The translations under genes and the position numbers were made by a program. A stretch of DNA of 64,000 bases. Source: Nodosilinea sp. E11 (GTDB taxonomy: Bacteria; Cyanobacteriota; Cyanobacteriia; Phormidesmidales; Phormidesmidaceae). The stretch covers positions 4,520,001 through 4,584,000 of the forward strand of contig NZ_CP136520.1 in assembly GCF_032813545.1 (NCBI RefSeq). The letters are read 5' to 3'. The notes below the pieces were generated by a model. The model saw nothing but the letters and a program-made list of their open reading frames with translations, did not search any database and had not been told where the DNA came from. Numbering within the stretch: position 1 is the first letter of the stretch; every line of letters begins with the position of its first letter. Shown here piece by piece: positions 1 through 64,000 of the stretch.

Positions 1-587
<587 letters not shown>

Positions 588-616
588 TTATTTCTTCTCG
601 GAGTGACGGATTTTTC

Positions 617-1177
617 TTAGGCAGAAAGTATCGTCTGCCACATCTGCATGAGTACAGTAGTCTGCTTGGGTTGCTGGGCTGCTGGGTTGATATAGTTCAA
701 CATGGTTTGGGCGTTAGAAACGACGGGGATCGCCTCAAAAATCTCGGGTTCTACAAACATTTTTTCAACCACGCCGTCTTTGACCAGCATGGAGTAGCGC
801 CGCGAGCGGTATCCCATGCCTTTGTCAGCCAGGTTCACTAGCATCCCCAGGTTGCGGGTAAACTCACCTGTCACATCAGGGATAAAACGCACCTGATCGG
901 CTCCTTCGTCTTGAGCCCAAGTTGCCAGCGAAAACGGATCGTTGACCGAAATGCACAAAATATCATCGATACCGTTGGCTCGAAATGCTTCGGCATACTC
1001 GTTGTAGCCTAACAGTTGAATGGGAGAGTAGGGGCAGGTAAATGCTCCCGGCACTGCAAACGCTACCACAGTTTTATGATCAAAGAGATCGGTGGTAGAC
1101 AGGTCATACCCACCCACCTTTCCCACCATTCGAAAGATCACTTGAGGGACACGCTGGCCCTCTTGATTAAACAACAT
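617..1177 (-). CDS. peroxiredoxin of the Prx5/PrxII type with displaced cysteine
   Basis: Thiol peroxidase family protein of 186 residues expected to reduce hydrogen peroxide or alkyl peroxides. The fold markers are clear: PGAFT near residue 43, CISVNDPF at 75-82 and the RRYSMLVKDGVVEKMF block containing the conserved Arg. The usual active-site string PGAFTPTCS reads PGAFTCPYS here, so the cysteine (Cys48) sits two positions earlier and Tyr50 occupies the normal peroxidatic position. The second cysteine (Cys75) is where PrxII proteins carry the resolving cysteine. The C-terminal stretch after residue 165 resembles the linker that joins a glutaredoxin domain in some relatives, but no glutaredoxin follows. 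The start has a strong TAAGGAG ribosome site. It is upstream of katG on the same strand. Confidence 0.9.
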   Translation of the reverse strand: MLFNQEGQRVPQVIFRMVGKVGGYDLSTTDLFDHKTVVAFAVPGAFTCPYSPIQLLGYNEYAEAFRANGIDDILCISVNDPFSLATWAQDEGADQVRFIPDVTGEFTRNLGMLVNLADKGMGYRSRRYSMLVKDGVVEKMFVEPEIFEAIPVVSNAQTMLNYINPAAQQPKQTTVLMQMWQTILSA

Positions 1178-1669
1178 TGGCTCAGCTCCTTACTCGCATT
1201 CAACATCAGTTAGTTCTCGGCTTATTTATAGCGTTGCACCCAGGGACAACCCGACTCGATTTGCCCCAATAAATCGGGGGTTACAAAGCGTTGTCAAAGC
1301 TCAGGAACTCAAGCAGATATTAAGTTGTATTCACTACGAGTTGATATGTTGAAAGCTTAATCAATCAAACCCGCTGCTGTGCGCCAGCCATAAAAGTGTT
1401 TTGCAACATGTAATATCTCTACAAAATGAAATCTGTCGCTAGATGCAGGCTTAAAACAGTATTTTCTGCATTCTTAGCCACCGATCGCATGGGATGCCCG
1501 GCTGAATCCACCGCCGATCGCACCTTGACTTTGCTAGAGGGCCATAGTTCTTTAGGTGTCAGTCTTCTTTAACTAAGGTTAAAACGTATCTTGCGATACA
1601 CTTTTCGATCGCTCAATTTGATCTGATCAGTAGGACACTTGCCCTACCCTGCCCCAGGAGCGATTACCG
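1178..1669. other. intergenic region between divergent peroxiredoxin and glgP
   Basis: 492 bases without a gene. It must hold the divergent promoters of the peroxiredoxin-katG pair and of glgP. The sequence is more AT-rich than the flanking genes. I see no convincing hairpin, operator palindrome or small reading frame. Confidence 0.5.
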
Positions 1670-4222
1670 ATGGATACTCCTTCCCCCGTAGACGTGGCCG
1701 TATCCACTGCCCTGGCCAAAGAGCGCACTGCCACCGACATCGAGAGCATTAAGCGGACGTTTCTCAACAATCTGTTTTATGTGCAGGGCAAGCCGGTGTC
1801 GCTGGCCACCCAGCACGACTATTACATGGCCCTGGCCTACCTGGTGCGCGATCGCATGCTGCACCGCTGGAATGGCACCGCCGAGAGCTATACCCAGCAC
1901 CGCGCCCGCACGGTCTGCTACCTGTCGGCGGAGTTTTTGATGGGGCCACACCTGGGCAACAACTTGATCAACATGGGCATCTACGAGCCGGTGAAGCAGG
2001 CCATGGAAGAACTGGGGCTTGACTTTGATACCCTGCTGGCCCAGGAGGAGGAGCCGGGGCTGGGGAACGGCGGCCTGGGTCGCCTAGCCGCCTGCTATTT
2101 GGATTCCCTGGCCTCTCTTGAAGTGCCCTCGGTGGGCTACGGCATTCGCTACGAGTTTGGCATTTTTGAGCAAGACCTGCGCGACGGCTGGCAGGTGGAA
2201 CGCACCGACAAATGGCTGCGCTACGGCAATCCTTGGGAGGTGGCCCGCCCTGAGTGGTCGGTCGAGGTCAAGTTTGGCGGCTACACCGAAACCTACATCG
2301 ATGACCAGAACCGCTACCGGGTGCGCTGGGTGCCCGATCGCGAAGTGCTGGGGGTGCCCTACGACACGCCGATCTTGGGCTACCAGGTGCACACCGCCAA
2401 TACCCTGCGCCTCTGGAAGGCCGAGGCGATCGAATCCTTTGACTTTGCGGTGTTTAACCAAGGCAACTACTACGGTGCAGTTGAGCAAAAAGTTGCCTCA
2501 GAAAATATCTCTAAGGTGCTCTACCCCAACGACGACACCCAGGCGGGCAAGCAGCTACGCCTAGAACAGCAGTTTTTCTTTGTGTCTTGCTCGCTGCAAG
2601 ATATGTGCCGCATTCTCAAGGGGCAGGGTATGACCGTGGAGCAGTTCCACGAGAAGTTTGCCCTTCAGCTCAATGACACTCACCCGGCGATCGCGGCCCC
2701 TGAGCTGATGCGCCTGCTGCTCGACGAGTATGGCCTCGACTGGACTCTGGCTTGGGAAATTACCCAAAAGACCCTGGCCTACACCAACCATACCCTCTTG
2801 CCCGAAGCGCTGGAAAAGTGGCCCGTCAGCCTGTTTGGCACCCTGCTGCCCCGCCATCTCGAGATCATTTACGAGATTAACCGCCGCTTTCTTGACTTAG
2901 TGCGGATGAAGTTTCCTAAGGATGCCGACCGGCTGGCCCGCATGTCGTTGATTGACGAGAGCGGCGATCGCTACGTGCGGATGGCCAACCTAGCCTGTGT
3001 CAGCAGCCACACCATCAACGGGGTCGCCGCCCTGCACAGCGAGCTGCTCAAAGAAACTGTCCTGCGCGACTTCTACGAGCTATTTCCCGAAAAGTTTTGC
3101 AACAAGACCAACGGCGTCACCCCCCGCCGCTGGATGGTACTCAGCAACCCCCGCCTGAGCACCCTGATCACCAGCCGGATTGGCGATCGCTGGATTAAGC
3201 AGCTAGACGAACTGAAGGCGATCGAACCCCTGGCTGCCGACGCAGGCTTTCGCGACGAGTGGCGGGCGATTAAACAGGCGGTCAAGCGCGATCTGGCCAG
3301 CCGCATCCACAGCCAGCACGGTGTTTTGGTCGACCCCGCCTCGCTGTTCGACGTGCAGGTGAAGCGCATCCACGAGTACAAGCGTCAGCACCTCAATGTG
3401 CTGCACATTGTCACCCTCTACAGCCAGCTCAAGCAAAACCCCAACCTCACGGTCACCCCCCGCACGTTTATCTTTAGCGGCAAGGCGGCCCCCGGCTATC
3501 ACATGGCCAAGCTGATGATCAAGCTGATCACCGCCGTAGGCGACATGGTCAACAAAGACCCCGACCTGCGCAACCAGATCAAGGTCATTTTCTTACCCAA
3601 CTACAACGTCACCAATAGCCAGCGCATTTACCCGGCCTCCGACCTGTCTGAGCAAATTTCTACTGCGGGCTTTGAGGCCTCGGGCACTGGCAATATGAAA
3701 TTTGCCATGAACGGAGCGCTCACCATTGGCACTCTCGATGGTGCCAACGTAGAGATCCGCGATGCGGTGGGGGCCGAGAACTTCTTCCTGTTTGGCCTCA
3801 CCGCCCCTGAGGTGGTCGCCCTCAAAACCCAGGGCTACAACCCCTATAGCTACTACCAGCGCAACGCCATGCTCAAGGATGCCGTCGATCTGATTGCCTC
3901 GGGCCACTTTTCCCACGGCGATGGCGATCTATTTAAGCCGCTACTCGATAAATTGCTGCACCACGACCCGTTTATGCTGCTGGCCGACTACCAGGCCTAC
4001 ATCGATTGCCAGAAAACTGTGGGGCATGCCTACAGCGACAGCGACAGCTGGACGCGGATGGCCATTCTCAACTCGGTGCGGATGGGAAGCTTTTCGAGCG
4101 ATCGCTCCATCGCTGAATATTGCAGCGACATCTGGAAAGTCGCCCCCTTCCCCGTCGGTCTGGTCGACTACGGCGACATTGGCGGTGAATCTGGCGGCAA
4201 GCTCACCTGCAAGCTGAGCTAA
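1670..4222 (+). CDS. glgP: glycogen/alpha-glucan phosphorylase
   Basis: Cytoplasmic enzyme that releases glucose-1-phosphate from the non-reducing ends of glycogen, the main carbon reserve of cyanobacteria. The 850-residue length fits the family. Visible signatures are NGGLGRLAACYLDSLAS near the N-terminus, the KTNGVTPRRW block, VKRIHEYKRQHLN, and the pyridoxal-phosphate site EASGTGNMKFAMNGA, whose lysine is residue 677. The ATG at 1670 fits the usual family N-terminus. It is a single gene with large spacers on both sides, so probably transcribed alone. No obvious terminator hairpin follows. Identity is secure; isoform (GlgP1 or GlgP2 type) cannot be decided by eye. Confidence 0.97.
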   Translation: MDTPSPVDVAVSTALAKERTATDIESIKRTFLNNLFYVQGKPVSLATQHDYYMALAYLVRDRMLHRWNGTAESYTQHRARTVCYLSAEFLMGPHLGNNLINMGIYEPVKQAMEELGLDFDTLLAQEEEPGLGNGGLGRLAACYLDSLASLEVPSVGYGIRYEFGIFEQDLRDGWQVERTDKWLRYGNPWEVARPEWSVEVKFGGYTETYIDDQNRYRVRWVPDREVLGVPYDTPILGYQVHTANTLRLWKAEAIESFDFAVFNQGNYYGAVEQKVASENISKVLYPNDDTQAGKQLRLEQQFFFVSCSLQDMCRILKGQGMTVEQFHEKFALQLNDTHPAIAAPELMRLLLDEYGLDWTLAWEITQKTLAYTNHTLLPEALEKWPVSLFGTLLPRHLEIIYEINRRFLDLVRMKFPKDADRLARMSLIDESGDRYVRMANLACVSSHTINGVAALHSELLKETVLRDFYELFPEKFCNKTNGVTPRRWMVLSNPRLSTLITSRIGDRWIKQLDELKAIEPLAADAGFRDEWRAIKQAVKRDLASRIHSQHGVLVDPASLFDVQVKRIHEYKRQHLNVLHIVTLYSQLKQNPNLTVTPRTFIFSGKAAPGYHMAKLMIKLITAVGDMVNKDPDLRNQIKVIFLPNYNVTNSQRIYPASDLSEQISTAGFEASGTGNMKFAMNGALTIGTLDGANVEIRDAVGAENFFLFGLTAPEVVALKTQGYNPYSYYQRNAMLKDAVDLIASGHFSHGDGDLFKPLLDKLLHHDPFMLLADYQAYIDCQKTVGHAYSDSDSWTRMAILNSVRMGSFSSDRSIAEYCSDIWKVAPFPVGLVDYGDIGGESGGKLTCKLS

Positions 4223-4345
4223 CGTTGCCAAGATCGCTAAACTGACTATCGTTAAGGGAAAGCAGTGATTTAAGGATAACGACCAGCCGCAATCAGTAGT
4301 CAGTTACCTGTTTCCTCAGGGCTGCGGATATGTAAGTCCCCATCG

Positions 4346-4699
4346 CTACTGTAGCTGTGCCAGAGCGTGGGTCTTAGCGAGGCGCACCAGATGCTCTAGG
4401 GTCAAATAGCGCTCTAGTTCGGCTTCACCTTTAGTAGAAAGTGTCCCAGCTTTGCTCTCGGCCAACAGCTTGCTGCCCCGCTCTTGGAACTCCAGAGAGG
4501 GGCGTAGAGCTAAAATTTGGTCTGGGGTTGGCTGACTAGCCAGGAGGGCAATAATGTCTTGCTCGTCAAGAAAATTAGAGAGACGCTGCTGAGACTGAAA
4601 CTCTTGTAAGCCAAGCTCTAGCACCTCTGGCAGTTGAGATTGAAACTGCTCAAGCCGATGGGCTGGGTCATCAGGGATTTCAATGGTGATGTGCGCCAC
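4346..4699 (-). CDS. small antitoxin-like protein (orphan)
   Basis: 117 residues. The protein opens with ITIEIPDDPAHRLEQF, a beta strand and helix pattern found in small cyanobacterial proteins that often precede a toxin gene, and ends with a block rich in Leu and Arg (YLTLEHLVRLAKTHALAQLQ). A TPDQILALRPS motif near residue 58 recurs in this family by my recollection. The start is GTG. No PIN, HNH or other toxin gene follows downstream on the same strand; only a 122 bp spacer separates it from the convergent glgP end. The antitoxin role is inferred from resemblance, and the protein may have lost its partner or act alone. Confidence 0.6.
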   Translation of the reverse strand: MAHITIEIPDDPAHRLEQFQSQLPEVLELGLQEFQSQQRLSNFLDEQDIIALLASQPTPDQILALRPSLEFQERGSKLLAESKAGTLSTKGEAELERYLTLEHLVRLAKTHALAQLQ

Positions 4700-4742
4700 G
4701 GCAGGTTACAGGTATGAGCACTACAGCACGATGGATAGTGGT

Positions 4743-5279
4743 ATGAGACGAATAGCCATCGTTGGAACTACCGGATCAGGTAAGACAACTCTAGCGCGGC
4801 AGGTGGCTCAGCGCTGCCTGCTCCCCCATGTTGAGCTAGATGCCCTACAGTGGGAGCCATACTGGACCCCTGCGGAGCCTCAAGTCTTTCGCGATCGCGT
4901 GAGGTTGGCGTTGAGCGGCGATCGCTGGGTCGTAGACGGCAATTACAGCGCCGTGCGCGACATTGTTTGGGGAAGAGCCGATACGGTCGTGTTTTTGGAT
5001 TATCCGTTCAGGCTGGTGATGGGGCGACTGTTGCAGCGCACGTGGCAGCGATCGCTCCACCAAGAAGAGCTGTGGAACGGCAATCGCGAAACATTCCGCC
5101 AATCGTTCTTCAGCCGCAATTCCATTTTGGTCTGGCTGTTGCGCACCTACTATAAAAATCGTAGGCAGTATCCGACCCTGCTTCAGCAACCGGAGTACGC
5201 CCATCTGTCTACTGTGCATTTGCGATCGCCCAAAGCAGCCGAAAAATGGCTGCTCTCCTGTAAGCAACATTCGGTGTAA
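4743..5279 (+). CDS. P-loop kinase, FlaR/adenylate-kinase-like
   Basis: Predicted nucleotide-binding protein of 178 residues. The Walker A loop GTTGSGKTT lies at the very N-terminus after the strand MRRIAIV, followed by ELDALQWEPYW and WVVDGNYSAVRDIVW. This order is typical of the group annotated as topology-modulation protein (FlaR-like) or adenylate-kinase-related, for which the substrate is not established. The frame is open upstream to 4683, but starting at 4743 places the beta strand at the N-terminus as in relatives; 4731 is also possible. It is divergent from the antitoxin-like gene and convergent with guaA. Confidence 0.8.
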   Translation: MRRIAIVGTTGSGKTTLARQVAQRCLLPHVELDALQWEPYWTPAEPQVFRDRVRLALSGDRWVVDGNYSAVRDIVWGRADTVVFLDYPFRLVMGRLLQRTWQRSLHQEELWNGNRETFRQSFFSRNSILVWLLRTYYKNRRQYPTLLQQPEYAHLSTVHLRSPKAAEKWLLSCKQHSV

Positions 5280-5314
5280 GCCGAGTCAATGTATTATCCC
5301 GGCTCACACCGAAT
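5269..5314. terminator. bidirectional hairpin between FlaR-like gene and guaA
   Basis: Imperfect inverted repeat ATTCGGTGTaAGCCG ... CGGCTcACACCGAAT with one mismatch and a 16-base loop. It overlaps the stop codon of the plus-strand gene and ends 8 bases before the guaA stop. The position between convergent genes suggests a shared transcription end. There is no long T-run. Confidence 0.6.
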
Positions 5315-5321
5315 CTAGAAC

Positions 5322-6935
5322 CTACTCCCACTCGATGGTGCCAGGCGGTTTCGAGGTGATGTCATAGACCACCCGGTTGACGCCCTCCACCTCGTTGACG
5401 ATGCGGTTTGAGATCGTCTCTAGCAGGTCGTAGGGCACTCGCGACCAGTCGGCAGTCATGCCGTCTTCACTGCTGACCAGGCGCAGCACAATGGGGTAGG
5501 CGTAGGTGCGCTGATCGCCCATGACGCCCACACTGCGGACGGGCAACAACACTGCAAAGGCTTGCCAAAAGTCGTGGTACATACCCTGTTTGGCGATCTC
5601 GTCACGCACGACAAAGTCAGCATTGCGCAGAATCTCCAGCCGCTCTTCGGTGATTTCGCCAATGATGCGAATGGCCAAGCCGGGGCCAGGGAAGGGCTGA
5701 CGGCGGACGATTTCTTCGGGCAGGCCAATGGAGCGGCCCACTTTGCGGACTTCGTCTTTGAACAGCTTGCGCAGCGGCTCGACCAGCTTGAATTGCAGGT
5801 CTTTGGGCAGGCCGCCCACATTGTGGTGGCTCTTGATCTTCACCGCCACCCGCTCGCCGGTTTTGGGGTCAACGTTGGTGTCGGCAGATTCGATCACGTC
5901 GGGGTAGAGCGTCCCTTGGGCCAAATAGTCGAAGGGGCCGAGCCGCCTAGATTCTTCTTCAAACACGCGAATGAACTCGTGGCCGATGCGCTTGCGTTTG
6001 ACTTCGGGGTCGGTGACGCCTTCGACTTGGGCCAAAAAGCGATCGCGCGCTTTAACGTGAATCACCGGAATATGGAACTGCTCTTTGAACAACTTCACCA
6101 GCCGCTCGGGCTCGTCTTTGCGCATAAAGCCCTGGTCAATGAACATGCAGGTGAGCTGGTCGCCGATCGCCTGGTGCAGCAAAAAGGCCAGGGTAGAGGA
6201 ATCGACCCCGCCGGAGAGAGCCAACAGCACCCGCTTGTCACCCACCCGCGCCCGCACCTCACGAATCGCCTCTTCCACAAAGGCTTCGGTGGTCCAGGTG
6301 GGCTGGCATTCACAGATGTGGTAAACAAAATTGCGAATCAGGGCAATGCCCCCCTTAGAATGCACCACCTCAGGGTGAAACTGCACCCCGTAGAGTTTGC
6401 GAGCGTGGTCGGCTACAGCGGCGCAGGGGGTGTTGTCGGTGTGGGCCAACAGGGCAAAGCCCTCGGGCAGATTGCTGACCGAGTCGCCATGGCTCATCCA
6501 CATGGTGGTGCCATCTTCAACGTTGGTGAGCAGGTCAGTGGGGTCATCGATAAATAGAGCCGCTTTGCCATACTCACCGCGCTCGGCGCGGTCAACCTGG
6601 CCACCCAGCTGCTGCACCATCAGCTGCATGCCGTAGCACACCCCTAGCACCGGAATGCCCAGGTCCCAAATGGCTGAGTCGCAGTGGGGCGCACCCTTGT
6701 CGTAGACCGAGTTGGGGCCACCAGAGAGAATGATGCCCTTAGGGTTGAGCTGCTTGAGTTGCTCGGCAGTAGTGCGGTAGGAGAGCACCTCCGAATACAC
6801 TTCGGTTTCGCGAATGCGGCGGGCAATTAGTTCGGAGTATTGAGAGCCAAAGTCGAGGATAACCAGCATCTGGCGATTGACCTCTGACAGGGAGTCTTCC
6901 CCAAGGGTAGTAGTCGGTTCGGTTTGAAGGGTCAC
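5322..6935 (-). CDS. guaA: GMP synthase (glutamine-hydrolysing)
   Basis: Converts XMP to GMP using glutamine amide nitrogen and ATP, in the cytoplasm. Class I glutamine amidotransferase domain at about residues 23-215, with nucleophile Cys100 in GVCYGMQLM and the HPEVVHS histidine/glutamate pair. The ATP-pyrophosphatase domain begins with LSGGVDSS near residue 240. The C-terminal dimerisation domain ends in KPPGTIEWE, as in nearly all GuaA proteins. The full length of 537 residues requires a GTG start; an internal ATG at 6869 would remove only the variable leader. It shares its strand with cbiD, which lies upstream beyond a 260 bp spacer. Confidence 0.97.
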
Positions 6936-7195
6936 GGGTTAATCCTGCGGGTGGTGGTGTACTCGGGGGTGGGGAAAATACGGTGAGAGGAGGGAATAAA
7001 AATAACACGCTATAGAGCTCGGGCTTTGGCTCTGACTTTCCTCTGGCTCACTTCAAACTTGAAGCAATCTAAGGCTGAAGAGATTTTGCACCAAAATTAG
7101 AGTGGTGCATAGAGAGGAAAACCGCTGGCTCTAAAACGCAAGCGGGCCAAAGCTATAGACAGTTGTTATGGAAGTTTTATCAAAAGATATTCCTC

Positions 7196-8323
7196 CTAGT
7201 CTACCAAAAGTTGATTAAACAGACCTTGGGCGAGATGACTGCGGGCGATCACCTGTCGCTGACGATCAAACACCAGGGTGCCGACCGTGAGAGCCGCGCC
7301 CGTGTGGGCATGGACGTAGGCGGCGGCCCGTTGGTCGATGCGCTCGACCATTTGCTGGTAGACCCGTTGGGCCATATCACCTCCCTGGGTTTGCAAGAGG
7401 CCCAGCCCAGCCTCCACGGTCTCTGCCTGGAGGATAGATTGGATCACGGGCAAGGGCACCGCCACGGCCACACAGCAGGCGGCAAGACTTTCTTGACGAC
7501 CATCGGCCACATGGTGATGGGTGTGAAAGATGCCGCCGGCCAGTTTGACGAGCTTGCCGTGGTAGCCCAGCAGCAGCACCCCCTCAACCCCCAGCTGACC
7601 CGCTTCGACCAGCATTGGCCCGAGCCAGTTGGCGGTCTTTACCCGGCGATCGGGGTTGATGCCCAGTTTCACCGCCAGGTCTAGCCCGTTTTCGCCCAGG
7701 CAAAATACCAGGTGGCGGTACTGGGCCGCCTTGGCTTGCAGGGTTGCCCTCGATTGGTCAAGCTGACCGGGGGCGCTGAGGGGGGCTGAAATGCCAGCGG
7801 TGCCCAACAGCGATAGGCCTTCGAGCACACCAAAGGCGGCGTTGGAGGTGCGATCGCCCAAAGCCCGCCCCTCAGGCAAAATAATTGTGACCTTTAGGGT
7901 TTTGCCCTCGGGCACCAGGGGGGGTAGGTGGTGAACCATTAACTCCCTGGCGTAGCGATAGATTGCCGGGGCATTCCCCTGGTTGACCTGGCGACCAATG
8001 CCCTCGCCCCCGTCAATCTGAAGGCGATCGCGCTGATCGCCACTGCCCCAGGCCACTACCGACCAGATCGGGGTGTGGCGGGTGAGGTCGAGATTATCGC
8101 CGGGGTCGCTGTGGGTGATAGCTAGCACCGAGCCATCGGGCAGGGGAGCCAGCTGAGCGATCGCAATGTCGGCAGACTCGGCTGGGTTGATCAAATCTAG
8201 GGTGACAGTTGGGGCGCGATCGCTAGTATCTAGTAGGTAGCGCAGCGCGGCGATCGCCCCAGCACAGGCAAAGACAGGCAGAGTATAGCCAGAACGCGGT
8301 AGAGAATCAGGGACATCGGGCAT
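7196..8323 (-). CDS. cbiD: cobalt-precorrin-5B C1-methyltransferase
   Basis: Enzyme of the anaerobic (early cobalt insertion) branch of cobalamin synthesis that methylates C1 of the corrin ring using S-adenosylmethionine. The N-terminus SGYTLPVFACAGAIAALRYL and the internal motifs GGEGIGR, PEGRALGDRTSNAAFGV and LLGTAGIS are characteristic of CbiD; length 375 fits. It follows the hydrolase-like gene after only 17 bp, so the two are probably co-transcribed and no separate cobalamin riboswitch can lie directly before cbiD. guaA follows downstream on the same strand. Confidence 0.93.
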   Translation of the reverse strand: MPDVPDSLPRSGYTLPVFACAGAIAALRYLLDTSDRAPTVTLDLINPAESADIAIAQLAPLPDGSVLAITHSDPGDNLDLTRHTPIWSVVAWGSGDQRDRLQIDGGEGIGRQVNQGNAPAIYRYARELMVHHLPPLVPEGKTLKVTIILPEGRALGDRTSNAAFGVLEGLSLLGTAGISAPLSAPGQLDQSRATLQAKAAQYRHLVFCLGENGLDLAVKLGINPDRRVKTANWLGPMLVEAGQLGVEGVLLLGYHGKLVKLAGGIFHTHHHVADGRQESLAACCVAVAVPLPVIQSILQAETVEAGLGLLQTQGGDMAQRVYQQMVERIDQRAAAYVHAHTGAALTVGTLVFDRQRQVIARSHLAQGLFNQLLVD

Positions 8324-8340
8324 AGGGTTATAAGGTAAGG

Positions 8341-9333
8341 CTACAAGTCATCCCAGATTGGCAGCGCTTGAACCCGCTCTAGGGTGAGATCGAGATAGGT
8401 TGTAGGCTCACCGTCTTCGCCCTCGACCGGGTCTTGGCCAAAGTAGCCGCGATCGCCGTCGTGCTCGTGGGGGCCGCTAGCGATCGGCAAATACTGCCCC
8501 GATCGCCGCGCCCGGTTGAAGGGTGACCCCCAGGTCCATCGCCAGCGCGACGGAAAGATAGCTGAACCAACGTTATCCACCCAGTCGCCATCGCCATGGA
8601 GGTGGTAGACCTGCTCGGCGGCCTCAAAGCCCTCCTGTCCATCAAATACTCCCCCTATGGAGATCACCGTAATCTCTACCGGTAGCCACTGTCTGAGGTA
8701 GGGGGCGGCCCCCAACGCCACCTGGGCACCCCCACTGGTACCGGCCATTAATAGCTGAACCGGCGGATCGGCGTCTAGATTGATGGCTGCTGCTGCCGCC
8801 ATGCGCTCTGCGATCGTGGCCGCTACGCCCCGGTTGTAGGCCTGGCCGTAGCGGTTGTCGGCTGACAGCGCTATACGCCAGAGGTTTCTTGCCTGCAAGA
8901 CCATGCGGGCGGGGTTGTCGCTGGTGCCAACCTCTTCACTGATCTCCCACAGCCAGCGAAAGAAGGGTTGCCCGCCGACATCATCGCTGGCAGCAGAGTA
9001 GGGAAACACATCTGCCACCACCACACAGTTAGGAATAGCAGCCTCCATGGCCTCTAAAAAGGCCGCTTCACCATCGGCCAGCGCCTCGTCGGAAACATCG
9101 CCGACGCCGGTTAAAAACACTAGGTAGCAGGGTGGGCCACCCTCGGTGGCGATGGCATCGTCTGGTAAATCGGGGCGCTGATCAGCCAAGCCGTTGCCAT
9201 CCTGCCACCACCAAGACAGGGTGCTAATCGGGGCGATCGTACCCCAGGCCAGAAAAAATAGCCCCAGGGCGGTGAGCAGCTTGCTGGTATCGCCTACCGC
9301 TCGCCCCGCCAGGTTTGACAATAGCGATTTCAT
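8341..9333 (-). CDS. membrane-anchored alpha/beta-hydrolase-like protein
   Basis: Unrecognised family, 330 residues. One hydrophobic segment at about residues 20-42 is followed by an acidic, probably periplasmic or lumenal domain. A strand-turn-helix LLMAGTSGGAQVAL near residue 195 has the GxSxG nucleophile-elbow pattern of alpha/beta hydrolases, and HLHGDGDWVDNV near 243 could supply the acid or histidine. PPCYLVFLTGVGDVSDEAL near 67 looks like the first core strand and oxyanion loop. The substrate is unknown. It is the first gene before cbiD with a 17 bp gap, but nothing in its sequence points to cobalamin chemistry. Confidence 0.7.
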   Translation of the reverse strand: MKSLLSNLAGRAVGDTSKLLTALGLFFLAWGTIAPISTLSWWWQDGNGLADQRPDLPDDAIATEGGPPCYLVFLTGVGDVSDEALADGEAAFLEAMEAAIPNCVVVADVFPYSAASDDVGGQPFFRWLWEISEEVGTSDNPARMVLQARNLWRIALSADNRYGQAYNRGVAATIAERMAAAAAINLDADPPVQLLMAGTSGGAQVALGAAPYLRQWLPVEITVISIGGVFDGQEGFEAAEQVYHLHGDGDWVDNVGSAIFPSRWRWTWGSPFNRARRSGQYLPIASGPHEHDGDRGYFGQDPVEGEDGEPTTYLDLTLERVQALPIWDDL

Positions 9334-9383
9334 GGTTGACCGCCTCAGGAGTAGACTGAGCTTGGTAATTAAGACGACATTAC

Positions 9384-9947
9384 ATGGGTAAGCGGCATTT
9401 TATCAGGTGGCTAAGGCAAGTTTTATTAGATGCTCTCACCCTCAACCGAGACTTCTACGAGCATAGCCACCACTATCCAGCCGCCAAGCGTCTTGCCCAA
9501 GGCATTGTGGCCGTAGCGGCCATCTCCCACGGGCTGGGTAGCGGGCTGATTTTGCTCCTCTACCAGCCCTCGCTCTTTCAATTGGGTTTGGGGGTTTTAA
9601 TCAATAGCTTGAGCGTCATCGGCGGCTACTACCTGTGGACCTACGCTATCTGGAAGGTCGATACCTACATCAACCCGCCAGTGCCACCCTACCGAGAATT
9701 ACTGATTCCCGTTGGCTTTGCCTATACTCCCCAAATTCTCAACCTGCTGACGGTGATCCCGCTGTTTGGTCGGCCCATTACCCTGGCCCTGGCCGGGTGG
9801 ACGCTCTTGGGGGCGATCGCCGCCGTCCGCGCCGGGCTCAATATTGACCTGGCTAAGGCTACGCTCCTCGCTGGGGTTGGCTTTACGTTGGTTCAAGTTG
9901 CGATCGGCCTGGTTCAATCGGGGGTGCAAAGCTGGGTGTCACCTTAG
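9384..9947 (+). CDS. integral membrane protein, Yip1-like
   Basis: 187 residues with about four or five hydrophobic segments (roughly residues 39-62, 64-90, 105-125, 129-150 and 158-178). The arrangement of an N-terminal amphipathic region, a first membrane pair and a Pro/Tyr-rich loop (YINPPVPPYREL) resembles bacterial members of the Yip1 clan. Function is unknown. It is divergent from the hydrolase-like gene with a 50 bp spacer and convergent with pmbA. Confidence 0.65.
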   Translation: MGKRHFIRWLRQVLLDALTLNRDFYEHSHHYPAAKRLAQGIVAVAAISHGLGSGLILLLYQPSLFQLGLGVLINSLSVIGGYYLWTYAIWKVDTYINPPVPPYRELLIPVGFAYTPQILNLLTVIPLFGRPITLALAGWTLLGAIAAVRAGLNIDLAKATLLAGVGFTLVQVAIGLVQSGVQSWVSP

Positions 9948-9952
9948 GCGAT

Positions 9953-10025
9953 CGTAGTTTTGCCCGCAAAAACCCGGCAGCCCAAAAAAGACAGCTAAAA
10001 CCAGGTTTTTGCCTGCGATCGCCCA
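9953..10025. terminator. inverted repeat with HIP1 arms between convergent genes
   Basis: Imperfect inverted repeat between the membrane-protein gene and pmbA. The left arm begins GGCGATCG and continues to GCAAAAACC; the right arm reads GGTTTTTGCCTGCGATCGCC. A 9-10 base insertion separates the two blocks of the left arm. It probably ends transcription from one or both sides. Confidence 0.4.
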
Positions 10026-10075
10026 TGGATTTCTGCCTAAAAACCGCTGCGACAGAAACCCACTAGCTCCTTCGT

Positions 10076-11419
10076 TTAGCCTTCGCCCGTAATCGACAGG
10101 GCATCGACCCACACGCGGGGGCAGATACCGCCGGGGGTAATTTCGGCCTGGGGTTCTACATGGATGATCGCCTTGAGCAGATCGCAGAAATCGCCAGCGA
10201 CCGTAGCCGACTCAATGCTGGTGCGATGTCCCCCATTCACCAGCCAGCCGTCGAAGGGCAGAGAGAAAGAGCCCTGGAGCGCGTTCACCCCGGCGTGGAG
10301 TGCCTGGACGTCATCGATCAAAATCACGTTCTCGGCCTGGTCGAGGGTAAACTCGCGGCTGGCCTCGTCTCCCGGCAGCACGTGGTAGTAGCTGGGGCCG
10401 ACCGACACCTTGGCCCCAATGCTGGCGTGACCCGTGGGAGAGGCCCCCATGCGCTTCGCTGTTCCGGCACTGTGCAGAAACTGGGTAAGCACCCCTTTTT
10501 CAATAATCGGCACGCGGCGGGTGGGGGTGCCTTCGCCGTCAAAGGTTTCGGCGCTGACGTTTTCGGGGTGCAGGGCATCGTCGTACACCGACAGAAGGGG
10601 TGAGGCCACCACGGTGCCCAGCGAATCAACCGTCGAAAGACTGCGGTTGTCGAGCACGCTCTGGGCGTTGTACATGTTAGAGAATGCCCCCAGCAGGCTC
10701 AAAAAGGCCTCGCCAGAAAACACCACCCGGTACTTGCCCGAAGCCACTTTGTCGTAGTCGAGGTGGCTGATGGTTTTTTCGGTAGCTTCTTTCAGACAGC
10801 CCTCAATATCGAGCAGCGGCAGACCCCGGTTCACCCGCATCGCTCCAGCCGAGCGAGGCTTGCGGCCCTCTTGCTCGGTCTTGCTGTAGAGATAAACCGA
10901 GGCGTAGGAGCGCGCCTCCTGGCGTAGGGCACCGGCGCTATTGAGGTAAAAGCGATCGATCGCCCGCTGGGCCAGCCCGTTGTAGGGCACACTGGCGATC
11001 GCCGGATGGGCCTCCAGCAGCTGTTTCTCGACACCCACCAGGGTGGCGATCAGATCGCCCACGGGCGCAGGCGGCACCGTCTCCACCTGCACATCGGCGG
11101 TGGGGGCCACCGACTCAGGGCTAAAGTCGGGAATGTTGTCGCTCACCCCAAATTCACTGGCCTCCTGGGCAGTTTGCAGTGCCAAATCCATCCCCAGCGG
11201 ATCGACATCACTGGTGGAGGTCACCCCTACCTTACCGTCGGCGTTCCACACCCGCACGATCACACTGGAGCGGTTTGAGGCCTTGACCTGCTTGGGGTCG
11301 CCCTTATCGACTTGCACGCTGGTTTCGTCAACCGAAGACCCGTAGACGTCGTATTTAGAAATGCCGAGTTTCTTGGCGCTAGATTCCGCGTAGGCGGCGA
11401 TGTCTTGAATGGAAGGCAT
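10076..11419 (-). CDS. pmbA: PmbA/TldE metalloprotease subunit
   Basis: Partner subunit of the TldD/TldE protease, which removes leader peptides and degrades unfolded or modified peptides in the cytoplasm. The 447-residue protein shows the family pattern: an N-terminal domain with a VDKGDPKQVKASNRSSVIVRV block and a C-terminal half with VVFSGEAFLSLLGAF, GEGTPTRRVPIIEKGVLTQFLH and VNGGHRTSIESATVAG. It lacks the HExxxH metal motif, as expected for TldE. tldD lies upstream on the same strand, but the two are separated by a 186 bp repeat array. Confidence 0.93.
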   Translation of the reverse strand: MPSIQDIAAYAESSAKKLGISKYDVYGSSVDETSVQVDKGDPKQVKASNRSSVIVRVWNADGKVGVTSTSDVDPLGMDLALQTAQEASEFGVSDNIPDFSPESVAPTADVQVETVPPAPVGDLIATLVGVEKQLLEAHPAIASVPYNGLAQRAIDRFYLNSAGALRQEARSYASVYLYSKTEQEGRKPRSAGAMRVNRGLPLLDIEGCLKEATEKTISHLDYDKVASGKYRVVFSGEAFLSLLGAFSNMYNAQSVLDNRSLSTVDSLGTVVASPLLSVYDDALHPENVSAETFDGEGTPTRRVPIIEKGVLTQFLHSAGTAKRMGASPTGHASIGAKVSVGPSYYHVLPGDEASREFTLDQAENVILIDDVQALHAGVNALQGSFSLPFDGWLVNGGHRTSIESATVAGDFCDLLKAIIHVEPQAEITPGGICPRVWVDALSITGEG

Positions 11420-11423
11420 AGGG

Positions 11424-11605
11424 GAAAAGGGTGAAGGGGTGGATGGGTAGGGGGTGGATGGGTATGGGTAGGGGTGGATGGGTGAAGAGGTAGATGGAGT
11501 GAAGGGTGAATGAGTGAAAGCGGCAACTGTTTAATTAGGAGTGGTAGTAGCTTTGGCGGCTTGCCCAACCCATCTACCCATCCACTCCCTCACTCATCCC
11601 CTCCT
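11424..11605. repeat. GGATGGGTA-type degenerate repeat array (STRR-like)
   Basis: The spacer between tldD and pmbA. On the plus strand it starts with several copies of GGGTGGATGGGTA variants (11428-11515), passes through about 45 bases of ordinary sequence, and ends with the complementary type CCCATCTACCCATCCACTCC (11568-11605). The two halves could pair as a long imperfect stem in the tldD-pmbA transcript. A 21-base stretch at 11440-11460 is the exact complement of bases 62738-62758 inside the ABC exporter gene. Cyanobacteria are known to carry short tandem heptamer-like repeats (STRR); this is probably such a family. Confidence 0.75.
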
Positions 11606-13126
11606 CTACCTGCCGCCGACGGTAATCGAGTCGACCTTGAGGTGCGGCTGTCCGACGGTGACGTAGATGCTGCCGCTGATCGAGCCGCAAAAGCCTGCCG
11701 CCAGATCGAGGTCATTGGAGCACATGGAAATTTTGTCCATGATTTCGGTGGCTTCGCCGATCAGGGTGGCCCCCTTGAGGGGCTTAGTGATCTGGCCGTT
11801 CTCAATTAAGTAGGCTTCAGAAACCGAGAAGTTGAACTGGCCCGTGGGGCCAACGCTGCCGCCGCCCATCTGCTTGCAGTAGATGCCTTTTTCGACCGAA
11901 GCAAACAGCTCTTCAACCGAGTAGTCGCCAGGGGCGATGTAGGTGTTGCGCATGCGCGAAGCGGCGGCGTAGGTAAAGCCCTGGCGACGGCCACTGCCGG
12001 TGCGAGGATGACCGGTACGCATGGAGCCAGCGCGATCGGAGATAAAGTTCTTGAGAATGCCGTTTTCGATCAGCAGGGTGCGCTGAGCAGGCATACCCTC
12101 GTCATCCATGTCGATGGTGCCGAAGGCGTCGGGCGACAGGCCTTCATCCCAGGCGGTGAGGTTTTCGTGGGCGATTTTTTGGCCCTTTTTGTCGATGAAG
12201 GGGGTGGTGCCGCGCTCAATTTGGGTGGTTTCGAGCAGGTGGCCGCAGGCTTCGTGAAAAATCACGCCGCCAAACTTGTTGGCCATAATGATTGGGTAGC
12301 TGCCCGACTCAACGTAGTCGGCGTAGAGCATTTTGCCCGCCGATTCGGCCACACTGGCAGCGGCAGAAGCATAGTCCCACTGGCGCAAAAAGGCGGGGTC
12401 GCTGGTGTCGCCCGCCCGCTGGCCAATAGAGGAGCGGTGCTCGCCATCGGCACACAGCAGGTTGTAGCCAACCGACTGGGTAAGGCGAATATCGCGGGCG
12501 AAGGTGCCATCGCTGGCGGCCACTAGCACCTCTTGCCAGTCGCGAAAGTAGACGGCGCGACGCGACTGCACGTGGCTGGCTTCCTTATCCAGAGCGCTGT
12601 TGGCGGCGAGCAACACCTCGCCCATTTCTTTCATGGAACTGCACTGGGCGAGCCAATCGTCTTTGCCCTTGGTGGTGGCATAGTCGCGCAGCAGTTCTAA
12701 ATTGATGTCAGCCAGGTTGGCGTTGGGGCCGGGTAGCGTGAGCCCCATGATGGCGAGGGCTTTGTCGAGGGCAGCCCTCAGACCATTGAAGGTGAGATCG
12801 TTGGTGCTGACATAGCAGTCGGCTTTGTCGCGAAACACCCGCACTCCGGCCCCAGTCACTAGGCGCGGAGACAGGCTGGTGATCTCGTCGTCTTCAGCCT
12901 GGCAGCTAATGTAGTTGTTGCGCTCTAAAAAGAATTCGACAAAGTCGGCTCCAGCGGTGCGCCCTAGGCCAAGCAGAGTGGAAAGGGTATTTTCCCAGGC
13001 GCTGTCGAAGCGATCGCGCGGGGTCGAAAAGTCTTGGGGTCGCAAGTCGTTGGTTTTGAGCAGCAAAGTTGGCAAGGGTGCAACCGTCATGCGAGAGAAT
13101 CCTTGGTGGGTGATGGGCGATACCAT
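11606..13126 (-). CDS. tldD: TldD metalloprotease subunit
   Basis: Catalytic subunit of the TldD/TldE zinc protease. The metal-binding motif HEACGH is present in [13 protein letters not shown], followed by [21 protein letters not shown] and [16 protein letters not shown]; the C-terminus contains [21 protein letters not shown]. Length about 506 residues. Two starts look good: ATG at 13126 with AAGGAG just upstream, and ATG at 13090 with AAGGA seven bases upstream; the second removes 12 residues that are not conserved in the family as far as I can judge. It is the first gene of the tldD-pmbA pair. Confidence 0.95.
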
Positions 13127-13132
13127 GGGCAC

Positions 13133-13485
13133 TCCTTAGTTTAACAAACCTGCCCAAGGGGCGTTGGGGTAGCAAAAGAGCGGCGTAGGATTAGGAGCGG
13201 GGCGCATTCAGTGCGCCTGGGTTAACTCCTACAACCTGTCTGCTCCGCCTCTCTAAAGGCTGTGCTACTATGGAGCAAAATCTTAAGCAAATCTAAAAAT
13301 TTGTTTATTTTCGTCAAGCTCTGCTAAGGCTTCTGTCTGTCTTCTCGACTCAAGGCCCATCGTAGACCTAGGTTAGTGATGACCAATCCACAAACGTGCT
13401 CCTCTGACCACGGGCGGAATGCTTATTCAACAGGTTCTCAGCTATTAGACCTGTGTTCGCTGGCCCCACCCAGGAGTATCTGCTT
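13133..13485. other. intergenic region between tldD and response regulator
   Basis: About 350 bases separate the divergent tldD and response-regulator genes. An AT-rich segment near 13280-13320 is the most promoter-like part. No repeat, hairpin or convincing small gene is visible. Confidence 0.4.
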
Positions 13486-13920
13486 ATGGTAGTGCGACAT
13501 TCATCACTCCCAACTCTCAACCTAGCTTGCCCCCAACTGCCTCTAGTGCTTGTCGTTGACGATGATGATGACAGCCTCACCTTGATGGCCTACATTTTAG
13601 AGCAGTTGTCATGCCAGGCTTATTTTGTGGCTGACGGTCTAGCGGCACTGGTTGCAGCCAAGCAGTACCGTCCCCAACTGATTTTGTCAGACATCCATTT
13701 GCCTGAGATTGATGGTTACAGCTTGCTTCAACAGCTGCGGGCCGATGGCGACACCCAAAACATACCCGTCATCGCTGTGACAGCTCTAGCTAGCCACACC
13801 GATCGCCAAAAAATTCTCACCGCTGGCTTTGACGACTATCTCAGTAAGCCTTTTTTAATTCAATCTTTAGAGCAGCTGATCAACAGCTTTATTCAGCTGT
13901 CAACGTCTTGCAATGCCTAG
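13486..13920 (+). CDS. single-domain response regulator (CheY-like receiver)
   Basis: 144 residues made of one receiver domain with a short N-terminal tail. The acidic pocket is VVDDDDD at residues 23-29, the phosphoacceptor is Asp69 in LILSDIHLPEIDG, the switch Thr lies in VIAVTALA and the conserved Lys in YLSKPF near 122. No output domain is present, so it probably acts by binding a partner kinase or effector. The frame is open to a GTG at 13453, but the ATG at 13486 has an AGGAG nine bases upstream and is preferred. It is convergent with the DUF2294 gene. Confidence 0.88.
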   Translation: MVVRHSSLPTLNLACPQLPLVLVVDDDDDSLTLMAYILEQLSCQAYFVADGLAALVAAKQYRPQLILSDIHLPEIDGYSLLQQLRADGDTQNIPVIAVTALASHTDRQKILTAGFDDYLSKPFLIQSLEQLINSFIQLSTSCNA

Positions 13921-13934
13921 GTACCGATTGAAGT

Positions 13935-14309
13935 TTAAGAAGCTTTAGCCGCCGGACGCAGCTCCGGTGGGCTAGAGAGAATAATCACAACGCTGGTGCG
14001 CCCGGTTGCCAAGGTGGCGTCGGTCAGAATGTCTACGACCTCACGATTGAGCGCCTGCTCTACTAACTCAATTATTTGAGGGCGCAGAGCTGTAGAAAGA
14101 TCGCCTCTGACCTGCTCGGCCAGTTCTGATTCACCTTTTTTAATCAAAAGCTGTTCGGGTTTGGTGACCGAGTCTTCGATCACCAGCAGCAGCTTTTCGT
14201 CAATGATCTGACAGGTAATTTTGCCTGGCGCGTGATCGAGTTGATCGCGGTAGAGGCGCTGAAACTGTTGAGACAAATGACGCTGAAGTTGACCTTGAGT
14301 AGGCAGCAC
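13935..14309 (-). CDS. DUF2294 family protein
   Basis: 124 residues. The pattern LPTQGQLQRHLSQQFQRLYRDQLDH, followed by CQIIDEKLLLVIEDSVTKPEQLL and ending with DILTDATLATGRTSVVIILS, matches the cyanobacterial DUF2294 family, for which I know no experimentally settled function. No signal or membrane segment. The start appears to be GTG at 14309, because no in-frame ATG lies upstream. It sits between two response-regulator genes, which may hint at a signalling connection but is weak evidence. Confidence 0.75.
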   Translation of the reverse strand: MLPTQGQLQRHLSQQFQRLYRDQLDHAPGKITCQIIDEKLLLVIEDSVTKPEQLLIKKGESELAEQVRGDLSTALRPQIIELVEQALNREVVDILTDATLATGRTSVVIILSSPPELRPAAKAS

Positions 14310-14473
14310 TGGAGTTGAGGAGGGGGAGGTGATAGGGATGATTTGGGGAAATTGGACAACTAGCCATAGCCTTTAGGGTCAAGGCTATAAGCAATTATAA
14401 GAATAGCTAACCATGACTTGCTAAAGCCATAGCCACACCCAGCTATAAAAGTTGGGGATGAGGTTGCCGTGGG

Positions 14474-15190
14474 CTAGGTTACCAAACCCGATCGCAGGGC
14501 GCGCACAGCCGCTTTGGTGCGATCGTCAACACCGAGCTTATTGAGAATGCTGCGAACGTGGGTTTTAACCGTACCGACGGTAATGTAGGAGCGCTCAGCA
14601 ATTTCGGCGTTGCTGCATCCACCGACGATCAGCTCTAAAATTTCTAGCTCTCGCTCGGTCAGCGGATAGGATTCTAAGATTTGCTCAAACTCAGGCTCGA
14701 TCGCCTCGATTGAAACGGTGCGGTTGTTAGCCGCCATCGCTCCGGCGGGGGTCTTGCGCACCTGACGCAGCACTACGCTAGCCACAGCAGGGTCAATCCA
14801 AGAGTTGCCCTCAAAGGTTTCGCGCACGGCCACAATCAGCTCGTCGAGCTCGGTCTGCTTCATGCAGTAAGAGTCGGCCCCGGCGGCAAAGGCAGCCATC
14901 ACGGCGGCTTCGCTGTCGTGCATTGTGAGCATGAGGACTCGGGTCGGATCGCTATCGCTACCGCTCTGGATCTGACGCAGCCGTTCTACCAGCTCAATCC
15001 CATCAATGTCAGGCAGGCCAATGTCGATAATGGCGACATCGGGATGCTCGGTTTCGAGCAGGCTGAGCCCTCGGGACCCGTTGGCGGCTTCGCCCACTAC
15101 TGTCATGCCCTCAACTCGCTGCAGAGCGGCCTTCAGGCCTAGGCGGGTAAGGTCGTGGTCTTCAATGAGTACAATACGAATATCTGTCAT
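14474..15190 (-). CDS. NarL/FixJ-type response regulator
   Basis: 238-residue transcription regulator: receiver domain at about 1-125 with phosphoacceptor Asp56 in AIIDIGLPDIDG, a linker of about 45 residues, and a LuxR-type helix-turn-helix at the C-terminus (LTEREEILELIVGG-like block, then EIAERSYITVGTVKTHVRSILNKLGVDDRTKA). The frame is open to 15250, but the ATG at 15190 has AGAGGA at a suitable distance and begins the receiver domain directly. It is divergent from the ethylene-receptor-like kinase with a 283 bp spacer, so the two are a likely cognate pair. Confidence 0.9.
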   Translation of the reverse strand: MTDIRIVLIEDHDLTRLGLKAALQRVEGMTVVGEAANGSRGLSLLETEHPDVAIIDIGLPDIDGIELVERLRQIQSGSDSDPTRVLMLTMHDSEAAVMAAFAAGADSYCMKQTELDELIVAVRETFEGNSWIDPAVASVVLRQVRKTPAGAMAANNRTVSIEAIEPEFEQILESYPLTERELEILELIVGGCSNAEIAERSYITVGTVKTHVRSILNKLGVDDRTKAAVRALRSGLVT

Positions 15191-15473
15191 AGGTAGTCCT
15201 CTGAAAGAGGCATTGAAAAAGTTCTGGGCAAGCCATTTGCCTAGGTGCACCGATTATGGAGCAAGTCTAGGGGGCTAGCACGTATCTTCAGGCAGAGCCA
15301 GACTGAATCGAGGCTCTGTCTCAGGATAGACCCTGACCTTTCAAAAAAGATAGTGCAGCCGAAAGACTTAGCTGTAGAAGATTTGGCTCCGTTATTAATC
15401 TCCATTGCTGGCTCTCTCTCAATAGCTTTCGTCCTGGCCGCTCAATCCTTGATCTCCCAGTTTTAAGAAGATT

Positions 15474-17627
15474 ATGGCTGACTCTATACAGGCGTTGTGG
15501 TTGGGGCCGTATATTCCCCACGGACATTGCTATTTGTGGCAGCCGGGCCTGGTCTGGCTGCACCTGCTCTCAGATGCGATCATTGCTCTGTCGTACTGGC
15601 TGATTGCCGGAGCTTTAGTGTATTTTGTCCAGCGGCGGCCTGATGTGCCGTTTAAGCCGCTGTTTTGGCTGTTTGCAGCCTTTATTGCCGCCTGTGGTGC
15701 TACCCACCTGTTTTCGGTGTGGACGCTGTGGTTTCCGACCTATTGGGTGTCGGGGACGATGAAGGCGATCACGGCGCTGGTGTCGCTGGCCACGGCGCTA
15801 GAATTGGTGCCCCGCCTACCCCTGGCCCTAGCTCTGCCCAACGCCACCCAGCTGATGGATATGAATAAGGCGCTCCAGGAGGAAATTGGCGATCGCAAAC
15901 AGGCCGAAGCCAACCTGCGGACCGCCGAAGCCGAAGTGCGCCAGCTCAATGCCACCCTAGAAGAGCGGGTACAGCGCCGTACCGCCCAGCTCGAAGCAGC
16001 CAAACAGCAGATTGAAACCCTGCTGGGGCAAGAGCGCCAGGCTCGGGGCACCCTGCAAGCCGCCAAAGACAAGCTGCAAGATATTGCTGAGCGCCTCAAC
16101 CTCGCCCTCAGCGCCGCCCAGATGGGAACCTGGGACTGGCAGCTCGATACGGGCAGCCAAATCTGGTCGGTCCAGACCGAGCACATCTTGGGCTTTGAGC
16201 CGGGGACGGCCAGCCATACTGCCGAGGTCTGGGCCGAGCGGGTGCATCCCAACGATCTGCCCGCTATGGAGGCGCTGATTGACCGGGCGATCGCAACCCA
16301 GGGCGAGTTTGCAGGGCAATATCGGGTGCGCTGGCCCAACGAGAGCTGGCACTGGGTCAGCGCCTATGGTCGAGTTGTCGCGGTTAACGACCAACGCAGC
16401 CAGCGCATGGTTGGCGTCATGCAAGATATCACTCCTGCCAAGCAGGCCGAGCTGGCGCTGCGGGCCAGCGAAACTCGCTTTCGAGCTGTGTTTGAGCAGG
16501 CAGCGGTAGGCATGGCTCGTCTCAACCTCCAAGGCCAGTGGATACAGGTGAACCAAAAACTCTGCGACCTGCTGGGCTACCAACCCCAAGAGTTAATCGG
16601 CCAATCCTTTCAGGCGATTACCTTTGCCGCTGACCACGCCCAAGATGAGCACTATCTTCAACAGCTCGTCACCGGGGCTGAGGCGTCTTGTCAGTTTGAG
16701 AAGCGCTATCTCCGCCGTGATGGAACGCCGATTTGGGTTTTGGTAACGGTCTCGGTCGAAAGTGACGAGGCCGATGGGCCGATGGCGTTGATTGCGATCA
16801 TTGAAGATATTGAAGCTCGTCAAACCGCCCAGGCAGAACTGCGGCAGCGGGCCGACGAAATGGCTCAGACCAACCTCGTACTAGCCCACACCACGGCCCT
16901 GCTAGAGCGCCGCAACGCTGAACTCGATCAGTTTGCCTATGTGGCCTCCCACGATTTAAAAGCTCCGCTGCGGGCGATCTCAAACCTGGCCGAATGGATT
17001 GGCGAAGATTTAGCAGGGCAAATTCCGGCAGAAAACTGTCACCAGCTAGAACTACTGCGCAGCCGAGTACAACGGATGGAAGCACTGATCAACGGCCTGC
17101 TGGAATATTCGCGGGTGGGCCGTCGCCAGCGCAGCATTGTTGCCGTTGACATCAATGTACTGCTGGCCAATGTGATCGATTCTTTAGCTCCACCAAAATC
17201 GTTTCAGGTGGAGATTCCGACTGATTTACCGACGATATATAGCCATAAAACTGTTTTGGGCCAAGTGTTTGCCAATTTGATCAACAACGCCATCAAGCAC
17301 CACCACTGCGCTGACGAAGACTGCCCGGAGGACATTTGCGGCACCGTGCGGGTCGCCTGCCAAACCAAAGACGAATGGCTCGAATTTACGGTTGCCGACG
17401 ACGGCCCTGGCATTGCTCCTCAGTACCACGACAAAATTTTCACCATTTTTCAAACCCTCAAAGCTCGCGATGACTTTGAAAGTACGGGCGTGGGCCTGGC
17501 CGTGGTGAAAAAAATTGTTGAAGCCGAGGGGGGGCGCGTCTGGCTAACCTCTGCCCTGGGGGAAGGAACCACCTTTTATTTCACCTGGCCCTTTCTCAAA
17601 ACCCCACCCCAGCCCGACCCAGCTTAG
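15474..17627 (+). CDS. histidine kinase with ethylene-receptor (ETR1-type) sensor domain
   Basis: 717 residues. Three membrane segments (about 29-52, 63-84, 93-112) form an ethylene-binding domain: Asp34, Tyr41, Ile71, Cys74 and His78 have exactly the spacing of Asp25, Tyr32, Ile62, Cys65 and His69 of Arabidopsis ETR1, where Cys and His hold the copper cofactor. A coiled coil (about 128-205) follows, then PAS domains at about 210-325 and 330-450. The kinase core has phosphoacceptor His493 in YVASHDLKAPLRAIS, an N box (NLINNAIKH), DDGPGIAP and GVGLAVVKKIVEAEGG. There is no GAF/CBCR domain, unlike Synechocystis Slr1212 (SynEtr1/UirS). The probable partner is the divergent NarL-type regulator. 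Ethylene binding is inferred from residues only. Confidence 0.9.
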   Translation: MADSIQALWLGPYIPHGHCYLWQPGLVWLHLLSDAIIALSYWLIAGALVYFVQRRPDVPFKPLFWLFAAFIAACGATHLFSVWTLWFPTYWVSGTMKAITALVSLATALELVPRLPLALALPNATQLMDMNKALQEEIGDRKQAEANLRTAEAEVRQLNATLEERVQRRTAQLEAAKQQIETLLGQERQARGTLQAAKDKLQDIAERLNLALSAAQMGTWDWQLDTGSQIWSVQTEHILGFEPGTASHTAEVWAERVHPNDLPAMEALIDRAIATQGEFAGQYRVRWPNESWHWVSAYGRVVAVNDQRSQRMVGVMQDITPAKQAELALRASETRFRAVFEQAAVGMARLNLQGQWIQVNQKLCDLLGYQPQELIGQSFQAITFAADHAQDEHYLQQLVTGAEASCQFEKRYLRRDGTPIWVLVTVSVESDEADGPMALIAIIEDIEARQTAQAELRQRADEMAQTNLVLAHTTALLERRNAELDQFAYVASHDLKAPLRAISNLAEWIGEDLAGQIPAENCHQLELLRSRVQRMEALINGLLEYSRVGRRQRSIVAVDINVLLANVIDSLAPPKSFQVEIPTDLPTIYSHKTVLGQVFANLINNAIKHHHCADEDCPEDICGTVRVACQTKDEWLEFTVADDGPGIAPQYHDKIFTIFQTLKARDDFESTGVGLAVVKKIVEAEGGRVWLTSALGEGTTFYFTWPFLKTPPQPDPA

Positions 17628-17833
17628 GCGCTATGTAATTAGATGTTGCCAGACTAGCCATTGATGCTCTCACTAAGGTGTCGATGGCGACGTTAGGTAG
17701 CCAAACGGCAAAAATCGGCTGTACCTAGAAGCCGGTAGACCTTGACAACAGCCAAACCCGCTAAGATAGCAGTCTATTTGCCCGCAGTCGCAACTCCCCC
17801 TTTAGCCCCTAGCCCCTCCTTACTGTATTTACT

Positions 17834-18430
17834 GTGACCCAGCCGCCGCCCAGCCCAGACCCCCAGCTTGAGCCTCTAACCCGCATGCAGGTGCTGGCGG
17901 CCATGGGCTTGACCGCCGTGGTGCTGTTGTTAATTGCTAAAACCTGGCTGTATTTCGACCCGGCGGAGCTGATGCCCCTTGAACTGTCGCTGGAGGATGG
18001 GCTGCTGGGCATGGGGTTAGGGTTGGCCATTACCGCAGCCAGTAGCGTCACATACCGCCTGTGGCCTGCCTATCGCCACAGCGCCGATACCTATCTGTTG
18101 CTGGTGCTAGAGCCGTTGCAATGGCCCGACTTAATTTGGCTCGGGCTGCTGCCGGGGCTCAGCGAAGAATTGTTGTTTCGCGGCGTGATGCTGCCCGCCA
18201 TTGGCATGAATGGACTAGGCATTGTCGTATCGGCAGCGAGCTTTGGGGTGCTGCACCTGAGCAGCTTGCAGCAGTGGACCTATGTGGTGTGGGCCACTAC
18301 CATTGGCCTGGTCTTAGCGACCAGCACAGTGCTGACCGGCAACCTGCTGGTGCCGATTGTGGCCCATACGGTGACCAATCTGGTGTCTAGTGCGATGTGG
18401 AAATTTCGCCAGCAGCAACCGGCGGCGTAA
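17834..18430 (+). CDS. CPBP family intramembrane metalloprotease
   Basis: 198-residue membrane protein of the CAAX-protease/bacteriocin-processing (CPBP, Abi) family. The diagnostic motifs are present in order: EELLFRG (the EExxxR motif), FGVLHL (FxxxH), and PIVAHTVTNLV near the C-terminus. Five or six hydrophobic segments surround them. Substrates of the cyanobacterial members are mostly unknown. The start is GTG. A MITE-like repeat lies 40 bp after the stop codon. Confidence 0.9.
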   Translation: MTQPPPSPDPQLEPLTRMQVLAAMGLTAVVLLLIAKTWLYFDPAELMPLELSLEDGLLGMGLGLAITAASSVTYRLWPAYRHSADTYLLLVLEPLQWPDLIWLGLLPGLSEELLFRGVMLPAIGMNGLGIVVSAASFGVLHLSSLQQWTYVVWATTIGLVLATSTVLTGNLLVPIVAHTVTNLVSSAMWKFRQQQPAA

Positions 18431-18470
18431 TTTTAGGTTTGGGTCTGCGGTTCTACCTAGCCCCTGCCAC

Positions 18471-18568
18471 TGTAGCCAGGCCGATTAAGACATTTTTCTT
18501 GAAAACGTTCAAACGTTTGAACGTTCTTAAGGTTTCTGGATGTCCTAACCTAGGTGACTATGGCCATA
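18471..18568. mobile_element. MITE-like element, family B, copy 1
   Basis: About 98 bp downstream of the CPBP gene. The left end is TGTAGCCAGGCCGATTAAGACAT and the right end ATGTCCTAACCTAGGTGACTATGGCCATA, which are imperfect inverted repeats of each other. The core is a palindrome built from AACGTTC units (AAAACGTTCAAACGTTTGAAC). The same element recurs at 51484-51581. The ends resemble those of the family A elements in this window. Confidence 0.7.
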
Positions 18569-18729
18569 ACACTTCAAACCGTAACTCTGCATACAGTTGT
18601 CAGAGCTTCTTGGCAATATCAATAGAATGCGGGGTTTGGTATCACCCTTATCTAAAAATTCTGTTTATTCTGTCTGAAGGGCATCAGTGCCCTCCCCCCT
18701 TAACCCTTTGGGATGAGAACAGGTAGCCC

Positions 18730-19218
18730 ATGGATTGCAGCACTATTCAGTTTCGCTATGCTGACCAGTTTTCTGAAGCTGACTTAGATCAGCTGGTGAG
18801 TTTGTTTCAGGCGGCGGCGTTTTGGGCGAAAGATCGCACCCGTGCCGATATGGCGATCGCAGTGGCCCATAGCTACCCCGTGGTTACCGCCTGGGATGGC
18901 ACCAGCCTGATTGGCTTTGCCCGTGCCACCTCTGATGGGGTGTTTCGCGCCACCATTTGGGATGTGGTGATCTCGCCCGACTACCAGGGGGGCGGGCTGG
19001 GCCGCAGACTGGTTGAAACCCTAGTGGCCCATCCCCACATGAGCCGGGTAGAGCGGGTCTACCTGATGACCACCCACCAGCAGGGATTTTACGCCCGCAT
19101 CGGTTTTGAAGAAAACCCCTCGACCACAATGGTGCTCTACAACAGTGCTGAGATTGAGATGCTGCCACCCCTGGGTCAGGCTACAGAAATCTTAACTCCC
19201 GCTAAAGTTTCGGGCTAG
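18730..19218 (+). CDS. GNAT family N-acetyltransferase
   Basis: 162-residue acetyl-CoA-dependent acetyltransferase. The GNAT core is evident: strand IWDVVISPDYQGGGLGRRLVETL contains the acetyl-CoA pyrophosphate loop (QGGGLG), and YLMTTHQQGFYARIGFEENPSTTMVLY is the C-terminal strand-helix pair with the tyrosine. The N-terminus has the acceptor-side helix QFSEADLDQLVSLFQAA. The acceptor substrate cannot be predicted. It stands alone between repeat copy B1 and the DAHP synthase gene. Confidence 0.9.
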   Translation: MDCSTIQFRYADQFSEADLDQLVSLFQAAAFWAKDRTRADMAIAVAHSYPVVTAWDGTSLIGFARATSDGVFRATIWDVVISPDYQGGGLGRRLVETLVAHPHMSRVERVYLMTTHQQGFYARIGFEENPSTTMVLYNSAEIEMLPPLGQATEILTPAKVSG

Positions 19219-19310
19219 AATCTGCCCCTCGGCTTTGCCGGGGGGTGAGGTAAGTTACCATTTTGAAGGCATGGCTCCGCTGCGGAGCCGACGTTATAGG
19301 CCCTATTTCA

Positions 19311-20381
19311 ATGCACCAAACTCAGGATCTTCACGTTGTTGAGACTCGCCCCCTAGTCAGCCCCGCCCTGCTGCACCACGAGTTGCCCATGTCGCCCGAG
19401 GCGGCAACGCTGGTGGCCGAAGCGCGCGATCGCATTCGCCACATTCTCTACAACGAAGACCGTCGCCTGCTGGTGATTGTCGGCCCCTGCTCGGTGCACG
19501 ACATTGATGCCGCCTACGAGTATGGCCAAAAGCTGGTCAACCTGCGTCACGAGCTATCGGGCCAGCTCGAAATTATCATGCGGGTCTACTTTGAGAAACC
19601 CCGCACCAATGTGGGCTGGAAGGGGTTAATCAACGACCCCCACCTCGACGGTAGCTACGACATCAACACCGGCCTGCGCCTGGCCCGCAAGCTGCTGCTC
19701 GACCTGGCCCAACTGGGGCTACCCGCCGCCACCGAGCTGCTCGACCCAGTTACCCCCCAATACATTGCCGATCTAATTGCCTGGACGGCGATCGGGGCGC
19801 GCACCACCGAGAGCCAAACCCACCGCGAAATGGCCTCGGGACTCTCGATGCCCATTGGCTTTAAAAACAGCACCGACGGCAGCCTGCAAGCCGCCATGAA
19901 TGCCATGGTGGCCGCCAGCCAGCCCCACCACTTTTTGGGCATTAACCACAGCGGGTTGGCCAGCATTGTCACTACGACGGGTAACCCCGACGGCCACCTG
20001 GTGCTGCGCGGCGGCAAGGGCGGCCCCAACTTTAGCGACGACCACGTAGCCAAAGCTGCCGAGGAGATGGCCAAGCTTAAGCTCAACCACCGAATGATGG
20101 TCGATTGCAGCCACGCCAACGCCAACAAAGACCACAACCGCCAGCTAGCTGTGCTCGAAGACATTGCCGCTCAGGTGCGCGGCGGCTCACGCAACATTCT
20201 CGGTGTGATGATTGAGAGCCACATTAAGGCGGGCAACCAGTCGATTCCCGATGACCTGCGGCAGCTTACCTACGGCCAGAGCATTACCGATGCCTGCGTC
20301 GATTTTGATACTACCGCTGCTATGCTGCGGAAGCTCGCTAGTGCGGTAGAGCCCTCATTGCAGACGGCACCGCTAGGTTAA
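19311..20381 (+). CDS. aroF: 3-deoxy-7-phosphoheptulonate (DAHP) synthase, type I
   Basis: First enzyme of the shikimate pathway, condensing phosphoenolpyruvate and erythrose-4-phosphate for aromatic amino-acid synthesis. The 356-residue protein carries VGPCSVHD, MRVYFEKPRTNVGWKG, AIGARTTESQTHRE, PIGFKNSTDG and the metal-site segments VDCSHANANKDH and MIESHIKAGNQ, all characteristic of the AroF/G/H group. The frame is open to 19263, but the ATG at 19311 matches the family N-terminus. Which aromatic amino acid inhibits it cannot be told by eye. A strong terminator follows. Confidence 0.95.
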   Translation: MHQTQDLHVVETRPLVSPALLHHELPMSPEAATLVAEARDRIRHILYNEDRRLLVIVGPCSVHDIDAAYEYGQKLVNLRHELSGQLEIIMRVYFEKPRTNVGWKGLINDPHLDGSYDINTGLRLARKLLLDLAQLGLPAATELLDPVTPQYIADLIAWTAIGARTTESQTHREMASGLSMPIGFKNSTDGSLQAAMNAMVAASQPHHFLGINHSGLASIVTTTGNPDGHLVLRGGKGGPNFSDDHVAKAAEEMAKLKLNHRMMVDCSHANANKDHNRQLAVLEDIAAQVRGGSRNILGVMIESHIKAGNQSIPDDLRQLTYGQSITDACVDFDTTAAMLRKLASAVEPSLQTAPLG

Positions 20382-20419
20382 GCTTCAGGGTCTTGCGATA
20401 CTGGAAGCTAAGGCTTGCA

Positions 20420-20454
20420 GACCCCAGGGTTTTTCAAGAACCCTGGGGTCTTTT
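20420..20454 (+). terminator. intrinsic terminator after DAHP synthase
   Basis: A perfect 11-bp stem, GACCCCAGGGT paired with ACCCTGGGGTC around a 9-base loop, followed by TTTTG. It is 38 bases after the DAHP synthase stop and just before a MITE-like element. Confidence 0.9.
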
Positions 20455-20459
20455 GCTGT

Positions 20460-20640
20460 TATAGCTATAGCCAATCAGGTTAGGACAGAGCCAACATCAT
20501 TAGGACATTTTGCTTGCAACGCCCCCCCTGCCTGTCATTCCCGCGTGGGCGGGAATCCATTCGAGAGCAATTACAGGTTAGTGAATTCCCGTTGCCACGG
20601 GAATGACGGTTCTGTCCTAACCTAGATGACCACGGCTATA
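20460..20640. mobile_element. MITE-like element, family A, copy 1
   Basis: About 181 bp. The left end reads TATAGCTATAGCCAATCAGG and continues TTAGGACAG; the right end is TGTCCTAACCTAGATGACCA then CGGCTATA. The interior contains two palindromes of the form ATTCCC-N8-GGGAAT (near 20538 and 20585), separated by TCCATTCGAGAGC. A 20-base direct duplication near the left end (AGCCAATCAGGTTAGGAC / AGCCAACATCATTAGGAC) is unique to this copy. Related copies lie at 28812 and 30491. The right terminal repeat supplies the start codon of the next reading frame. Confidence 0.75.
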
Positions 20641-21012
20641 TTTCGGGTTTTCCCGAGCTATCGCAGTGGCACCCTGGTGCGCTTGCAATCGGTGTTGCCT
20701 GTCACCCTAGACGCCCAACTGCTCTATCCTGATCAATCCCCGATTGCGGATCGCAATGGGGCTGTGGTCTCAACCTCTGGAGCCCTTGCCCGACCCCTCA
20801 TGTTTACCACCGACGCCACCGGGCGGATAACGGTCAGCGGCCTCAAGCCAGGGGATTATGAAATTCGCTTGTTTACCGCCGCCGAAGAACTGGTGATAAT
20901 TACCATTCCGCCAGGCCACAGCGGTATTTTCGAGGCTGGCAGTCTGATCACAACCCCCACCTATGAGGACGATGAGGACGATTTTGAGGATGATTCCTTT
21001 GAAGATGAGTAA
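20626..21012 (+). CDS. usher-like C-terminal fragment (probable gene remnant)
   Basis: 128 residues. The stretch from residue 6 (FRVFPSYRSGTLVRL) through PLMFTTDATGRITVSGLKPGDYEIRLF resembles the C-terminal carboxypeptidase-regulatory-like domains of outer-membrane ushers that assemble chaperone-usher fimbriae. A complete usher has about 800 residues, so the beta barrel and plug are missing here. No signal peptide. The tail is strikingly acidic (EDDEDDFEDDSFEDE). The ATG lies inside the terminal repeat of the MITE-like element at 20460-20640 and has no clear ribosome site. I infer a 5'-truncated remnant, possibly cut by the element; an expressed small protein cannot be excluded. Confidence 0.55.
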   Translation: MTTAIFRVFPSYRSGTLVRLQSVLPVTLDAQLLYPDQSPIADRNGAVVSTSGALARPLMFTTDATGRITVSGLKPGDYEIRLFTAAEELVIITIPPGHSGIFEAGSLITTPTYEDDEDDFEDDSFEDE

Positions 21013-21185
21013 TACCAATCGTTCATGCTGCCAAGGCGACACCTCGAAGTGCGATGGCCATCGCTTTAGACCACACCAGCGATCGCCCACCCCCGCCGCC
21101 CTGCAACCTGTCACCACACCTAGCAGAACCTGACACCCAGCCGATAAGCTAGAGAGTGCAATCGATTCGCCCTCTCTGATTTGCC

Positions 21186-23282
21186 ATGAACCGCATTTTT
21201 CGCGCCCTGACGGCTCCGCTGCTGGCTACCACCCTGCTGGCGGGTTCCATCCCTCTCCCCATCGGCAACGCCCGCGCCCAAGAGTCGGTGTCGCCCCGCG
21301 TTGCCCAGTTGCCCCGCACCCCCGACCAGGTGGTGGAGTGCGAGCTGCTGATTGTGGGTGGCGGCCTAGCGGGCACCGCAACGGCCTACGAGAGCCTAAA
21401 AATGGGCCACACCGTCTGCATGACCGAGCTGACCGACTGGGTGGGTGGGCAGATCTCATCCCAGGGCACCACCGCCCTCGACGAGTCGCGGGAGCAGCGC
21501 AACCAGCTATTTTATTCGCGGGGCTATAAAGAACTGCGCGATCGCGTCGCAGCCAAGTATGGCGAACTCAACCCCGGCCAGTGCTGGGTGAGTGTCACCT
21601 GCTTTATGCCCGCCGATGCCAACGCCATTTTGATGGAGATGCTGGCCGAGGCCGAGCGGGAGGGCGGCGGCGAACTGCGGTGGTTCCCCAATACCGTGGT
21701 CAAAGATCTGAGCCTGAATGCCGACGGCACTCACATTGACGAGGTGATCGCCATTCGCCACAGCCCGGCATCGGGCACCGCACCGCTCAACACCGACTTT
21801 CTCTCGGAGGTGATCGAAGACGCCTACACCTACCAAGACTCGGCCCGGCTCTCGAAGGAGATTATTCGGTTTGTGCCAGCGGGTACTGGGGCTAGGCAGG
21901 GCGCAGCCCCCAGTCGGGTCGACTGGTTTGTGGTCGAAGCCACCGAGACCGGCGAGCTGATCGTGCTGGCCGATGTGCCCTACGAGCTGGGGCTAGACCC
22001 GCGATCGCCCCTCAACCCCTCGTCGCCCGTGGCCGAGCGCGACCCCTACTGCACCCAGGGCTTTACCTACACCTTTGCCATGGAGCGCACTGCCGAGGCT
22101 CAGACCTTTGATGTGCCAGAGTTTTACAGCATCTACGAGCCCTACTACAGTTGGGAAAAAGAGCGCCCGCAACTGCTCACCCCCCAAGACCACTTTGACT
22201 TTGTCTTTACCTACCGTCGTCTGTGGAGCGCCGCGCCGCGCCGCACCGGGGAGCGGATCTTTGGCGCACCGCGTCCGGTGCCCGGCGATATCTCCATGCA
22301 GAACTGGACCTGGGGCAACGACTACCGCCCTGGCACCAGCCGCGATAACTTAATTCTCACCGAAGATCAGCTGCGGGCCAGCGGCCAGCTAGCGCCGGGG
22401 GGCTGGTTGGGGGGGCTGCGTACCGAAACCCTGCGGCGGGGCGAAGAAAATGCGATCGGTTTCTTCTACTGGTTGACCACCGGCACCACCGATTCGCAGA
22501 TCGCTGATTCTTGGAAAGAACCCGAGCCCTACAACCGTTATCTGCGAGGGTTAGACTCGCCCATGAATACCGCCCACGGCCTGTCGAAGTACCCCTACAT
22601 TCGCGAGGCCCGGCGGATTGTGGGTCGGCCTTCGCCCGGCTACGAGAGCGGCTTTATGATCAGCGAAATCGACTTTTCGTGGAATGATTTCAACTCTGCG
22701 TTTTACCGAGAAAATCTAGATCAGAGCACGTTTACCTCCATGCGACGCTTTTTGGCGGGGCTCGACACCATCGACACGTTTATGCCCGGTGCCGACCCCA
22801 ACGAGTTCCCCATCCGGGGGCGATCGCGCATTTACCCCGACTCGGTCGGCATTGCCCAGTATGCGATCGATTTTCACCCCTGCATGCGCGACTACCCGCC
22901 CGAGGCCCCCGGCAACATTGAGCGGCCCGGCGTGCGTCAGGCCCACGGCCAGGCCTACCCGGCCCAGATCCCGCTGCGGGCGATGATTCCTCAGCGGGTC
23001 GACAATATGCTGGTGGCTAGTAAGAGCATTGCTGCTAGCACCATTGCTGCCGCCGCCTACCGGGTGCACTCCTTTGAGTGGTCGGTGGGGGCCGCCGCTG
23101 CCCACACCATCGACTTCTCGTTGCGCAACGGCGTGCTGCCCTACGAAATGGTGGTCAACCCCTTAGCCGAAAGCCCCTACCTAGAGGCGCTGCGGGCCGA
23201 GCTAGAGGCCAGTGGCAACCCGACGAAGTTCCCCAACACCTCGATCTTCAACGAAGACTGGGGCAACTGGCGACCCTGGTAA
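21186..23282 (+). CDS. exported FAD-dependent oxidoreductase
   Basis: 698 residues. A signal peptide covers about residues 1-32 (MNRIFRALTAPLLATTLLAG, cleavage probably after NARA). The dinucleotide-binding fold follows at once: CELLIVGGGLAGTATAYESLKMGH and TELTDWVGGQISSQG, typical of the FAD_oxidored group. PYIREARRIVGR and the C-terminal RVDNMLVASKSIAASTIAAAAYRVH with YRVHSFEWSVGAAAAHTI close the FAD site, as in related flavoproteins. The substrate is unknown. There is no twin-arginine motif in the signal, which is unusual for an exported protein with a bound flavin. The gene is alone and ends at a strong terminator. Confidence 0.85.
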   Translation: MNRIFRALTAPLLATTLLAGSIPLPIGNARAQESVSPRVAQLPRTPDQVVECELLIVGGGLAGTATAYESLKMGHTVCMTELTDWVGGQISSQGTTALDESREQRNQLFYSRGYKELRDRVAAKYGELNPGQCWVSVTCFMPADANAILMEMLAEAEREGGGELRWFPNTVVKDLSLNADGTHIDEVIAIRHSPASGTAPLNTDFLSEVIEDAYTYQDSARLSKEIIRFVPAGTGARQGAAPSRVDWFVVEATETGELIVLADVPYELGLDPRSPLNPSSPVAERDPYCTQGFTYTFAMERTAEAQTFDVPEFYSIYEPYYSWEKERPQLLTPQDHFDFVFTYRRLWSAAPRRTGERIFGAPRPVPGDISMQNWTWGNDYRPGTSRDNLILTEDQLRASGQLAPGGWLGGLRTETLRRGEENAIGFFYWLTTGTTDSQIADSWKEPEPYNRYLRGLDSPMNTAHGLSKYPYIREARRIVGRPSPGYESGFMISEIDFSWNDFNSAFYRENLDQSTFTSMRRFLAGLDTIDTFMPGADPNEFPIRGRSRIYPDSVGIAQYAIDFHPCMRDYPPEAPGNIERPGVRQAHGQAYPAQIPLRAMIPQRVDNMLVASKSIAASTIAAAAYRVHSFEWSVGAAAAHTIDFSLRNGVLPYEMVVNPLAESPYLEALRAELEASGNPTKFPNTSIFNEDWGNWRPW

Positions 23283-23312
23283 GGGAACTGGAGCTAACTC
23301 ACCTACCAAAAT

Positions 23313-23348
23313 GAGGACGGGGGGCGATCGCCCCCCGTCCTCGTTTTA
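23313..23348 (+). terminator. intrinsic terminator with HIP1 at the loop
   Basis: A perfect palindrome: GAGGACGGGGGG, CGATCG, CCCCCCGTCCTC, followed by GTTTTA. The HIP1 octamer GCGATCGC forms the tip of the hairpin. It is 31 bases after the flavoprotein stop and 46 bases from the end of the convergent SLH gene. Confidence 0.9.
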
Positions 23349-23393
23349 GTCATAACCGGTCACTATCGAGGCCAGATGCTCATCGAGGTTAGA

Positions 23394-24629
23394 TTATTGA
23401 ACCGATAGCAGCAGGGTTTCGTTGACCGTCAAGGTGAGATCGCGGCTGGGGTTAATGGCAATTACATCTACGCGATCGCGCCCGAAGATTCTGGCAGCGG
23501 TCGCCCCGGTGGCGGCCCCGGCTAAGACCTCTAGGGTGCCAACGCTTTGATCACCGGTCGTGCGGGCGATCGCAGCGGCAGCCCCCGAACCGAGCACAGC
23601 TCCGGCCAAGGTCTGGCCAAAGCTAGCCCCCTGGCGGATGGTTTCGGTGGTCGTCACCGTTTGCGATGTGGCGTTAATCGCCAGGCTCTGCCCGTTGGGT
23701 AGCACCAGTTGTTGGGCCACAAACTGGGAGCCATTGCCGCTGGGGCGTAGTTCTCCCACCACCCGACTGCCCGCCGGTACTAAGACGCGCCCAGTGCCAT
23801 CGGTCGCAGCCTGAGTCACCGTCAGGGTTAGAGCCGCCGTCTCACCGGGAAGCACCACCACTTTGTCACCCTGGTCGTAGGCCATCGTTAGGCTGGTGCC
23901 GGCGGGCAGGTTGGGCTGAACGGCAACTTGCTGCCCCACAATAAAGGGAGAGTTGACCGTAGCCACCTGGTTTTGGCTGGCCAAGGCCTGGTAAATAAAG
24001 GCGGCCACCTCGGCCCGAGTCGCCGTTTGGTTAGGTCTGAGCACCTGCACGTCGGGGTAGTTGACCACCATGCGCTGTTCTGTGGCTGCCGCCAGGCTAG
24101 CCACCGCATAGGCAGGAATTGTAGCCGAGTCGCGGTAGACACGAATGCTGTCTGGGTTGCTGGCGGTGTAGTTGAGCCCGTTGGCTAGAGAAACGAGCAC
24201 CTGAGCCCGGGGAATATTTTGGTCTGGCTGGAAAACATTGCCGGGGTAGCCCGACAAAAATCCCATCGTATCGGCTTCCCGAATGGCGGCGGCGGCCCAG
24301 TAGTTAGGGGGCACATCGACAAAAGCCGTGGCTCCCCGCACCGAAGCCCGGTTAAAGGCCCGGCGCAGCATAGCGGCGTACTGGGCGCGAGTCACGGGCT
24401 CATCGGGGCGAAACGTGCCATCGGGAAAACCAGCGATCACATCCCGAGCAGCCAAGTTGTTGATGAATTGATAGGCCCAATGGCCAGCGGGTACGTCAGC
24501 AAACTGGGTCTGGGGCTGAGTTTGAGCAATCACTGGCGCAGCAGAGATCACCGGGGCAAAGGCCCCAACGGTTAACCCCAGGGCCAGCATTAGGGCAGCA
24601 CCAGATTTGGCGCGAAAAGAACTAGGCAT
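23394..24629 (-). CDS. S-layer homology (SLH) domain protein with TrbI-like C-terminal region
   Basis: 411-residue envelope protein. A signal peptide ending near AQTQ is followed by three SLH repeats: FADVPAGHWAYQFINNL, FVDVPPNYWAAAAIREA and a divergent third around SIRVYRDSATIPAYAVASL. SLH repeats bind pyruvylated cell-wall polysaccharide. The C-terminal half (from about 250) contains LVPAGSRVVGELRPSGNGSQ and LVLPNGQSLAINATS, a pattern reminiscent of the TrbI/VirB10 barrel, then a Gly/Ala-rich helix segment. It lacks the OprB porin barrel of cyanobacterial SLH porins. The ATG at 24629 has TTTGGAG upstream; the frame extends to 24668. Confidence 0.85.
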   Translation of the reverse strand: MPSSFRAKSGAALMLALGLTVGAFAPVISAAPVIAQTQPQTQFADVPAGHWAYQFINNLAARDVIAGFPDGTFRPDEPVTRAQYAAMLRRAFNRASVRGATAFVDVPPNYWAAAAIREADTMGFLSGYPGNVFQPDQNIPRAQVLVSLANGLNYTASNPDSIRVYRDSATIPAYAVASLAAATEQRMVVNYPDVQVLRPNQTATRAEVAAFIYQALASQNQVATVNSPFIVGQQVAVQPNLPAGTSLTMAYDQGDKVVVLPGETAALTLTVTQAATDGTGRVLVPAGSRVVGELRPSGNGSQFVAQQLVLPNGQSLAINATSQTVTTTETIRQGASFGQTLAGAVLGSGAAAAIARTTGDQSVGTLEVLAGAATGATAARIFGRDRVDVIAINPSRDLTLTVNETLLLSVQ

Positions 24630-25298
24630 GGTTGAAAAACTCCAAAGACAAGCAAAGGGGGAACACATCCTGATCAGACTCGGTTCAAGGCACTTTTACA
24701 CAGCTCTTTTGAGGTCAATTGAGCAGTCGTTTGGGTAGCCAATGACAGCTAAGCAACCGAAAGATTGACCAGAATTTCTATTTCTTTAAGAACCCAAAAA
24801 AGTTTGCCAAAGACCACCTAAAACTGGAAGCAGGACAATTGCATAGCTTTAGCAACCCTTCCTTCAGTGTTGAAAGATGATTACCTCTCGCTCTCCTTAA
24901 TCTAAGATTACTATTGCCATAGTTACCGATGAGCTTTCCGCTATTTCAACTGTCACAGTCATAATTCTCCCCAAGGTCTACCTCATTCTTCCTCCCATTG
25001 GGGGAGTGTCGCTATCGGCATAACCAGGACAAGATCAATTTCAGGTCTAAAAGTTCCAGCTTTTTCGCTATTGCTAATTCACGCCAAAGCTGAAGGGCAT
25101 CACCCCATTGCCATGAAAAAATCCCAACTAAAAGCCTGGCTAAGGTCATCCTAGCCAGGCTGATACCAAATCCTGTTTGGGCTTCCCGCTTGGAGGGGAA
25201 ACGTGTAGACGGGACAAAATAGCGCTGAAAGTGCTTGGGGGCAGCTGTCGCGATCGCCCCCACCGCCATCACCCAGAACTAGGGAAGATCGGGAGAGG
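24630..25298. other. long intergenic region, no supported gene
   Basis: About 670 bases. The right part near the SLH gene (24630-25000) is AT-rich and presumably contains its promoter. A minus-strand frame of 86 codons at 25012-25272 has no recognisable similarity, no good ribosome site and atypical composition, so it is not called. No repeats or strong hairpins are seen. Confidence 0.4.
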
Positions 25299-26183
25299 CT
25301 AAATCTCCGCCACAGCCCGTTCGATTAGACGGCGAGCTAGGGTCTGAGTGCCCGTGTGCTCGTAGTACTTCACCGACATATCTAAAAACGCGCCCAGGTA
25401 GTCGAGCTTGCCCCTAGAGCCCTCGATAAAACCGCCCAAATTATCGACTAGGCCGCCCTGGGTAATGTTGTGATCGCCCACAAATTTATCCATCCAGCCC
25501 TTGGTTGACTCAAAGCTCTCGGTCATAAACGAAAGCTTGGCCCTGTCGTTTTTGCCAGGAATTTCGTCTTTGATGCCCTTAAAGGTTTGGTTGCCGTCGA
25601 GATCGCTCGGCCCCATACCTTTGATGGCATTGAGTGCCTTAGTCGAGAAGTCGGCCCCGAGGGGAATGATGCCGTCGAAGCTGACCAACGCCGCCATGCG
25701 AATCAGTGACTCGCTGCTGTAGTCGCCAAGGGCGGCGAGAAAGTCGCCCAGGCTATCGCCGGGGATGCCGCTGATTTTACAAAAAGCGACTACCTCGGTG
25801 ACCAGCTTCACCGCTAGGTCAATGGTCTGGGCTTTTTCGGGCTTAGGGGAGAGGTTTTTGAGAAAGCCCAAAAAGGTGTCTTGGCCAATGCGGTTGGCCA
25901 AGGCCGCTGCCCCCAACAGGCCAGAGGCCGAGTCAACGGTTTGGTAGAGCCATAGAGCACTCTGGTAGCCCTGCTTTTTGTCGTTAAACAGAGCGATCGC
26001 CCGTTCACCAATGGCCTGCACCATAGCGGCATCGGTTTCGCCCGTGACCGTTTTGATGGTGTTGTCAAAGCCCACTAAGTTGTTCCACTGGCCAGGGACA
26101 ACATTGTCGAGGGTTTTGAGCGCCCGCACCGTTAGCCCGCCCGTGGGGAGCTTATCAACAATTTCGTAAATTTTTTTGCTCAC
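25299..26183 (-). CDS. conserved-looking hypothetical protein, helical
   Basis: 294 residues, soluble, no signal peptide. I do not recognise the family. The sequence is predicted mostly helical, with regular Leu/Ala spacing and motifs such as GFDNTIKTVTGETDAAMVQAIGE and SALWLYQTVDSASGLLGAAALANRIG, and it keeps good coding character throughout. The ribosome site before the ATG is plausible (AAGGAGCC). It is the last of three minus-strand genes of unknown function (27685 to 25299) separated by 166-205 bp spacers, so they may be regulated together without forming one tight operon. Confidence 0.75.
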   Translation of the reverse strand: MSKKIYEIVDKLPTGGLTVRALKTLDNVVPGQWNNLVGFDNTIKTVTGETDAAMVQAIGERAIALFNDKKQGYQSALWLYQTVDSASGLLGAAALANRIGQDTFLGFLKNLSPKPEKAQTIDLAVKLVTEVVAFCKISGIPGDSLGDFLAALGDYSSESLIRMAALVSFDGIIPLGADFSTKALNAIKGMGPSDLDGNQTFKGIKDEIPGKNDRAKLSFMTESFESTKGWMDKFVGDHNITQGGLVDNLGGFIEGSRGKLDYLGAFLDMSVKYYEHTGTQTLARRLIERAVAEI

Positions 26184-26349
26184 AATTGGCTCCTTATGTC
26201 TGCCTTAGTTGCTGATGATGAGGATCAAGGATTCAAGACCGTGGCCTAGACGCCTGGCTAACCACCGTTAGGTAGATGCCTAACCTACCCAGCGTGGTGT
26301 GAATAGAGTTCTAAGGCCTAACGTCACTACTGCCTGGCGGCCTAAATCG

Positions 26350-27003
26350 CTAGGTGGCAGGCTGAAGCTCAGGCGACGATCGCGGCAATTGCACCCTGGG
26401 CAGCTTGAATCCAGGGTTCTTTGGTCCACGGCTGGCCTGGGTGTTGTCTGGAGCCACTGAGGGGGCCGCCGCCTTAGCGGCTGGGTTGAGCGCCCTTTTA
26501 AGCTGGGCTAGCCCTTCAAGATCAAACTTTTGTAGCCAGGTCACCCGGTCTGCTTTCGTGAAGGAAGGGTCGCGCGAGAGCACCTTGACCTGGTAGCGAT
26601 CGTTCACCAACACCCCAGTGGCCGTGGTGCCCTGGTCTACGGCGGGAAAGCCCTCTACCGACTCAGTAGCAGAGCTGTACTTTTCCGCTGAGCCTGGCAC
26701 GCTGGTGGTGTCGCTAATGGTGAGCATGGCCAGGGTGGTGTTTCCCTGCTGAAGCTTATATTCGGCAAAGCCCTTTTTCTCTTGGTAAGGAATGACGTTA
26801 TAGCCATCCTGATCCCCAGGGAAAAATTGGTTGAACGTGCCGCCCTTCTCGGCTTTTTTATCGACCGCCGCCGGGGCGCGAAAACCAGTGGTGTCTTTTT
26901 GCACCTGGTCATAGTTAGAAGGGGCCGACGAACAGGCCGTGACCAGCAATACTAGGCACACCATCAGGGGTGCTAGTCGCCGCAACCAGCGAGTAAAACT
27001 CAT
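26350..27003 (-). CDS. putative lipoprotein, unknown function
   Basis: 217 residues. The ATG at 27003 is preceded by TTAAGGAGAG, a very good ribosome site, and gives a classical lipoprotein signal: RR-containing n-region, hydrophobic stretch and lipobox LVTAC with Cys24. The mature part (NQFFPGDQDGYNVIPYQEKKGFAEYKL and following) forms an alternating strand pattern, and the C-terminus is Ala/Pro-rich low complexity. I recognise no family. It lies between two other unrecognised genes on the same strand. Confidence 0.8.
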   Translation of the reverse strand: MSFTRWLRRLAPLMVCLVLLVTACSSAPSNYDQVQKDTTGFRAPAAVDKKAEKGGTFNQFFPGDQDGYNVIPYQEKKGFAEYKLQQGNTTLAMLTISDTTSVPGSAEKYSSATESVEGFPAVDQGTTATGVLVNDRYQVKVLSRDPSFTKADRVTWLQKFDLEGLAQLKRALNPAAKAAAPSVAPDNTQASRGPKNPGFKLPRVQLPRSSPELQPAT

Positions 27004-27208
27004 AAACACTCTCCTTAACAGACAAATAATGGAAGGGGCCGCAGAGAACTCTGAGCCCCTAAAGCCTATGGTTGAACCCTGCCACAGAAACATAAAGCTT
27101 CCGTAAGCGAAAATTTATCTTTTACAAAAAGAATTCTGCTGAGCAGACCTCACAGCATCTTCGATCGCACCAGGGTTTGGCTATCTCTCCTCAGGTCAGT
27201 TCCGCAGG

Positions 27209-27685
27209 CTAGAGGCCCAAAACCAGCTTAAAGCGATCGAGGGCCTCAGCCTCGGCAGCGCTGACCTTAGTGCCCGTGCCAAACAGACCGCTGCCAGCGG
27301 CTTCGGCCACGGCCACACCACAGTCATAGATAAACTGCTTGTACTCCATCACCTCTGGGGCGCTAGCCTTCCCGTCAACTAAGGCGATCGCCGCGTTGAT
27401 GTCTGCGATCGCTTCTTCGATCATGGCCCCCGACTTCACCTCCTCCGGCTTCACCTCGGGCTTGTCGAGTTTGACCTCGCCACTCTTGAGGGTTGCTTCA
27501 GAAAACGCCGCTTGAATGATCGAGTTGGCAGGATACTTAGCTGCCGCTCCGGCGATTTGCTTCGACATTGCCGCCGCCTCAATGGCCGTCGAAACCAAGC
27601 CCATATCGATCATGGCCACCGAAAGCCCAGTCATCATCGGGGCTCTGACCAGGGTTTGTAGCTCAGCGATAGTGTAGTCGCCCAT
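27209..27685 (-). CDS. small hypothetical protein, helical
   Basis: 158 residues, soluble, mostly Ala-rich helices. It begins MGDYTIAELQTLVRAPMMTG and contains SIIQAAFSEATLKSGEVKLD and a Lys/Glu/Pro linker, then IEEAIADINAAIALVDGKAS. The layout of helices with acidic loops faintly recalls TerB-like proteins, and the next gene on the other strand does contain a TerB-like domain, but I cannot assign it. It is the first gene of the three-gene minus-strand group. Confidence 0.7.
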   Translation of the reverse strand: MGDYTIAELQTLVRAPMMTGLSVAMIDMGLVSTAIEAAAMSKQIAGAAAKYPANSIIQAAFSEATLKSGEVKLDKPEVKPEEVKSGAMIEEAIADINAAIALVDGKASAPEVMEYKQFIYDCGVAVAEAAGSGLFGTGTKVSAAEAEALDRFKLVLGL

Positions 27686-28083
27686 GGCTTACCTCACAAA
27701 AAACAAATTGATCAAACAGAAATTCTTTTTACCAAATGCCTTGTTACGCATAGCTGCGCTGGGATTGCTCATGCTCCAAGAACCCTACTAGCCCAGCAAA
27801 AACCAGCAGAAGCCCATAGCAGCAGAGTTTTGTGGGCACCCTAGGTAGGCCTAGACCGAATGCCAGTATCGGCTGGGCTGAAATTTTCTCTCTCTAAAGC
27901 AACCTTAAACTGGCAACGTTAAAATTAAAGCGCTACGGTTCATTGTTCAAGTTTACTAGCTGTGGCCAGGCGGTGACCTAATTTGCCCCATCGAACGCTT
28001 TCCCAAAAAGGGAAATTTGGGCCACCTTACCCCCCTCGCCACACCTGATATTCCCTACTGAGGATGCCTACCGAGGAGGATCT
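27686..28083. other. divergent intergenic region
   Basis: About 400 bases between the helical hypothetical gene and the TerB/Mo-nitrogenase fusion gene. It holds both promoters. Immediately before 28084 there is a near-perfect ribosome site (CGAGGAGGATCTATG). No repeats or hairpins stand out. Confidence 0.5.
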
Positions 28084-28767
28084 ATGCCCACAGTCACCCA
28101 GTCTCCCTATACCCCAGAACAAGTCAAGGTCTGGCTGCGGGGGCTGCTCACCCTGGCCTGGGCCGACGGCAATTTTGACGACGACGAAAAATCCCTCATT
28201 GCCAGCATTACTGAAGACGAACTGGCCCCTGGCTTAGACTTTGACCACTTTGAGCCCGTCACCCCCGATGAGGTCGCCCAAGTGCTGGGCGATGATCCAG
28301 CCATGGGCGAAAATTTCCTGCGGATGGCGGTGATGGTGGCCTTGGCCGACGGGGTCTACTCCGTCGAAGAAGATACCCAGATTCAAGCACTGTGCGCAGC
28401 GCTGAAGCTGCAAGAAACCGTGCTCAACTCGGTGCGATCGACCCTCTACAGTCTCAAACCCGAGAATGACCAGCTGGCTGCCGGATTGCGCCCCCCGGCC
28501 CAGGGCAAACTCGACCCCCTCAAGCCCGCCCGCGAATGGCTCGACCAACTAGAGGTACACGACCCGCGCCTGGCTCGGTTTGTCTGCAAGTTGATTCCGT
28601 CCCAGTGCCCCTTTGAGCGCGATGTGGTGCTGTTTAAGAAAAAGCTGGTGCACATTCCCCCCATGTGCAAAATTAATCCACTGTATGAACAGCTCGTAGG
28701 GCTGCGGTTTCGCGCTCTGTCGTACCTGGCCGATGACTGCGGCGAGGATGTAACGCCTTTGCTGTAG
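28084..28767 (+). CDS. TerB-like domain fused to Mo-dependent nitrogenase C-terminal-like domain
   Basis: 227 residues. The first half (about 10-125) has the TerB pattern: two helical repeats each with an Asp-rich loop, AWADGNFDDDEKSLIASI and ALADGVYSVEEDTQIQAL, which in tellurite-resistance proteins are thought to bind metal. The second half (about 140-227) matches the cyanobacterial Mo-dependent nitrogenase C-terminal family: PLKPAREWLDQLEVHDPRLARF, CKLIPSQCPFERD and YEQLVGLRFRALSYLADDCGED. Despite its name, this family also occurs outside nitrogen-fixation clusters, and no nif gene is in this window. Biochemical function is unknown. Confidence 0.85.
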   Translation: MPTVTQSPYTPEQVKVWLRGLLTLAWADGNFDDDEKSLIASITEDELAPGLDFDHFEPVTPDEVAQVLGDDPAMGENFLRMAVMVALADGVYSVEEDTQIQALCAALKLQETVLNSVRSTLYSLKPENDQLAAGLRPPAQGKLDPLKPAREWLDQLEVHDPRLARFVCKLIPSQCPFERDVVLFKKKLVHIPPMCKINPLYEQLVGLRFRALSYLADDCGEDVTPLL

Positions 28768-28811
28768 GGTGCTGGCAGACGTTCAGCAACTCTGCTGTTC
28801 GAGCCCTTATG

Positions 28812-28970
28812 TAGCTATAGCCGAAATCATTAGGCCGTTTGGCTTGCAACAATCCCTGTCCGTCTTTCCCGTGAAAACGGGAATCCATTCGAGAGCAGTA
28901 CAGACTAGTGGATTCCCGCCTGCGCGGGAATGACAGCACTGTCCTAATCTGAGTGGCTATAGCTATAGCT
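28812..28970. mobile_element. MITE-like element, family A, copy 2
   Basis: About 159 bp, 44 bases after the TerB fusion gene. The left end is TAGCTATAGCCGAAATCATTA and the right end CTGTCCTAATCTGAGTGGCT then ATAGCTATAG. It contains two palindromes of the ATTCCC-N8-GGGAAT type (first one TTTCCC-N8-GGGAAT) around TCCATTCGAGAGC. Read as protein, the complementary strand gives the FPRRREST / DSRFHGKDG strings that betray this class of dispersed repeat. Confidence 0.75.
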
Positions 28971-28988
28971 AACCCAGCGAATTTGCGC

Positions 28989-29016
28989 TAAAAAAGCGGG
29001 AACCGGAGTTCCCGCC
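28989..29016 (-). terminator. intrinsic terminator of the CP12-like gene
   Basis: Read on the minus strand: GCGGGAAC, a 4-base loop region, GTTCCCGC, followed by TTTTTT. It lies 47 bases after the CP12-like stop codon. Confidence 0.85.
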
Positions 29017-29062
29017 TGAGCTGTTTGAGGGTAATTGTGCAACGGGCCTATCAAACCCGTCG

Positions 29063-29320
29063 TTAGTCTTCGTAGATCCGGCACTCCGGAGCGTCGGGAT
29101 GAGCCTTGCAATAGCGCTCAAAGGCGGTGGGCTGAGTCACCTGGCGGCGGTGAGCGGTGGATAGTTCTTCAACGGTTTCCCAGGCGATCGCAACGTCTAC
29201 CGTGTCGGTGCCATATAGAGCGGTCAGGCGGCGAGCATGCTCTAGGGCCACCCGCAACTGAGACTCTAGGGTGGGCTGAATACCGGTGGTTGGGGTAGAG
29301 AGAGTTGTCGTCAAGTTCAT
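29063..29320 (-). CDS. CP12-like protein lacking the N-terminal cysteine pair
   Basis: 85 residues. CP12 is the small disordered protein that ties phosphoribulokinase and GAPDH into an inactive complex in the dark. The core AWETVEEL (residues 47-54) corresponds to the CP12 signature AWDxVEEL, and the C-terminal loop AFERYCKAHPDAPECRIYED keeps both cysteines (Cys71, Cys80) and the GAPDH-binding tail. The N-terminal cysteine pair, which normally flanks the turn before AWDxVEEL, is absent (TALYGTDTVDVAIAW). Variants of this kind are known among cyanobacteria and phages. It is alone, with its own terminator. Confidence 0.82.
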   Translation of the reverse strand: MNLTTTLSTPTTGIQPTLESQLRVALEHARRLTALYGTDTVDVAIAWETVEELSTAHRRQVTQPTAFERYCKAHPDAPECRIYED

Positions 29321-29449
29321 GGCAGTTGGCCTCCTGTACTGTGGTTGAACTGTCTTTAGCCTAATGATAATTTAGGCGAATGACTAGAGGCTTTACATAT
29401 AAACCCTTGTTATCATTCATCAGGTTTTCTTACCTGTCATTGCTTCTGG

Positions 29450-29974
29450 TCAATCGAGCGGTGATTTGACCGCCGGTTGTTCGAGCAGATCTTGGGCAAA
29501 GCGAACGCGGTGGCGACGCGAAACCTCTTGCTCTGGGTCAACACCGTCAAAGGTGGGCGGAATCCAGGCTCGCACCAGCAGCAGCCCGCCCAGCACCAGC
29601 AAGAATGCGCAGCTGGCTAGCACCTGGGTCCAGGGAGTATCGAGCACGCCGCGCACAATAATTTCTCGCAGCACCGACACAATCGACACTTCGACCGCCA
29701 CCCCAATCGAAACGCGATGCTCTTGCAGATAGATAATCAGCAGCCGAAACAGCTCCACCAAAATCAGCAAAAACAGAATGTCGGCGGTCACCTCGGGAAA
29801 GTTGAGCGGCGGCAGCAGCGAAAGAAACATCTCCCGCAGCTGCATCACCATGAAGCTGAACAGCCCCATACAGAGCGAAATTACAATCAAATCTTGAACT
29901 AGCTCAAGCAGACGAACCACATAGTTGCCATTGAGCCAGGTGGCCCAGCGGGAGGAGGTAGGGAGGTTTTGCAT
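29450..29974 (-). CDS. PsiE-family (phosphate-starvation-inducible) membrane protein
   Basis: 174 residues with four hydrophobic segments (about 28-48, 63-80, 84-105 and 116-136). The arrangement with LELVQDLIVISLCMGLFSFM, LVELFRLLIIYLQEHRVSIGVAVEVSI and REIIVRG is that of the PsiE family, whose molecular role is unknown even in E. coli. The name reflects regulation in E. coli and does not prove phosphate control here. A G-rich repeat stretch lies directly upstream of its start codon. Confidence 0.82.
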   Translation of the reverse strand: MQNLPTSSRWATWLNGNYVVRLLELVQDLIVISLCMGLFSFMVMQLREMFLSLLPPLNFPEVTADILFLLILVELFRLLIIYLQEHRVSIGVAVEVSIVSVLREIIVRGVLDTPWTQVLASCAFLLVLGGLLLVRAWIPPTFDGVDPEQEVSRRHRVRFAQDLLEQPAVKSPLD

Positions 29975-30050
29975 AGGGGTATCGGGGGTGTGGGTGGGAG
30001 GTTTGGTGGATGAGTGGGAGTGTGGATGAGTGGGAGGGTGAATGTGTTTT
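29963..30050. repeat. GTGGATGAGTGGGAG-type degenerate repeat
   Basis: On the plus strand, two near-identical units GTGGATGAGTGGGAG (from 30006 and 30022) sit within a purine-rich, C-poor stretch that runs from the PsiE start codon to the end of the flavodiiron remnant. Complementary-type sequence (CACTCATCCAC) occurs in the array between tldD and pmbA and in the ABC exporter insert. Confidence 0.6.
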
Positions 30051-30342
30051 ATAGGTAGGGGTGCATGGCATGGGCCCTGCTGAACCAGGGGTAATCAGCC
30101 AGGCGTAGGGTGCATTGGGTCTTAAACTTGCCGTGGGAGGTAGCGATCGGCGCTGTCTTCTCAGCCTGAATCCGAAATGAGTTGTAGGTGGTGCCGTTTC
30201 GCAACTCAAACTCAATGGCGCAGCGATCGCGGGCCCAGCCTAAGCAACGAATAACAGTGGAATCGGCAGCTATTGCTGCGGCTTGAAGCGTTAAGCGGTC
30301 GGCAGGAGCGACCGCTTGAGGGGAATCAATCTGATAAACCAT
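30049..30342 (-). pseudogene. remnant of a flavodiiron protein gene (N-terminal part, Flv1-like)
   Basis: 97 codons whose first 78 resemble the N-terminus of cyanobacterial diflavin flavodiiron proteins, the enzymes that reduce oxygen to water in photosynthetic electron flow. RLTLQAAAIAADSTVIRCLGW, FELRNGTTYNSF and TSHGKF line up with the family strings RLTLQTADIA...IRSLDW, FGLQNGTTYNSF and TSHEKF. Highly conserved residues are lost (LDWDRDRF has become LGWARDRC), and after KF the frame no longer matches. A full protein has nearly 600 residues, so this is a decaying 5' fragment. It lies between a G-rich repeat and MITE-like copy A3. Confidence 0.75.
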
Positions 30343-30837
30343 GAAACTTGTCTATCCTCATTGAGATTTCACCTGACATATCTCAATGATTAGCTGCTGT
30401 CCATGATTTGTAAAATGTCAATCTCAAAACCGAATGATTAGAAATTTATATAATAAGCAATCATTGCTATTTGTGCTGCAAATATATTGAGCTATAGCCA
30501 TAGCCGACATCATTAGGACGTTTGGCTTGCAACAATCCCTGTCTGTCATTCCCGTAGCCACGGAAATCCATTCGAGAGCCATGATGGGCTAGCGGGTTCC
30601 CGCCCCATGCCTTCGCGGGGGCAGGTTCCACGCGAGAATCACGGCCCTGTTCTAACTTGATTGGCTATAGCTATAAGCCAAGGATTGAATACTTTTTAGG
30701 TTGGAGATGCCTGGCGTGGCCGCTGGGCTTTGCCTGTCGACCACGTTAGCAACCACTAGTGCACATTCTGTCCCAGGCAAAAGCCGCCCGCTATCCGATT
30801 GGCGGGTGCTACTGACGATCGCAGTCTAGGTCGCAAC
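30343..30837. other. intergenic region holding family A repeat copy 3
   Basis: 495 bases between the flavodiiron remnant and the prfC end. The first 140 bases are AT-rich and may contain the old flavodiiron promoter. The MITE-like element fills 30491-30674. The remaining 160 bases show no gene or clear terminator. Confidence 0.5.
30491..30674. mobile_element. MITE-like element, family A, copy 3 (degenerate)
   Basis: About 184 bp. The left end is GCTATAGCCATAGCCGACATC; the right end is CTGTTCTAACTTGATTGGCT then ATAGCTATAAG. One ATTCCC-N8 palindrome is preserved with one mismatch (ATTCCC-N8-GGAAAT); the second half is longer and more diverged than in the other copies. The marker TCCATTCGAGAGC is intact. 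Confidence 0.7.
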
Positions 30838-32484
30838 CTATAACGACTCAGGTTCTTTGCCAGAGACCACTGGGGCGATCGCACTCAGCTTCAGCTTCGG
30901 GTGGTCAGACACTACTTGCTGACAGTTCCACTCGTTTTTAAACAACAGCACCGGACGATCCCAGCTGTCTTTGACGGTGACCGTGTTAAAGAGCCGCCCC
31001 ACCGCTTCTAAGGCTTCCCAGCCACCATCTACCCAGCGGGCCACGGCGTAGGGTAAGGCTTCTAGGCGGGTTTCCACGCCGTACTCATGTTGCAGACGGT
31101 ACTGCACCACCTCTAGCTGGAGCTGACCTACAGCAGCCAAAATCGGGTCGCGCTTCGACTCGTCAGCGGAGAACATAATCTGCACCGCCCCCTCCTCGCG
31201 CAGTTCAGACACGCCTTTCTGAAACTGCTTGTACTTAGAGGGGTTGGGGTTCTTCAGATAGGCAAAAATCTCTGGCGAAAAACAGGGAATGCCGTCGTAT
31301 TCCAGCCGCTTACCCTGGTAGATAGTGTCGCCGATCGCAAACACACCAGGGTTATTCAGACCAATCACATCGCCGGGGTAGGCTTCTTCCAGCGATTCTC
31401 TGCCCTGGCCAAACAGCTTTTGGGGGTGAGACAGCCGTACCGACTTGCCCGATCGCGCGTGGCTGACCACCATGTCTTTCTCAAACTTGCCCGAGCACAC
31501 CCGCACAAAGGCGATGCGGTCTCTGTGTTTGGGGTCCATATTCGCTTGCAGCTTGAACACAAACCCCGAAAAATCTTCGTGGGTGGGCGCAATCTCGCCC
31601 AGGGTGCTGCTATGGGCCGAGGGCTTGAGGCCGTAGTCTAAAAACGCATCGAGAAACAGCTGCACGCCGAAATTTGTCATGGCGCTGCCGAAGAAAACCG
31701 GGGTCTGCTGCCCGGCGTGGACGGCGTCAAGATCCAGCTCTGGCCCCACTTCTTCGATCACCTCCAGTTCTTCTTTGAACTGGTAGTAGAGATCCTGATC
31801 GAGCAGTTCTTCAATGCGGGGGTCGCCAATATCTAGCACCGTGTTCTTGGCGGCTTTTTTGCCGTGGATGCTGCGCTCAAACAGATGAATCTGCTGGTGG
31901 CGGCGGTCAAACACGCCCTTGAAGCGATCGCCCATGCCGATCGGCCAGTTGACCGCGTAGGTTTGCAGCCCCAGCCGCTGCTCGATCTCATCCAGCAGTT
32001 CCAGCGGTTCGCGGGCGGGGCGATCCATCTTGTTGAAGAAGGTGAAGATGGGCAGCGATCGCATTCGGCACACTTCAAACAGTTTCAGGGTCTGCGGCTC
32101 TAGACCCTTGGCCGCGTCTTCGAGCATCACCGCGTTGTCGGCGGCGGCCAGGGTGCGGTAGGTGTCTTCGCTAAAGTCTTGGTGGCCGGGGGTATCCAGC
32201 AGGTTCATGGTGTAGCCCCGGTAGGCAAACTGAAGCACCGTGGAGGTGATCGAAATCCCCCGCTGCTGCTCCAGTTCCATCCAGTCCGACGTCGCGCTCC
32301 GCTGGGCACGCTTGGCCTTGACCGCCCCCGCCTCCTGAATAGCGCCTCCGTAGAGCAGTAGCTTTTCGGTCAGCGTCGTTTTACCGGCGTCGGGGTGGGA
32401 GATGATGGCAAAATTGCGCCGCTGCTCTACCGCATCGGCGATCGAGGCGGAGGTGGCGACAGGAGAAACAGCGGCGTCAGTCAT
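30838..32484 (-). CDS. prfC: peptide chain release factor 3
   Basis: GTPase that recycles RF1 and RF2 from the ribosome after peptide release. The 548-residue protein has the GTPase signatures [15 protein letters not shown] (G1), RGISITSTV (G2), [12 protein letters not shown] (G3) and [10 protein letters not shown] (G4), followed by the RF3-specific region ending in [16 protein letters not shown]. The ATG at 32484 starts close to the conserved [15 protein letters not shown] segment; the frame extends upstream to 32559 without conserved sequence. It is divergent from vapB. Confidence 0.95.
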
Positions 32485-32646
32485 GAACCGGGGATACTCG
32501 TAAAATTGATACGTCCTCCTATTGTAAAGGGTGGCCCTAGCGAAGCGAAACTGGGCCACAGATGCTGCCCCTGTTAACGGTTTTGCCCTTCAGTGGGGAA
32601 ATGCTAAAATCTTACCAACGTCTTACCCGAAGTGATCGAGCATCCC

Positions 32647-32910
32647 ATGGAAGTCACTCGTCTGTCGAGCAAAGGTCAGGTGATTATCCCCAAAGCGCTG
32701 CGGGTCGCTCACCACTGGGAAGCGGGGCAAGAATTGATTGCCGTGGATGTGGGCGACGGCATTTTACTAAAGCCGAAAAAGCCCTTTGAGCCCACTACCC
32801 TAGCCGAGGTAGCAGGCTGCCTAAGGTATGAAGGCTCACCCAAAAGCCTAGAAGATATGGATCGCGCTCTGCGCCAGGGGGTACTGGAGCAGTGGCATGA
32901 TCGCCGTTGA
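32647..32910 (+). CDS. vapB: AbrB/MazE-type antitoxin (VapB)
   Basis: 87-residue antitoxin. The N-terminal swapped-hairpin DNA-binding fold is recognisable from MEVTRLSSKGQVIIPKALRVAHHWEAGQEL, followed by VDVGDGILLKPKKPF. The C-terminal part should wrap the toxin. It overlaps the toxin gene by 14 bp, the usual vapBC arrangement, and normally represses its own promoter. An in-frame GTG at 32632 would add five residues; the ATG at 32647 begins the domain. Confidence 0.9.
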   Translation: MEVTRLSSKGQVIIPKALRVAHHWEAGQELIAVDVGDGILLKPKKPFEPTTLAEVAGCLRYEGSPKSLEDMDRALRQGVLEQWHDRR

Positions 32911-33286
32911 CACCAACATCATTGTGCGGCTCATCACCCAAGATGACGAATCGCAGTACCGGGCCAGCGTAGACCTCTTTCAAAACCCTGAAATTTTTAT
33001 TCCTGATACGGTGATTTTAGAGACCGAGTGGGTGTTGCGCTTTGCCTACGGCTTTAAGGCTGCTGAGATTTGCGCCGCCTTTAGAAAGATCTTTGGTCTG
33101 TCCAATGTTTATCTCGCCAACGAAAATTTAATGTCCCAGGTCTTGCAGTGGTATGAAAAGGGTCTGGATTTTGGCGATGCTTTGCATTTGGCCACGAGCC
33201 AGCATTGTTCTGCTCTCTATACCTTTGACAAGGCGTTTATCAAACGCGCCAAAACGCTCACCGACCAGCGGGTTCAAAGACCCTAA
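32897..33286 (+). CDS. vapC: PIN-domain ribonuclease toxin (VapC)
   Basis: 129-residue toxin expected to cleave RNA. The PIN acidic residues are all visible: Asp5 in AVDTNIIVRL, Glu42 in ILETEWVL, Asp94 in DFGDALHLA and Asp111 in TFDKAF. It overlaps vapB by 14 bp and is certainly its partner. The pair looks complete and intact. The RNA target cannot be predicted. Confidence 0.92.
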   Translation: MIAVDTNIIVRLITQDDESQYRASVDLFQNPEIFIPDTVILETEWVLRFAYGFKAAEICAAFRKIFGLSNVYLANENLMSQVLQWYEKGLDFGDALHLATSQHCSALYTFDKAFIKRAKTLTDQRVQRP

Positions 33287-33478
33287 ACCAACAGCTCTAT
33301 ATTCAGGCAGGTAAGCTGCGTAGCGGGGTGAGAAACCCGGTTTCAGGGAGGAACATTTAATGCCCATCATAATGCACCACTCTCTGGGTACAGCCCTGGC
33401 GGTAGCCGATGGAGTGCAGCATCTCGTCATAGTACGAGGCTATTTTGGAAATTGAACAAAACAGCTTATTAGGGTCAA

Positions 33479-33494
33479 GATATATTACTATATC
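33479..33494. promoter_or_regulatory. GATATA-N4-TATATC palindrome before the YeeE-like genes
   Basis: A perfect 6-bp inverted repeat with a 4-base spacer (GATATATTACTATATC), 26 bases upstream of the preferred start at 33521. Size and AT-rich sequence resemble operators of ArsR-family persulfide sensors (BigR/SqrR type), which often control YeeE-like sulfur transporters. No such regulator gene is present in this window. Confidence 0.4.
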
Positions 33495-33520
33495 GTTAAG
33501 CAATGAATTCAGGATTTCCC

Positions 33521-33943
33521 ATGCCCACAGAATGGCTCTACGGCCTGTTTGGCGGCATTCTGATCGGCCTTAGCGCCACCCTACTGCTGGCTCTCAACGG
33601 ACGGATCGCGGGCATCAGCGGCATGGTCAACGGGGCGATCACCTTTGCCGCCGCCGAGGCCTGGCGCTGGCTGTTTTTAGTCGGCTTAGTCGCAGGCGGC
33701 TTGGTTTACGAATATGCCTGGGCTCCCCAGTCCACTCCCACCTATCCCGTTGCCCCCGTCACCATGATTGTGGCGGGGCTGCTGGTGGGCTATGGCACTC
33801 GCATGGGCAATGGCTGCACCAGCGGCCACGGGGTTTGCGGGCTGGGGCGGCTGTCGATGCGATCGCTGGTCGCTGTCCTCACCTTCATGACCACCGGTAT
33901 TGTCACCGTATTCATCACCCGCCACCTGCTGGGCTGGGCTTAG
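33521..33943 (+). CDS. YeeE/YedE-like transporter, first half
   Basis: 140-residue membrane protein with four hydrophobic segments. It carries the family signature LLVGYGTRMGNGCTSGHGVCGLGRLS, in which the cysteines are thought to relay sulfur or thiosulfate through the channel (known for YeeE/TsuA), and an N-terminal GGILIGLSATLLLALNGRIAGISGM segment. The ATG at 33521 has CAGGA six bases upstream; 33503 is an alternative. The second half-gene follows after 20 bp, so the two products probably form one transporter. Confidence 0.88.
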   Translation: MPTEWLYGLFGGILIGLSATLLLALNGRIAGISGMVNGAITFAAAEAWRWLFLVGLVAGGLVYEYAWAPQSTPTYPVAPVTMIVAGLLVGYGTRMGNGCTSGHGVCGLGRLSMRSLVAVLTFMTTGIVTVFITRHLLGWA

Positions 33944-33963
33944 AGCCATTACAAGGAACCATC

Positions 33964-34419
33964 ATGACCACCCGTAGCGCATCCTCCCCCAACACCCTGG
34001 CGCAGAATCTGGTCGCCCTGGCTGCCGGGCTACTGTTTGGCCTCGGCCTCGGCTGTTCGCAGATGATCGACCCCCAGCGGGTGATCGGTTTTCTAGACCT
34101 ATTTGGCACCTGGGACCCTACCCTGGCCTTTGTGATGGGCGGCGCGGTGCTGGTAACGCTGATTAGCTTTCGGTTCATTTTGCGACGGTCCGCCCCGCTG
34201 CTCGATCGCAACTTCTTCGTACCCACCCGCAACGATATCGATCGCCCTCTGGTGCTCGGCGCAGCCCTGTTTGGCATCGGCTGGGGGCTGGGAGGATACT
34301 GCCCTGGACCGGCGATCGCAGCTTTAGGGCTAGGCTCAGCCAACCCACTGCTGTTTCTGGCGGCTATGCTCGCCGGATCGCTGGCCTACAAAGCCCTTAA
34401 CCCCCCGCCTCAAGCTTGA
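33964..34419 (+). CDS. YeeE/YedE-like transporter, second half
   Basis: 151-residue membrane protein, partner of the preceding gene. The motifs LLFGLGLGCSQMIDPQRVIGFLDLFGTWDP and GIGWGLGGYCPGPAIAALG are the usual second-half signatures; both conserved cysteines are present. Four hydrophobic segments. The ATG at 33964 follows an AGGAACCATC ribosome site. Fused versions of about 350 residues exist in other bacteria; here they are separate. Substrate probably thiosulfate or another sulfur compound, inferred from the family. Confidence 0.88.
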   Translation: MTTRSASSPNTLAQNLVALAAGLLFGLGLGCSQMIDPQRVIGFLDLFGTWDPTLAFVMGGAVLVTLISFRFILRRSAPLLDRNFFVPTRNDIDRPLVLGAALFGIGWGLGGYCPGPAIAALGLGSANPLLFLAAMLAGSLAYKALNPPPQA

Positions 34420-34491
34420 GCGCAGATTGGTGCTCACGGGGCCAAAAATTCGCTACCCTAAACAGTCGTGTAGTGCGGGGCAGCAAACGAA

Positions 34492-35046
34492 ATGGCGACG
34501 ATGAGACATGTCGGCAACATTGGGATGGGCCTACTGCTAGGGATAGCCCTAACGGGCTCTATGGGTTTAGCCAACACTCAGGCCAAGAGTCTAGAGGGCA
34601 TCTCAACGGATAGCGTCAGCGACATTCGCCTGAAGCAAAACCGAGCCCAAACCTATAGAAACGCCATGCTGGCAGGTTACTCTGCCACAGAACGCAAAGA
34701 TTACCACACCGCCCTCATCAATTTTCGGCGGGCCTTAGCGGCTCGACCGGGCGATCGCTACGCCACCGCTGCCATTCGCAATATGGAAGCCTACATTGCT
34801 CGGGAGCGAGCCGAGGCCGCCAAACAAGCCGAAATCGTTCAGCGGCAAGAAACCCTGGCCGCCGCTGTGGCCGCCAGTGACTGGGCCTGTGCCGCCGCCT
34901 CAGTCGATCGCCTGGTGGTATTGATTCCCCCTGATTCCGCCGATCGCTCTCGCCTAATTGCCTACCGGGGCGAACTCACCGGGTTTATCCAGGCTCGGGC
35001 CAACCTCGATCAGTGGTCTACGGTGTGCCCTGGCGGCCAAGTCTGA
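34492..35046 (+). CDS. exported TPR-like protein
   Basis: 184 residues. A signal peptide spans about residues 1-31 (GNIGMGLLLGIALTGSMGLA, cleavage near AKS). The mature protein has a TPR-like helix pair (GYSATERKDYHTALINFRRALAARPGDRYATAAI at about 64-98), an Ala/Glu-rich helix, then a second helical pair containing Cys at WACAAA and WSTVCPGG, which might form a disulfide. Function unknown. It starts 72 bp after the YeeE pair and is followed by a strong terminator. Confidence 0.75.
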   Translation: MATMRHVGNIGMGLLLGIALTGSMGLANTQAKSLEGISTDSVSDIRLKQNRAQTYRNAMLAGYSATERKDYHTALINFRRALAARPGDRYATAAIRNMEAYIARERAEAAKQAEIVQRQETLAAAVAASDWACAAASVDRLVVLIPPDSADRSRLIAYRGELTGFIQARANLDQWSTVCPGGQV

Positions 35047-35133
35047 TCGAACGGGCAGTTAACCAGCCAGAAAGCACCCCATCAACGCTCGACAGTGCGA
35101 GGGCGATCGGGCCGAGCAGGTCACCATCTAGCA

Positions 35134-35168
35134 AAAAAGGCCCCCTGATAACCAGGGGGCCTTTTTAG
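35134..35168. terminator. bidirectional terminator
   Basis: AAAAAGGCCCCCTG, a 5-base loop, CAGGGGGCCTTTTT. The T-run on each strand suits termination of the plus-strand TPR-like gene and of the minus-strand DUF1517 gene, which ends 33 bases away. Confidence 0.9.
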
Positions 35169-35201
35169 TTAGATTTCCAGGGAAGCTTGAGCAAACCGAT
35201 A

Positions 35202-36143
35202 CTAGATCAGCTTAAGCTCTGGATACTGGGCCACCAGCTCATCGGCGCTGAGCGTGTCTCCCGACTTCTGTGGAGTCCACAGCACTTCTACCGCCAGCAG
35301 ATTTTCGCCCGACACGGCCCCAATCTGGTTTAAGGCCTGGCGCAGGTTATCAGACGAGTAGATCTCAGGTAGATCCAGCTTGCCCTGGGTCGCTACCACT
35401 ACCGTCGCCAGAATGTACTCACCAGGGAACTGATCGCTGTCACCGGTCAGCAGGGCCTTGGGCTCAGCCTGGGTAATTTGATTGTTGACGTTAGAAATGG
35501 TTTCTTCGCTGAACCGACTGCGGGCCGAGAGGGTATAGCGATTAAACTCTTGCTCGGCGCTAAGCAGGCGAGTTTGCTTGCCTTCGCTAGCGGCGTAGGC
35601 CCAGTAGTCGGGGTGGCGCAGCAACGCCAGGGTGGTTTCTTGCAGCAGTTTAGCCAACCCTTGAGAAGTGCCAGTATCGGCGGTGGTCGCCAACCGGTTG
35701 AGGTCGTCTTGCAAAGCGCGGGCCTCGGCCAGCAGGCCCACCTGAAGCTTGGTCACAGCCACTGGTGGGTTGCTGCCAGCGGGGGCAGCATAGTCATCTC
35801 CGGCGGTTGCCCCTCTAAAGCCGCGCACTACCACGTTGGCAATGGCAATAAAAATTAGCAGGGTAAACAACCCACCAAATCCTCCCCCAATGCCGATAAA
35901 CGGAAACAGGAAGGGGAAGCCAAACCCACCGCCAGGGTAGTAGCCGCCACCGCCGCCAGGGGCATAGGTGCGTGGGGTAGGGCTCATGCGCGGAGCCGGA
36001 GCCCGAAAGCTGCCGCCGCCCATGCGGCCCCCCGCTGCGGCCCAGGCCCCATCGGCAGAACCGAAGACCAAAACCAAGGCTAGTACTACCACCATCAAAG
36101 GCTTAAGCAGCGGCTTGAGGCGTCGAAATAAGTGTTTAACCAT
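35202..36143 (-). CDS. DUF1517 membrane protein
   Basis: 313 residues. A signal-like segment (about 12-36, ending near AWA) is followed by a Gly/Pro/Tyr-rich stretch with GGGSFRAPAPRMSPTPRTYAPGG (45-66 region), a membrane segment at about 88-108 (GGLFTLLIFIAIANVVV), and a soluble domain beginning VAVTKLQVGLLAEARALQDDLNRLA. This order is that of the DUF1517 family found in cyanobacteria and plastids of plants. Its biochemical function is not established to my knowledge. No operon partner. Confidence 0.85.
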   Translation of the reverse strand: MVKHLFRRLKPLLKPLMVVVLALVLVFGSADGAWAAAGGRMGGGSFRAPAPRMSPTPRTYAPGGGGGYYPGGGFGFPFLFPFIGIGGGFGGLFTLLIFIAIANVVVRGFRGATAGDDYAAPAGSNPPVAVTKLQVGLLAEARALQDDLNRLATTADTGTSQGLAKLLQETTLALLRHPDYWAYAASEGKQTRLLSAEQEFNRYTLSARSRFSEETISNVNNQITQAEPKALLTGDSDQFPGEYILATVVVATQGKLDLPEIYSSDNLRQALNQIGAVSGENLLAVEVLWTPQKSGDTLSADELVAQYPELKLI

Positions 36144-36276
36144 TGGGTAAAAACGGAATGCTAACGTGGAGTGCTGATGTCTTTAATTTAACGCGAAGTC
36201 TTTTGGCGACGGCAGCCAAAGGGAACAAATTGATGGCGGAAACCCGTACCAGCGTTTCTAAACCACCGCCCTTCGT

Positions 36277-36501
36277 CTAGCCGCCACCCACAATAGTGAC
36301 AATTTCGAGACGGTCATCGGGGCGCAAATGGGTCGTCTCCCACAGTTGGCGATGGAGAATTTCACCGTTGTACTCTACCGCCACCAGCCGAGGATTTAAG
36401 CCGAGAGACGTTAAAAAATCGGGCAGCAGGGTGCCAGAGACGCAGGGTTGCGAGGCTCCGTTAACCAAAATGTAAAATGTGTCGGTCGTGGGATCAAGCA
36501 T
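36277..36501 (-). CDS. thiS: sulfur carrier protein ThiS
   Basis: 74-residue ubiquitin-fold protein that delivers sulfur for the thiazole ring of thiamine. The C-terminus is IVTIVGGG, providing the diglycine end that is adenylated and thiocarboxylated. The N-terminal strand FYILVNGASQPC, then VAVEYNGEILHRQLW and LRPDDRLEIV, follow the usual pattern. It lies 122 bp downstream of thiE on the same strand, so they probably share a transcript. Confidence 0.92.
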   Translation of the reverse strand: MLDPTTDTFYILVNGASQPCVSGTLLPDFLTSLGLNPRLVAVEYNGEILHRQLWETTHLRPDDRLEIVTIVGGG

Positions 36502-36623
36502 GGCCAGAGGATAAAAGCTGACGGTTCTAGAGTTGGGGTGTGGTGGCTGGGTACGGAGTTTAGACGGTTTCGCTCACCCCTTACGCCTTGAGCCTACCAC
36601 CTTGAAGCAAAGAACCTTCTCCC

Positions 36624-37709
36624 CTAGGTAACCGGAGCGGCCACCTGGTGAAAGGTATGGCGGTGGTTGGTTTGGGCGGCAAAGTACTGGGCGATGAGGG
36701 TGGGGTTTTCGGCCTCAATAATGGCGCGTACTACCGCCACTCGCTCAGCACCAGCCTGAAGCACCTCGGCCAAATTTTCGGTGTTGATGCCGCCGATCGC
36801 ATACCAGGGTACAGTGGCATGTTCAGCGGCGTAGCGGACGTAGTCGAGACCGGCGGCAGCTTTGTCGGGCTTAGTGGGGGTGCTATATACCGGGCCGACG
36901 CCGATGTAGTCGGCTCCCTCGGCGATCGCCCGCTGCATTTCGTCGGGGTTGGTCGTCGAGCGACCAATGATGCGCTGGCTACCCAGTAGCTGGCGGGCCG
37001 TGGCAATGGGCAGATCGGTTTGGCCCAGGTGAACGCCATCGGCCCCTACCGCCAGGGCGAGATCGACGCGATCGTTGATCAAAAACAGCGCCCCGTAGCG
37101 GTGGCAGAGATCGTTGAGCTGCTGGGCCAACTCCAGCCGCAGGTGGTCGTCGGTGAGCTTGTCGCGATACTGCACCAAGGCTATACCACCTTGTAGGGCC
37201 GCTTCTACAACCGGCAAGAGGCGATCGCTGGGCGACGTCACCAGATAGGTCAATGCCTGCCGCAGCCGCTGCTGCCGATGGCCCCCCAAAATGTCGCTCT
37301 CTAGGGCATATATTTGGTAGCGCATAGCCTTACTACCCGCTGCCAACTCCTGGCGGTAGAGCTTGCCGTATTCTTCTAGGGTCCGCAAGGCCTCCTGCAC
37401 ACGGCAGAAGTTAGCTTGTAGCACCGCCATAACGCTCGTGCGTTCAGCTTCCTGGGGGTGGGTGAGGGCGGTGCCGGGGTCACCGGGGGTGTCACGGCAC
37501 AGGCGCAGTTCTGGGGCATGCCACTGGGCCAGGGTTTGGCGCAGATGCTTAAGCTGCTCAGTTTGGCCCGAGTTATTTAGCCCAAACCGACACCATTCTT
37601 CAATAATGCGCAGCCCCTCCCGGGCTCGATCGAGGTTGGCATCGAGAATGCGATAGACGGCAGCATCAGTAGGGGTGGGCAGCGCTGGCAGCCCAGGCAA
37701 CTCCGACAT
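36624..37709 (-). CDS. thiE: thiamine-phosphate synthase with N-terminal extension domain
   Basis: 361 residues. The C-terminal domain (about 150-350) is ThiE, which couples the pyrimidine and thiazole phosphates: VQYRDKLTD, LFLINDRVDLALAVGADGVHLGQ, IGRSTTNPDEMQRA, GADYIGVGPVYSTPTKP and YAIGGINTENLAEVLQAGAERVAVVRAI. The N-terminal domain (RILDANLDRAREGLRIIEEWCRF through MRYQIYALESDI) is the extension seen in cyanobacterial and some other ThiE proteins, of unclear function. The ATG at 37709 is chosen; a GTG at 37736 is also open. Confidence 0.93.
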   Translation of the reverse strand: MSELPGLPALPTPTDAAVYRILDANLDRAREGLRIIEEWCRFGLNNSGQTEQLKHLRQTLAQWHAPELRLCRDTPGDPGTALTHPQEAERTSVMAVLQANFCRVQEALRTLEEYGKLYRQELAAGSKAMRYQIYALESDILGGHRQQRLRQALTYLVTSPSDRLLPVVEAALQGGIALVQYRDKLTDDHLRLELAQQLNDLCHRYGALFLINDRVDLALAVGADGVHLGQTDLPIATARQLLGSQRIIGRSTTNPDEMQRAIAEGADYIGVGPVYSTPTKPDKAAAGLDYVRYAAEHATVPWYAIGGINTENLAEVLQAGAERVAVVRAIIEAENPTLIAQYFAAQTNHRHTFHQVAAPVT

Positions 37710-37791
37710 AGCAACAGCGGCACAAAGAACTTCCACATCCTAACAGGGAAGCGGGCCGGCAAAGGAGCGGGCAGTCGGGGACCCCAGAAAC

Positions 37792-37953
37792 CTATTTTTG
37801 CTGTTGCAAAATCTGCTGAATGCCTTTCACTGCCGGATCAGACTGCCAGACATCAAAGGTCTTCCAGGCAATAAAGCCAAAGCTGACCAGGGCCAGAATC
37901 GCCACCAGCGACGAGAAAAATCGAGTTACCGGATTGCCAGAGTCAAGGCGCAT
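37792..37953 (-). CDS. small membrane protein, 53 residues
   Basis: Too short for routine gene finding, but well supported: an ATG at 37953 is preceded by TTAGGAGTGG, a strong ribosome site. The product begins MRLDSGNPVTRFFSSLVAIL and contains one hydrophobic segment (SSLVAILALVSFGFIAW), then a short soluble tail ending in QQILQQQK. I do not recognise the family. It lies between ycf37 and thiE on the same strand. Such single-span proteins in cyanobacteria are often photosystem or membrane-complex accessory factors, but that is only a guess. Confidence 0.7.
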   Translation of the reverse strand: MRLDSGNPVTRFFSSLVAILALVSFGFIAWKTFDVWQSDPAVKGIQQILQQQK

Positions 37954-38114
37954 AAACCACTCCTAAGAACTAATGAGAGCAGAAAGAGGTAAATTCACCG
38001 TTGCAGGCACTGCCCGTAAAGCAGCCCCTAAGCTCTATATACCCTAAGTACAGATTTTTGTTGCATCCATTCTGTCAAAACGTCAACGCGCTATTCCTGC
38101 CCAAGCTAGCCAGG

Positions 38115-38651
38115 CTACTTCTCAGAGGCCACCATGCGCTTTTTCAAGGACACTGAGCGACGGCGGGCAGTGGTGTTGTTGGGTTCTAGGCTAAGGGCGG
38201 TTTCGTACATCTCGATCGCCTGGGTCATCAGCTGTTTGCGCTCGTAGCTATGACCTAGGTTGTTGAGGGCGGTGACGTACTCAGGCGAAATCTTCAGCGC
38301 CTCCTTGTAATTGCGAATCGCCAGGTCGTACTGGTCTTGGGCAAAGTAGGAGTAGCCTAGGGCGTTGTAGACCACGGCGGCGTTTTCAGTTTCGTCATCA
38401 CTCAGCTGTTTGATCGCCTGCTGGAGATAGAGGGCCGCCTGGGTGTAGAGCTTTTTGTCGAGCAGCAGGCTGCCTAGCTCGTAGTATTCCTGGGCAGTGC
38501 CCTTTTCTTTGGTCAGCCGCGATTGCAGCCGCCCCAGGGTGCTTTCAATGCGACGAGTTTTGATCACCTGGCGCACCACGAAAAAAGCGGCAACGCTCAG
38601 CAACGTCAGCAGAATACCCAGGTATATGAGGAGCAGGTTGCTGTTTTCCAT
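38115..38651 (-). CDS. ycf37: Ycf37-like TPR protein (photosystem I assembly)
   Basis: 178 residues. One N-terminal membrane segment (about 6-27) is followed by RRIESTLGRLQSRL and GTAQEYYELGSLLLDKKLYTQAALYLQQAIK, then TPR repeats AAVVYNALGYSYFAQDQYDLAIRNYKEALKI and YVTALNNLGHSYERKQLMTQAIEMYETAL. This layout matches Ycf37, a membrane-anchored TPR protein implicated in photosystem I accumulation in Synechocystis. Identification is by pattern and is fairly strong. It stands alone, 43 bp from the solute-binding protein gene on the same strand. Confidence 0.82.
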   Translation of the reverse strand: MENSNLLLIYLGILLTLLSVAAFFVVRQVIKTRRIESTLGRLQSRLTKEKGTAQEYYELGSLLLDKKLYTQAALYLQQAIKQLSDDETENAAVVYNALGYSYFAQDQYDLAIRNYKEALKISPEYVTALNNLGHSYERKQLMTQAIEMYETALSLEPNNTTARRRSVSLKKRMVASEK

Positions 38652-38694
38652 CCGATCTTGGTTCGCACTTGAGGACTAACCTATCTTGCCACGG

Positions 38695-39462
38695 CTAGGG
38701 CAACCCCCAAAAGGTTGCTCGATCTTCTAGCCAGCCGCTTTGGTGCCATTGGGTGACCGTGTGGCCAATTAAGCGGCGCAGTTCTGTGTACTGGGTGCCC
38801 TTAGGAAGGGCGATCGCCAGCGGCTCTGCCGACAGCACAGTGGGTACTAGGTAATAACCGCTGTGGTCTTGTTGCCAGCCCGTCAGCACCGTTACATCGC
38901 CAGCAAAGCCGTCGATTTGGCCGGTGCTCAGGCGATCGAACGCCTCCTGGTAGCTGGCGAGGGGGGTGAGCACCGCCTGGGGCAGTAAATAGCGCACCAC
39001 CGCTATGGTGCTTGCCCCCTGCAATACCCCCAGTCGCCGCCGTTGCAGAGTAGTAAGGCTGTGAAACTGTGGATCGCGCACCAATACCCCGGCCCCGTCT
39101 AGGTAGTAGGGGGGGCTAAAGCTAACCAAGCGCTGCCGCGCACTGGAGAGGGTTAACCCTGCGATCGCCACATCGGCACGGTCTTCGAGCACCGCAGGCA
39201 GGCGATCGCGGTTGGGCACCACGGTAAACTCGATCGCCTCTGGATCGGCAAAAATTGCCGCTGCCAACTCGCGGGCAATGTCGATCTCAAAGCCGACCAG
39301 TTCACCGTTGGCGTCGCGAAAACTCAGGGGCCGCCAACCTTCGCGCACGGCCACTACCAAATGCCCGCGATCGCGAATGGTTTCAAGATCCGCAGCAAAA
39401 ACTGGGAACACAGCTAACTGCGCCCCCAGCACTAAACCAAACCCAAGCCAATTTAATTGCAT
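38695..39462 (-). CDS. periplasmic solute-binding protein, family 3
   Basis: 255 residues. A Sec signal (about 1-23, ending FAADLE) precedes the SBP_bac_3 fold: TIRDRGHLVVAVREGWRPLSFRDANGELVGFEIDIARELA, then DVAIAGLTLSSARQRLVSFSPPYY and GVLQGAS. These proteins bind amino acids or similar small polar solutes for ABC importers, or act as sensors. No permease or ATPase gene is nearby, so it may serve a distant transporter. The frame extends to 39507; the ATG at 39462 gives the signal peptide at the N-terminus. Confidence 0.88.
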   Translation of the reverse strand: MQLNWLGFGLVLGAQLAVFPVFAADLETIRDRGHLVVAVREGWRPLSFRDANGELVGFEIDIARELAAAIFADPEAIEFTVVPNRDRLPAVLEDRADVAIAGLTLSSARQRLVSFSPPYYLDGAGVLVRDPQFHSLTTLQRRRLGVLQGASTIAVVRYLLPQAVLTPLASYQEAFDRLSTGQIDGFAGDVTVLTGWQQDHSGYYLVPTVLSAEPLAIALPKGTQYTELRRLIGHTVTQWHQSGWLEDRATFWGLP

Positions 39463-39600
39463 GACACCGCCGCGTCTCGACGATGACCTGCCCGTACCTC
39501 TAGGCAAATTCGAACTAAATACCGCCTAGGAGCGAACTGGGAATGCGACCCTAGAGGCCGATCGCAGCAATGCTCTGAGTAGGCATTTAGGGACGACACC

Positions 39601-39951
39601 TTAAGCCCGGTTGGCCACTTCAACCACTTTGGCAAACCCGTTGGGGTCTAGCACCGCCATTTGAGCCAGCATTTTGCGGTTGATATCGATATTGGCCTTT
39701 TTGAGCTGGCCAATCAGCTGGCTATAGCTCAAACCGTGCATGCGGGAGGCCGCATTGATGCGGGTAATCCACAGGCGACGGAAATCGCGCTTCCGGTTGC
39801 GGCGATCGCGATAGGCGTATCGCAATGCCTTCATCACCTGCTGATTGGCTGTGCGAAATAGCTTAGAGTGCGACCCCCTAAACCCTTTGGCAAGCTTGAG
39901 AATTTTGTTGCGGCGCTTGCGTGCTACGTTGCCGCGCTTGACACGTGCCAT
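39601..39951 (-). CDS. rplT: 50S ribosomal protein L20
   Basis: 116-residue ribosomal protein required for early 50S assembly. [30 protein letters not shown] and [21 protein letters not shown] are diagnostic. It is downstream of rpmI on the same strand with a 55 bp spacer, the standard L35-L20 order; infC is not adjacent, as is common in cyanobacteria. Confidence 0.98.
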
Positions 39952-40006
39952 GACTGTTTAACCCTTGGACTATTTAAGTGACTGCTAACAGACTGAGCGC
40001 CTTTAC

Positions 40007-40204
40007 CTAGAGGTAGGGCAGCATGAGCTCCACATTGGGAGCGTCTTCTTCGGACACCACGGCGATCTTAGACAACCGAGAGCGTCGTTCAGCATTCTTA
40101 TGCTGCAACATGTGATTCTTAAACGCCTTACGACGCATAATTTTGCCGCTGCCGCTGCGGCGAAAGCGCTTAGCGGCGGCTTTGCGAGACTTAAGCTTGG
40201 GCAT
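40007..40204 (-). CDS. rpmI: 50S ribosomal protein L35
   Basis: 65 residues, very basic: [20 protein letters not shown] then HNMLQ-type helix ([17 protein letters not shown]). The frame is open to 40255, but the ATG at 40204 gives the conserved MPKLKS start. It is the first gene of the rpmI-rplT transcript. Confidence 0.97.
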
Positions 40205-40232
40205 GGTTACCACAATTTCGACACAGTCTTTA

Positions 40233-40260
40233 ATAGTATCACGCCTACTCCGCATCCCAA
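40233..40260 (-). promoter_or_regulatory. predicted sigma-70 promoter of rpmI-rplT
   Basis: On the minus strand: -35 TTGGGA (40255-40260), 16-base spacer, extended -10 TGATACTAT with hexamer TACTAT at 40233-40238. This leaves a leader of about 20-25 bases before the rpmI start. It is a pattern match only. Confidence 0.45.
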
Positions 40261-40387
40261 AGAATTTCTCTCAGCAATGTCCTCATCGTGGGGCGCTAAC
40301 CTAGGTCACCAAGACCAGTTCAAAAAAAAAATTGCCAGAGGCTTGTCAAGATTGCCCTCTTGTCGCTACTATTAGTTCTGCACGTAA

Positions 40388-40459
40388 TCCTCAGTAGCTC
40401 AGTGGTAGAGCGGTCGGCTGTTAACCGATTGGTCGTAGGTTCGAATCCTACCTGGGGAG
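40388..40459 (+). tRNA. tRNA-Asn (GTT anticodon)
   Basis: A complete 72-base cloverleaf: acceptor stem TCCTCAG / CTGGGGA with discriminator G, D-arm GCTCAGTGGTAGAGC, anticodon stem GTCGG / CCGAT with loop CTGTTAA (anticodon GTT at 40420-40422), and T-arm GTAGG TTCGAAT CCTAC. The 3' CCA is not encoded. Confidence 0.97.
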
Positions 40460-40761
40460 TTTTCAAGTTACCTATGCCAAATCTTGGCTGAAGTAAGGCC
40501 TTAGCAAATTTCTGCTGCTTAAGGCGCTGGAGAGGTATTGCCTGGCGAATATCCTAGCGCCCTGAAATCTAAAGGAAACCTTAAACTCTGCGGGGCGCTG
40601 CGTATTTACTTCGAGGGAAAATCGGGGTCCTGCTTATAATTTATCCAGGAATTGTATTATTCCGACATCGCTCTTTACATTAGAATGCTAGGCTACTCAA
40701 AGCTTCGTGGCTTTCTGGTCTCTGGGCTGGTGACGTTTTAGGTTGTCAAGTTTAGTTGGTA
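40460..40761. other. intergenic region upstream of rpaA
   Basis: About 300 bases between tRNA-Asn and rpaA. The part from 40630 to 40690 is AT-rich and the likely promoter region. No small gene, repeat or clear operator is visible. Confidence 0.4.
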
Positions 40762-41475
40762 ATGCCTCGTATTCTCGTCATTGATGATGATCCGGCGATC
40801 GCCGAGCTTGTTTCCGTCAATCTGGAGATGGCAGGCTACGACGTTAATCAGGCTGGAGATGGCATCAAGGGTCAAGCCCTGGCGGTGCAACTGCTGCCAG
40901 ATCTGATCATGCTTGACCTCATGCTGCCTAAGGTAGACGGCCTTACCGTTTGCCAGCGGATTCGCCGCGATCGCCGCACCGCCGACATTCCGGTGCTCAT
41001 GCTTACAGCTCTGGGGCAAACCCAAGACAAAGTAGACGGCTTTAACGCTGGGGCCGATGACTATCTGACCAAGCCCTTCGAACTCGACGAAATGTTGGCC
41101 CGAGTGCGGGCCCTTTTGCGCCGCACCGATCGCATTCCCCAGGCGGCTAAGCACAGCGAAATTCTTAATTATGGCCCTCTGACTTTGATACCAGAGCGCT
41201 ATGAGGCCATTTGGTTTGACGGCACCGTTAAGCTCACCCACCTAGAGTTTGAGCTGCTGCACTGCCTACTACAGCGCCACGGACAGACAGTGTCACCCAG
41301 CCAAATTTTGCAAGAGGTGTGGGGCTACGAACCTAACGACGACATTGAAACCATTCGCGTACACGTACGGCATTTGAGAACTAAGCTAGAACCCGATCCT
41401 CGCCATCCCAAGTTTATTAAAACCGTCTACGGGGCTGGGTATTGCCTGGAGTTACCTGCCGCTGCCGCCATCTAG
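40762..41475 (+). CDS. rpaA: OmpR-family response regulator RpaA
   Basis: 237-residue master regulator of circadian output, the partner of the kinase SasA in Synechococcus. The sequence [20 protein letters not shown], the phosphoacceptor Asp52 in [13 protein letters not shown], and [20 protein letters not shown]-type linker ([18 protein letters not shown]) closely match RpaA as I remember it. The winged-helix domain has [21 protein letters not shown] and [18 protein letters not shown]. The ORF opens with a TTG six bases upstream, but the ATG is the known N-terminus. Followed by a long hairpin. Confidence 0.93.
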
Positions 41476-41552
41476 CCATAACCACCCAGGAAACGGTTTC
41501 CCAGTCGTTGTCTAAGCAACCCTGTACCGACGGCTAGGTTGATGAAATAAAT

Positions 41553-41595
41553 CCAAACAGCCCCAGATCTTCACGAAGATCTGGGGCTGTTTGGG
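41553..41595. terminator. long hairpin between rpaA and META-domain gene
   Basis: About 20 paired bases: CCAAACAGCCCCAGATCTTC and its complement GAAGATCTGGGGCTGTTTGG around a very short loop. It sits between convergent genes and probably terminates both. The T/A-run is limited to three bases each side. Confidence 0.75.
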
Positions 41596-41640
41596 ACAGC
41601 AAGACCTGAGGCTATGCTTGCTCAAGTCCTGGAGTAGTGC

Positions 41641-42429
41641 TTAGTCGGCAGAAAACTGCATGGTGCCGCTATCAGAGGCCAGATCTACAAACAGGTCACC
41701 CCCCTGGAAGAAGTAAATGCCCGCATTGCCTAACGCTTCGACAAATTCACTGCCAATTGAACCCTCGGGGCAAGCGACGCGGGTGGTCGCAATGGGCTCT
41801 ACCTCTAGGCGGCGATCGTCAGCCAGCGAGAACTGACCCTGGCCCCGATTACAGTCAGCCTGCACCAGTAGAGTGCCATCTTCTAAAAACTCGGCGGTGT
41901 AGTTCTCCGGCGGGTCCGCAATCAGCAGCGTATCGTCGCTGAACTGGATCTGCTGAAGCTGCCAGACCGTACCAATCAGGGGAGGCGTAGGTGTGCCCGA
42001 AAACTGCATGGTGCCGCTGTCAAAGGCTAGGTCAATAAAAAGGTCGTCTCCCTGAAAGAAATAGAGGTTGGCGTTATTCATCGCCTGCAAAAACTGAGGT
42101 CCAATACTGCTCTCAGGGCAGGCTGCCAGGGTGGTTGGCCCCATCTGCACGCTGATCTGACTGTCGCCAGTTTCGGTAAAGGTCCCGATCGCGCGGTTGC
42201 AGTCGGCGCGCACAAACACCTGGCCGTCGTCGGCAAATTCAGCGGTGTAGTTTTGCGGTGGGTTAGCGGTCAACAGCGTGTCATCACTCATTTGAATTTG
42301 CTGGAGTTCCCACACAGTGCCAGTGAGGGGTGGCACTGCGGAGTCAGGGGTAGGAGCGACACAGGCCGTAGCGCTAGCCAAAGCCATAGCACCGGCCATA
42401 AGAGTCACAACAGAACGAGATAAACCCAT
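41641..42429 (-). CDS. lipoprotein with two META (HslJ-like) domains
   Basis: 262 residues. A lipoprotein signal ends in ASATAC with Cys23. Two similar repeats follow at about 34-145 and 150-262, each beginning LTGTVW/LIGTVW-ELQQIQ and containing DCNRxxGxF and ACPExSIGxxF. The META domain is known from E. coli HslJ and related envelope proteins; function is poorly understood. The internal identity is high (long stretches such as FFQGxDLFxDLAxDSGTMQFS), so the duplication is recent or under conversion. Confidence 0.88.
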   Translation of the reverse strand: MGLSRSVVTLMAGAMALASATACVAPTPDSAVPPLTGTVWELQQIQMSDDTLLTANPPQNYTAEFADDGQVFVRADCNRAIGTFTETGDSQISVQMGPTTLAACPESSIGPQFLQAMNNANLYFFQGDDLFIDLAFDSGTMQFSGTPTPPLIGTVWQLQQIQFSDDTLLIADPPENYTAEFLEDGTLLVQADCNRGQGQFSLADDRRLEVEPIATTRVACPEGSIGSEFVEALGNAGIYFFQGGDLFVDLASDSGTMQFSAD

Positions 42430-42924
42430 AGGATCACCACACTATTAGAAAAATACGCAAGTAAACATGTACCTTAATTGAGCCCTAATATTAATGGGTT
42501 TTAGGCACCGATAGGACTCGCATTTCAACAGAATAAAACGAATAGCCAGAATCGCAAAATTATATTTTTTAATCTAATTCTTGAGAAGATATATTCAAAT
42601 TTCTGTCAGTAAATTCCTATGGTTTTCATATTTTTATCTCTGCTGGACGACAACTGGATTTAACTAATAGCCTAGGCATAACCAGGCACAACCATTTCGG
42701 CTAGTTGGGTCAAAGAATATAATTTTAAAGGCAACGGTTTAACCTCTATGCCGCGAAGCCATAGCGAATTTCTCTAAGGGCCTCCCCGGTGGCGGTTTAG
42801 GGCAATAGGCGGCAACCCGCCTGAGAATAATCGTGAACACCGATCCTGCTGAGTGGGCTGCTTTTTTTACAATGCAACCATACGCGAATTTGTAGAGTAA
42901 TGAGCTGCCGGATCAGGTAACCCT
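42430..42924. other. intergenic region upstream of clpB
   Basis: 495 bases between the divergent META lipoprotein gene and clpB. The first 200 bases are strongly AT-rich. I see no CIRCE-type inverted repeat (TTAGCACTC-N9-GAGTGCTAA) and no clear repeat or small gene. Confidence 0.45.
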
Positions 42925-45540
42925 ATGCAACCTACCCAAAACCAATTCACTGAAAAAGCCTGGGACGCCATTGTGCGATCGCAGGATATAGCTAAACAGT
43001 CTCAACAGCAGCAGATCGAGAGCGATCACCTGATGCTGGCCCTGCTCGACCAGGAGGGTTTGGCCAGCAGTATTTTTGCCAAACTGGGAGCCAACGGGCA
43101 GCAGCTGCGCGATCGCACCGAAGCGTTTATCAATAGCCAGCCCAAGGTCTCGGGCAGCGGCTCGTCTGTGTATCTGGGCAAATCGCTGGATACCTTGCTA
43201 GACCGGGCCGACAAACACAAAAAAGACTACGGTGACGAATATATCTCCATCGAACACCTGATTTTGGCTTACCCTGGCGATACCCGCTTTGGTAAAACGC
43301 TGTTTCAGGACCTTGGCTTAGGTGAAGCCAAGCTCAAGCAAGTCATTCAAGAGATTCGAGGCACCCAGAAAGTGACCGACCAAAACCCCGAAGGCAAGTA
43401 TCAGTCTCTAGAGAAATATGGCCGTGACCTCACTGATGCGGCCCGTCGGGGCAAACTCGACCCAGTGATTGGTCGCGACGACGAAATTCGTCGCACCATC
43501 CAGATTCTCTCGCGTCGCACTAAAAACAACCCGGTGCTGATTGGCGAGCCAGGGGTTGGCAAAACCGCGATCGCCGAAGGGTTGGCCCAGCGCATTGTCA
43601 GCGGCGACGTGCCCCAGTCGCTCAAAGATCGTCAGCTGATTGCCCTCGACATGGGCTCACTCATTGCCGGGGCCAAGTATCGGGGTGAGTTTGAAGAACG
43701 GCTCAAGGCGGTGCTGAAAGAAGTCACCGACTCCGAAGGGCAGATTATTCTGTTTATTGACGAAATTCATACGGTGGTTGGGGCAGGGGCCACCCAGGGA
43801 GCCATGGATGCGGGCAACCTGCTCAAACCCATGCTGGCTCGGGGCGAGCTACGCTGTATCGGTGCCACCACCCTGGATGAATACCGCAAATACATTGAGA
43901 AAGACGCCGCCCTAGAGCGTCGCTTCCAGCAGGTCTACGTTGGTCAGCCCACGGTGGAAGATACGATCTCGATTCTGCGGGGCCTGAAGGAACGCTACGA
44001 GCTGCACCACGGCGTCACCATTTCTGATAGCGCCTTGGTGGCGGCAGCCACGCTTTCGACCCGGTATATCAGCGATCGCTTCCTGCCCGACAAGGCCATC
44101 GACCTAGTCGACGAAGCCGCTGCCAAGCTGAAGATGGAAATTACCTCTAAGCCCGAGGAGCTTGACGAGGTCGATCGCAAAATTCTTCAGCTCGAAATGG
44201 AACGCCTGTCGCTGAAAAAAGAAATCGACCCCGCCTCCCTAGAGCGGCTAGAGCGCATTGAGAAAGAACTGGCCGACCTCAAAGAGCAACAGAGTGCCCT
44301 CAACGCTCAGTGGCAATCTGAAAAAGATGTGATGGATCACATGCAGTCGATTAAAGAAGACATCGACCGGGTCAACATCGAAATTCAGCAGGCCGAGCGA
44401 GACTACGACCTGAACCGGGCTGCCGAACTCAAGTATGGCAAGCTCACCGAACTGCAACGCCAGCTCGAAACCGCTGAAACCCAGCTGGCCGAAACCCAAA
44501 CCACCGGCAAAACCCTGCTGCGGGAAGAAGTCACCGAATCTGACATTGCCGAAATTATCTCCAAGTGGACGGGCATTCCGGTCAGTAAGCTGGTGCAGTC
44601 AGAAATGACCAAGCTGCTGCTGCTTGAAGACGAGCTGCACGAGCGGGTGATTGGCCAAGAGGAGGCGGTGACAGCGGTAGCTGACTCAATTCAGCGATCG
44701 CGCGCCGGACTCGCCGATCCCAACCGCCCGATCGCCAGCTTCATCTTTCTTGGCCCCACCGGAGTGGGCAAAACCGAGCTGGCCAAGGCCCTAGCCGCCT
44801 ACCTGTTTGACACCGAGGAGGCCCTGGTACGCATCGACATGTCGGAATACATGGAGAAGCACGCTGTCTCTCGCCTGATCGGTGCCCCTCCGGGCTATGT
44901 CGGCTACGACGAGGGGGGCCAACTGACCGAGGCCATCCGCCGCCGCCCCTTCGCGGTGATTCTCTTCGACGAAATTGAGAAAGCCCACCCCGACGTGTTT
45001 AACGTCATGCTGCAAATTCTGGATGACGGTCGGGTCACCGACGCCCAGGGCCGCACGGTGGACTTCAAAAACGCCATCATCATTATGACCAGCAACATTG
45101 GCTCCCAGTTCATTCTTGACGTCGCTGGCGACGATAGCCAGTACGAAGAGATGAAATCTCGGGTGATGGAGGCCCTGCGGGGCAACTTTCGGCCCGAGTT
45201 TCTCAACCGGGTAGATGAAATGATCATCTTCCACGGGCTGCTTAAGTCGCAGCTACGCAACATCGTCAAACTGCAAATCGTTCGTCTAGAAGAACGCCTA
45301 GCCGACCGCAAAATGGCCATTACGCTAACCGAAGCTGCGCTAGACTTTCTAGCTGAGGTGGGCTACGACCCAGTGTACGGAGCCCGCCCGCTGAAACGAG
45401 CGATTCAGCGAGAGCTAGAAACGCAAATTGCCAAGGCTATTCTACGGAGTGAGTTCACCGAAGGCGACACCATCTTTGTCGATGTAGAGAATGAACGTCT
45501 CTCGTTTAAGCGACTGTCGGCAGGGCTGTTGAGTGTATAG
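42925..45540 (+). CDS. clpB: ATP-dependent chaperone ClpB
   Basis: 871-residue disaggregase of the Hsp100 family that works with DnaK to rescue aggregated proteins. N-domain at 1-150, first AAA domain with GEPGVGKT (Walker A) and FIDEIH (Walker B), the coiled-coil middle domain (about 410-525, [24 protein letters not shown] region), second AAA domain with [15 protein letters not shown] and [14 protein letters not shown]. The full length and the complete middle domain distinguish it from ClpC and ClpA. Cyanobacteria often have two ClpB paralogues; which one this is cannot be decided here. Confidence 0.97.
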
Positions 45541-45555
45541 ACAAGCCGGCTAGTT

Positions 45556-45587
45556 CTAGGCAAAGGAGGCCCTTCTCCTTTGCCTAG
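45556..45587 (+). terminator. hairpin after clpB
   Basis: Perfect 13-bp stem CTAGGCAAAGGAG / CTCCTTTGCCTAG with a 6-base loop, 15 bases after the clpB stop. No T-run follows, so it may be a transcript-stabilising or factor-dependent end. Confidence 0.7.
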
Positions 45588-45902
45588 GACATTAACCTTT
45601 GAAACGGGGCATTTCGTTTTTAACGACTACGGTTGCACTAATGGAACTGGTTTTGGCACTATAGGCTTTATAGGCATTTTCACTAGAACAGTCAGTCCTT
45701 GTCTTCCAAACTTTTTCAGTAGTTTTCTGGAACACATTTTGGGCATACTGGTGTTAATACCGCAGGATTGTGGTCAGCGCGTGCCCTTTTGGGCTTGATA
45801 GGAGCTACTTTTGTAGCTTGCTTGCGCCAATGTCAACCAATCAGGAGCATCTTAGGGGTGAACCGGGTCCTGCCGGAATTGCACCCGTTTATTCAATCGG
45901 TA
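45588..45902. other. spacer between clpB hairpin and comFB
   Basis: About 315 bases. The reading frame of comFB is open back to 45768 but that part is not conserved-looking. Two small hairpins (GCCC-TTTT-GGGC near 45783 and AGCTAC-TTTT-GTAGCT at 45803-45818) lie close to the presumed start region. Confidence 0.35.
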
Positions 45903-46547
45903 ATGGGGTTGGTTATGAAAATCGTTCACGACGGTCCGAAGCACGGCTACATCAATGTGATGGAACTCTTGGTAGCCGAAGAAGTAGAAAAACAGCTCAA
46001 AACCCTACAACCTCGCGTTCTAAAGTATCTCAAGCGGGTAGAGGTTGAAACTTATGCGCTTAACCGCCTGCCCTCTCTCTACGCCTCGAGTGAGAAAGGG
46101 TGGCAACACCAGTACGAAAAAGCTAAGCGAGAACTGCACAACCAGATTAAGGGAGCCGTGCGCCAGGCTTTTGCCGCCGTTCAAGTTGATCCGATTCGGT
46201 CGTCTGAACCGATCAATTTGAAGGAGCAAGAAGCGGCCACTGTGGCCCTCAATGCCCTGCGCGAGATGCTAAAGCAGCCTGACCTGAGCTGGGAAGGGGC
46301 TATTAACCGCCTGCGCTCTATGCTAGGTATGCGGGGTGAGACATCGCCGACTGAGACAACCGGTGAAGGGTCGCACCGGACTCGCTATCGAGGTAAGCCA
46401 CCTGAGATGTCTAGCGCTGAGCAGGCCGATGGTAACCATGGCCATTACTGGCGTCCTGGCACCTACGGATCGGAGGTGTCGTGGCAAAAGAGCCACACCT
46501 CCTCCGGTAGTGGGTTTGACTGGAACGATACCCGCTACCAAAAGTAA
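45903..46547 (+). CDS. comFB: ComFB family protein (cyclic-dinucleotide receptor-like)
   Basis: About 214 residues. The ComFB domain is clear: GYINVMELLVAEEVEKQLKTLQPRVLKYLKRVEVETYALNRLPSLYASSEKGW and AVRQAFAAVQVDPIR. In cyanobacteria, ComFB-type proteins have recently been linked to competence, motility and cyclic dinucleotide binding. The domain is followed by about 110 residues that are not part of it: a helical piece (EAATVALNALREMLKQP) and a polar low-complexity tail rich in Ser, Gly and Trp. ATG at 45903 and 45915 are both plausible starts. It stands alone after clpB. Confidence 0.85.
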   Translation: MGLVMKIVHDGPKHGYINVMELLVAEEVEKQLKTLQPRVLKYLKRVEVETYALNRLPSLYASSEKGWQHQYEKAKRELHNQIKGAVRQAFAAVQVDPIRSSEPINLKEQEAATVALNALREMLKQPDLSWEGAINRLRSMLGMRGETSPTETTGEGSHRTRYRGKPPEMSSAEQADGNHGHYWRPGTYGSEVSWQKSHTSSGSGFDWNDTRYQK

Positions 46548-46563
46548 GCCGTATTAACCCCGT

Positions 46564-47817
46564 CTAGCCAAACCCTGTTTGGCTAAACCCTTTCTGAGTC
46601 AGCAGCCCGGTGGGAATGCCCAGGTTGGCCACCCCCTGGCGCAGGCTGGCAGCGGCAGCAGGGTCGATCGTCTCGTAGATGGCGATCGCCCGCTGAAACG
46701 CATCTAGAGCTTCTGGTAGCTGACCCAGTTTAAACAGGGCTACAGCTAGGTTTTGGTGAGCTTCGGGATAGCTGGGCTCGAGGGCGATCGCCTGGCGGTA
46801 GGCGGCGATCGCCTCATCTAGGTAGCCTTGCCCCCGGTAGGCCGTGCCCAGGTTGTAGTGGGCGATCGCCAGAGTGGGGTCGGCCTCAACCGCCTGTTGA
46901 AATAGCTCAACCGCAGTGGCAAACTCCCCCTGGGCCTTCTTGAGGCTGCCGTAGTTGATCAGTGCCCCCAGCTTGAGGCGGGGCGGCACGTCTTGGGCTA
47001 GGGCCGCCTGATAATCGTTGGCCGCCTGGTGGGGCAGATGGGCCAGGGCCAAGGCGCGGTGGTAGTGCACCTCGTAACTGGTGAGGGCGTCTAAAGCCTC
47101 AGCCTGCTCCAGGGCGCGATCGAGCAACGGTAGCGCGGCCTCAGATTTGTCTGCTTCGATATAGAGGGCGGCCAGCTTGTTGAGCAAATAGGCGTCGTCG
47201 GGGTGGTCAGCCAGGTAGCGCTCCATAGTGGTGCGGGCGCGATCAAACTTGCCCCGCTGCATCACCACTACCGGGTCGTAGCCCGTATGGTGGAGGGCTA
47301 CTTCGCCTAGGGTAATCACCTGCCAGTGCGCATCTTGCTGCTGCAAGGCCACTACGCTATCGTCCACGGTCTCGTGGTAGGGACGTTTAAAGGCAATCTC
47401 GGGCAGACGGCGAAAACACCGGGTAATCAGCGTGTAAGGGGCCTGGGAAGCCCCTAATTCTAGGCGCAACAGGTTAATGGCCAGCACATCGGCAGCAGCC
47501 ACATCCCCTAGGGGGTGCCCCTGGTCGAGGCGCTGGAGCACCTGGGCTGTCTCGCTCAGCAACACTTCATCGGCATCGAGCACCAGCACCCAGTCGCCAG
47601 TGGCGTGGCGCAGTGACTCGTTGCGGGCGGCGGCAAAGTCGTTTTCCCAGGCAAAGCTGTGGACGGTAGCACCGTGGGCTTGGGCGATCGCCACGGTGTC
47701 ATCCACCGACCCCGTATCGACCACGACGACTTCGCTGACCACCCCCTGCACGCTTTTCAAGGTGCGGCCCAGGGTGGCGGCCTCGTTTTTGACAATCATG
47801 CACAGGCTGATGGTCAC
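46564..47817 (-). CDS. glycosyltransferase family 2 with TPR repeats
   Basis: 417 residues. The N-terminal GT-A domain (about 1-200) shows SLCMIVKNEAATLGRTLKSVQG, VVVDTGSVDDTVAIAQAHGA and VLVLDADEVLL (the DxD metal site). From about 205 onward there are TPR repeats, for example TLAIAHYNLGTAYRGQGYLDEAIAAYRQAIALEPSYPEAHQNLAVALFKLGQLPEALDAF. Acceptor unknown; such fusions usually modify proteins or glycans. The GTG start overlaps the argH stop codon by one base (TAGTG), implying translational coupling. Confidence 0.9.
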   Translation of the reverse strand: MTISLCMIVKNEAATLGRTLKSVQGVVSEVVVVDTGSVDDTVAIAQAHGATVHSFAWENDFAAARNESLRHATGDWVLVLDADEVLLSETAQVLQRLDQGHPLGDVAAADVLAINLLRLELGASQAPYTLITRCFRRLPEIAFKRPYHETVDDSVVALQQQDAHWQVITLGEVALHHTGYDPVVVMQRGKFDRARTTMERYLADHPDDAYLLNKLAALYIEADKSEAALPLLDRALEQAEALDALTSYEVHYHRALALAHLPHQAANDYQAALAQDVPPRLKLGALINYGSLKKAQGEFATAVELFQQAVEADPTLAIAHYNLGTAYRGQGYLDEAIAAYRQAIALEPSYPEAHQNLAVALFKLGQLPEALDAFQRAIAIYETIDPAAAASLRQGVANLGIPTGLLTQKGFSQTGFG

Positions 47818-49211
47818 TAGCCCTCTCCTAGGGCTTGATGCGCCCGCGCGATCGCCAAACGCACCTGCTCAAAGCCGGTGCCACCGTAGCTGTTACGGGC
47901 TGAGACCACCTGCTGAGGAGCGATCGCCGCGTAGATGTCGTCTTCAAAGGCGGGGTGGATGGCCTGCCATTCGTCGAGGGTGAGCTGCCGCAGCAGCTTG
48001 TTTGCCGCCAAGGAGGTCTTCACCACTTTGCCCACCAGGTTATAGGCCTCCCGAAACGGCACCCCCTTGGCGGCCAGGTAGTCGGCCACATCGGTGGCGT
48101 TGGAATAGTCTTCGTTCACCGCCTGACCAAGCCGTGGCACCTGAAAATTGACCCCCTCGGCCAGCAGAATGGTCATAGCTTCAACACAACCGCGCACGGT
48201 ATTGACGGTGTCGAACAGTGCCTCTTTGTCTTCTTGCAGATCTTTGTTGTAGGCCAAAGGCAGGCCCTTCATCATCACCAGCAGCCCTTGCAGGTGGCCA
48301 AACACACGCCCCGTCTTGCCCCGCACCAGCTCAGGCACATCGGGGTTTTTCTTTTGGGGCATGATGCTGGAGCCGGTGGAGCAGCTATCGTTGAGGGTGA
48401 CAAAGCTAAACTCCTCCGAGGCCCAGAGAATCATTTCCTCTGACAGGCGCGACAGGTGCACCATGATCAGGCTGGCGGCGCAGGCAAATTCGATCGCAAA
48501 GTCGCGATCGCTCACCCCGTCGAGACTGTTGCCGTACACCTGCTCAAACCCCAGCAGTTCGGCTGCATACTGGCGATCGATAGGGAACGTTGTGCCGGCC
48601 AGAGCCCCGCAGCCCAGGGGCGAAATATTCACCCGCTTTTGCAGGTCGTGGAGCCGATCCCAGTCGCGCTGAGCCATATCAAAATAGGCCAGCAGGTGGT
48701 GGGCCAGGCTCAGGGGCTGAGCCCGCTGCAGATGGGTGTAGCCGGGAATCAAGGTTTCGACATGGGCTTCGGCCAAGCCCAGCAGGGTTTGCTGATACTG
48801 GCGGAGCTGCCCTTGCAGAGCCTCGATCTGAGCCCGGAGGTAAAGGCGGAGGTCAGTGCCGACCTGGTCGTTGCGCGATCGCGCCGTATGCAACTTTTTG
48901 CCGACATCGCCAATTAGTTCTGTCAGTCGCCGCTCCACGGCAAAGTGGACATCCTCGGCTTCCACACCTGGGTTAAAGTCTCCCCGGCGAAAGTCTTGGC
49001 GAATGGTTTCTAGCCCCGTCACAATCTGCTCACCCTCTTCGGGGCTGATAATGCCGGTTTTAACCAGCATTTTGGCGTGGGCCTCAGAGCCGGTCAAGTC
49101 GTACTCAATCAGTTGAATGTCAAAGCCAATGCTGGCGTTGAACAGCGCGATCGCTGGGTGCAGCGCCGTTTCAAAGCGCTGGCTCCAGGTTTGGGTAGGG
49201 GGCGTTTCCAT
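47817..49211 (-). CDS. argH: argininosuccinate lyase
   Basis: Last step of arginine synthesis: splits argininosuccinate into arginine and fumarate. 464 residues with the fumarase-family signature [12 protein letters not shown], the N-terminal [16 protein letters not shown] and [12 protein letters not shown]-type block ([19 protein letters not shown]). The stop codon overlaps the GTG start of the glycosyltransferase. No other arginine gene is in the window. Confidence 0.97.
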
Positions 49212-49227
49212 GGGAAGGGGGTCGAGT

Positions 49228-49569
49228 TTAGTACGCGGTCAGATTGCGAATCATATAGCCAAGCACAATGCCAAACAGTAGCGCCCAGATCTGGCCCGAC
49301 TCGACAAAGTTGTTCCAAATGCTGACCATATCCCCCAGAATATCTTGGTCAAACTGCTGGGCCAACATCGGGGAAAGGGCATCGTTGGCTACTGCCAGAC
49401 CTGCTACACCAGACGCATCGGCGATCGTAACTTCGGTAAAATAGCCGCTGAAGCTCTCCCCATTGTCCAGGCTGACGGGGCGCAGAATAGTATCTACTGA
49501 AAGAGATGGGGAAGCCAGTTGAAACGAACCTTGCAGCAAAGAATCGGAAAGCTGGGGAATGACGTCCAT
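49228..49569 (-). CDS. small protein with C-terminal membrane anchor
   Basis: 113 residues, family unrecognised. The first 85 residues are soluble and acidic ([31 protein letters not shown]), and the last segment [17 protein letters not shown] is a likely membrane span with a short tail NLTAY. It lies 16 bp upstream of argH on the same strand, so it may share its transcript. It is divergent from the permease with a 20 bp gap between start codons. Confidence 0.7.
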
Positions 49570-49589
49570 GGCGCTGTAACGACCTGAGC

Positions 49590-51323
49590 ATGGTTAACAC
49601 CCAACAGACTATCACCATACCGCCGAGACCGAACCTCTGGAACCCAAAAACCATCTGGGGTCTAGCCGTTGTCACCGCCTTGGCGGGGGCGGCTTACCAG
49701 GCGGGCCTGGGCCGACCGGGAGCCGATCTGATTAACCTAGGCGGCTGGCCCCAGTTGCAAGAGTTTTTGGTAGCCAGTCTGCACCCCGATCTCAGCGCTG
49801 AATTTGTGGCCCTGATGGGCCGCGCCGCCCTGGTTACCCTGGCCTACGCCGTGCTGGGGACTGCTCTCAGCGTCGGCCTAGGCCTAGTGGGTGGTCTGTT
49901 CTCTTCGGCAGTGTGGTGGCAAACTCTGTTTCCCCAGGCCTCCTGGGGGCTGGGTCAGGCCGGTTGGTTGGCGGTGCGGGGGGTGTTGGCCTTTCCCCGC
50001 GCTATTCACGAGCTGATCTGGGGGCTGGTGTTGGTGCTGGTGCTGGGGCTAAACCCATTGGTCGGGGTGCTGGCGATCGCTATTCCCTTTGGGGCGATCG
50101 TCGCCAAAGTCTTTTCCGAAATTTTAGATGAAACCCCCCCCGAGCCCCTGCATGCCCTGCTCAATGCCGGTACGCCGCCGCTGGTCGCCTTCATCTACGG
50201 TTTGCTGCCCCAGGCCTTGCCCAACCTGCTCTCCTATACCTTCTACCGCTTTGAGTGTTCACTGCGGGCCTCGGCGGTGCTGGGCATTATTGGCGCTGGG
50301 GGGCTGGGCTACGAGATTTTCTTGAGTTTGCAATCGCTGCGCTACGAGCAGCTTTGGACCGGCTTTTACGCCCTGATTGTGCTCAACGGTGCGGTCGATG
50401 CTTGGAGCGCCTTGGTGCGCCGCCGCATGGGGTTTACCAGCCGCCTCGATATCAACCGCAAACCGGGGAGTGCTACTGCGCGATCGCCCCACCAGGCCCC
50501 CCGGCAGGATGGCTTTCTCAAGCTGTCGTGGATCGGGGCGGTGCTGGCGGTGCCCCTGAGCTGGTGGTGGTTGCAGCTAGATCTGGGGGTGCTGTGGTCG
50601 GCTCGCACCCAGCGCCTCCTGGGTGAACTTTTAGGCAGTGGCTGGCCGTCCCTGCCCACCTGGGCAGAGGTGGCTAATTTGGCCCGCCTCTCTTGGCTGA
50701 CGGTGGCGATGTCCATGGTGGCGATCGCCCTGGCCGGTCTGGGGGGCATTCTGATTTCGCTGCCCGCCGCCCAAAACTTTTTGCTACCGGGGGGGCTGCT
50801 GCGGCCCCTTGGTCAGCGAGAAGGCGCTCCCTGGGTGGCCTACACTCTGCTAGGTCTGAGTCGGCTGGTGCTGCTAATCAGCCGCGCCATCCCCGCCCCG
50901 ATCTGGGCGCTGGTGCTGCTGTACATGCTGTTTCCCGGCGTGCTGCCGGGAGCCATGGCCCTAGCCCTCCACAACTTTGGCATCCTCGGTCGTCTGATGG
51001 CTGAGGTGAACGAGAACCTAGACGATCGCCCTGTGCGGGCGCTGGCGACGTTGGGGGCTAGCCCCAGTCAGGTTGTGGCCTACGGCATTTTGCCCCAAAA
51101 TCTAGGGCGATTTTTAGCCTATATTCTCTACCGTTGGGAAGTGTGTCTGCGTGAAACTGTGATCGTGGGGCTGGTCGGGGCGGGTGGGCTAGGCCGTCTA
51201 CTCACCGAGCAAATCAGCAGTTTCGACTTCAGTGGGGTGGGCATCACCTTGGCGGTATTTGTGGCGCTTACCTTTGCAGTAGATGCGATCAGTCAGCAAT
51301 TACGAGCGGTGCTGAGGGAGTAA
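49590..51323 (+). CDS. ABC transporter permease, two PhnE-like halves in one chain
   Basis: 577 residues with about ten to twelve membrane segments. Each half contains a PhnE-like permease module with an EAA-type loop: first half LLNAGTPPLVAFIYGLLPQALPNLLSYTFYRFECSLRASAVLGIIGAGGLGYEI, second half ALATLGASPSQVVAYGILPQNLGRFLAYILYRWEVCLRETVIVGLVGAGGLGRLL. PhnE proteins import phosphonate, phosphate or phosphite. The usual partners (PhnC ATPase, PhnD binding protein) are not next to it in this window, which is unusual. A hairpin terminator and a MITE-like element follow. Confidence 0.85.
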   Translation: MVNTQQTITIPPRPNLWNPKTIWGLAVVTALAGAAYQAGLGRPGADLINLGGWPQLQEFLVASLHPDLSAEFVALMGRAALVTLAYAVLGTALSVGLGLVGGLFSSAVWWQTLFPQASWGLGQAGWLAVRGVLAFPRAIHELIWGLVLVLVLGLNPLVGVLAIAIPFGAIVAKVFSEILDETPPEPLHALLNAGTPPLVAFIYGLLPQALPNLLSYTFYRFECSLRASAVLGIIGAGGLGYEIFLSLQSLRYEQLWTGFYALIVLNGAVDAWSALVRRRMGFTSRLDINRKPGSATARSPHQAPRQDGFLKLSWIGAVLAVPLSWWWLQLDLGVLWSARTQRLLGELLGSGWPSLPTWAEVANLARLSWLTVAMSMVAIALAGLGGILISLPAAQNFLLPGGLLRPLGQREGAPWVAYTLLGLSRLVLLISRAIPAPIWALVLLYMLFPGVLPGAMALALHNFGILGRLMAEVNENLDDRPVRALATLGASPSQVVAYGILPQNLGRFLAYILYRWEVCLRETVIVGLVGAGGLGRLLTEQISSFDFSGVGITLAVFVALTFAVDAISQQLRAVLRE

Positions 51324-51418
51324 CGAATACCCAATCTGACCCACCAAACCCCGATTCAAACCTGCCCTAACCCAATCGTTCCCAACCTCAGAGCGGCCCA
51401 TCATGCATGACTACTATC

Positions 51419-51464
51419 TAAACAGCCCTGGCACAGTATTTATCGCTGTGCCAGGGCTGTTTAG
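51419..51464 (+). terminator. hairpin after the PhnE-like gene
   Basis: 18-bp stem TAAACAGCCCTGGCACAG / CTGTGCCAGGGCTGTTTA with a 9-base loop (TATTTATCG). It is 95 bases after the permease stop codon. Confidence 0.85.
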
Positions 51465-51483
51465 GCTTTAGCTTGGCAGACTA

Positions 51484-51581
51484 CTATAGCTGTAGCCAGT
51501 CTGGTTAAGACATTTTCCCTAAAAACGTTCGAACGTTTTTAAGGTATCTGGATGTCCTAACCCAAGTGACTATGGCTATAA
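51484..51581. mobile_element. MITE-like element, family B, copy 2
   Basis: About 98 bp, between the permease terminator and the recA end. The left end is CTATAGCTGTAGCCAGTCTG then GTTAAGACAT; the right end ATGTCCTAACCCAAGTGACT then ATGGCTATA. The core is the palindrome AAAACGTTCGAACGTTTT. It matches the element at 18471-18568 over its whole length with scattered changes, chiefly a shorter core. Confidence 0.75.
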
Positions 51582-51599
51582 GACTTTAGGCCAAAGTTT

Positions 51600-52679
51600 T
51601 TATTCGTCTTCATCCGGGTAAGCTTCGTCTTCAACCTCGATTTCAATGTCCTCAGCTACCGCCACGGCGGTTCCGCCAATCTCCAGTTTCTCTCGCACCT
51701 GGGCTTCGACCTTTTGGGCAAAGGCGGCGTCTTCTTGCAATCGCTGGATGGTATTTTCGCGGCCCTGACCAATGTTGTCGCCCTCGTAGCTATACCAGGC
51801 CCCTTTGCGGACAATCACCCCGGTTTGCTCTGCCAGATCTACCAGGCAGCCCATGGTAGAGATACCCTGGCCAAAGAGAATGTCAAACTCGCCGATGCGG
51901 AAGGGAGGCGCGACCTTGTTCTTGGCGACCTTGACCTTGGCACGGATGCCATACTCCTCGGTGCCCTTCTTCAGGGTTTGAATGCGGCGAATGTCGAGCC
52001 GCACCGAGGCGTAGAATTTCAGCGCGTTACCCCCAGTGGTGACCTCGGGGTTACCGTAGGAGATGCCAATTTTTTGCCGCAGCTGGTTCAAAAAGATCAC
52101 GGTGCACTGCGATTTACCAATGCTGCCGGTAATTTTTCGCAGGGCCTGACTCATCAATCGGGCCTGAAGGCCCACGTGGGCATCGCCCATTTCCCCTTCA
52201 ATTTCGGCGCGGGGCACAAGGGCCGCAACCGAGTCAACGACGACCACGTCAATCGCGGACGATCGCACCAGTTGATCGACTACCTCTAGCCCCATTTCAC
52301 CGGTGTCGGGCTGGGAGACCAGCAGTTCTTCTACATTTACCCCCAGGGCGGCGGCATAGATGGGGTCAAGGGCGTGCTCAGCATCGACAAAGGCCGCTAC
52401 CCCGCCCATCTTCTGCACCTCGGCCAGCACGTGCAGGGCCACGGTGGTTTTACCCGAGCTTTCTGGGCCGTAGATTTCGATCACACGCCCCTTGGGCAGG
52501 CCGCCGCCCAGGGCCAAGTCGAGGGTCAAAGCCCCGGTAGAAATCGTTTCAACCTTCATACGAGCCGCATCGCCCAGGCGCATGATCGCCCCTTTGCCAA
52601 AGTTGCGCTCAATTTGCCCCAGCACCAGGGTGAGGGCCTTTTCTTTTTCGCTTTGTTCTTTGCCTTTTTTTACCGCCAT
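51600..52679 (-). CDS. recA: recombinase RecA
   Basis: 359-residue ATPase of homologous recombination and, where present, the SOS response. Walker [10 protein letters not shown], the [17 protein letters not shown] block, [11 protein letters not shown] and [37 protein letters not shown] are diagnostic. The acidic tail [17 protein letters not shown] is typical of cyanobacterial RecA. The frame is open to 52757, but the ATG at 52679 gives the family N-terminus [16 protein letters not shown]. Promoter elements lie about 60-90 bases upstream of this start. Confidence 0.98.
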
Positions 52680-52739
52680 AGTTGCCTCAGTGCTGTAGGA
52701 CAAGACCCTGTACCCCAAAACAGTTGTCTCCAGAACCAC

Positions 52740-52767
52740 AGTATAGTACAATTGCACTCAATAGCAA
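52740..52767 (-). promoter_or_regulatory. recA promoter with LexA-like palindrome
   Basis: On the minus strand: -35 TTGCTA (52762-52767), 16-base spacer, -10 TATACT (52740-52745). The spacer contains AGTGCAATTGTACT (52745-52758), which fits the cyanobacterial LexA box RGTAC-N3-DGTWC with one mismatch. The position between -35 and -10 is what a repressor site would need. No experiment is implied. Confidence 0.5.
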
Positions 52768-52834
52768 TAGGTAGCTTATAGGGTTTCGGCAGTCTAACTG
52801 CACCAGATCCTTCCATGCTGAGGCGGTTAAGCCC

Positions 52835-53065
52835 ATGGCCATCGACAGAGTCAATACGTTAATCGCGTTTCCGGAGTGGCTGGTGGCGGTCACCCGTCGC
52901 CGCTCGGTGGGGTACTTTTGCTGGGTAATCACACCGGAACTGGCGGCCTTGACCGACGGCGAGGCCTACCCCACCCGTCAGGCGGCCCTAGCGGCAGGGC
53001 GTAGCCTGGTGCACTATTCGATCGGCCCCCAGATCGACTTTAGTCACTGCCGCCTGTATGAGTAA
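52835..53065 (+). CDS. small hypothetical protein
   Basis: 76 residues, soluble. MAIDRVNTLIAFPEWLVAVTRR leads into a strand-rich middle (GYFCWVITPE), then a helix YPTRQAALAAGRSLVHYSIG, a pattern often seen in small cyanobacterial proteins of unknown function. ATG start, good coding character. It is divergent from recA with the recA promoter between them. Confidence 0.65.
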   Translation: MAIDRVNTLIAFPEWLVAVTRRRSVGYFCWVITPELAALTDGEAYPTRQAALAAGRSLVHYSIGPQIDFSHCRLYE

Positions 53066-53285
53066 TTACTGCGAGTCATGGCTGGGGGAAGGGCGATCGC
53101 GTTCTACCCCACGGCTCGCCCTCTGGCGGTAGCTCCAGGTGGTTGGCGGGGTACAGACTATACCGAGGTGAGTTTCTGGACTGCTGTGACCGGATCCTAG
53201 GAGCTAGGTGACTGGTTTATGCTGGTGATAGGGTTTTCTCGCCAGGGAAACCCGTTGACTTCCTTCACCCCCTAGATGCTCTGCC

Positions 53286-54503
53286 ATGTTTGCCACCACT
53301 GCGCCGCCGCTGCCCATCCACCGCGATCGCATTCGTCCGACAATTCAATCGCTGCAAGATCGGCTGGTGGCCTGGCGGCGCGGCATTCACCAGCGGCCCG
53401 AACTGGGGTTTAAAGAATGGCTCACCGCCGACTTTATCTGCGATCACCTTACCGAGTGGGGCATTGACCACCAGCGCCACATTGCCAAAACCGGTGTAGT
53501 AGCCGTCATTGCAGGGACGCGCCCCGGACCGGTGCTGGGCATTCGGGCCGACATGGATGCCCTGCCCATTCAGGAAGAAAATGCCGTGCCCTACTGCTCG
53601 CAGCACGACGGTGTGATGCACGCCTGCGGCCACGATGGTCATGTGGCGATCGCCCTGGGTACCGCCCACTACTTGGCCACCCACCGCGACAGCTTTGCGG
53701 GCACAGTCAAGCTGATCTTTCAGCCTGCCGAAGAGGGGCCAGGTGGGGCCAAACCCATGATCGAGGCTGGAGTATTGAAAAACCCCGACGTGGAGGCCAT
53801 GATTGGACTCCACCTGTGGAACAATTTGCCCCTGGGGACAGTGGGCGTGCGCACGGGGGCGCTGATGGCTGCCTCAGAATTTTTCACCTGCACCGTGCAG
53901 GGTAAGGGCGGCCATGGGGCACTACCCCACCAGACCGTAGACTCGATTGTGGTGGCCGCGCAAATTGTCGGTGCCCTGCAAACCATCGTGGCCCGCAACA
54001 TTGAGCCCACCAAGGCGGCGGTGGTGACCGTGGGCAAGTTTAATGCAGGCAGCGCCCAAAACGTGATCGCCGACAGTGCCACCTTAGGCGGCACCGTGCG
54101 CTACTTTGACCCCGCCTACGCCGACTACTTTGCCCCCCGGATGGAGCAGATCATCGGGGGCATATGTCAGGCCCACGGGGCCAGCTACGACTTCGACTAC
54201 CGGGCGCTGTACCCGCCTGTGATCAACGATGCGGCCATGGCCGATCTGGTGCGATCGGTGGCCCTTTCGGTGGTAGAAACCGCCGCCGGGGTGGTGCCCG
54301 ACTGCCACACGATGGGGGGTGAAGACATGGCTTTCTTTTTGCAAGAGGTGCCGGGGTGCTATTTCTTTCTAGGATCGGCCAATGCCGAAAAGGCCCTGGC
54401 CTACCCCCACCATCACCCCCGCTTTGACTTCGACGAAACGGCCCTCGGACTGGGGGTAGAGATGTTTGTGCGCTGTGTGGAAGCGTACTGCCCTAGGCGT
54501 TGA
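53286..54503 (+). CDS. M20-family amidohydrolase
   Basis: 405-residue zinc hydrolase of the hippurate hydrolase / IAA-amino acid hydrolase type. The metal-site motifs are RADMDALPIQEEN, MHACGHDGHVAIALG, QPAEEGPGGAKPMIEAGVL and, at the C-terminus, MGGEDMAFFLQEVPGCYFFLG. The dimerisation domain inserted in the middle has GKGGHGALPHQTVDS. It should cleave N-acyl amino acids or related amides; the exact substrate is not predictable. Single gene. Confidence 0.93.
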   Translation: MFATTAPPLPIHRDRIRPTIQSLQDRLVAWRRGIHQRPELGFKEWLTADFICDHLTEWGIDHQRHIAKTGVVAVIAGTRPGPVLGIRADMDALPIQEENAVPYCSQHDGVMHACGHDGHVAIALGTAHYLATHRDSFAGTVKLIFQPAEEGPGGAKPMIEAGVLKNPDVEAMIGLHLWNNLPLGTVGVRTGALMAASEFFTCTVQGKGGHGALPHQTVDSIVVAAQIVGALQTIVARNIEPTKAAVVTVGKFNAGSAQNVIADSATLGGTVRYFDPAYADYFAPRMEQIIGGICQAHGASYDFDYRALYPPVINDAAMADLVRSVALSVVETAAGVVPDCHTMGGEDMAFFLQEVPGCYFFLGSANAEKALAYPHHHPRFDFDETALGLGVEMFVRCVEAYCPRR

Positions 54504-54643
54504 GGCCGCAGCCATCCTTCGCTGAACGAGCGGTTTTGGTCAAGAATTTCCTCGTCAGGGAACCTTAAACCTGAAGATATTGCAAAACTACCGATGTGAT
54601 GCAGCGGTAATCGACAATAGGACAGGTGTTAAGGGTGGGCAAA

Positions 54644-57600
54644 ATGGCAGGCATCAGCAACCGGGTGGCTAGTGGCCCTGACGTCCCCACTCCCACTGCG
54701 ATCGCCCCTTGGCATCAGGCGATCGCGGCGATCGCCCGGCAAATTCGCCAGTCCCTCGATCTGACCACGATTTTGACGAACAGCGTTGAAGCCGTTCAGA
54801 GGCTGTTAGACTGCGATCGCGCTCTACTTTATCAGTTTGCCACCGACCACAGCGGTCAAGTCGTCGTTGAAGCTGTGCAGAATCCGCAGTGGTCAATGGC
54901 GGGGCAAACCGTCCATGATCCCTGGTCTGAGGCTGACCGACTGCCCCCCGACGACGAGGGGCAGGTGTGGGCGATCGCCGATGTTGCCGCTGCTCACCTC
55001 ACCCCCTGCCACGCCGAGTTTCTGGCTCAGTTTCAGGTCAAGGCCAGCCTGATTGTACCGGTGCTGTGTGAGACTCAGCTATGGGGCCTGTTGATTGCCC
55101 ATAGCTGCACTGCTCCCCGGCCCTGGCTACCAGAGGACGTGGCCAACCTACAGCAGATGGCTGTTCAGGTGGGCATCGCTCTTTACCAGGCCGACCTGAA
55201 GGCGCAACTGCAAGCGGCCAAAGCCAATTTAGAGGCCCAGACCGAAACCATGCTGCGCCAAAGTCGCGATCAGCGGCTTCAGTTGGCGGCCATTGTCGAG
55301 ACCTCCCAAGATGCGATCATCAGCAAAACATCTGACGGCCTGATCACCAGCTGGAACCAGGCCGCCGAACGGCTCTTTGGCTACAGTGCCGCCGAGGCGA
55401 TTGGCCAGCCCATCACCCTAATCATTCCGCCCGATCGTCAGGCCGACGCCGCCCTGCTCTTTCAGCAACTGCATCAGGGCAAACCGATTGCAACCTACGA
55501 AACCCAGCGCCAGTGTAAAGATGGTCGCCTGGTGGAGGTAGCGCTAACCATGTCTCCCGTGCAGGATGAAACCGGTGCGGTAGTTGGGGCTTCTAAAATT
55601 GCCAGAGACATTACTGCCCAGCGCCAGGCCCAGCGAGCCCTGCAAGAGCAGACCGCCATCTTACGGAGCTTCTACGATTCATCACCGCTAATGATGGGGG
55701 TAGTGGAACTGTCGGTGCACGACATTCTGCACATCTCAGATAACCAGGCAACGGCCGCCTTTTTTAATACCACCGTCGAGGCGCTAGAGGGGCAATGGGC
55801 CAGCAATCTAGGTGTGCCTCCAGACTACATTCAGGTCTGGGTTACCCACTATCGCCAGAGCCAGGCTACCGGCCAACCGGTGCAGTTTGACTATGCCCAT
55901 ACCTTTGGCACCTCCACCTTTTGGCTGTCGGTTGTAGTGTCATTTATTGGCATTGCTGAGAGCAAACGGCCTTGTTTTTCCTATGTGGCCACAGACATTA
56001 CCGATCGCAAACAGGTCGAATTAACACTTCAGCGCAGCGAGGCTCGATACCGCAACATTATTGAGACCACCCTAGAAGGGGTGTGGATGCTGGATGCCCA
56101 AGGTAAAACCACCTTCATTAACCAGCAGATGGCCGACATGCTGGGCTACAGCATCGAAGACATGGCCAGCACTGCCCTGCTGGACTTTATTGCCCCCGAA
56201 GACCAAGCCCAAGCCAAAACCTATTTAGAATGCCGACGGCAGGGGATTGAAGAAAAGCACCCCTTCAAGTTTCGCCGCCAAGACCAGACCGTGCTGTGGG
56301 CCTTGGTGTCGGCAACTCCGATGCTTGACGAAAACGACACCTATGCCGGATGCATCGGCCTGCTTGCCGATGTTACCCCAATCATTACCATTCAAGAGGC
56401 CCTAAAGACCTCTAAAATGCAGCTCAGCAGCGTGCTCAATAGCTCCCTTGACGGCATTATGGCCTTTTGCTCGGTGCGCGATGGGCAGGGCACCATTGTT
56501 GACTTTGAGTGGCTGTTGAGCAATCCTACCGCCTGCGACCTGGTGGGACGCACCGAAGCCTATCTAGTCGGCAAACGCCTGCTCGATGAAATGCCCGGCA
56601 ACCTTGAAGAAGGCTTGTTTGATGGCTACGTTCACACCGTCGAAACCGGGGAGCCCTACCGACGGGAGTTCTACTATAACCACGACGGCATTGAATCCTG
56701 GTTTGAAACGGTAGCCGTCAAGCTAGGAGATGGCTTTGCCGTCACCTTTCGCAATGTCACCAGCCTCAAACAGTCAGAACAAACCTTATACCAAGTCAAT
56801 CAACAGCTCGAAGCGCGGGTAGCCGACCTCGATCAGCGCCACAACGAAATGGTGATCTTGAGCGAAATCAGCGATTATCTCCAGGCCTGTTCAACGATAG
56901 AAGAAGCTTGTCATACCATCACCAACCTGGTTGAAACCCTCTTTCCCAAATGCTCCGGCGGTATTTTCATCACCCATGCCTCCCACAATCGCCTAGCAAT
57001 TGTCAATAGCTGGGGTAGGCATCTCCATTCAGACACCCGTTTTAAGCCCGATCAATGCTGGGCGCTGCGCCGGGGTCGAACGCACCACGTCGGGCCAGAT
57101 CGCCACAGTCTTCGCTGTGCCCACGTGCCAGCCGAGGTCGAGATTGAGGCTACCCTATGTATCCCCATGCTGGCCCAGGGAGAAACCCTAGGATTATTGC
57201 ACCTCAGCACCGAAACTACGGAGGCCCTATCTGAGCCCAAGCAGCAGCTCGCCCGCGCCTTAGCCGAGCAGTTGGGCATGGCGATCGCCAACCTCAAACT
57301 GCAAGAAACCCTCAAAAACCAGAGCATCCGCGACTCACTGACTGGCCTTTATAATCGCCGCTATCTAGAAGAATCGTTCACTCGAGAGATCGGACGAGCC
57401 CAGCGAAAACAGCATTCTATCGGCGTGATCATGCTTGATATTGACCATTTCAAGCAGTTTAACGATACCTTTGGCCACGACATCGGCGATTTTGTGCTGC
57501 AACTGGTCGGCACCTTACTCAAGGAGAACGTGCGCAGTTCTGACATTGCCTGTCGCTACGGGGGCGAAGAAATGACCTTGATCTTGCCAGAGGCGGATCT

Positions 57601-57817
57601 CGCCGCAACCATCGCCCGGGCCGAAGTGATTCGAGTGGCCATTAGTCAGTTACGGCCCCATCACCAAGGTCAGCGCCTTGATTCCCTCACGGCATCCTTT
57701 GGGGTGGCCAGCTTTCCCCAGCACGGCAGCACTATTCAAACGCTGATCAAAGCTGCCGATGCGGCTCTCTATAGGGCCAAAGCCGCCGGTCGCAACCAGG
57801 TGCTTGTCGCCCTGTAG
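54644..57817 (+). CDS. multi-sensor diguanylate cyclase (GAF-PAS4-GAF-GGDEF)
   Basis: 1057 residues, cytoplasmic. Approximate order: GAF 15-180 (LDLTTILTNSVEAVQRLLDCDRALLYQ), coiled coil, PAS 205-325, PAS 335-455, PAS 460-585, PAS 595-715, a second GAF 740-885, and a GGDEF domain from about 890 (DSLTGLYNRRYLEE). The active-site loop is GGEEM, which is catalytically competent, and RSSD five residues earlier is the inhibitory I-site for c-di-GMP. No EAL domain. GAF1 lacks an evident chromophore cysteine motif, so the input is unknown. The ATG at 54644 has TTAAGGG upstream; a GTG at 54626 is also in frame. Confidence 0.93.
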   Translation: MAGISNRVASGPDVPTPTAIAPWHQAIAAIARQIRQSLDLTTILTNSVEAVQRLLDCDRALLYQFATDHSGQVVVEAVQNPQWSMAGQTVHDPWSEADRLPPDDEGQVWAIADVAAAHLTPCHAEFLAQFQVKASLIVPVLCETQLWGLLIAHSCTAPRPWLPEDVANLQQMAVQVGIALYQADLKAQLQAAKANLEAQTETMLRQSRDQRLQLAAIVETSQDAIISKTSDGLITSWNQAAERLFGYSAAEAIGQPITLIIPPDRQADAALLFQQLHQGKPIATYETQRQCKDGRLVEVALTMSPVQDETGAVVGASKIARDITAQRQAQRALQEQTAILRSFYDSSPLMMGVVELSVHDILHISDNQATAAFFNTTVEALEGQWASNLGVPPDYIQVWVTHYRQSQATGQPVQFDYAHTFGTSTFWLSVVVSFIGIAESKRPCFSYVATDITDRKQVELTLQRSEARYRNIIETTLEGVWMLDAQGKTTFINQQMADMLGYSIEDMASTALLDFIAPEDQAQAKTYLECRRQGIEEKHPFKFRRQDQTVLWALVSATPMLDENDTYAGCIGLLADVTPIITIQEALKTSKMQLSSVLNSSLDGIMAFCSVRDGQGTIVDFEWLLSNPTACDLVGRTEAYLVGKRLLDEMPGNLEEGLFDGYVHTVETGEPYRREFYYNHDGIESWFETVAVKLGDGFAVTFRNVTSLKQSEQTLYQVNQQLEARVADLDQRHNEMVILSEISDYLQACSTIEEACHTITNLVETLFPKCSGGIFITHASHNRLAIVNSWGRHLHSDTRFKPDQCWALRRGRTHHVGPDRHSLRCAHVPAEVEIEATLCIPMLAQGETLGLLHLSTETTEALSEPKQQLARALAEQLGMAIANLKLQETLKNQSIRDSLTGLYNRRYLEESFTREIGRAQRKQHSIGVIMLDIDHFKQFNDTFGHDIGDFVLQLVGTLLKENVRSSDIACRYGGEEMTLILPEADLAATIARAEVIRVAISQLRPHHQGQRLDSLTASFGVASFPQHGSTIQTLIKAADAALYRAKAAGRNQVLVAL

Positions 57818-57914
57818 CCCTGCGATCTCCCGCCTAAGGTTAACTTCAATGGCGTAGCCCGGTTGACCTCTATCAGAGTTGTTATGCTTGGCGATGAGCA
57901 AATTAGACTAGGCA

Positions 57915-58526
57915 ATGGGGCAACGTATGCGGCGGTTGAACAGGCTAGTTATGGGGGCGATCGCCCTGGTGGTAGGCGTGCTGCTCACCCAAACGATCGC
58001 CGTTAGCAGTGGCTACCTGAGGGCGATCGCCCCTTTAGCCCAGGCCCAGGGCAATGCTCCCCCACCCGAACTGGCCCCGGCGTTACCCATGGTCAGCGGC
58101 AGTTTTTCCGACCCCCAGGGACGCTTTCAAATTGGCATTTTGGAAGGCTTTACGGTCAGTTCGGCGGCGGGTAGCCCCCTGTTTCAGTCGACCGATGGCA
58201 GCTTGGCCTACACCGTGGCAGTCGCTCCTTTACCCACCGCCGATACCCCCAATGCCGCTCTAATGCAGGCGGCCCAAAGCACCTTTGGCAATGGCGAAGG
58301 CTTTGTCGCGGGCGATGTGCAGCCCATCCCCGGCGGTGGGGTAAGAATCAATTGGGCAGGGCGGCTAAGCCAGGGGGCAACTCCACCTCAGCCAATTACC
58401 GGCAAAATCTTTGCCCGCCAGCGGGGCACAGAGGTGTTTTTGCTCTTGGTAGCCGCTACTCAAGCGGCCGAAGCTCAGCTCTCGGACGCCATCACCGCTT
58501 TGGGCAGTACTCTAACCGTGCCTTAG
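57915..58526 (+). CDS. exported protein of unknown function
   Basis: 203 residues. Signal peptide or anchor at about 10-32 (RLVMGAIALVVGVLLTQTIA), then a Pro/Ala-rich linker and a domain beginning GSFSDPQGRFQIGILEGFTVSSAAGSPLFQSTDG, which has the strand pattern of small periplasmic domains that follow a signal in cyanobacteria. No catalytic motif recognised. It begins a run of four plus-strand genes to 61441 (spacings 48, 35 and 75 bp) that ends before an ABC exporter. Confidence 0.7.
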   Translation: MGQRMRRLNRLVMGAIALVVGVLLTQTIAVSSGYLRAIAPLAQAQGNAPPPELAPALPMVSGSFSDPQGRFQIGILEGFTVSSAAGSPLFQSTDGSLAYTVAVAPLPTADTPNAALMQAAQSTFGNGEGFVAGDVQPIPGGGVRINWAGRLSQGATPPQPITGKIFARQRGTEVFLLLVAATQAAEAQLSDAITALGSTLTVP

Positions 58527-58574
58527 GCTACAGTAGCGGTAGCACTATAGCGATGGCGTGGGAATGCTAGTAGT

Positions 58575-59216
58575 ATGCGCCGATCATCCCTTTGGACGTT
58601 ACCTCAGACTTACCTGCTCCTGGGCGGCACCGCCCTGGGCTATGCGCTGCTGATTTGGCTGGCTGGGCCAAAGCCAATCGCCGGTTTAGCGGGTGCGGGG
58701 GTGGCGGTCGCCATGGTCAGCAGTTGGGCCATGGGCTTTCGCGCTCAGCCCCAAGCGGCTAACGATGGCGATCTGCTCAACGAGCAAATCTTTGCCCGCC
58801 AGTTGGGTATTTTGGGGCAGCGGGTGCCGCCCAAATCGCAAAAAGCCTGGCAGCAGGTGCAGGTCTGGGCGACTGAATCCCAGCGGTTTGCCAGCCGCAT
58901 TTACGATCGCGACTCTCTCCTTCAGCTTGAGCTTCTTGAGGCAATGCATACGGTGCTCGATCTGTCGGGCCAGGTGGCCGATGGCCTAGCAATTCTCGAC
59001 CAGATTGAAACCCCTGCTTACCAGCAGATGGCCCAGCAGCGCCTAGAGGCCAGCCGCGATCGCCTCCAGGCCACCCACTCCCAGCTGCAACAGCTCCAAG
59101 ATCAGATCGCCCTCTCCACCCTAGAAAACTCCAGCGACACCACTCTGCCCCAGCGCCTGCAAACCCTCGTCGACGCCAACAAAATCATCCTGCAAAACAA
59201 CCAAGACGCCCCCTAG
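58575..59216 (+). CDS. membrane-anchored coiled-coil protein
   Basis: 213 residues. Two hydrophobic segments at about 10-28 and 32-50 are followed by a long helical region with repeated Leu/Gln pattern (RLEASRDRLQATHSQLQQLQDQIALSTL), likely coiled coil. The pattern LQTLVDANKIIL near the C-terminus recurs in this sort of protein. Function unknown. It is second in the run and 35 bp before the VWA lipoprotein, so the two products may interact at the membrane. Confidence 0.72.
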   Translation: MRRSSLWTLPQTYLLLGGTALGYALLIWLAGPKPIAGLAGAGVAVAMVSSWAMGFRAQPQAANDGDLLNEQIFARQLGILGQRVPPKSQKAWQQVQVWATESQRFASRIYDRDSLLQLELLEAMHTVLDLSGQVADGLAILDQIETPAYQQMAQQRLEASRDRLQATHSQLQQLQDQIALSTLENSSDTTLPQRLQTLVDANKIILQNNQDAP

Positions 59217-59251
59217 ACCCTTTCCCACCCTACCTTCTTCACTCTCTCACC

Positions 59252-60988
59252 ATGCGCCGTCTTCCTCTTTTCCCCTTCCTGCTTGGTCTTTGCGCCGTCC
59301 TGTTGTGGAACTGCGCCCCTGGCAACGAGGTGCCTCGGGTAGACTCCCTAGACAGTGCGCGCCAAGTGCTTGAGCAGTCGGTGATGCCCCGTATCACTGT
59401 AGGCGAAGACTTGATTTCAGACGAGTTGGCCAGCCGCTACACCACCGACCAGATAGAAGATCCGCTGCCTGATATCAATGCCTTACCCCTCTACGCTGCC
59501 CAGCCCAGCGGCGGCAACACGGTTTATCTAGAAATCTACAGCTCATCGGAAAAGGCCAACGTCAACCGCCAAAATGAGCGCTGGCTAGTGGAAGTAGCCG
59601 AAACCTTTAACCAGCGCCAGGAGACGCTGCCCTCGGGGGAAGTGATTCAGGTGGGGGTGCGTCAGGTGGCTTCGGGTACCGCCGCTCGCATATTGGGGGC
59701 GAGGGCAGCCCAGCCCGCTGGTTATAGCCCCTCCAACGATCTCTGGGTGGCGATGGTGCAGAGCCAAGGGATAAATACGGTAACCGTGGCCGATCGCCTG
59801 GTGCCTAACACGGCTGGCTGGGTGCTGCCCAAGCCGGTCTACGATGGCCTGGCCGAAAACGGTACCGTTAGCTTTGATCGACTGCTTAATGCGATCGCCT
59901 CAGGCCAGGTCACCGTCGCCTATCCCAACCCCTACAGCAGCTCCACCGCGCTCAACCTGCTCTACACCCTCTACTGGCGAGCCGCCGGGCACCAGGAAAC
60001 CGGTGGTACTCTCACCGTGGCTGAGCTGCAAACCCCCCAGGTCAACTCCGTCTTTGACCAGTTTCAACAGCAGGTGTTGATCACCACTCCCACCACCCTC
60101 GACCTGCAAGAGCTGTTTCTGCGCGACCAGAGCAACCTGCAAGCCTTTCCGCTGGAGTACCAAAATTACCTTGCTCTGCGCCAAGTGCCCGGCTTTAGCG
60201 ACACCGAGTTTGTGCCCTTTGGCGTGCCCCACAACAACCCCCTGGTCGGCTTCGACTGGAACACGCCCCAGCAGCAGCAGGCCCTGCAACGGTTTGCCCA
60301 GTTCGCCCAATCGGCAGAAATGCAGGCCCTGGCCCAGCAGCAGGGCTTTGTCGAAACCGACTATTTGACCGCTGGGCAAGTACCCCCCTTCCCCGACGGC
60401 GAAACTCTATTGGCCGCCCAGTCAAACTGGAAGCTGCGTAAAGACGGGGGCCGCACGGTCTACATGAGCCTGGTGATCGACACCAGCGGCTCCATGGAAG
60501 GGCAGCGTATGCAGGCGCTCAAAGATGGCCTGCGGGTGGCTGCCGGGCAAATTAACTCGGGCAATTACGTCAGCATTGTCACCTTTGCCGATAAGCCCGT
60601 GCGTCGCTTACCTTTGGCTCCCTTTGACCAGCTTCAGCACCAGAAGTTTTTGGCCACCATTGACCAACTGCAGGCCGATGGGGCTACGGCTATGTACGAC
60701 GGCACCATGGTGGGCCTAGCCGATCTACTGGCCAAAAAAGCAGCGGATCCTACCGGACGCTTTTACCTGCTGCTGCTCACCGATGGCGAGGTCAACCGGG
60801 GCTACACCTTTGATGCCATTCAAGACATTCTGACCTACAGCGACGTGCGGTTTTATCCGATCGCCTACGGAGAGGTCAACCAGAACGAACTTCAGGCGAT
60901 CGCCCAACTGCGCGAATCGACCGTTCAGCAGGGCACTCCAGACAACGTGCAAAGCCTATTTAAAGATCTGTTCCAGGTTAATCTTTAG
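59252..60988 (+). CDS. lipoprotein with solute-binding-like and von Willebrand A domains
   Basis: 578 residues. A lipobox WNC puts the lipid on Cys21. Residues about 85-385 resemble an ABC solute-binding fold (YLEIYSSSEKANVNRQNERWLVEVAETFNQRQ, then VGVRQVASGTAARILGARAAQPAGYSP). Residues about 395-575 are a VWA domain with the complete metal site: VIDTSGSMEG, a Thr in the ATAMYDGT loop, and LLLTDGEVNRG. Such chimeras occur in cyanobacteria and other bacteria; their ligand is unknown. It is the third gene of the 57915-61441 run. Confidence 0.88.
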   Translation: MRRLPLFPFLLGLCAVLLWNCAPGNEVPRVDSLDSARQVLEQSVMPRITVGEDLISDELASRYTTDQIEDPLPDINALPLYAAQPSGGNTVYLEIYSSSEKANVNRQNERWLVEVAETFNQRQETLPSGEVIQVGVRQVASGTAARILGARAAQPAGYSPSNDLWVAMVQSQGINTVTVADRLVPNTAGWVLPKPVYDGLAENGTVSFDRLLNAIASGQVTVAYPNPYSSSTALNLLYTLYWRAAGHQETGGTLTVAELQTPQVNSVFDQFQQQVLITTPTTLDLQELFLRDQSNLQAFPLEYQNYLALRQVPGFSDTEFVPFGVPHNNPLVGFDWNTPQQQQALQRFAQFAQSAEMQALAQQQGFVETDYLTAGQVPPFPDGETLLAAQSNWKLRKDGGRTVYMSLVIDTSGSMEGQRMQALKDGLRVAAGQINSGNYVSIVTFADKPVRRLPLAPFDQLQHQKFLATIDQLQADGATAMYDGTMVGLADLLAKKAADPTGRFYLLLLTDGEVNRGYTFDAIQDILTYSDVRFYPIAYGEVNQNELQAIAQLRESTVQQGTPDNVQSLFKDLFQVNL

Positions 60989-61063
60989 GGGTTTTGGGCT
61001 TCAGCCATGGCCCAAACCCAGCTACCTAAAACCTAAAACTTAAAACCTGTTTCCTCTGCCCCT

Positions 61064-61441
61064 ATGCGCAACCCCAACCAACGACTGATCTACACCCTCG
61101 GCCTGGGCTGGATTGCCTTTGCGGCCCTGGGGTTGGGGCTGCGTCACTTACTGGCTAGCCCTAGGGTTACAGTGGTCATCGATCGCAGCTATTGCGACCC
61201 GGCCCGGTGGCAGCAACGGGTCAGCGATCGCTACGCCGATCTCTACGACCAGCAGGAACAGCGGCAGCTCATCATTGACCAGGTGATCTATGTCAGCGAC
61301 CTGGGCCAGGAGGTGGCTACCAGCGTTCCGTCCCCAGACGAGATCGAGACCCTCAGTACCTTTGGTCGGCCCAACCCCACCCAAATGCAGCAGGCATCCC
61401 AAGCCTATCCCGAAGCCACCATGCTGACCTGCGGCAACTAG
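61064..61441 (+). CDS. small membrane-anchored protein
   Basis: 125 residues. One hydrophobic segment (about 8-30, LIYTLGLGWIAFAALGLGLRHL) and a soluble domain with two Cys (YCDPARW and LTCGN near the ends) that could form a disulfide outside the cytoplasm. VTVVIDRSYCDPARWQQRVSDRYADLY is a typical motif of the sequence; I do not recognise a family. Fourth in the run after the VWA lipoprotein. Confidence 0.7.
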   Translation: MRNPNQRLIYTLGLGWIAFAALGLGLRHLLASPRVTVVIDRSYCDPARWQQRVSDRYADLYDQQEQRQLIIDQVIYVSDLGQEVATSVPSPDEIETLSTFGRPNPTQMQQASQAYPEATMLTCGN

Positions 61442-61539
61442 CGTAGATCAGCCCGACGAGAGCTGGGTTGAGGGCTTGCCCCGCCATCGACCTCAATTCG
61501 GGCCTAAACTGAAAGCTGCGTCACCATTTGCATCGCCCC

Positions 61540-63489
61540 ATGACCGCTACGCCCAACTTTTCCAGCGACACCACGGCCCGCCCGACTGACAGCGACTGGC
61601 GGCTGTTTTTGCGCATGTGGCCCTATATCTACCGCCACCGCGCGGCCCTGGTCATACCGCTGATTTTGCTGGTGCCCCTGTCGCTGTCGAATGCCTTTCA
61701 GCCGGTACTGATTGGCCAGGCGATTTCTCTGATTCGCCAAGAGCCCGTGATGGGCTTTTTAGAGGGGCGCACCCTGCAGGGTGGGCTCAATTTACTGGTC
61801 GGGCTGCTGGTGGTCACTGTGGCTACTCGGCTGCTGCTCGATGGTCTGCAGAGCTATCTTGTGCAGGCGGTGGGACAAAAAATTACCGCCGACATTCGCA
61901 CCGACCTCTTTACCCATGTCACCGCCCTGGCAGTGCGCTTCTTCGATCGCACCCCCGTCGGCAAACTGATTACCCGCATCACCAGCGATGTCGATGCCCT
62001 GGGAGACGTCTTTTCGACCGGAGCCGTGGGCATCATCACCGACGTGATCTCCATGCTGGTGCTGCTGGTAGTGATGTTTACCATGCAGTGGCAGCTAGCC
62101 CTCATGCTGCTGGCCCTGCTGTTGCCGGTCACCTGGCTGATTATTTACTTTCAGCAGCAGTATCGCAAAGCTAACTACAAAGCTCGCGAATACCTCTCTG
62201 AGCTTAACGCCACCCTGCAAGAAAACGTGGCGGGCATTAACGTGGTGCAGCTGTTTCGGCGCGAACGCTACAACGCCGAGATGTTTCGGGGCACCAACCA
62301 GAAGTACATCACCGCCGTTGACAAAACCATTTTCTACGACTCAGCCGTGTCATCGACGCTGGAGTGGATCTCGCTAGTAGCGATCGGCGGCGTGCTTTGG
62401 CTCGGTGGCCTGCTGGTCATGGAAGACGCCCTCACCTTCGGTACCCTGGCTACGTTTATTTTATTTGCCCAGCGCCTATTCGATCCCCTGCGCCAGTTCG
62501 CTGACAAGTTCACCGCCATTCAGGCCGGGCTAACTGCCGTAGAGCGGATTACCGACCTGTTTACCGTGCCCGTAGAAATTCGTGACCCGGAGAAGGTGTG
62601 GAGTGAGGGAGTGGGAAGTGAGGGGGTAGGGAGTCAGGGCGCGGGGGGCGGGGAAATTGACCATAGTGCTTTTCCCACCACCTACCTTACCCCGCTAGAA
62701 GCCGCCGCCCCATCTACCACCCATTCACCCATCCACTCATCCACCCCCTACCCATCCAAGGCGTCCGAAATCTGCTTCGACCAGGTCACCTTTGGCTACA
62801 AGGCCGACGAGCCTGTAATCAAAGATCTCACCTTTACCCTTCGCCCTGGGGAGAAAGTGGCGCTGGTGGGGCCAACCGGAGCAGGCAAAAGCTCGATCAT
62901 CCGCCTGCTGTGCCGCCTCTACGACATCAATCAAGGGGCGATTTTGCTGGATGGCGTCGATATTCGTGATTTGCCCCAGGCGGAGCTGCGGCAGCGAATG
63001 GCGGTGATTTTGCAGGATGGCTTTTTGTTTGCCGGAGACGTCAAAAGCAACATTACCCTGGGCGAGGAATATCCCCTAGAGGCGGTGATCGAGGCGGCAA
63101 AGCAGACTAATATTCACGGGCTGATTGAAGATTTGCCTCAGGGCTACGACACCGAACTGCGGGAGCGGGGCACCAATCTCTCGGGGGGACAAAAGCAACT
63201 GCTGGCCTTTGCTCGGGCGGCCATTCGCAACCCCGGCATTTTGGTACTCGACGAGGCCACCGCCAACCTAGATGTGGGCACCGAAGCGATGATTCAAGAA
63301 GCCCTAGAGCGCCTGCTGGAGCATCGCACGGCGATTATTATTGCCCACCGCCTGTCAACAATTCGCAATGTCGATCGCATTTTGGTGCTCAAGCATGGTG
63401 AACTGGTTGAGCAGGGTAGCCACGACGAACTGCTGGCGCAGGAAGGGTTGTATTCAAGCCTGTATCGGTTGCAGCGACTGGGGGTTTAG
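61540..63489 (+). CDS. ABC transporter, fused permease and ATPase (MsbA/multidrug type)
   Basis: 649-residue half-transporter acting as a dimer. The membrane domain covers about 25-345 (six segments, with the DRTPVGKLITRITSDVDALG block typical of type IV exporters). The ATPase domain starts near 405: GPTGAGKSS (Walker A), LSGGQKQLL (signature), ILVLDEAT (Walker B) and IIIAHRLSTI (H-loop). Between them, residues about 353-407 are a low-complexity stretch encoded by the CCCATCCAC-type repeat (see separate entry) and absent from relatives as far as I can tell. The ATG at 61540 is preferred over the TTG at 61528. Substrate unknown. Confidence 0.93.
   Translation: MTATPNFSSDTTARPTDSDWRLFLRMWPYIYRHRAALVIPLILLVPLSLSNAFQPVLIGQAISLIRQEPVMGFLEGRTLQGGLNLLVGLLVVTVATRLLLDGLQSYLVQAVGQKITADIRTDLFTHVTALAVRFFDRTPVGKLITRITSDVDALGDVFSTGAVGIITDVISMLVLLVVMFTMQWQLALMLLALLLPVTWLIIYFQQQYRKANYKAREYLSELNATLQENVAGINVVQLFRRERYNAEMFRGTNQKYITAVDKTIFYDSAVSSTLEWISLVAIGGVLWLGGLLVMEDALTFGTLATFILFAQRLFDPLRQFADKFTAIQAGLTAVERITDLFTVPVEIRDPEKVWSEGVGSEGVGSQGAGGGEIDHSAFPTTYLTPLEAAAPSTTHSPIHSSTPYPSKASEICFDQVTFGYKADEPVIKDLTFTLRPGEKVALVGPTGAGKSSIIRLLCRLYDINQGAILLDGVDIRDLPQAELRQRMAVILQDGFLFAGDVKSNITLGEEYPLEAVIEAAKQTNIHGLIEDLPQGYDTELRERGTNLSGGQKQLLAFARAAIRNPGILVLDEATANLDVGTEAMIQEALERLLEHRTAIIIAHRLSTIRNVDRILVLKHGELVEQGSHDELLAQEGLYSSLYRLQRLGV
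62596..62760. repeat. repeat-derived in-frame insert in the ABC exporter gene
   Basis: About 165 bp encoding a Ser/Gly/Thr/Pro-rich linker. It starts with a G-rich part (GTGTGGAGTGAGGGAGTGGG) and ends with C-rich units such as CCCATTCACCCATCCACTC. The block at 62738-62758 (CATCCACCCCCTACCCATCC plus one base) is the exact complement of 11440-11460 in the tldD-pmbA spacer. Both the length and the absence of stop codons keep the gene open. Confidence 0.75.
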
Positions 63490-63618
63490 GCTTCAGGTTC
63501 GAGTGTTCGGCCTGTTTGCAAAACCTGATCCCCCTCCTACAATGGCCCCTAGGCTTGAGGTCTAGGGCAGCCTTATCAGTTGCCCCGTCGCTCTAGACAT
63601 TGTTCTTTTTTGAACGGC

Positions 63619-64000
63619 ATGGCAATCGCAGCCCCGCAATCTGAAAAACGCGAAACTCCGCCCGCAAATGATGGTTTTCTGGTGTGTGGGTTGGGTAGCC
63701 TGGGCCAAAACTGTGTAGCTAACCTGAAGAGCTTTGGGGTGCCGGTGCATGCCATTAACGACACCCTGCCCGACCAGTGGGAAGTGCCCCACCTGCGGCA
63801 GCTCATTGACCATTTAGAGATTGGTGACTGTCGCTCGGCAGAGGTGCTGGAGATAGCGGGCATTCGCCAGTGCCGGGCGGTGCTGCTGGTGACTCAAGAT
63901 GAGCGAGTCAATCTGGAGGCGGCGCTGACCGCGAGGGTGCTGAATCCGAAGGTGCGGCTGGTGATGCGATCGGATAAGCAGAACCTGAACGAGCTGATGG
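63619..64000 (+). CDS. TrkA-N (RCK) NAD-binding protein, N-terminal part
   Basis: First 127 residues of a protein that runs off the right edge. After a polar leader (MAIAAPQSEKRETPPAND), the Rossmann fold starts with FLVCGLGSLGQNCVANLKSFG, whose GxGxxG is intact, followed by LEIGDCRSAEVLEIAGIRQCRAVLLVTQDERVNLEAALTARVLNP, typical of the ligand-binding RCK/TrkA-N domains that control potassium channels and transporters. Full-length relatives in cyanobacteria contain two such domains, often with a channel. ATG at 63619. Confidence 0.85.
   Translation, partial: MAIAAPQSEKRETPPANDGFLVCGLGSLGQNCVANLKSFGVPVHAINDTLPDQWEVPHLRQLIDHLEIGDCRSAEVLEIAGIRQCRAVLLVTQDERVNLEAALTARVLNPKVRLVMRSDKQNLNELM

Follow-up and report, generated by a model that had tools for sequence, protein, structure and literature searches.

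An ETR1-type membrane sensor kinase with alanine at the Pro36 position, and its divergently encoded NarL-type regulator, in Nodosilinea

Ethylene binding to Arabidopsis ETR1 requires seven residues, as determined by alanine scanning (PMC11819568; PMC6682694), among them I35, P36 and I62 (PMC6586836). According to PMC6586836 and PMC11819568, the scan of Wang et al. (2006) reportedly showed Pro36 to be essential; in squash, CpETR1A P36L is listed among that plant's described ethylene-receptor mutations (PMC8012379). Several bacterial kinases carry the same ethylene-binding domain (EBD). Among the closest described systems is AzoEtr1 of Azospirillum brasilense, which, like the kinase reported here, combines an EBD, PAS input and a histidine kinase with a neighbouring response regulator and has no bilin domain (PMC11819568). 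In cyanobacteria, SynEtr1 (Slr1212, UirS) of Synechocystis shares with our protein an N-terminal EBD and a kinase that signals to a DNA-binding regulator. GeiEtr1 and GeiEtr2 of Geitlerinema PCC 7105 are also cyanobacterial EBD kinases (PMC6682694), and GeiEtr1, which is arranged as EBD-GAF-HK, was likened by its authors to plant ERS receptors (PMC6682694).

Domain layout and match to ETR1

The stretch of DNA analysed, referred to as the window, comprises 64,000 nucleotides of the Nodosilinea sp. E11 genome. The open reading frame list and Pfam identify a kinase of 717 amino acids at 15474..17627 on the forward strand, with the layout EBD-PAS-PAS-histidine kinase. The EBD-type sensor occupies residues 22–121 (15537..15836; Pfam ETR1_N, AlphaFold2 and residue check) and contains three membrane helices. 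According to Pfam it is followed by two PAS domains at residues 206–328 (16089..16457; Pfam PAS_3 at 231–316) and 335–446 (16476..16811), HisKA at residues 484–548 (16923..17117), in which a residue check places the phosphoacceptor His493, and HATPase_c at residues 594–707 (17253..17594), all on the forward strand. The ETR1_N profile (PF25487) matches kinase residues 26–121 over profile positions 2–97 of 97, with E=3.2e-37 and 127 bits against a cut-off of 27. The Pfam scan of the 717-residue kinase found no GAF domain, and no LOV motif was found in its sequence; the two PAS domains stand where a bilin-binding GAF domain would be, as the preliminary description had it. The reading frame, Asp34, Tyr41, Ile71, Cys74, His78, His493 and the string CGATHL are likewise as first described. 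The nearest named relatives come from Nodosilinea and related genera. Close to the kinase N-box lies a segment rich in Cys and His, HHHCADEDCPEDIC (approximately residues 609–622), which was considered as a metal site; it is a variable loop insert that is missing from most orthologs, and a metal site is therefore not worth proposing there.

Local alignment of the kinase with the N-terminus of ETR1 gave a score of 163, whereas none of 500 shuffles scored above 58; the numbering of the ETR1 query reproduces the published D25, Y32, C65 and H69. Six of the seven required residues are present: Asp25, Tyr32, Ile35, Ile62, Cys65 and His69 of ETR1 correspond to D34, Y41, I44, I71, C74 and H78. The seventh, Pro36, aligns with Ala45 (codon gcc, 15606..15608, forward strand). 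In addition, K97 and S104 sit at the positions of ETR1 K91 and S98. The original statement that the kinase reproduces the ETR1 spacing exactly is therefore correct for the five residues that it named, but it left out Pro36.

AlphaFold2, run on 46 EBDs, gave helices that span residues 24–54, 61–86 and 90–120, with a mean pLDDT of 87 and values mostly of 92–98 within the helices. Taken as helix assignments only, the predictions place Asp34, Tyr41, Ile44 and Ala45 on helix 1, Ile71, Cys74 and His78 on helix 2, and Lys97 and Ser104 on helix 3. This agrees with the earlier proposal of three membrane segments carrying the motif, and the residues named there keep the ETR1 spacing within modelled helices 1 and 2. 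Hydropathy over 19 residues exceeds 1.6 for the first two helices only. Neither a sequence search nor a fold search (best E ~1) found a solved EBD structure.

Membership of the ETR1-type EBD family is secure. The function of ethylene receptor is not secure, because one required residue is replaced; given that Pro36 is essential in ETR1 and is alanine throughout the group described below, the case for ethylene as its ligand is weaker than had been implied.

Position 36: history and constraint

Across 145 EBD rows, some of which represent loci fetched twice, position 36 is Pro in 97, Ala in 44 and Ser in 4, and the positions of Ile35, Ile62, Cys65 and His69 show no variation. The four serine forms (loci L090, L134, L135 and L140) are otherwise intact EBDs that branch separately in the EBD tree. 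That tree, for which the Pro36 column was left out, is based on a small number of columns and contains several long branches; it places the Ala36 rows in a single group with one Pro/Ala change (SH-aLRT 97). A tree of the kinase core, containing no EBD columns and leaving out the truncated L180, puts all the included Ala36 kinases in one clade of 26 rows, with support of 98/81 and a bootstrap that had not fully settled. The clade consists of all Nodosilinea orthologs together with some related genera, and position 36 is alanine in all 26 distinct members that have an intact Cys.

Constraint on the domain was compared with that on the rest of the protein in 16 Nodosilinea orthologs. The EBD has a mean amino acid identity of 0.88 and a median dN/dS of 0.099, the kinase core 0.86 and 0.101; the first PAS domain is looser, with a dN/dS of 0.152. 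All seven binding positions, including Ala45, are invariant in these orthologs. In a set of 92 Pro36 EBDs, 42 columns reach a conservation of 95% or more, and the 26 Ala36 EBDs with Cys retain 40 of them; the two that depart are Pro36, by construction, and Leu at 121, which becomes Met or Ile in 6 of the 26. Judged from these comparisons, at least the Nodosilinea EBDs do not show a pattern of decay. In other parts of the clade two lineages have replaced the copper Cys, with Gly in L180 and L181 and with Ser in L178, and in two Nodosilinea species (L220 and L221) the whole EBD has gone and no regulator adjoins the kinase. The input has therefore been lost repeatedly within the clade.

The Ala36 clade is in effect a natural counterpart of the P36A mutant of the ETR1 scan, with one essential position changed and the rest under selection. 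Since other loci keep Pro36 on the same EBD-PAS-PAS-HK and regulator layout, the role of Pro36 is directly testable.

We note that the genome encodes a second EBD protein. This is an EBD-GGDEF protein of 303 residues (L002:973-1884, reverse strand; contig C7 of the same genome, 589275–589556), which has all seven ETR1 residues, Ser at the K91 position, an intact GGDEF motif and an RxxD-like site. It is possible that this protein links ethylene directly to c-di-GMP. Many Nodosilinea and their relatives have reading frames of about 300 residues that carry an EBD resembling this one. A further locus (L005:6188-8101, forward strand) encodes a GGDEF-EAL protein whose weak and degenerate EBD just passes the cut-off, and in which the Asp25 position, judged by eye, appears to be Asn.

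The partner regulator and a candidate operator

The regulator gene lies divergently from the kinase at 14474..15190 on the reverse strand, and encodes a NarL-type protein of 238 residues (Response_reg and GerE by Pfam), with Asp56 identified by residue check. In every Nodosilinea EBD-kinase locus examined, a close homologue is encoded divergently next to the kinase; the same holds for the EBD kinases of L082, L091 and L099 and for outgroup genera, among them the Pro36 forms L086 and L093. The proposal that this regulator is the partner is thus upheld by Pfam and by the comparison of neighbourhoods: an intact HisKA/HATPase kinase adjoins a conserved regulator that has both a receiver and a GerE domain, as in a two-component pair. 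On its other side, the regulator is adjoined by genes for a CheY-like protein and an MpsC-domain protein (window positions 13453–13920 and 13935–14309), an order that L082 shares with the majority of Nodosilinea loci.

The regulator is more widespread than the EBD: it is present in 228 of 388 cyanobacterial genomes (E below 1e-70), and EBDs were found in 208 of 388 sampled. Most of the 40 regulator loci that were fetched have no EBD next door. Some have divergent kinases with a closely related core and a different input, namely CHASE3 in L233 and PAS arrays in L188, L189 and L194. Within this conserved pair the input domain therefore varies, and the EBD can be regarded as an exchangeable module, alternating with CHASE3 or PAS.

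The intergenic region shared by the two genes contains an inverted repeat, TCTGTCT-CA-GGATAGA (15315..15330), which differs by one mismatch from the consensus TCTATCY-NN-RGATAGA. An inverted 7-2-7 arrangement of this kind is known for NarL. The dyad lies approximately 120–140 bases upstream of most Nodosilinea regulators. Because the consensus derives from the Nodosilinea alignment, only matches in outgroups and elsewhere in the genome are independent. Mismatches number 0 in the outgroup L093, 2 in L086, and 1–2 in L207, L188, L194 and others. Genome-wide, 7 sites match with one mismatch or none, and a reversed control gives 0; at up to two mismatches the numbers are 58 and 48, with no clear enrichment. 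Six of the seven near-consensus sites, including that in the window, lie outside called reading frames. Of the six other sites (L240–L245), five are outside called reading frames, one of them ahead of a large frame that resembles a sensor protein. On this basis the dyad is a candidate operator for the regulator.

Proposed function and comparison with known systems

We favour a two-component sensor whose input is an ETR1-type, three-helix, Cu(I)-dependent EBD, probably still for ethylene, and would assign this reading a probability of roughly 0.57. Cys74 and His78 would hold Cu(I), with Asp34 nearby, and a small gas, most likely ethylene or else a comparable π-ligand, would bind beside the metal. 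Movement transmitted through the linker and the two PAS domains would change autophosphorylation at His493, from which phosphate would pass to Asp56 of the regulator; this in turn would bind the intergenic dyad and, probably, a small number of other promoters. The change from Pro36 to Ala45 is likely to retune affinity or ligand release rather than to abolish sensing, because the EBD is still under strong purifying selection. The essential role of Pro36 in the ETR1 scan, the P36L mutation of squash CpETR1A, and the repeated loss of the copper Cys or of the EBD within the clade, are reasons for doubt.

The same single, fixed change could instead have switched the ligand specificity or sensitivity of the whole clade, giving an ETR1 fold with an intact copper site that responds to some other ligand, or to ethylene but with greatly altered kinetics; we hold this only as a tentative suggestion. 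Somewhat doubtful, in our view, is an ethylene-blind descendant, in which loss of Pro36 ended ethylene binding and the retained copper site senses Cu(I) availability, CO, another alkene, or membrane or redox state. It would account for a single Pro-to-Ala change against fixed D, Y, I, I, C and H under strong constraint at a position reported as essential (PMC6586836), and the EBD-GGDEF protein could then carry the ethylene function; however, there is no positive evidence for another ligand, and Ser36 in four otherwise intact EBDs suggests that this proline may be dispensable in cyanobacterial EBDs. A decaying EBD, kept mainly as a membrane anchor while the real input lies elsewhere, in the PAS domains, would fit the losses of Cys in L178, L180 and L181 and of the EBD in L220 and L221, all within the clade, but is improbable, because in Nodosilinea the constraint on the EBD equals that on the kinase and the metal-site residues are invariant in 16 orthologs. 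A dual receptor for light and ethylene like SynEtr1 has in its favour that our kinase and SynEtr1 fall in one broad group of EBD kinases from cyanobacteria, but is very improbable in view of the GAF and LOV results.

The proposed two-component EBD sensor differs from each described relative. Arabidopsis ETR1 has in common with it six of the seven essential residues, together with the counterparts of K91 and S98, but has Pro36 in place of Ala, and a GAF domain and a receiver, neither of which is found in the Nodosilinea kinase. SynEtr1 carries a cyanobacteriochrome domain; in the Nodosilinea kinase two PAS domains are found instead, the partner is of NarL type, and Ala takes the place of Pro36. 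GeiEtr1 and GeiEtr2 have GAF or PAS plus GAF input and all seven residues, and no regulator gene is named among their grouped neighbours (PMC6682694). AzoEtr1 has all seven residues and one PAS domain, and its regulator is a stand-alone receiver of 135 residues encoded just downstream and overlapping the kinase gene (PMC11819568), in contrast to the divergent NarL-type regulator here. The kinases of Chroococcus FPU101 (L086) and Aphanothece hegewaldii (L093) share the EBD-PAS-PAS-HK layout, the same divergent regulator and the dyad, and differ in keeping Pro36 and thus the full seven residues. The suggestion of an ethylene sensor uncoupled from light accordingly stands in so far as this is a genuine EBD kinase without a GAF domain; with Pro36 lost its ligand is in question, and the idea itself is not new, because bacterial EBD kinases without a photoreceptor domain have already been published (AzoEtr1, PMC11819568). 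What is new compared with these systems is therefore the Pro36 variant and the modular partner.

Follow-up and report, generated by a model that had tools for sequence, protein, structure and literature searches.

The window, i.e. the whole stretch of 64,000 nucleotides that was analysed, belongs to the 6.1-Mb genome of Nodosilinea sp. E11 (G000, 7 contigs). In it, a frame of 128 residues stands between the genes of a DAHP synthase and a FAD-dependent oxidoreductase, and its first codons lie in a short repeat, A1. The features, in window positions, are:

19311-20381, + strand: DAHP synthase (aroG-type), the conserved left neighbour; PF00793, E=8.4e-87; 97% identical in G003
20419-20451, + strand: intrinsic-terminator-like site, 15-pair stem (8 GC), 3' of the DAHP synthase gene and adjoining the repeat
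20449-21079, no strand: segment of 631 bp absent from G003, where a CPBP/Rce1-like protease gene stands instead
20460-20640, no strand: MITE-like repeat A1, ~181 bp, ends TATAGC...GCTATA, with 58 matching places in its own genome
20460-20492, - strand: left 33 bp of A1, the right end of another subfamily, inverted (GGCTCTGTCCTAACCTGATTGGCTATAGCTATA), with an AGCC joint to the body
20626-20640, + strand: ATG ACC ACG GCT ATA, the first five codons (MTTAI), in the right end of A1
20626-21012, + strand: the 128-aa frame; usher C-terminal (transthyretin-like) domain from residue 6 to ~110, then an acidic tail
20965-21009, + strand: acidic low-complexity tail (EDDEDDFEDDSFEDE), past the conserved usher domain by alignment
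21186-23282, + strand: FAD-dependent oxidoreductase, the conserved right neighbour; PF12831, E=2.1e-50; 97% identical in G003

According to a Pfam scan, the four nearest neighbours of the frame are a CAAX protease, a GNAT protein, the aroG product and the FAD oxidoreductase, with no chaperone or pilin gene among them. Similarity to G003, the closest relative in hand, ends at position 20448 and restarts at 21080. The aroG and FAD genes are adjacent in G003 too, with the gene of a 270-aa Rce1/CPBP-like protease between them, and neither the repeat nor the usher fragment is present in that interval. A search of the E11 genome with the protease gene, run without a positive control, gave no match. 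Of the 26 genomes of the genus, four (G000, G003, G019, G009) have the two genes no more than about 6 kb apart, and the content of the interval differs in each. In the remaining genomes they are far apart or on separate contigs, which is in part an effect of draft assemblies. Some 100 bp 5' of the FAD gene are kept in many genus genomes, the rest of the interval is not.

The cargo of this interval (window 20382-21185; L084, L085 and L086 elsewhere) comprises the usher fragment, the CPBP protease and others; by labels given by eye, L085/L086 hold a peroxiredoxin-like gene accompanied by others, and a gene set that includes a probable transposase.

The repeat A1 and its start codon

The A1 family has 58 matching places in its own genome at E<=0.001, a count that takes in partial matches and copies matched on both strands, and family matches occur in relatives as well. 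A1 resembles a MITE in being short (181 bp), non-coding and bounded by inverted ends, with TATAGC...GGTTAGGACAGA read inward at both ends by eye, and the family has many dispersed copies, between which inverted matches were seen. TA stands at both ends of A1; a search for empty sites of other repeat copies, meant to show a target-site duplication, found no clean one, as the flanks were not conserved on both sides. No match was obtained when plasmid records were searched with the repeat. The body of the family, e.g. at window 20533-20560, contains GTCATTCCCGCG...CGGGAATCCA, which may resemble Neisseria dRS3-type repeats.

A1 is a chimera of two repeat subfamilies. A by-eye comparison of copies places its body and right end in the GATGACCA subfamily, with 88-95% identity to L106, L107 and L108; the 33 bp on the left are an inverted right end from the other subfamily (...CCTGATTGGCTATAGCTATA). 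The AGCC at which the two parts meet is also present in ordinary left ends (TATAGCCATAGCCAACATC), and a search that tolerated up to 3 mismatches found the fused junction at a single place in the genome. Since the left end is chimeric and unique in the genome, a rearrangement between two repeats fits better than a simple insertion.

The frame starts with the ATG at 20626, directly preceded by a TAG codon; the start coordinate of the earlier note, 20580, falls inside the repeat (20460-20640). That note had placed the ATG within the right end of the element, and this is borne out by all four inspected copies of the subfamily (L105, which is the window copy, and L106-L108), each closed by the motif G-ATG-ACC-A..-GCTATA. 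Beyond GCTATA the flanks of the four are unlike one another. Read from the repeat ATG, the frames of the other three copies run for only 12, 20 and 37 codons, so among the four it is only in the window that the ATG reaches a gene fragment. The last 15 bases of A1 encode MTTAI, and the likeness to ushers sets in with the next codon.

The usher domain in the 128-residue frame

The fragment was compared with genomes at three levels, where all counts take in the window's own genome. Matches were obtained in 17 of 38 genomes at E<=1, several of them weak and non-usher, in 19 of 63 genomes of the order at E<=1e-4 (best E=6.5e-16 and 8.0e-15), and in 40 of 388 genomes of the class at E<=1e-8 (best E=4.8e-18). 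The strong matches are the extreme C-terminus of frames that are mostly usher-sized (about 850-1130 aa); a minority is shorter (94-631 aa), some of these at contig ends or with the frame broken. Two matches, both distant, were found in plasmid records; the one in Leptolyngbya sp. BL0902 carries the annotation 'fimbria/pilus outer membrane usher protein'.

With 28 usher C-termini the fragment aligns colinearly and almost without gaps, the PSYRSGTL motif included, at 29-38% identity, and motifs such as GLKPG.YEIRLF are still intact. Usher similarity starts at residue 3-8 in the strong matches, residue 6 being the first beyond the repeat; this Phe6 aligns with an usher position held mainly by aromatic or hydrophobic residues. 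According to PMC4390875, the slr0019-type protein is the usher (PF00577) of a cyanobacterial chaperone-usher pilus. Compared with cyanobacterial ushers such as the genome's own (PF00577, C7:1785595-1788393), the C-terminal domain is alignable over its full length with the same motifs; the fragment, however, consists of the last ~105 residues only. A Pfam scan of the fragment gave nothing above the cut-off, the best being CarboxypepD_reg at a sub-threshold E=0.0075, and no match to the PF00577 barrel/plug domain within it. Intact ushers show PF00577 plus the same sub-threshold CarboxypepD_reg match at the C-terminus. Both the resemblance to ushers and its restriction to the last domain or domains, as proposed in the earlier note, thus hold: E goes down to 4.8e-18 among the 388 class genomes, and the matches are confined to the C-terminus, without PF00577.

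That the frame is no usher at all and the likeness arose by chance has next to no probability. The missing Pfam match above the cut-off would agree with it, as would the fact that the transthyretin-like fold class is common; the E-values and the nearly gap-free, colinear alignment with 28 usher C-termini rule it out.

AlphaFold2, run on a 23-row alignment (23 of the 30 rows used in the other comparisons), gave a model with a mean pLDDT of 75.9, values below 50 at residues 1-13 and 15-21, and seven strands, all between residues 26 and 108. The top Foldseek matches to the model are CnaB/transthyretin-like folds, and the C-terminal domain of the PapC usher (3l48) follows at ranks 33-34 (E=0.0016-0.0017). 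A profile search of solved structures returned weak prealbumin/CnaB-type matches and NOMO2, and no usher. By these predictions, the frame is one entire domain with a loose linker in front.

The earlier note also suggested that the element may have created the acidic tail along with the frame. The tail is not a product of the element, because it lies more than 100 residues downstream of the repeat and other ushers carry acidic, non-conserved tails too (L138, with PEEG repeats, and L004), even if most of the 29 rows have none.

Neither the 63 genomes of the order nor the 388 of the class yielded a close relative of the fragment. In the contigs of 85k species, the fragment alone gave 124 pattern matches and no relatives, and a six-row alignment gave 25 loci with 29-42% identity, all distant. 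A search for relatives with the same short protein and no element, covering the 38, 63 and 388 genomes and the contigs of 85k species, found none.

The rest of the usher and the intact operon

A PF00577 search of the genome, for which the E. coli control was positive, found one usher, away from the window locus. With a near-full usher of G016 as query (855 aa, a contig end close by), the intact usher (46% identity) was recovered together with the C-terminal part alone at the window locus. A further 19 residues upstream of the fragment, in the repeat and across the TAG, were rejected as usher sequence and read as over-extension of the alignment. The intact chaperone-usher operon is at C7:1783504-1788393, 2.75 Mb from the window locus, and consists of two small frames, a PapD_N chaperone and the 932-aa usher. 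To call the two small frames, which are without Pfam match, pilins would rest on their position only. The gene order is like that of the intact system described for cyanobacteria in PMC4390875. The genome thus holds a chaperone-usher cluster, as the earlier note had suggested looking for; the remainder of the fragment's own usher was found nowhere in the 6.1 Mb with either the PF00577 or the near-full G016 query.

In G009, the C-terminus of the usher (L011, C2:166541-166840) lies in a 388-aa open frame of a two-contig assembly, so this usher may be broken too.

Divergence, origin and meaning of the fragment

The fragment departs strongly from other ushers. With near-invariant usher positions scored by leaving one row out each time, it is changed at 9 of 24, whereas the other 29 rows show 0-5 changes, 5 of 27 being the maximum (L012 is a partial row). 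A tree of 29 rows, from which L012 was dropped, gives it an end branch of 2.28, with 0.71 for the next longest. Its identity to ushers (29-38%) is below that of all 297 between-clade usher pairs (42-62%; clades set by hand from the tree, L012 dropped). The GC content at codon positions 1/2/3 is 0.61/0.45/0.60, with 0.65-0.67 at position 3 in three intact ushers. With 88-95% identity between its body and the nearest copies, A1 seems to be of more recent date than the excess divergence of the fragment, so the usher was probably already divergent or decaying before it was cut.

The frame stays open across 123 codons beyond the repeat. We rejected this as a sign of function: in a simulation of neutral decay by substitutions without indels, with 60-72% of the residues kept, 11-39% of the runs remained stop-free, which makes an open frame weak evidence of use. 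A consensus scan for sigma-70-type sites found no promoter-like site between the terminator-like site and the ATG. The tail domains of ushers act in the periplasm, and by-eye inspection of MTTAIFRVFPSYRSGTL (MTTAIFRV...) revealed no apparent signal peptide.

On this evidence, we consider it quite likely that the frame is the relic of a second, divergent usher gene, presumably truncated by a two-repeat rearrangement at A1. The usher DNA would have entered the interval between aroG and the FAD gene among its changing cargo, with one repeat inside the usher and another near aroG in inverted orientation. An illegitimate event at AGCC could then have joined the two repeats, deleting the front of the usher, approximately 87% of it, and whatever lay in between, and the start codon of the leftover frame would be an accident. 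No deletion intermediate or ancestral site was found, and the lost DNA itself was not seen. The fragment is without the barrel, plug and N-terminal domains and an evident signal peptide, and so it cannot work as an usher. Judged from its sequence, the frame is most likely an ordinary gene remnant that owes its start codon to the repeat, and most likely without function.

The earlier note proposed, as a possibility, that the element inserted into the upstream part of an usher gene or took its place. The break does fall exactly at the repeat; insertion alone fails, because the aroG terminator and not the remainder of the usher stands to the left. With no usher on that side, DNA must have been lost or rearranged. 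That a single repeat was plainly inserted into an intact local usher with nothing else changed is accordingly very improbable, even though TA is found at both repeat ends and the usher follows directly. The sequence is G003-like from aroG to 20448 and the left repeat end is not from a single element; the absent left part of the usher rules out plain insertion as the entire story. A variant of the relic reading, with another order of events, is that the fragment came in already truncated from another genome or replicon and the full usher was never at the locus. We regard this as possible, if rather unlikely: the cargo between aroG and FAD is different in each of four genomes, plasmids can carry ushers and the order and class genomes hold no close relative of the fragment, but a donor was not found, and the chimeric repeat by the aroG terminator shows a rearrangement at the repeat without showing the site of the full usher.

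It is improbable that the frame encodes a small protein in use, with a start given by the repeat, e.g. a folded domain with an acidic tail. The open frame, the entire domain predicted to fold, the TAG-ATG arrangement at the start and the several retained usher motifs speak for use. Against it stand the broken near-invariant positions, the lack of relatives carrying the frame in the genomes searched, the terminator-like site directly upstream with no sigma-70-type promoter-like site before the ATG, and the absence by eye of a signal peptide for a domain that works in the periplasm. Still less probable is the stronger version, where the portable start codon of the subfamily would have minted a new expressed small protein, a folded usher tail domain able to bind the subunits of the intact system or interfere with them.

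MITE in-frame fusions and MITE-made pseudogenes are already known kinds. The former are reviewed for Rickettsia palindromic elements, ERIC and Yersinia RU-2 (PMC2229807, PMC10969869). In these, a non-autonomous repeat of ~100-200 bp adds codons to a frame; A1 differs in that it contributes no more than a start and five codons, the recipient is a truncated gene, and phylogenetic conservation was not found. In Anabaena sp. 90, 15 of 147 MITEs lie within disrupted ORFs (PMC3542288). The present locus is similar in having a cyanobacterial MITE at a broken gene, and differs in the loss of one side of the gene and in A1 being a two-subfamily chimera. No prior report of the present case was found in the open literature. 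Read as a relic of a truncated usher, the locus would be a clear example of how cyanobacterial short repeats rearrange and cut a gene at a domain boundary. The leftover frame is one that gene callers would annotate as a small protein, a caution against calling such frames genes. If it were expressed, it would be a candidate case of a domain freed by a MITE.

The ~19.5 kb from the FAD gene to the point where similarity to G003 returns (window 23286-42806) have no counterpart in the G003 contig, and two further A1-family repeats (28812-28967 and 30495-30675) lie inside. A shorter repeat of a second type, whose ends are related (TATAGCTGTAGCC...GGCTATA) and which has a palindrome rich in AACGTT, occurs at 18426-18575 and 51484-51586 (~105 bp at 51.5 kb), and its first copy (18426-18575) is missing from G003 at the corresponding place.
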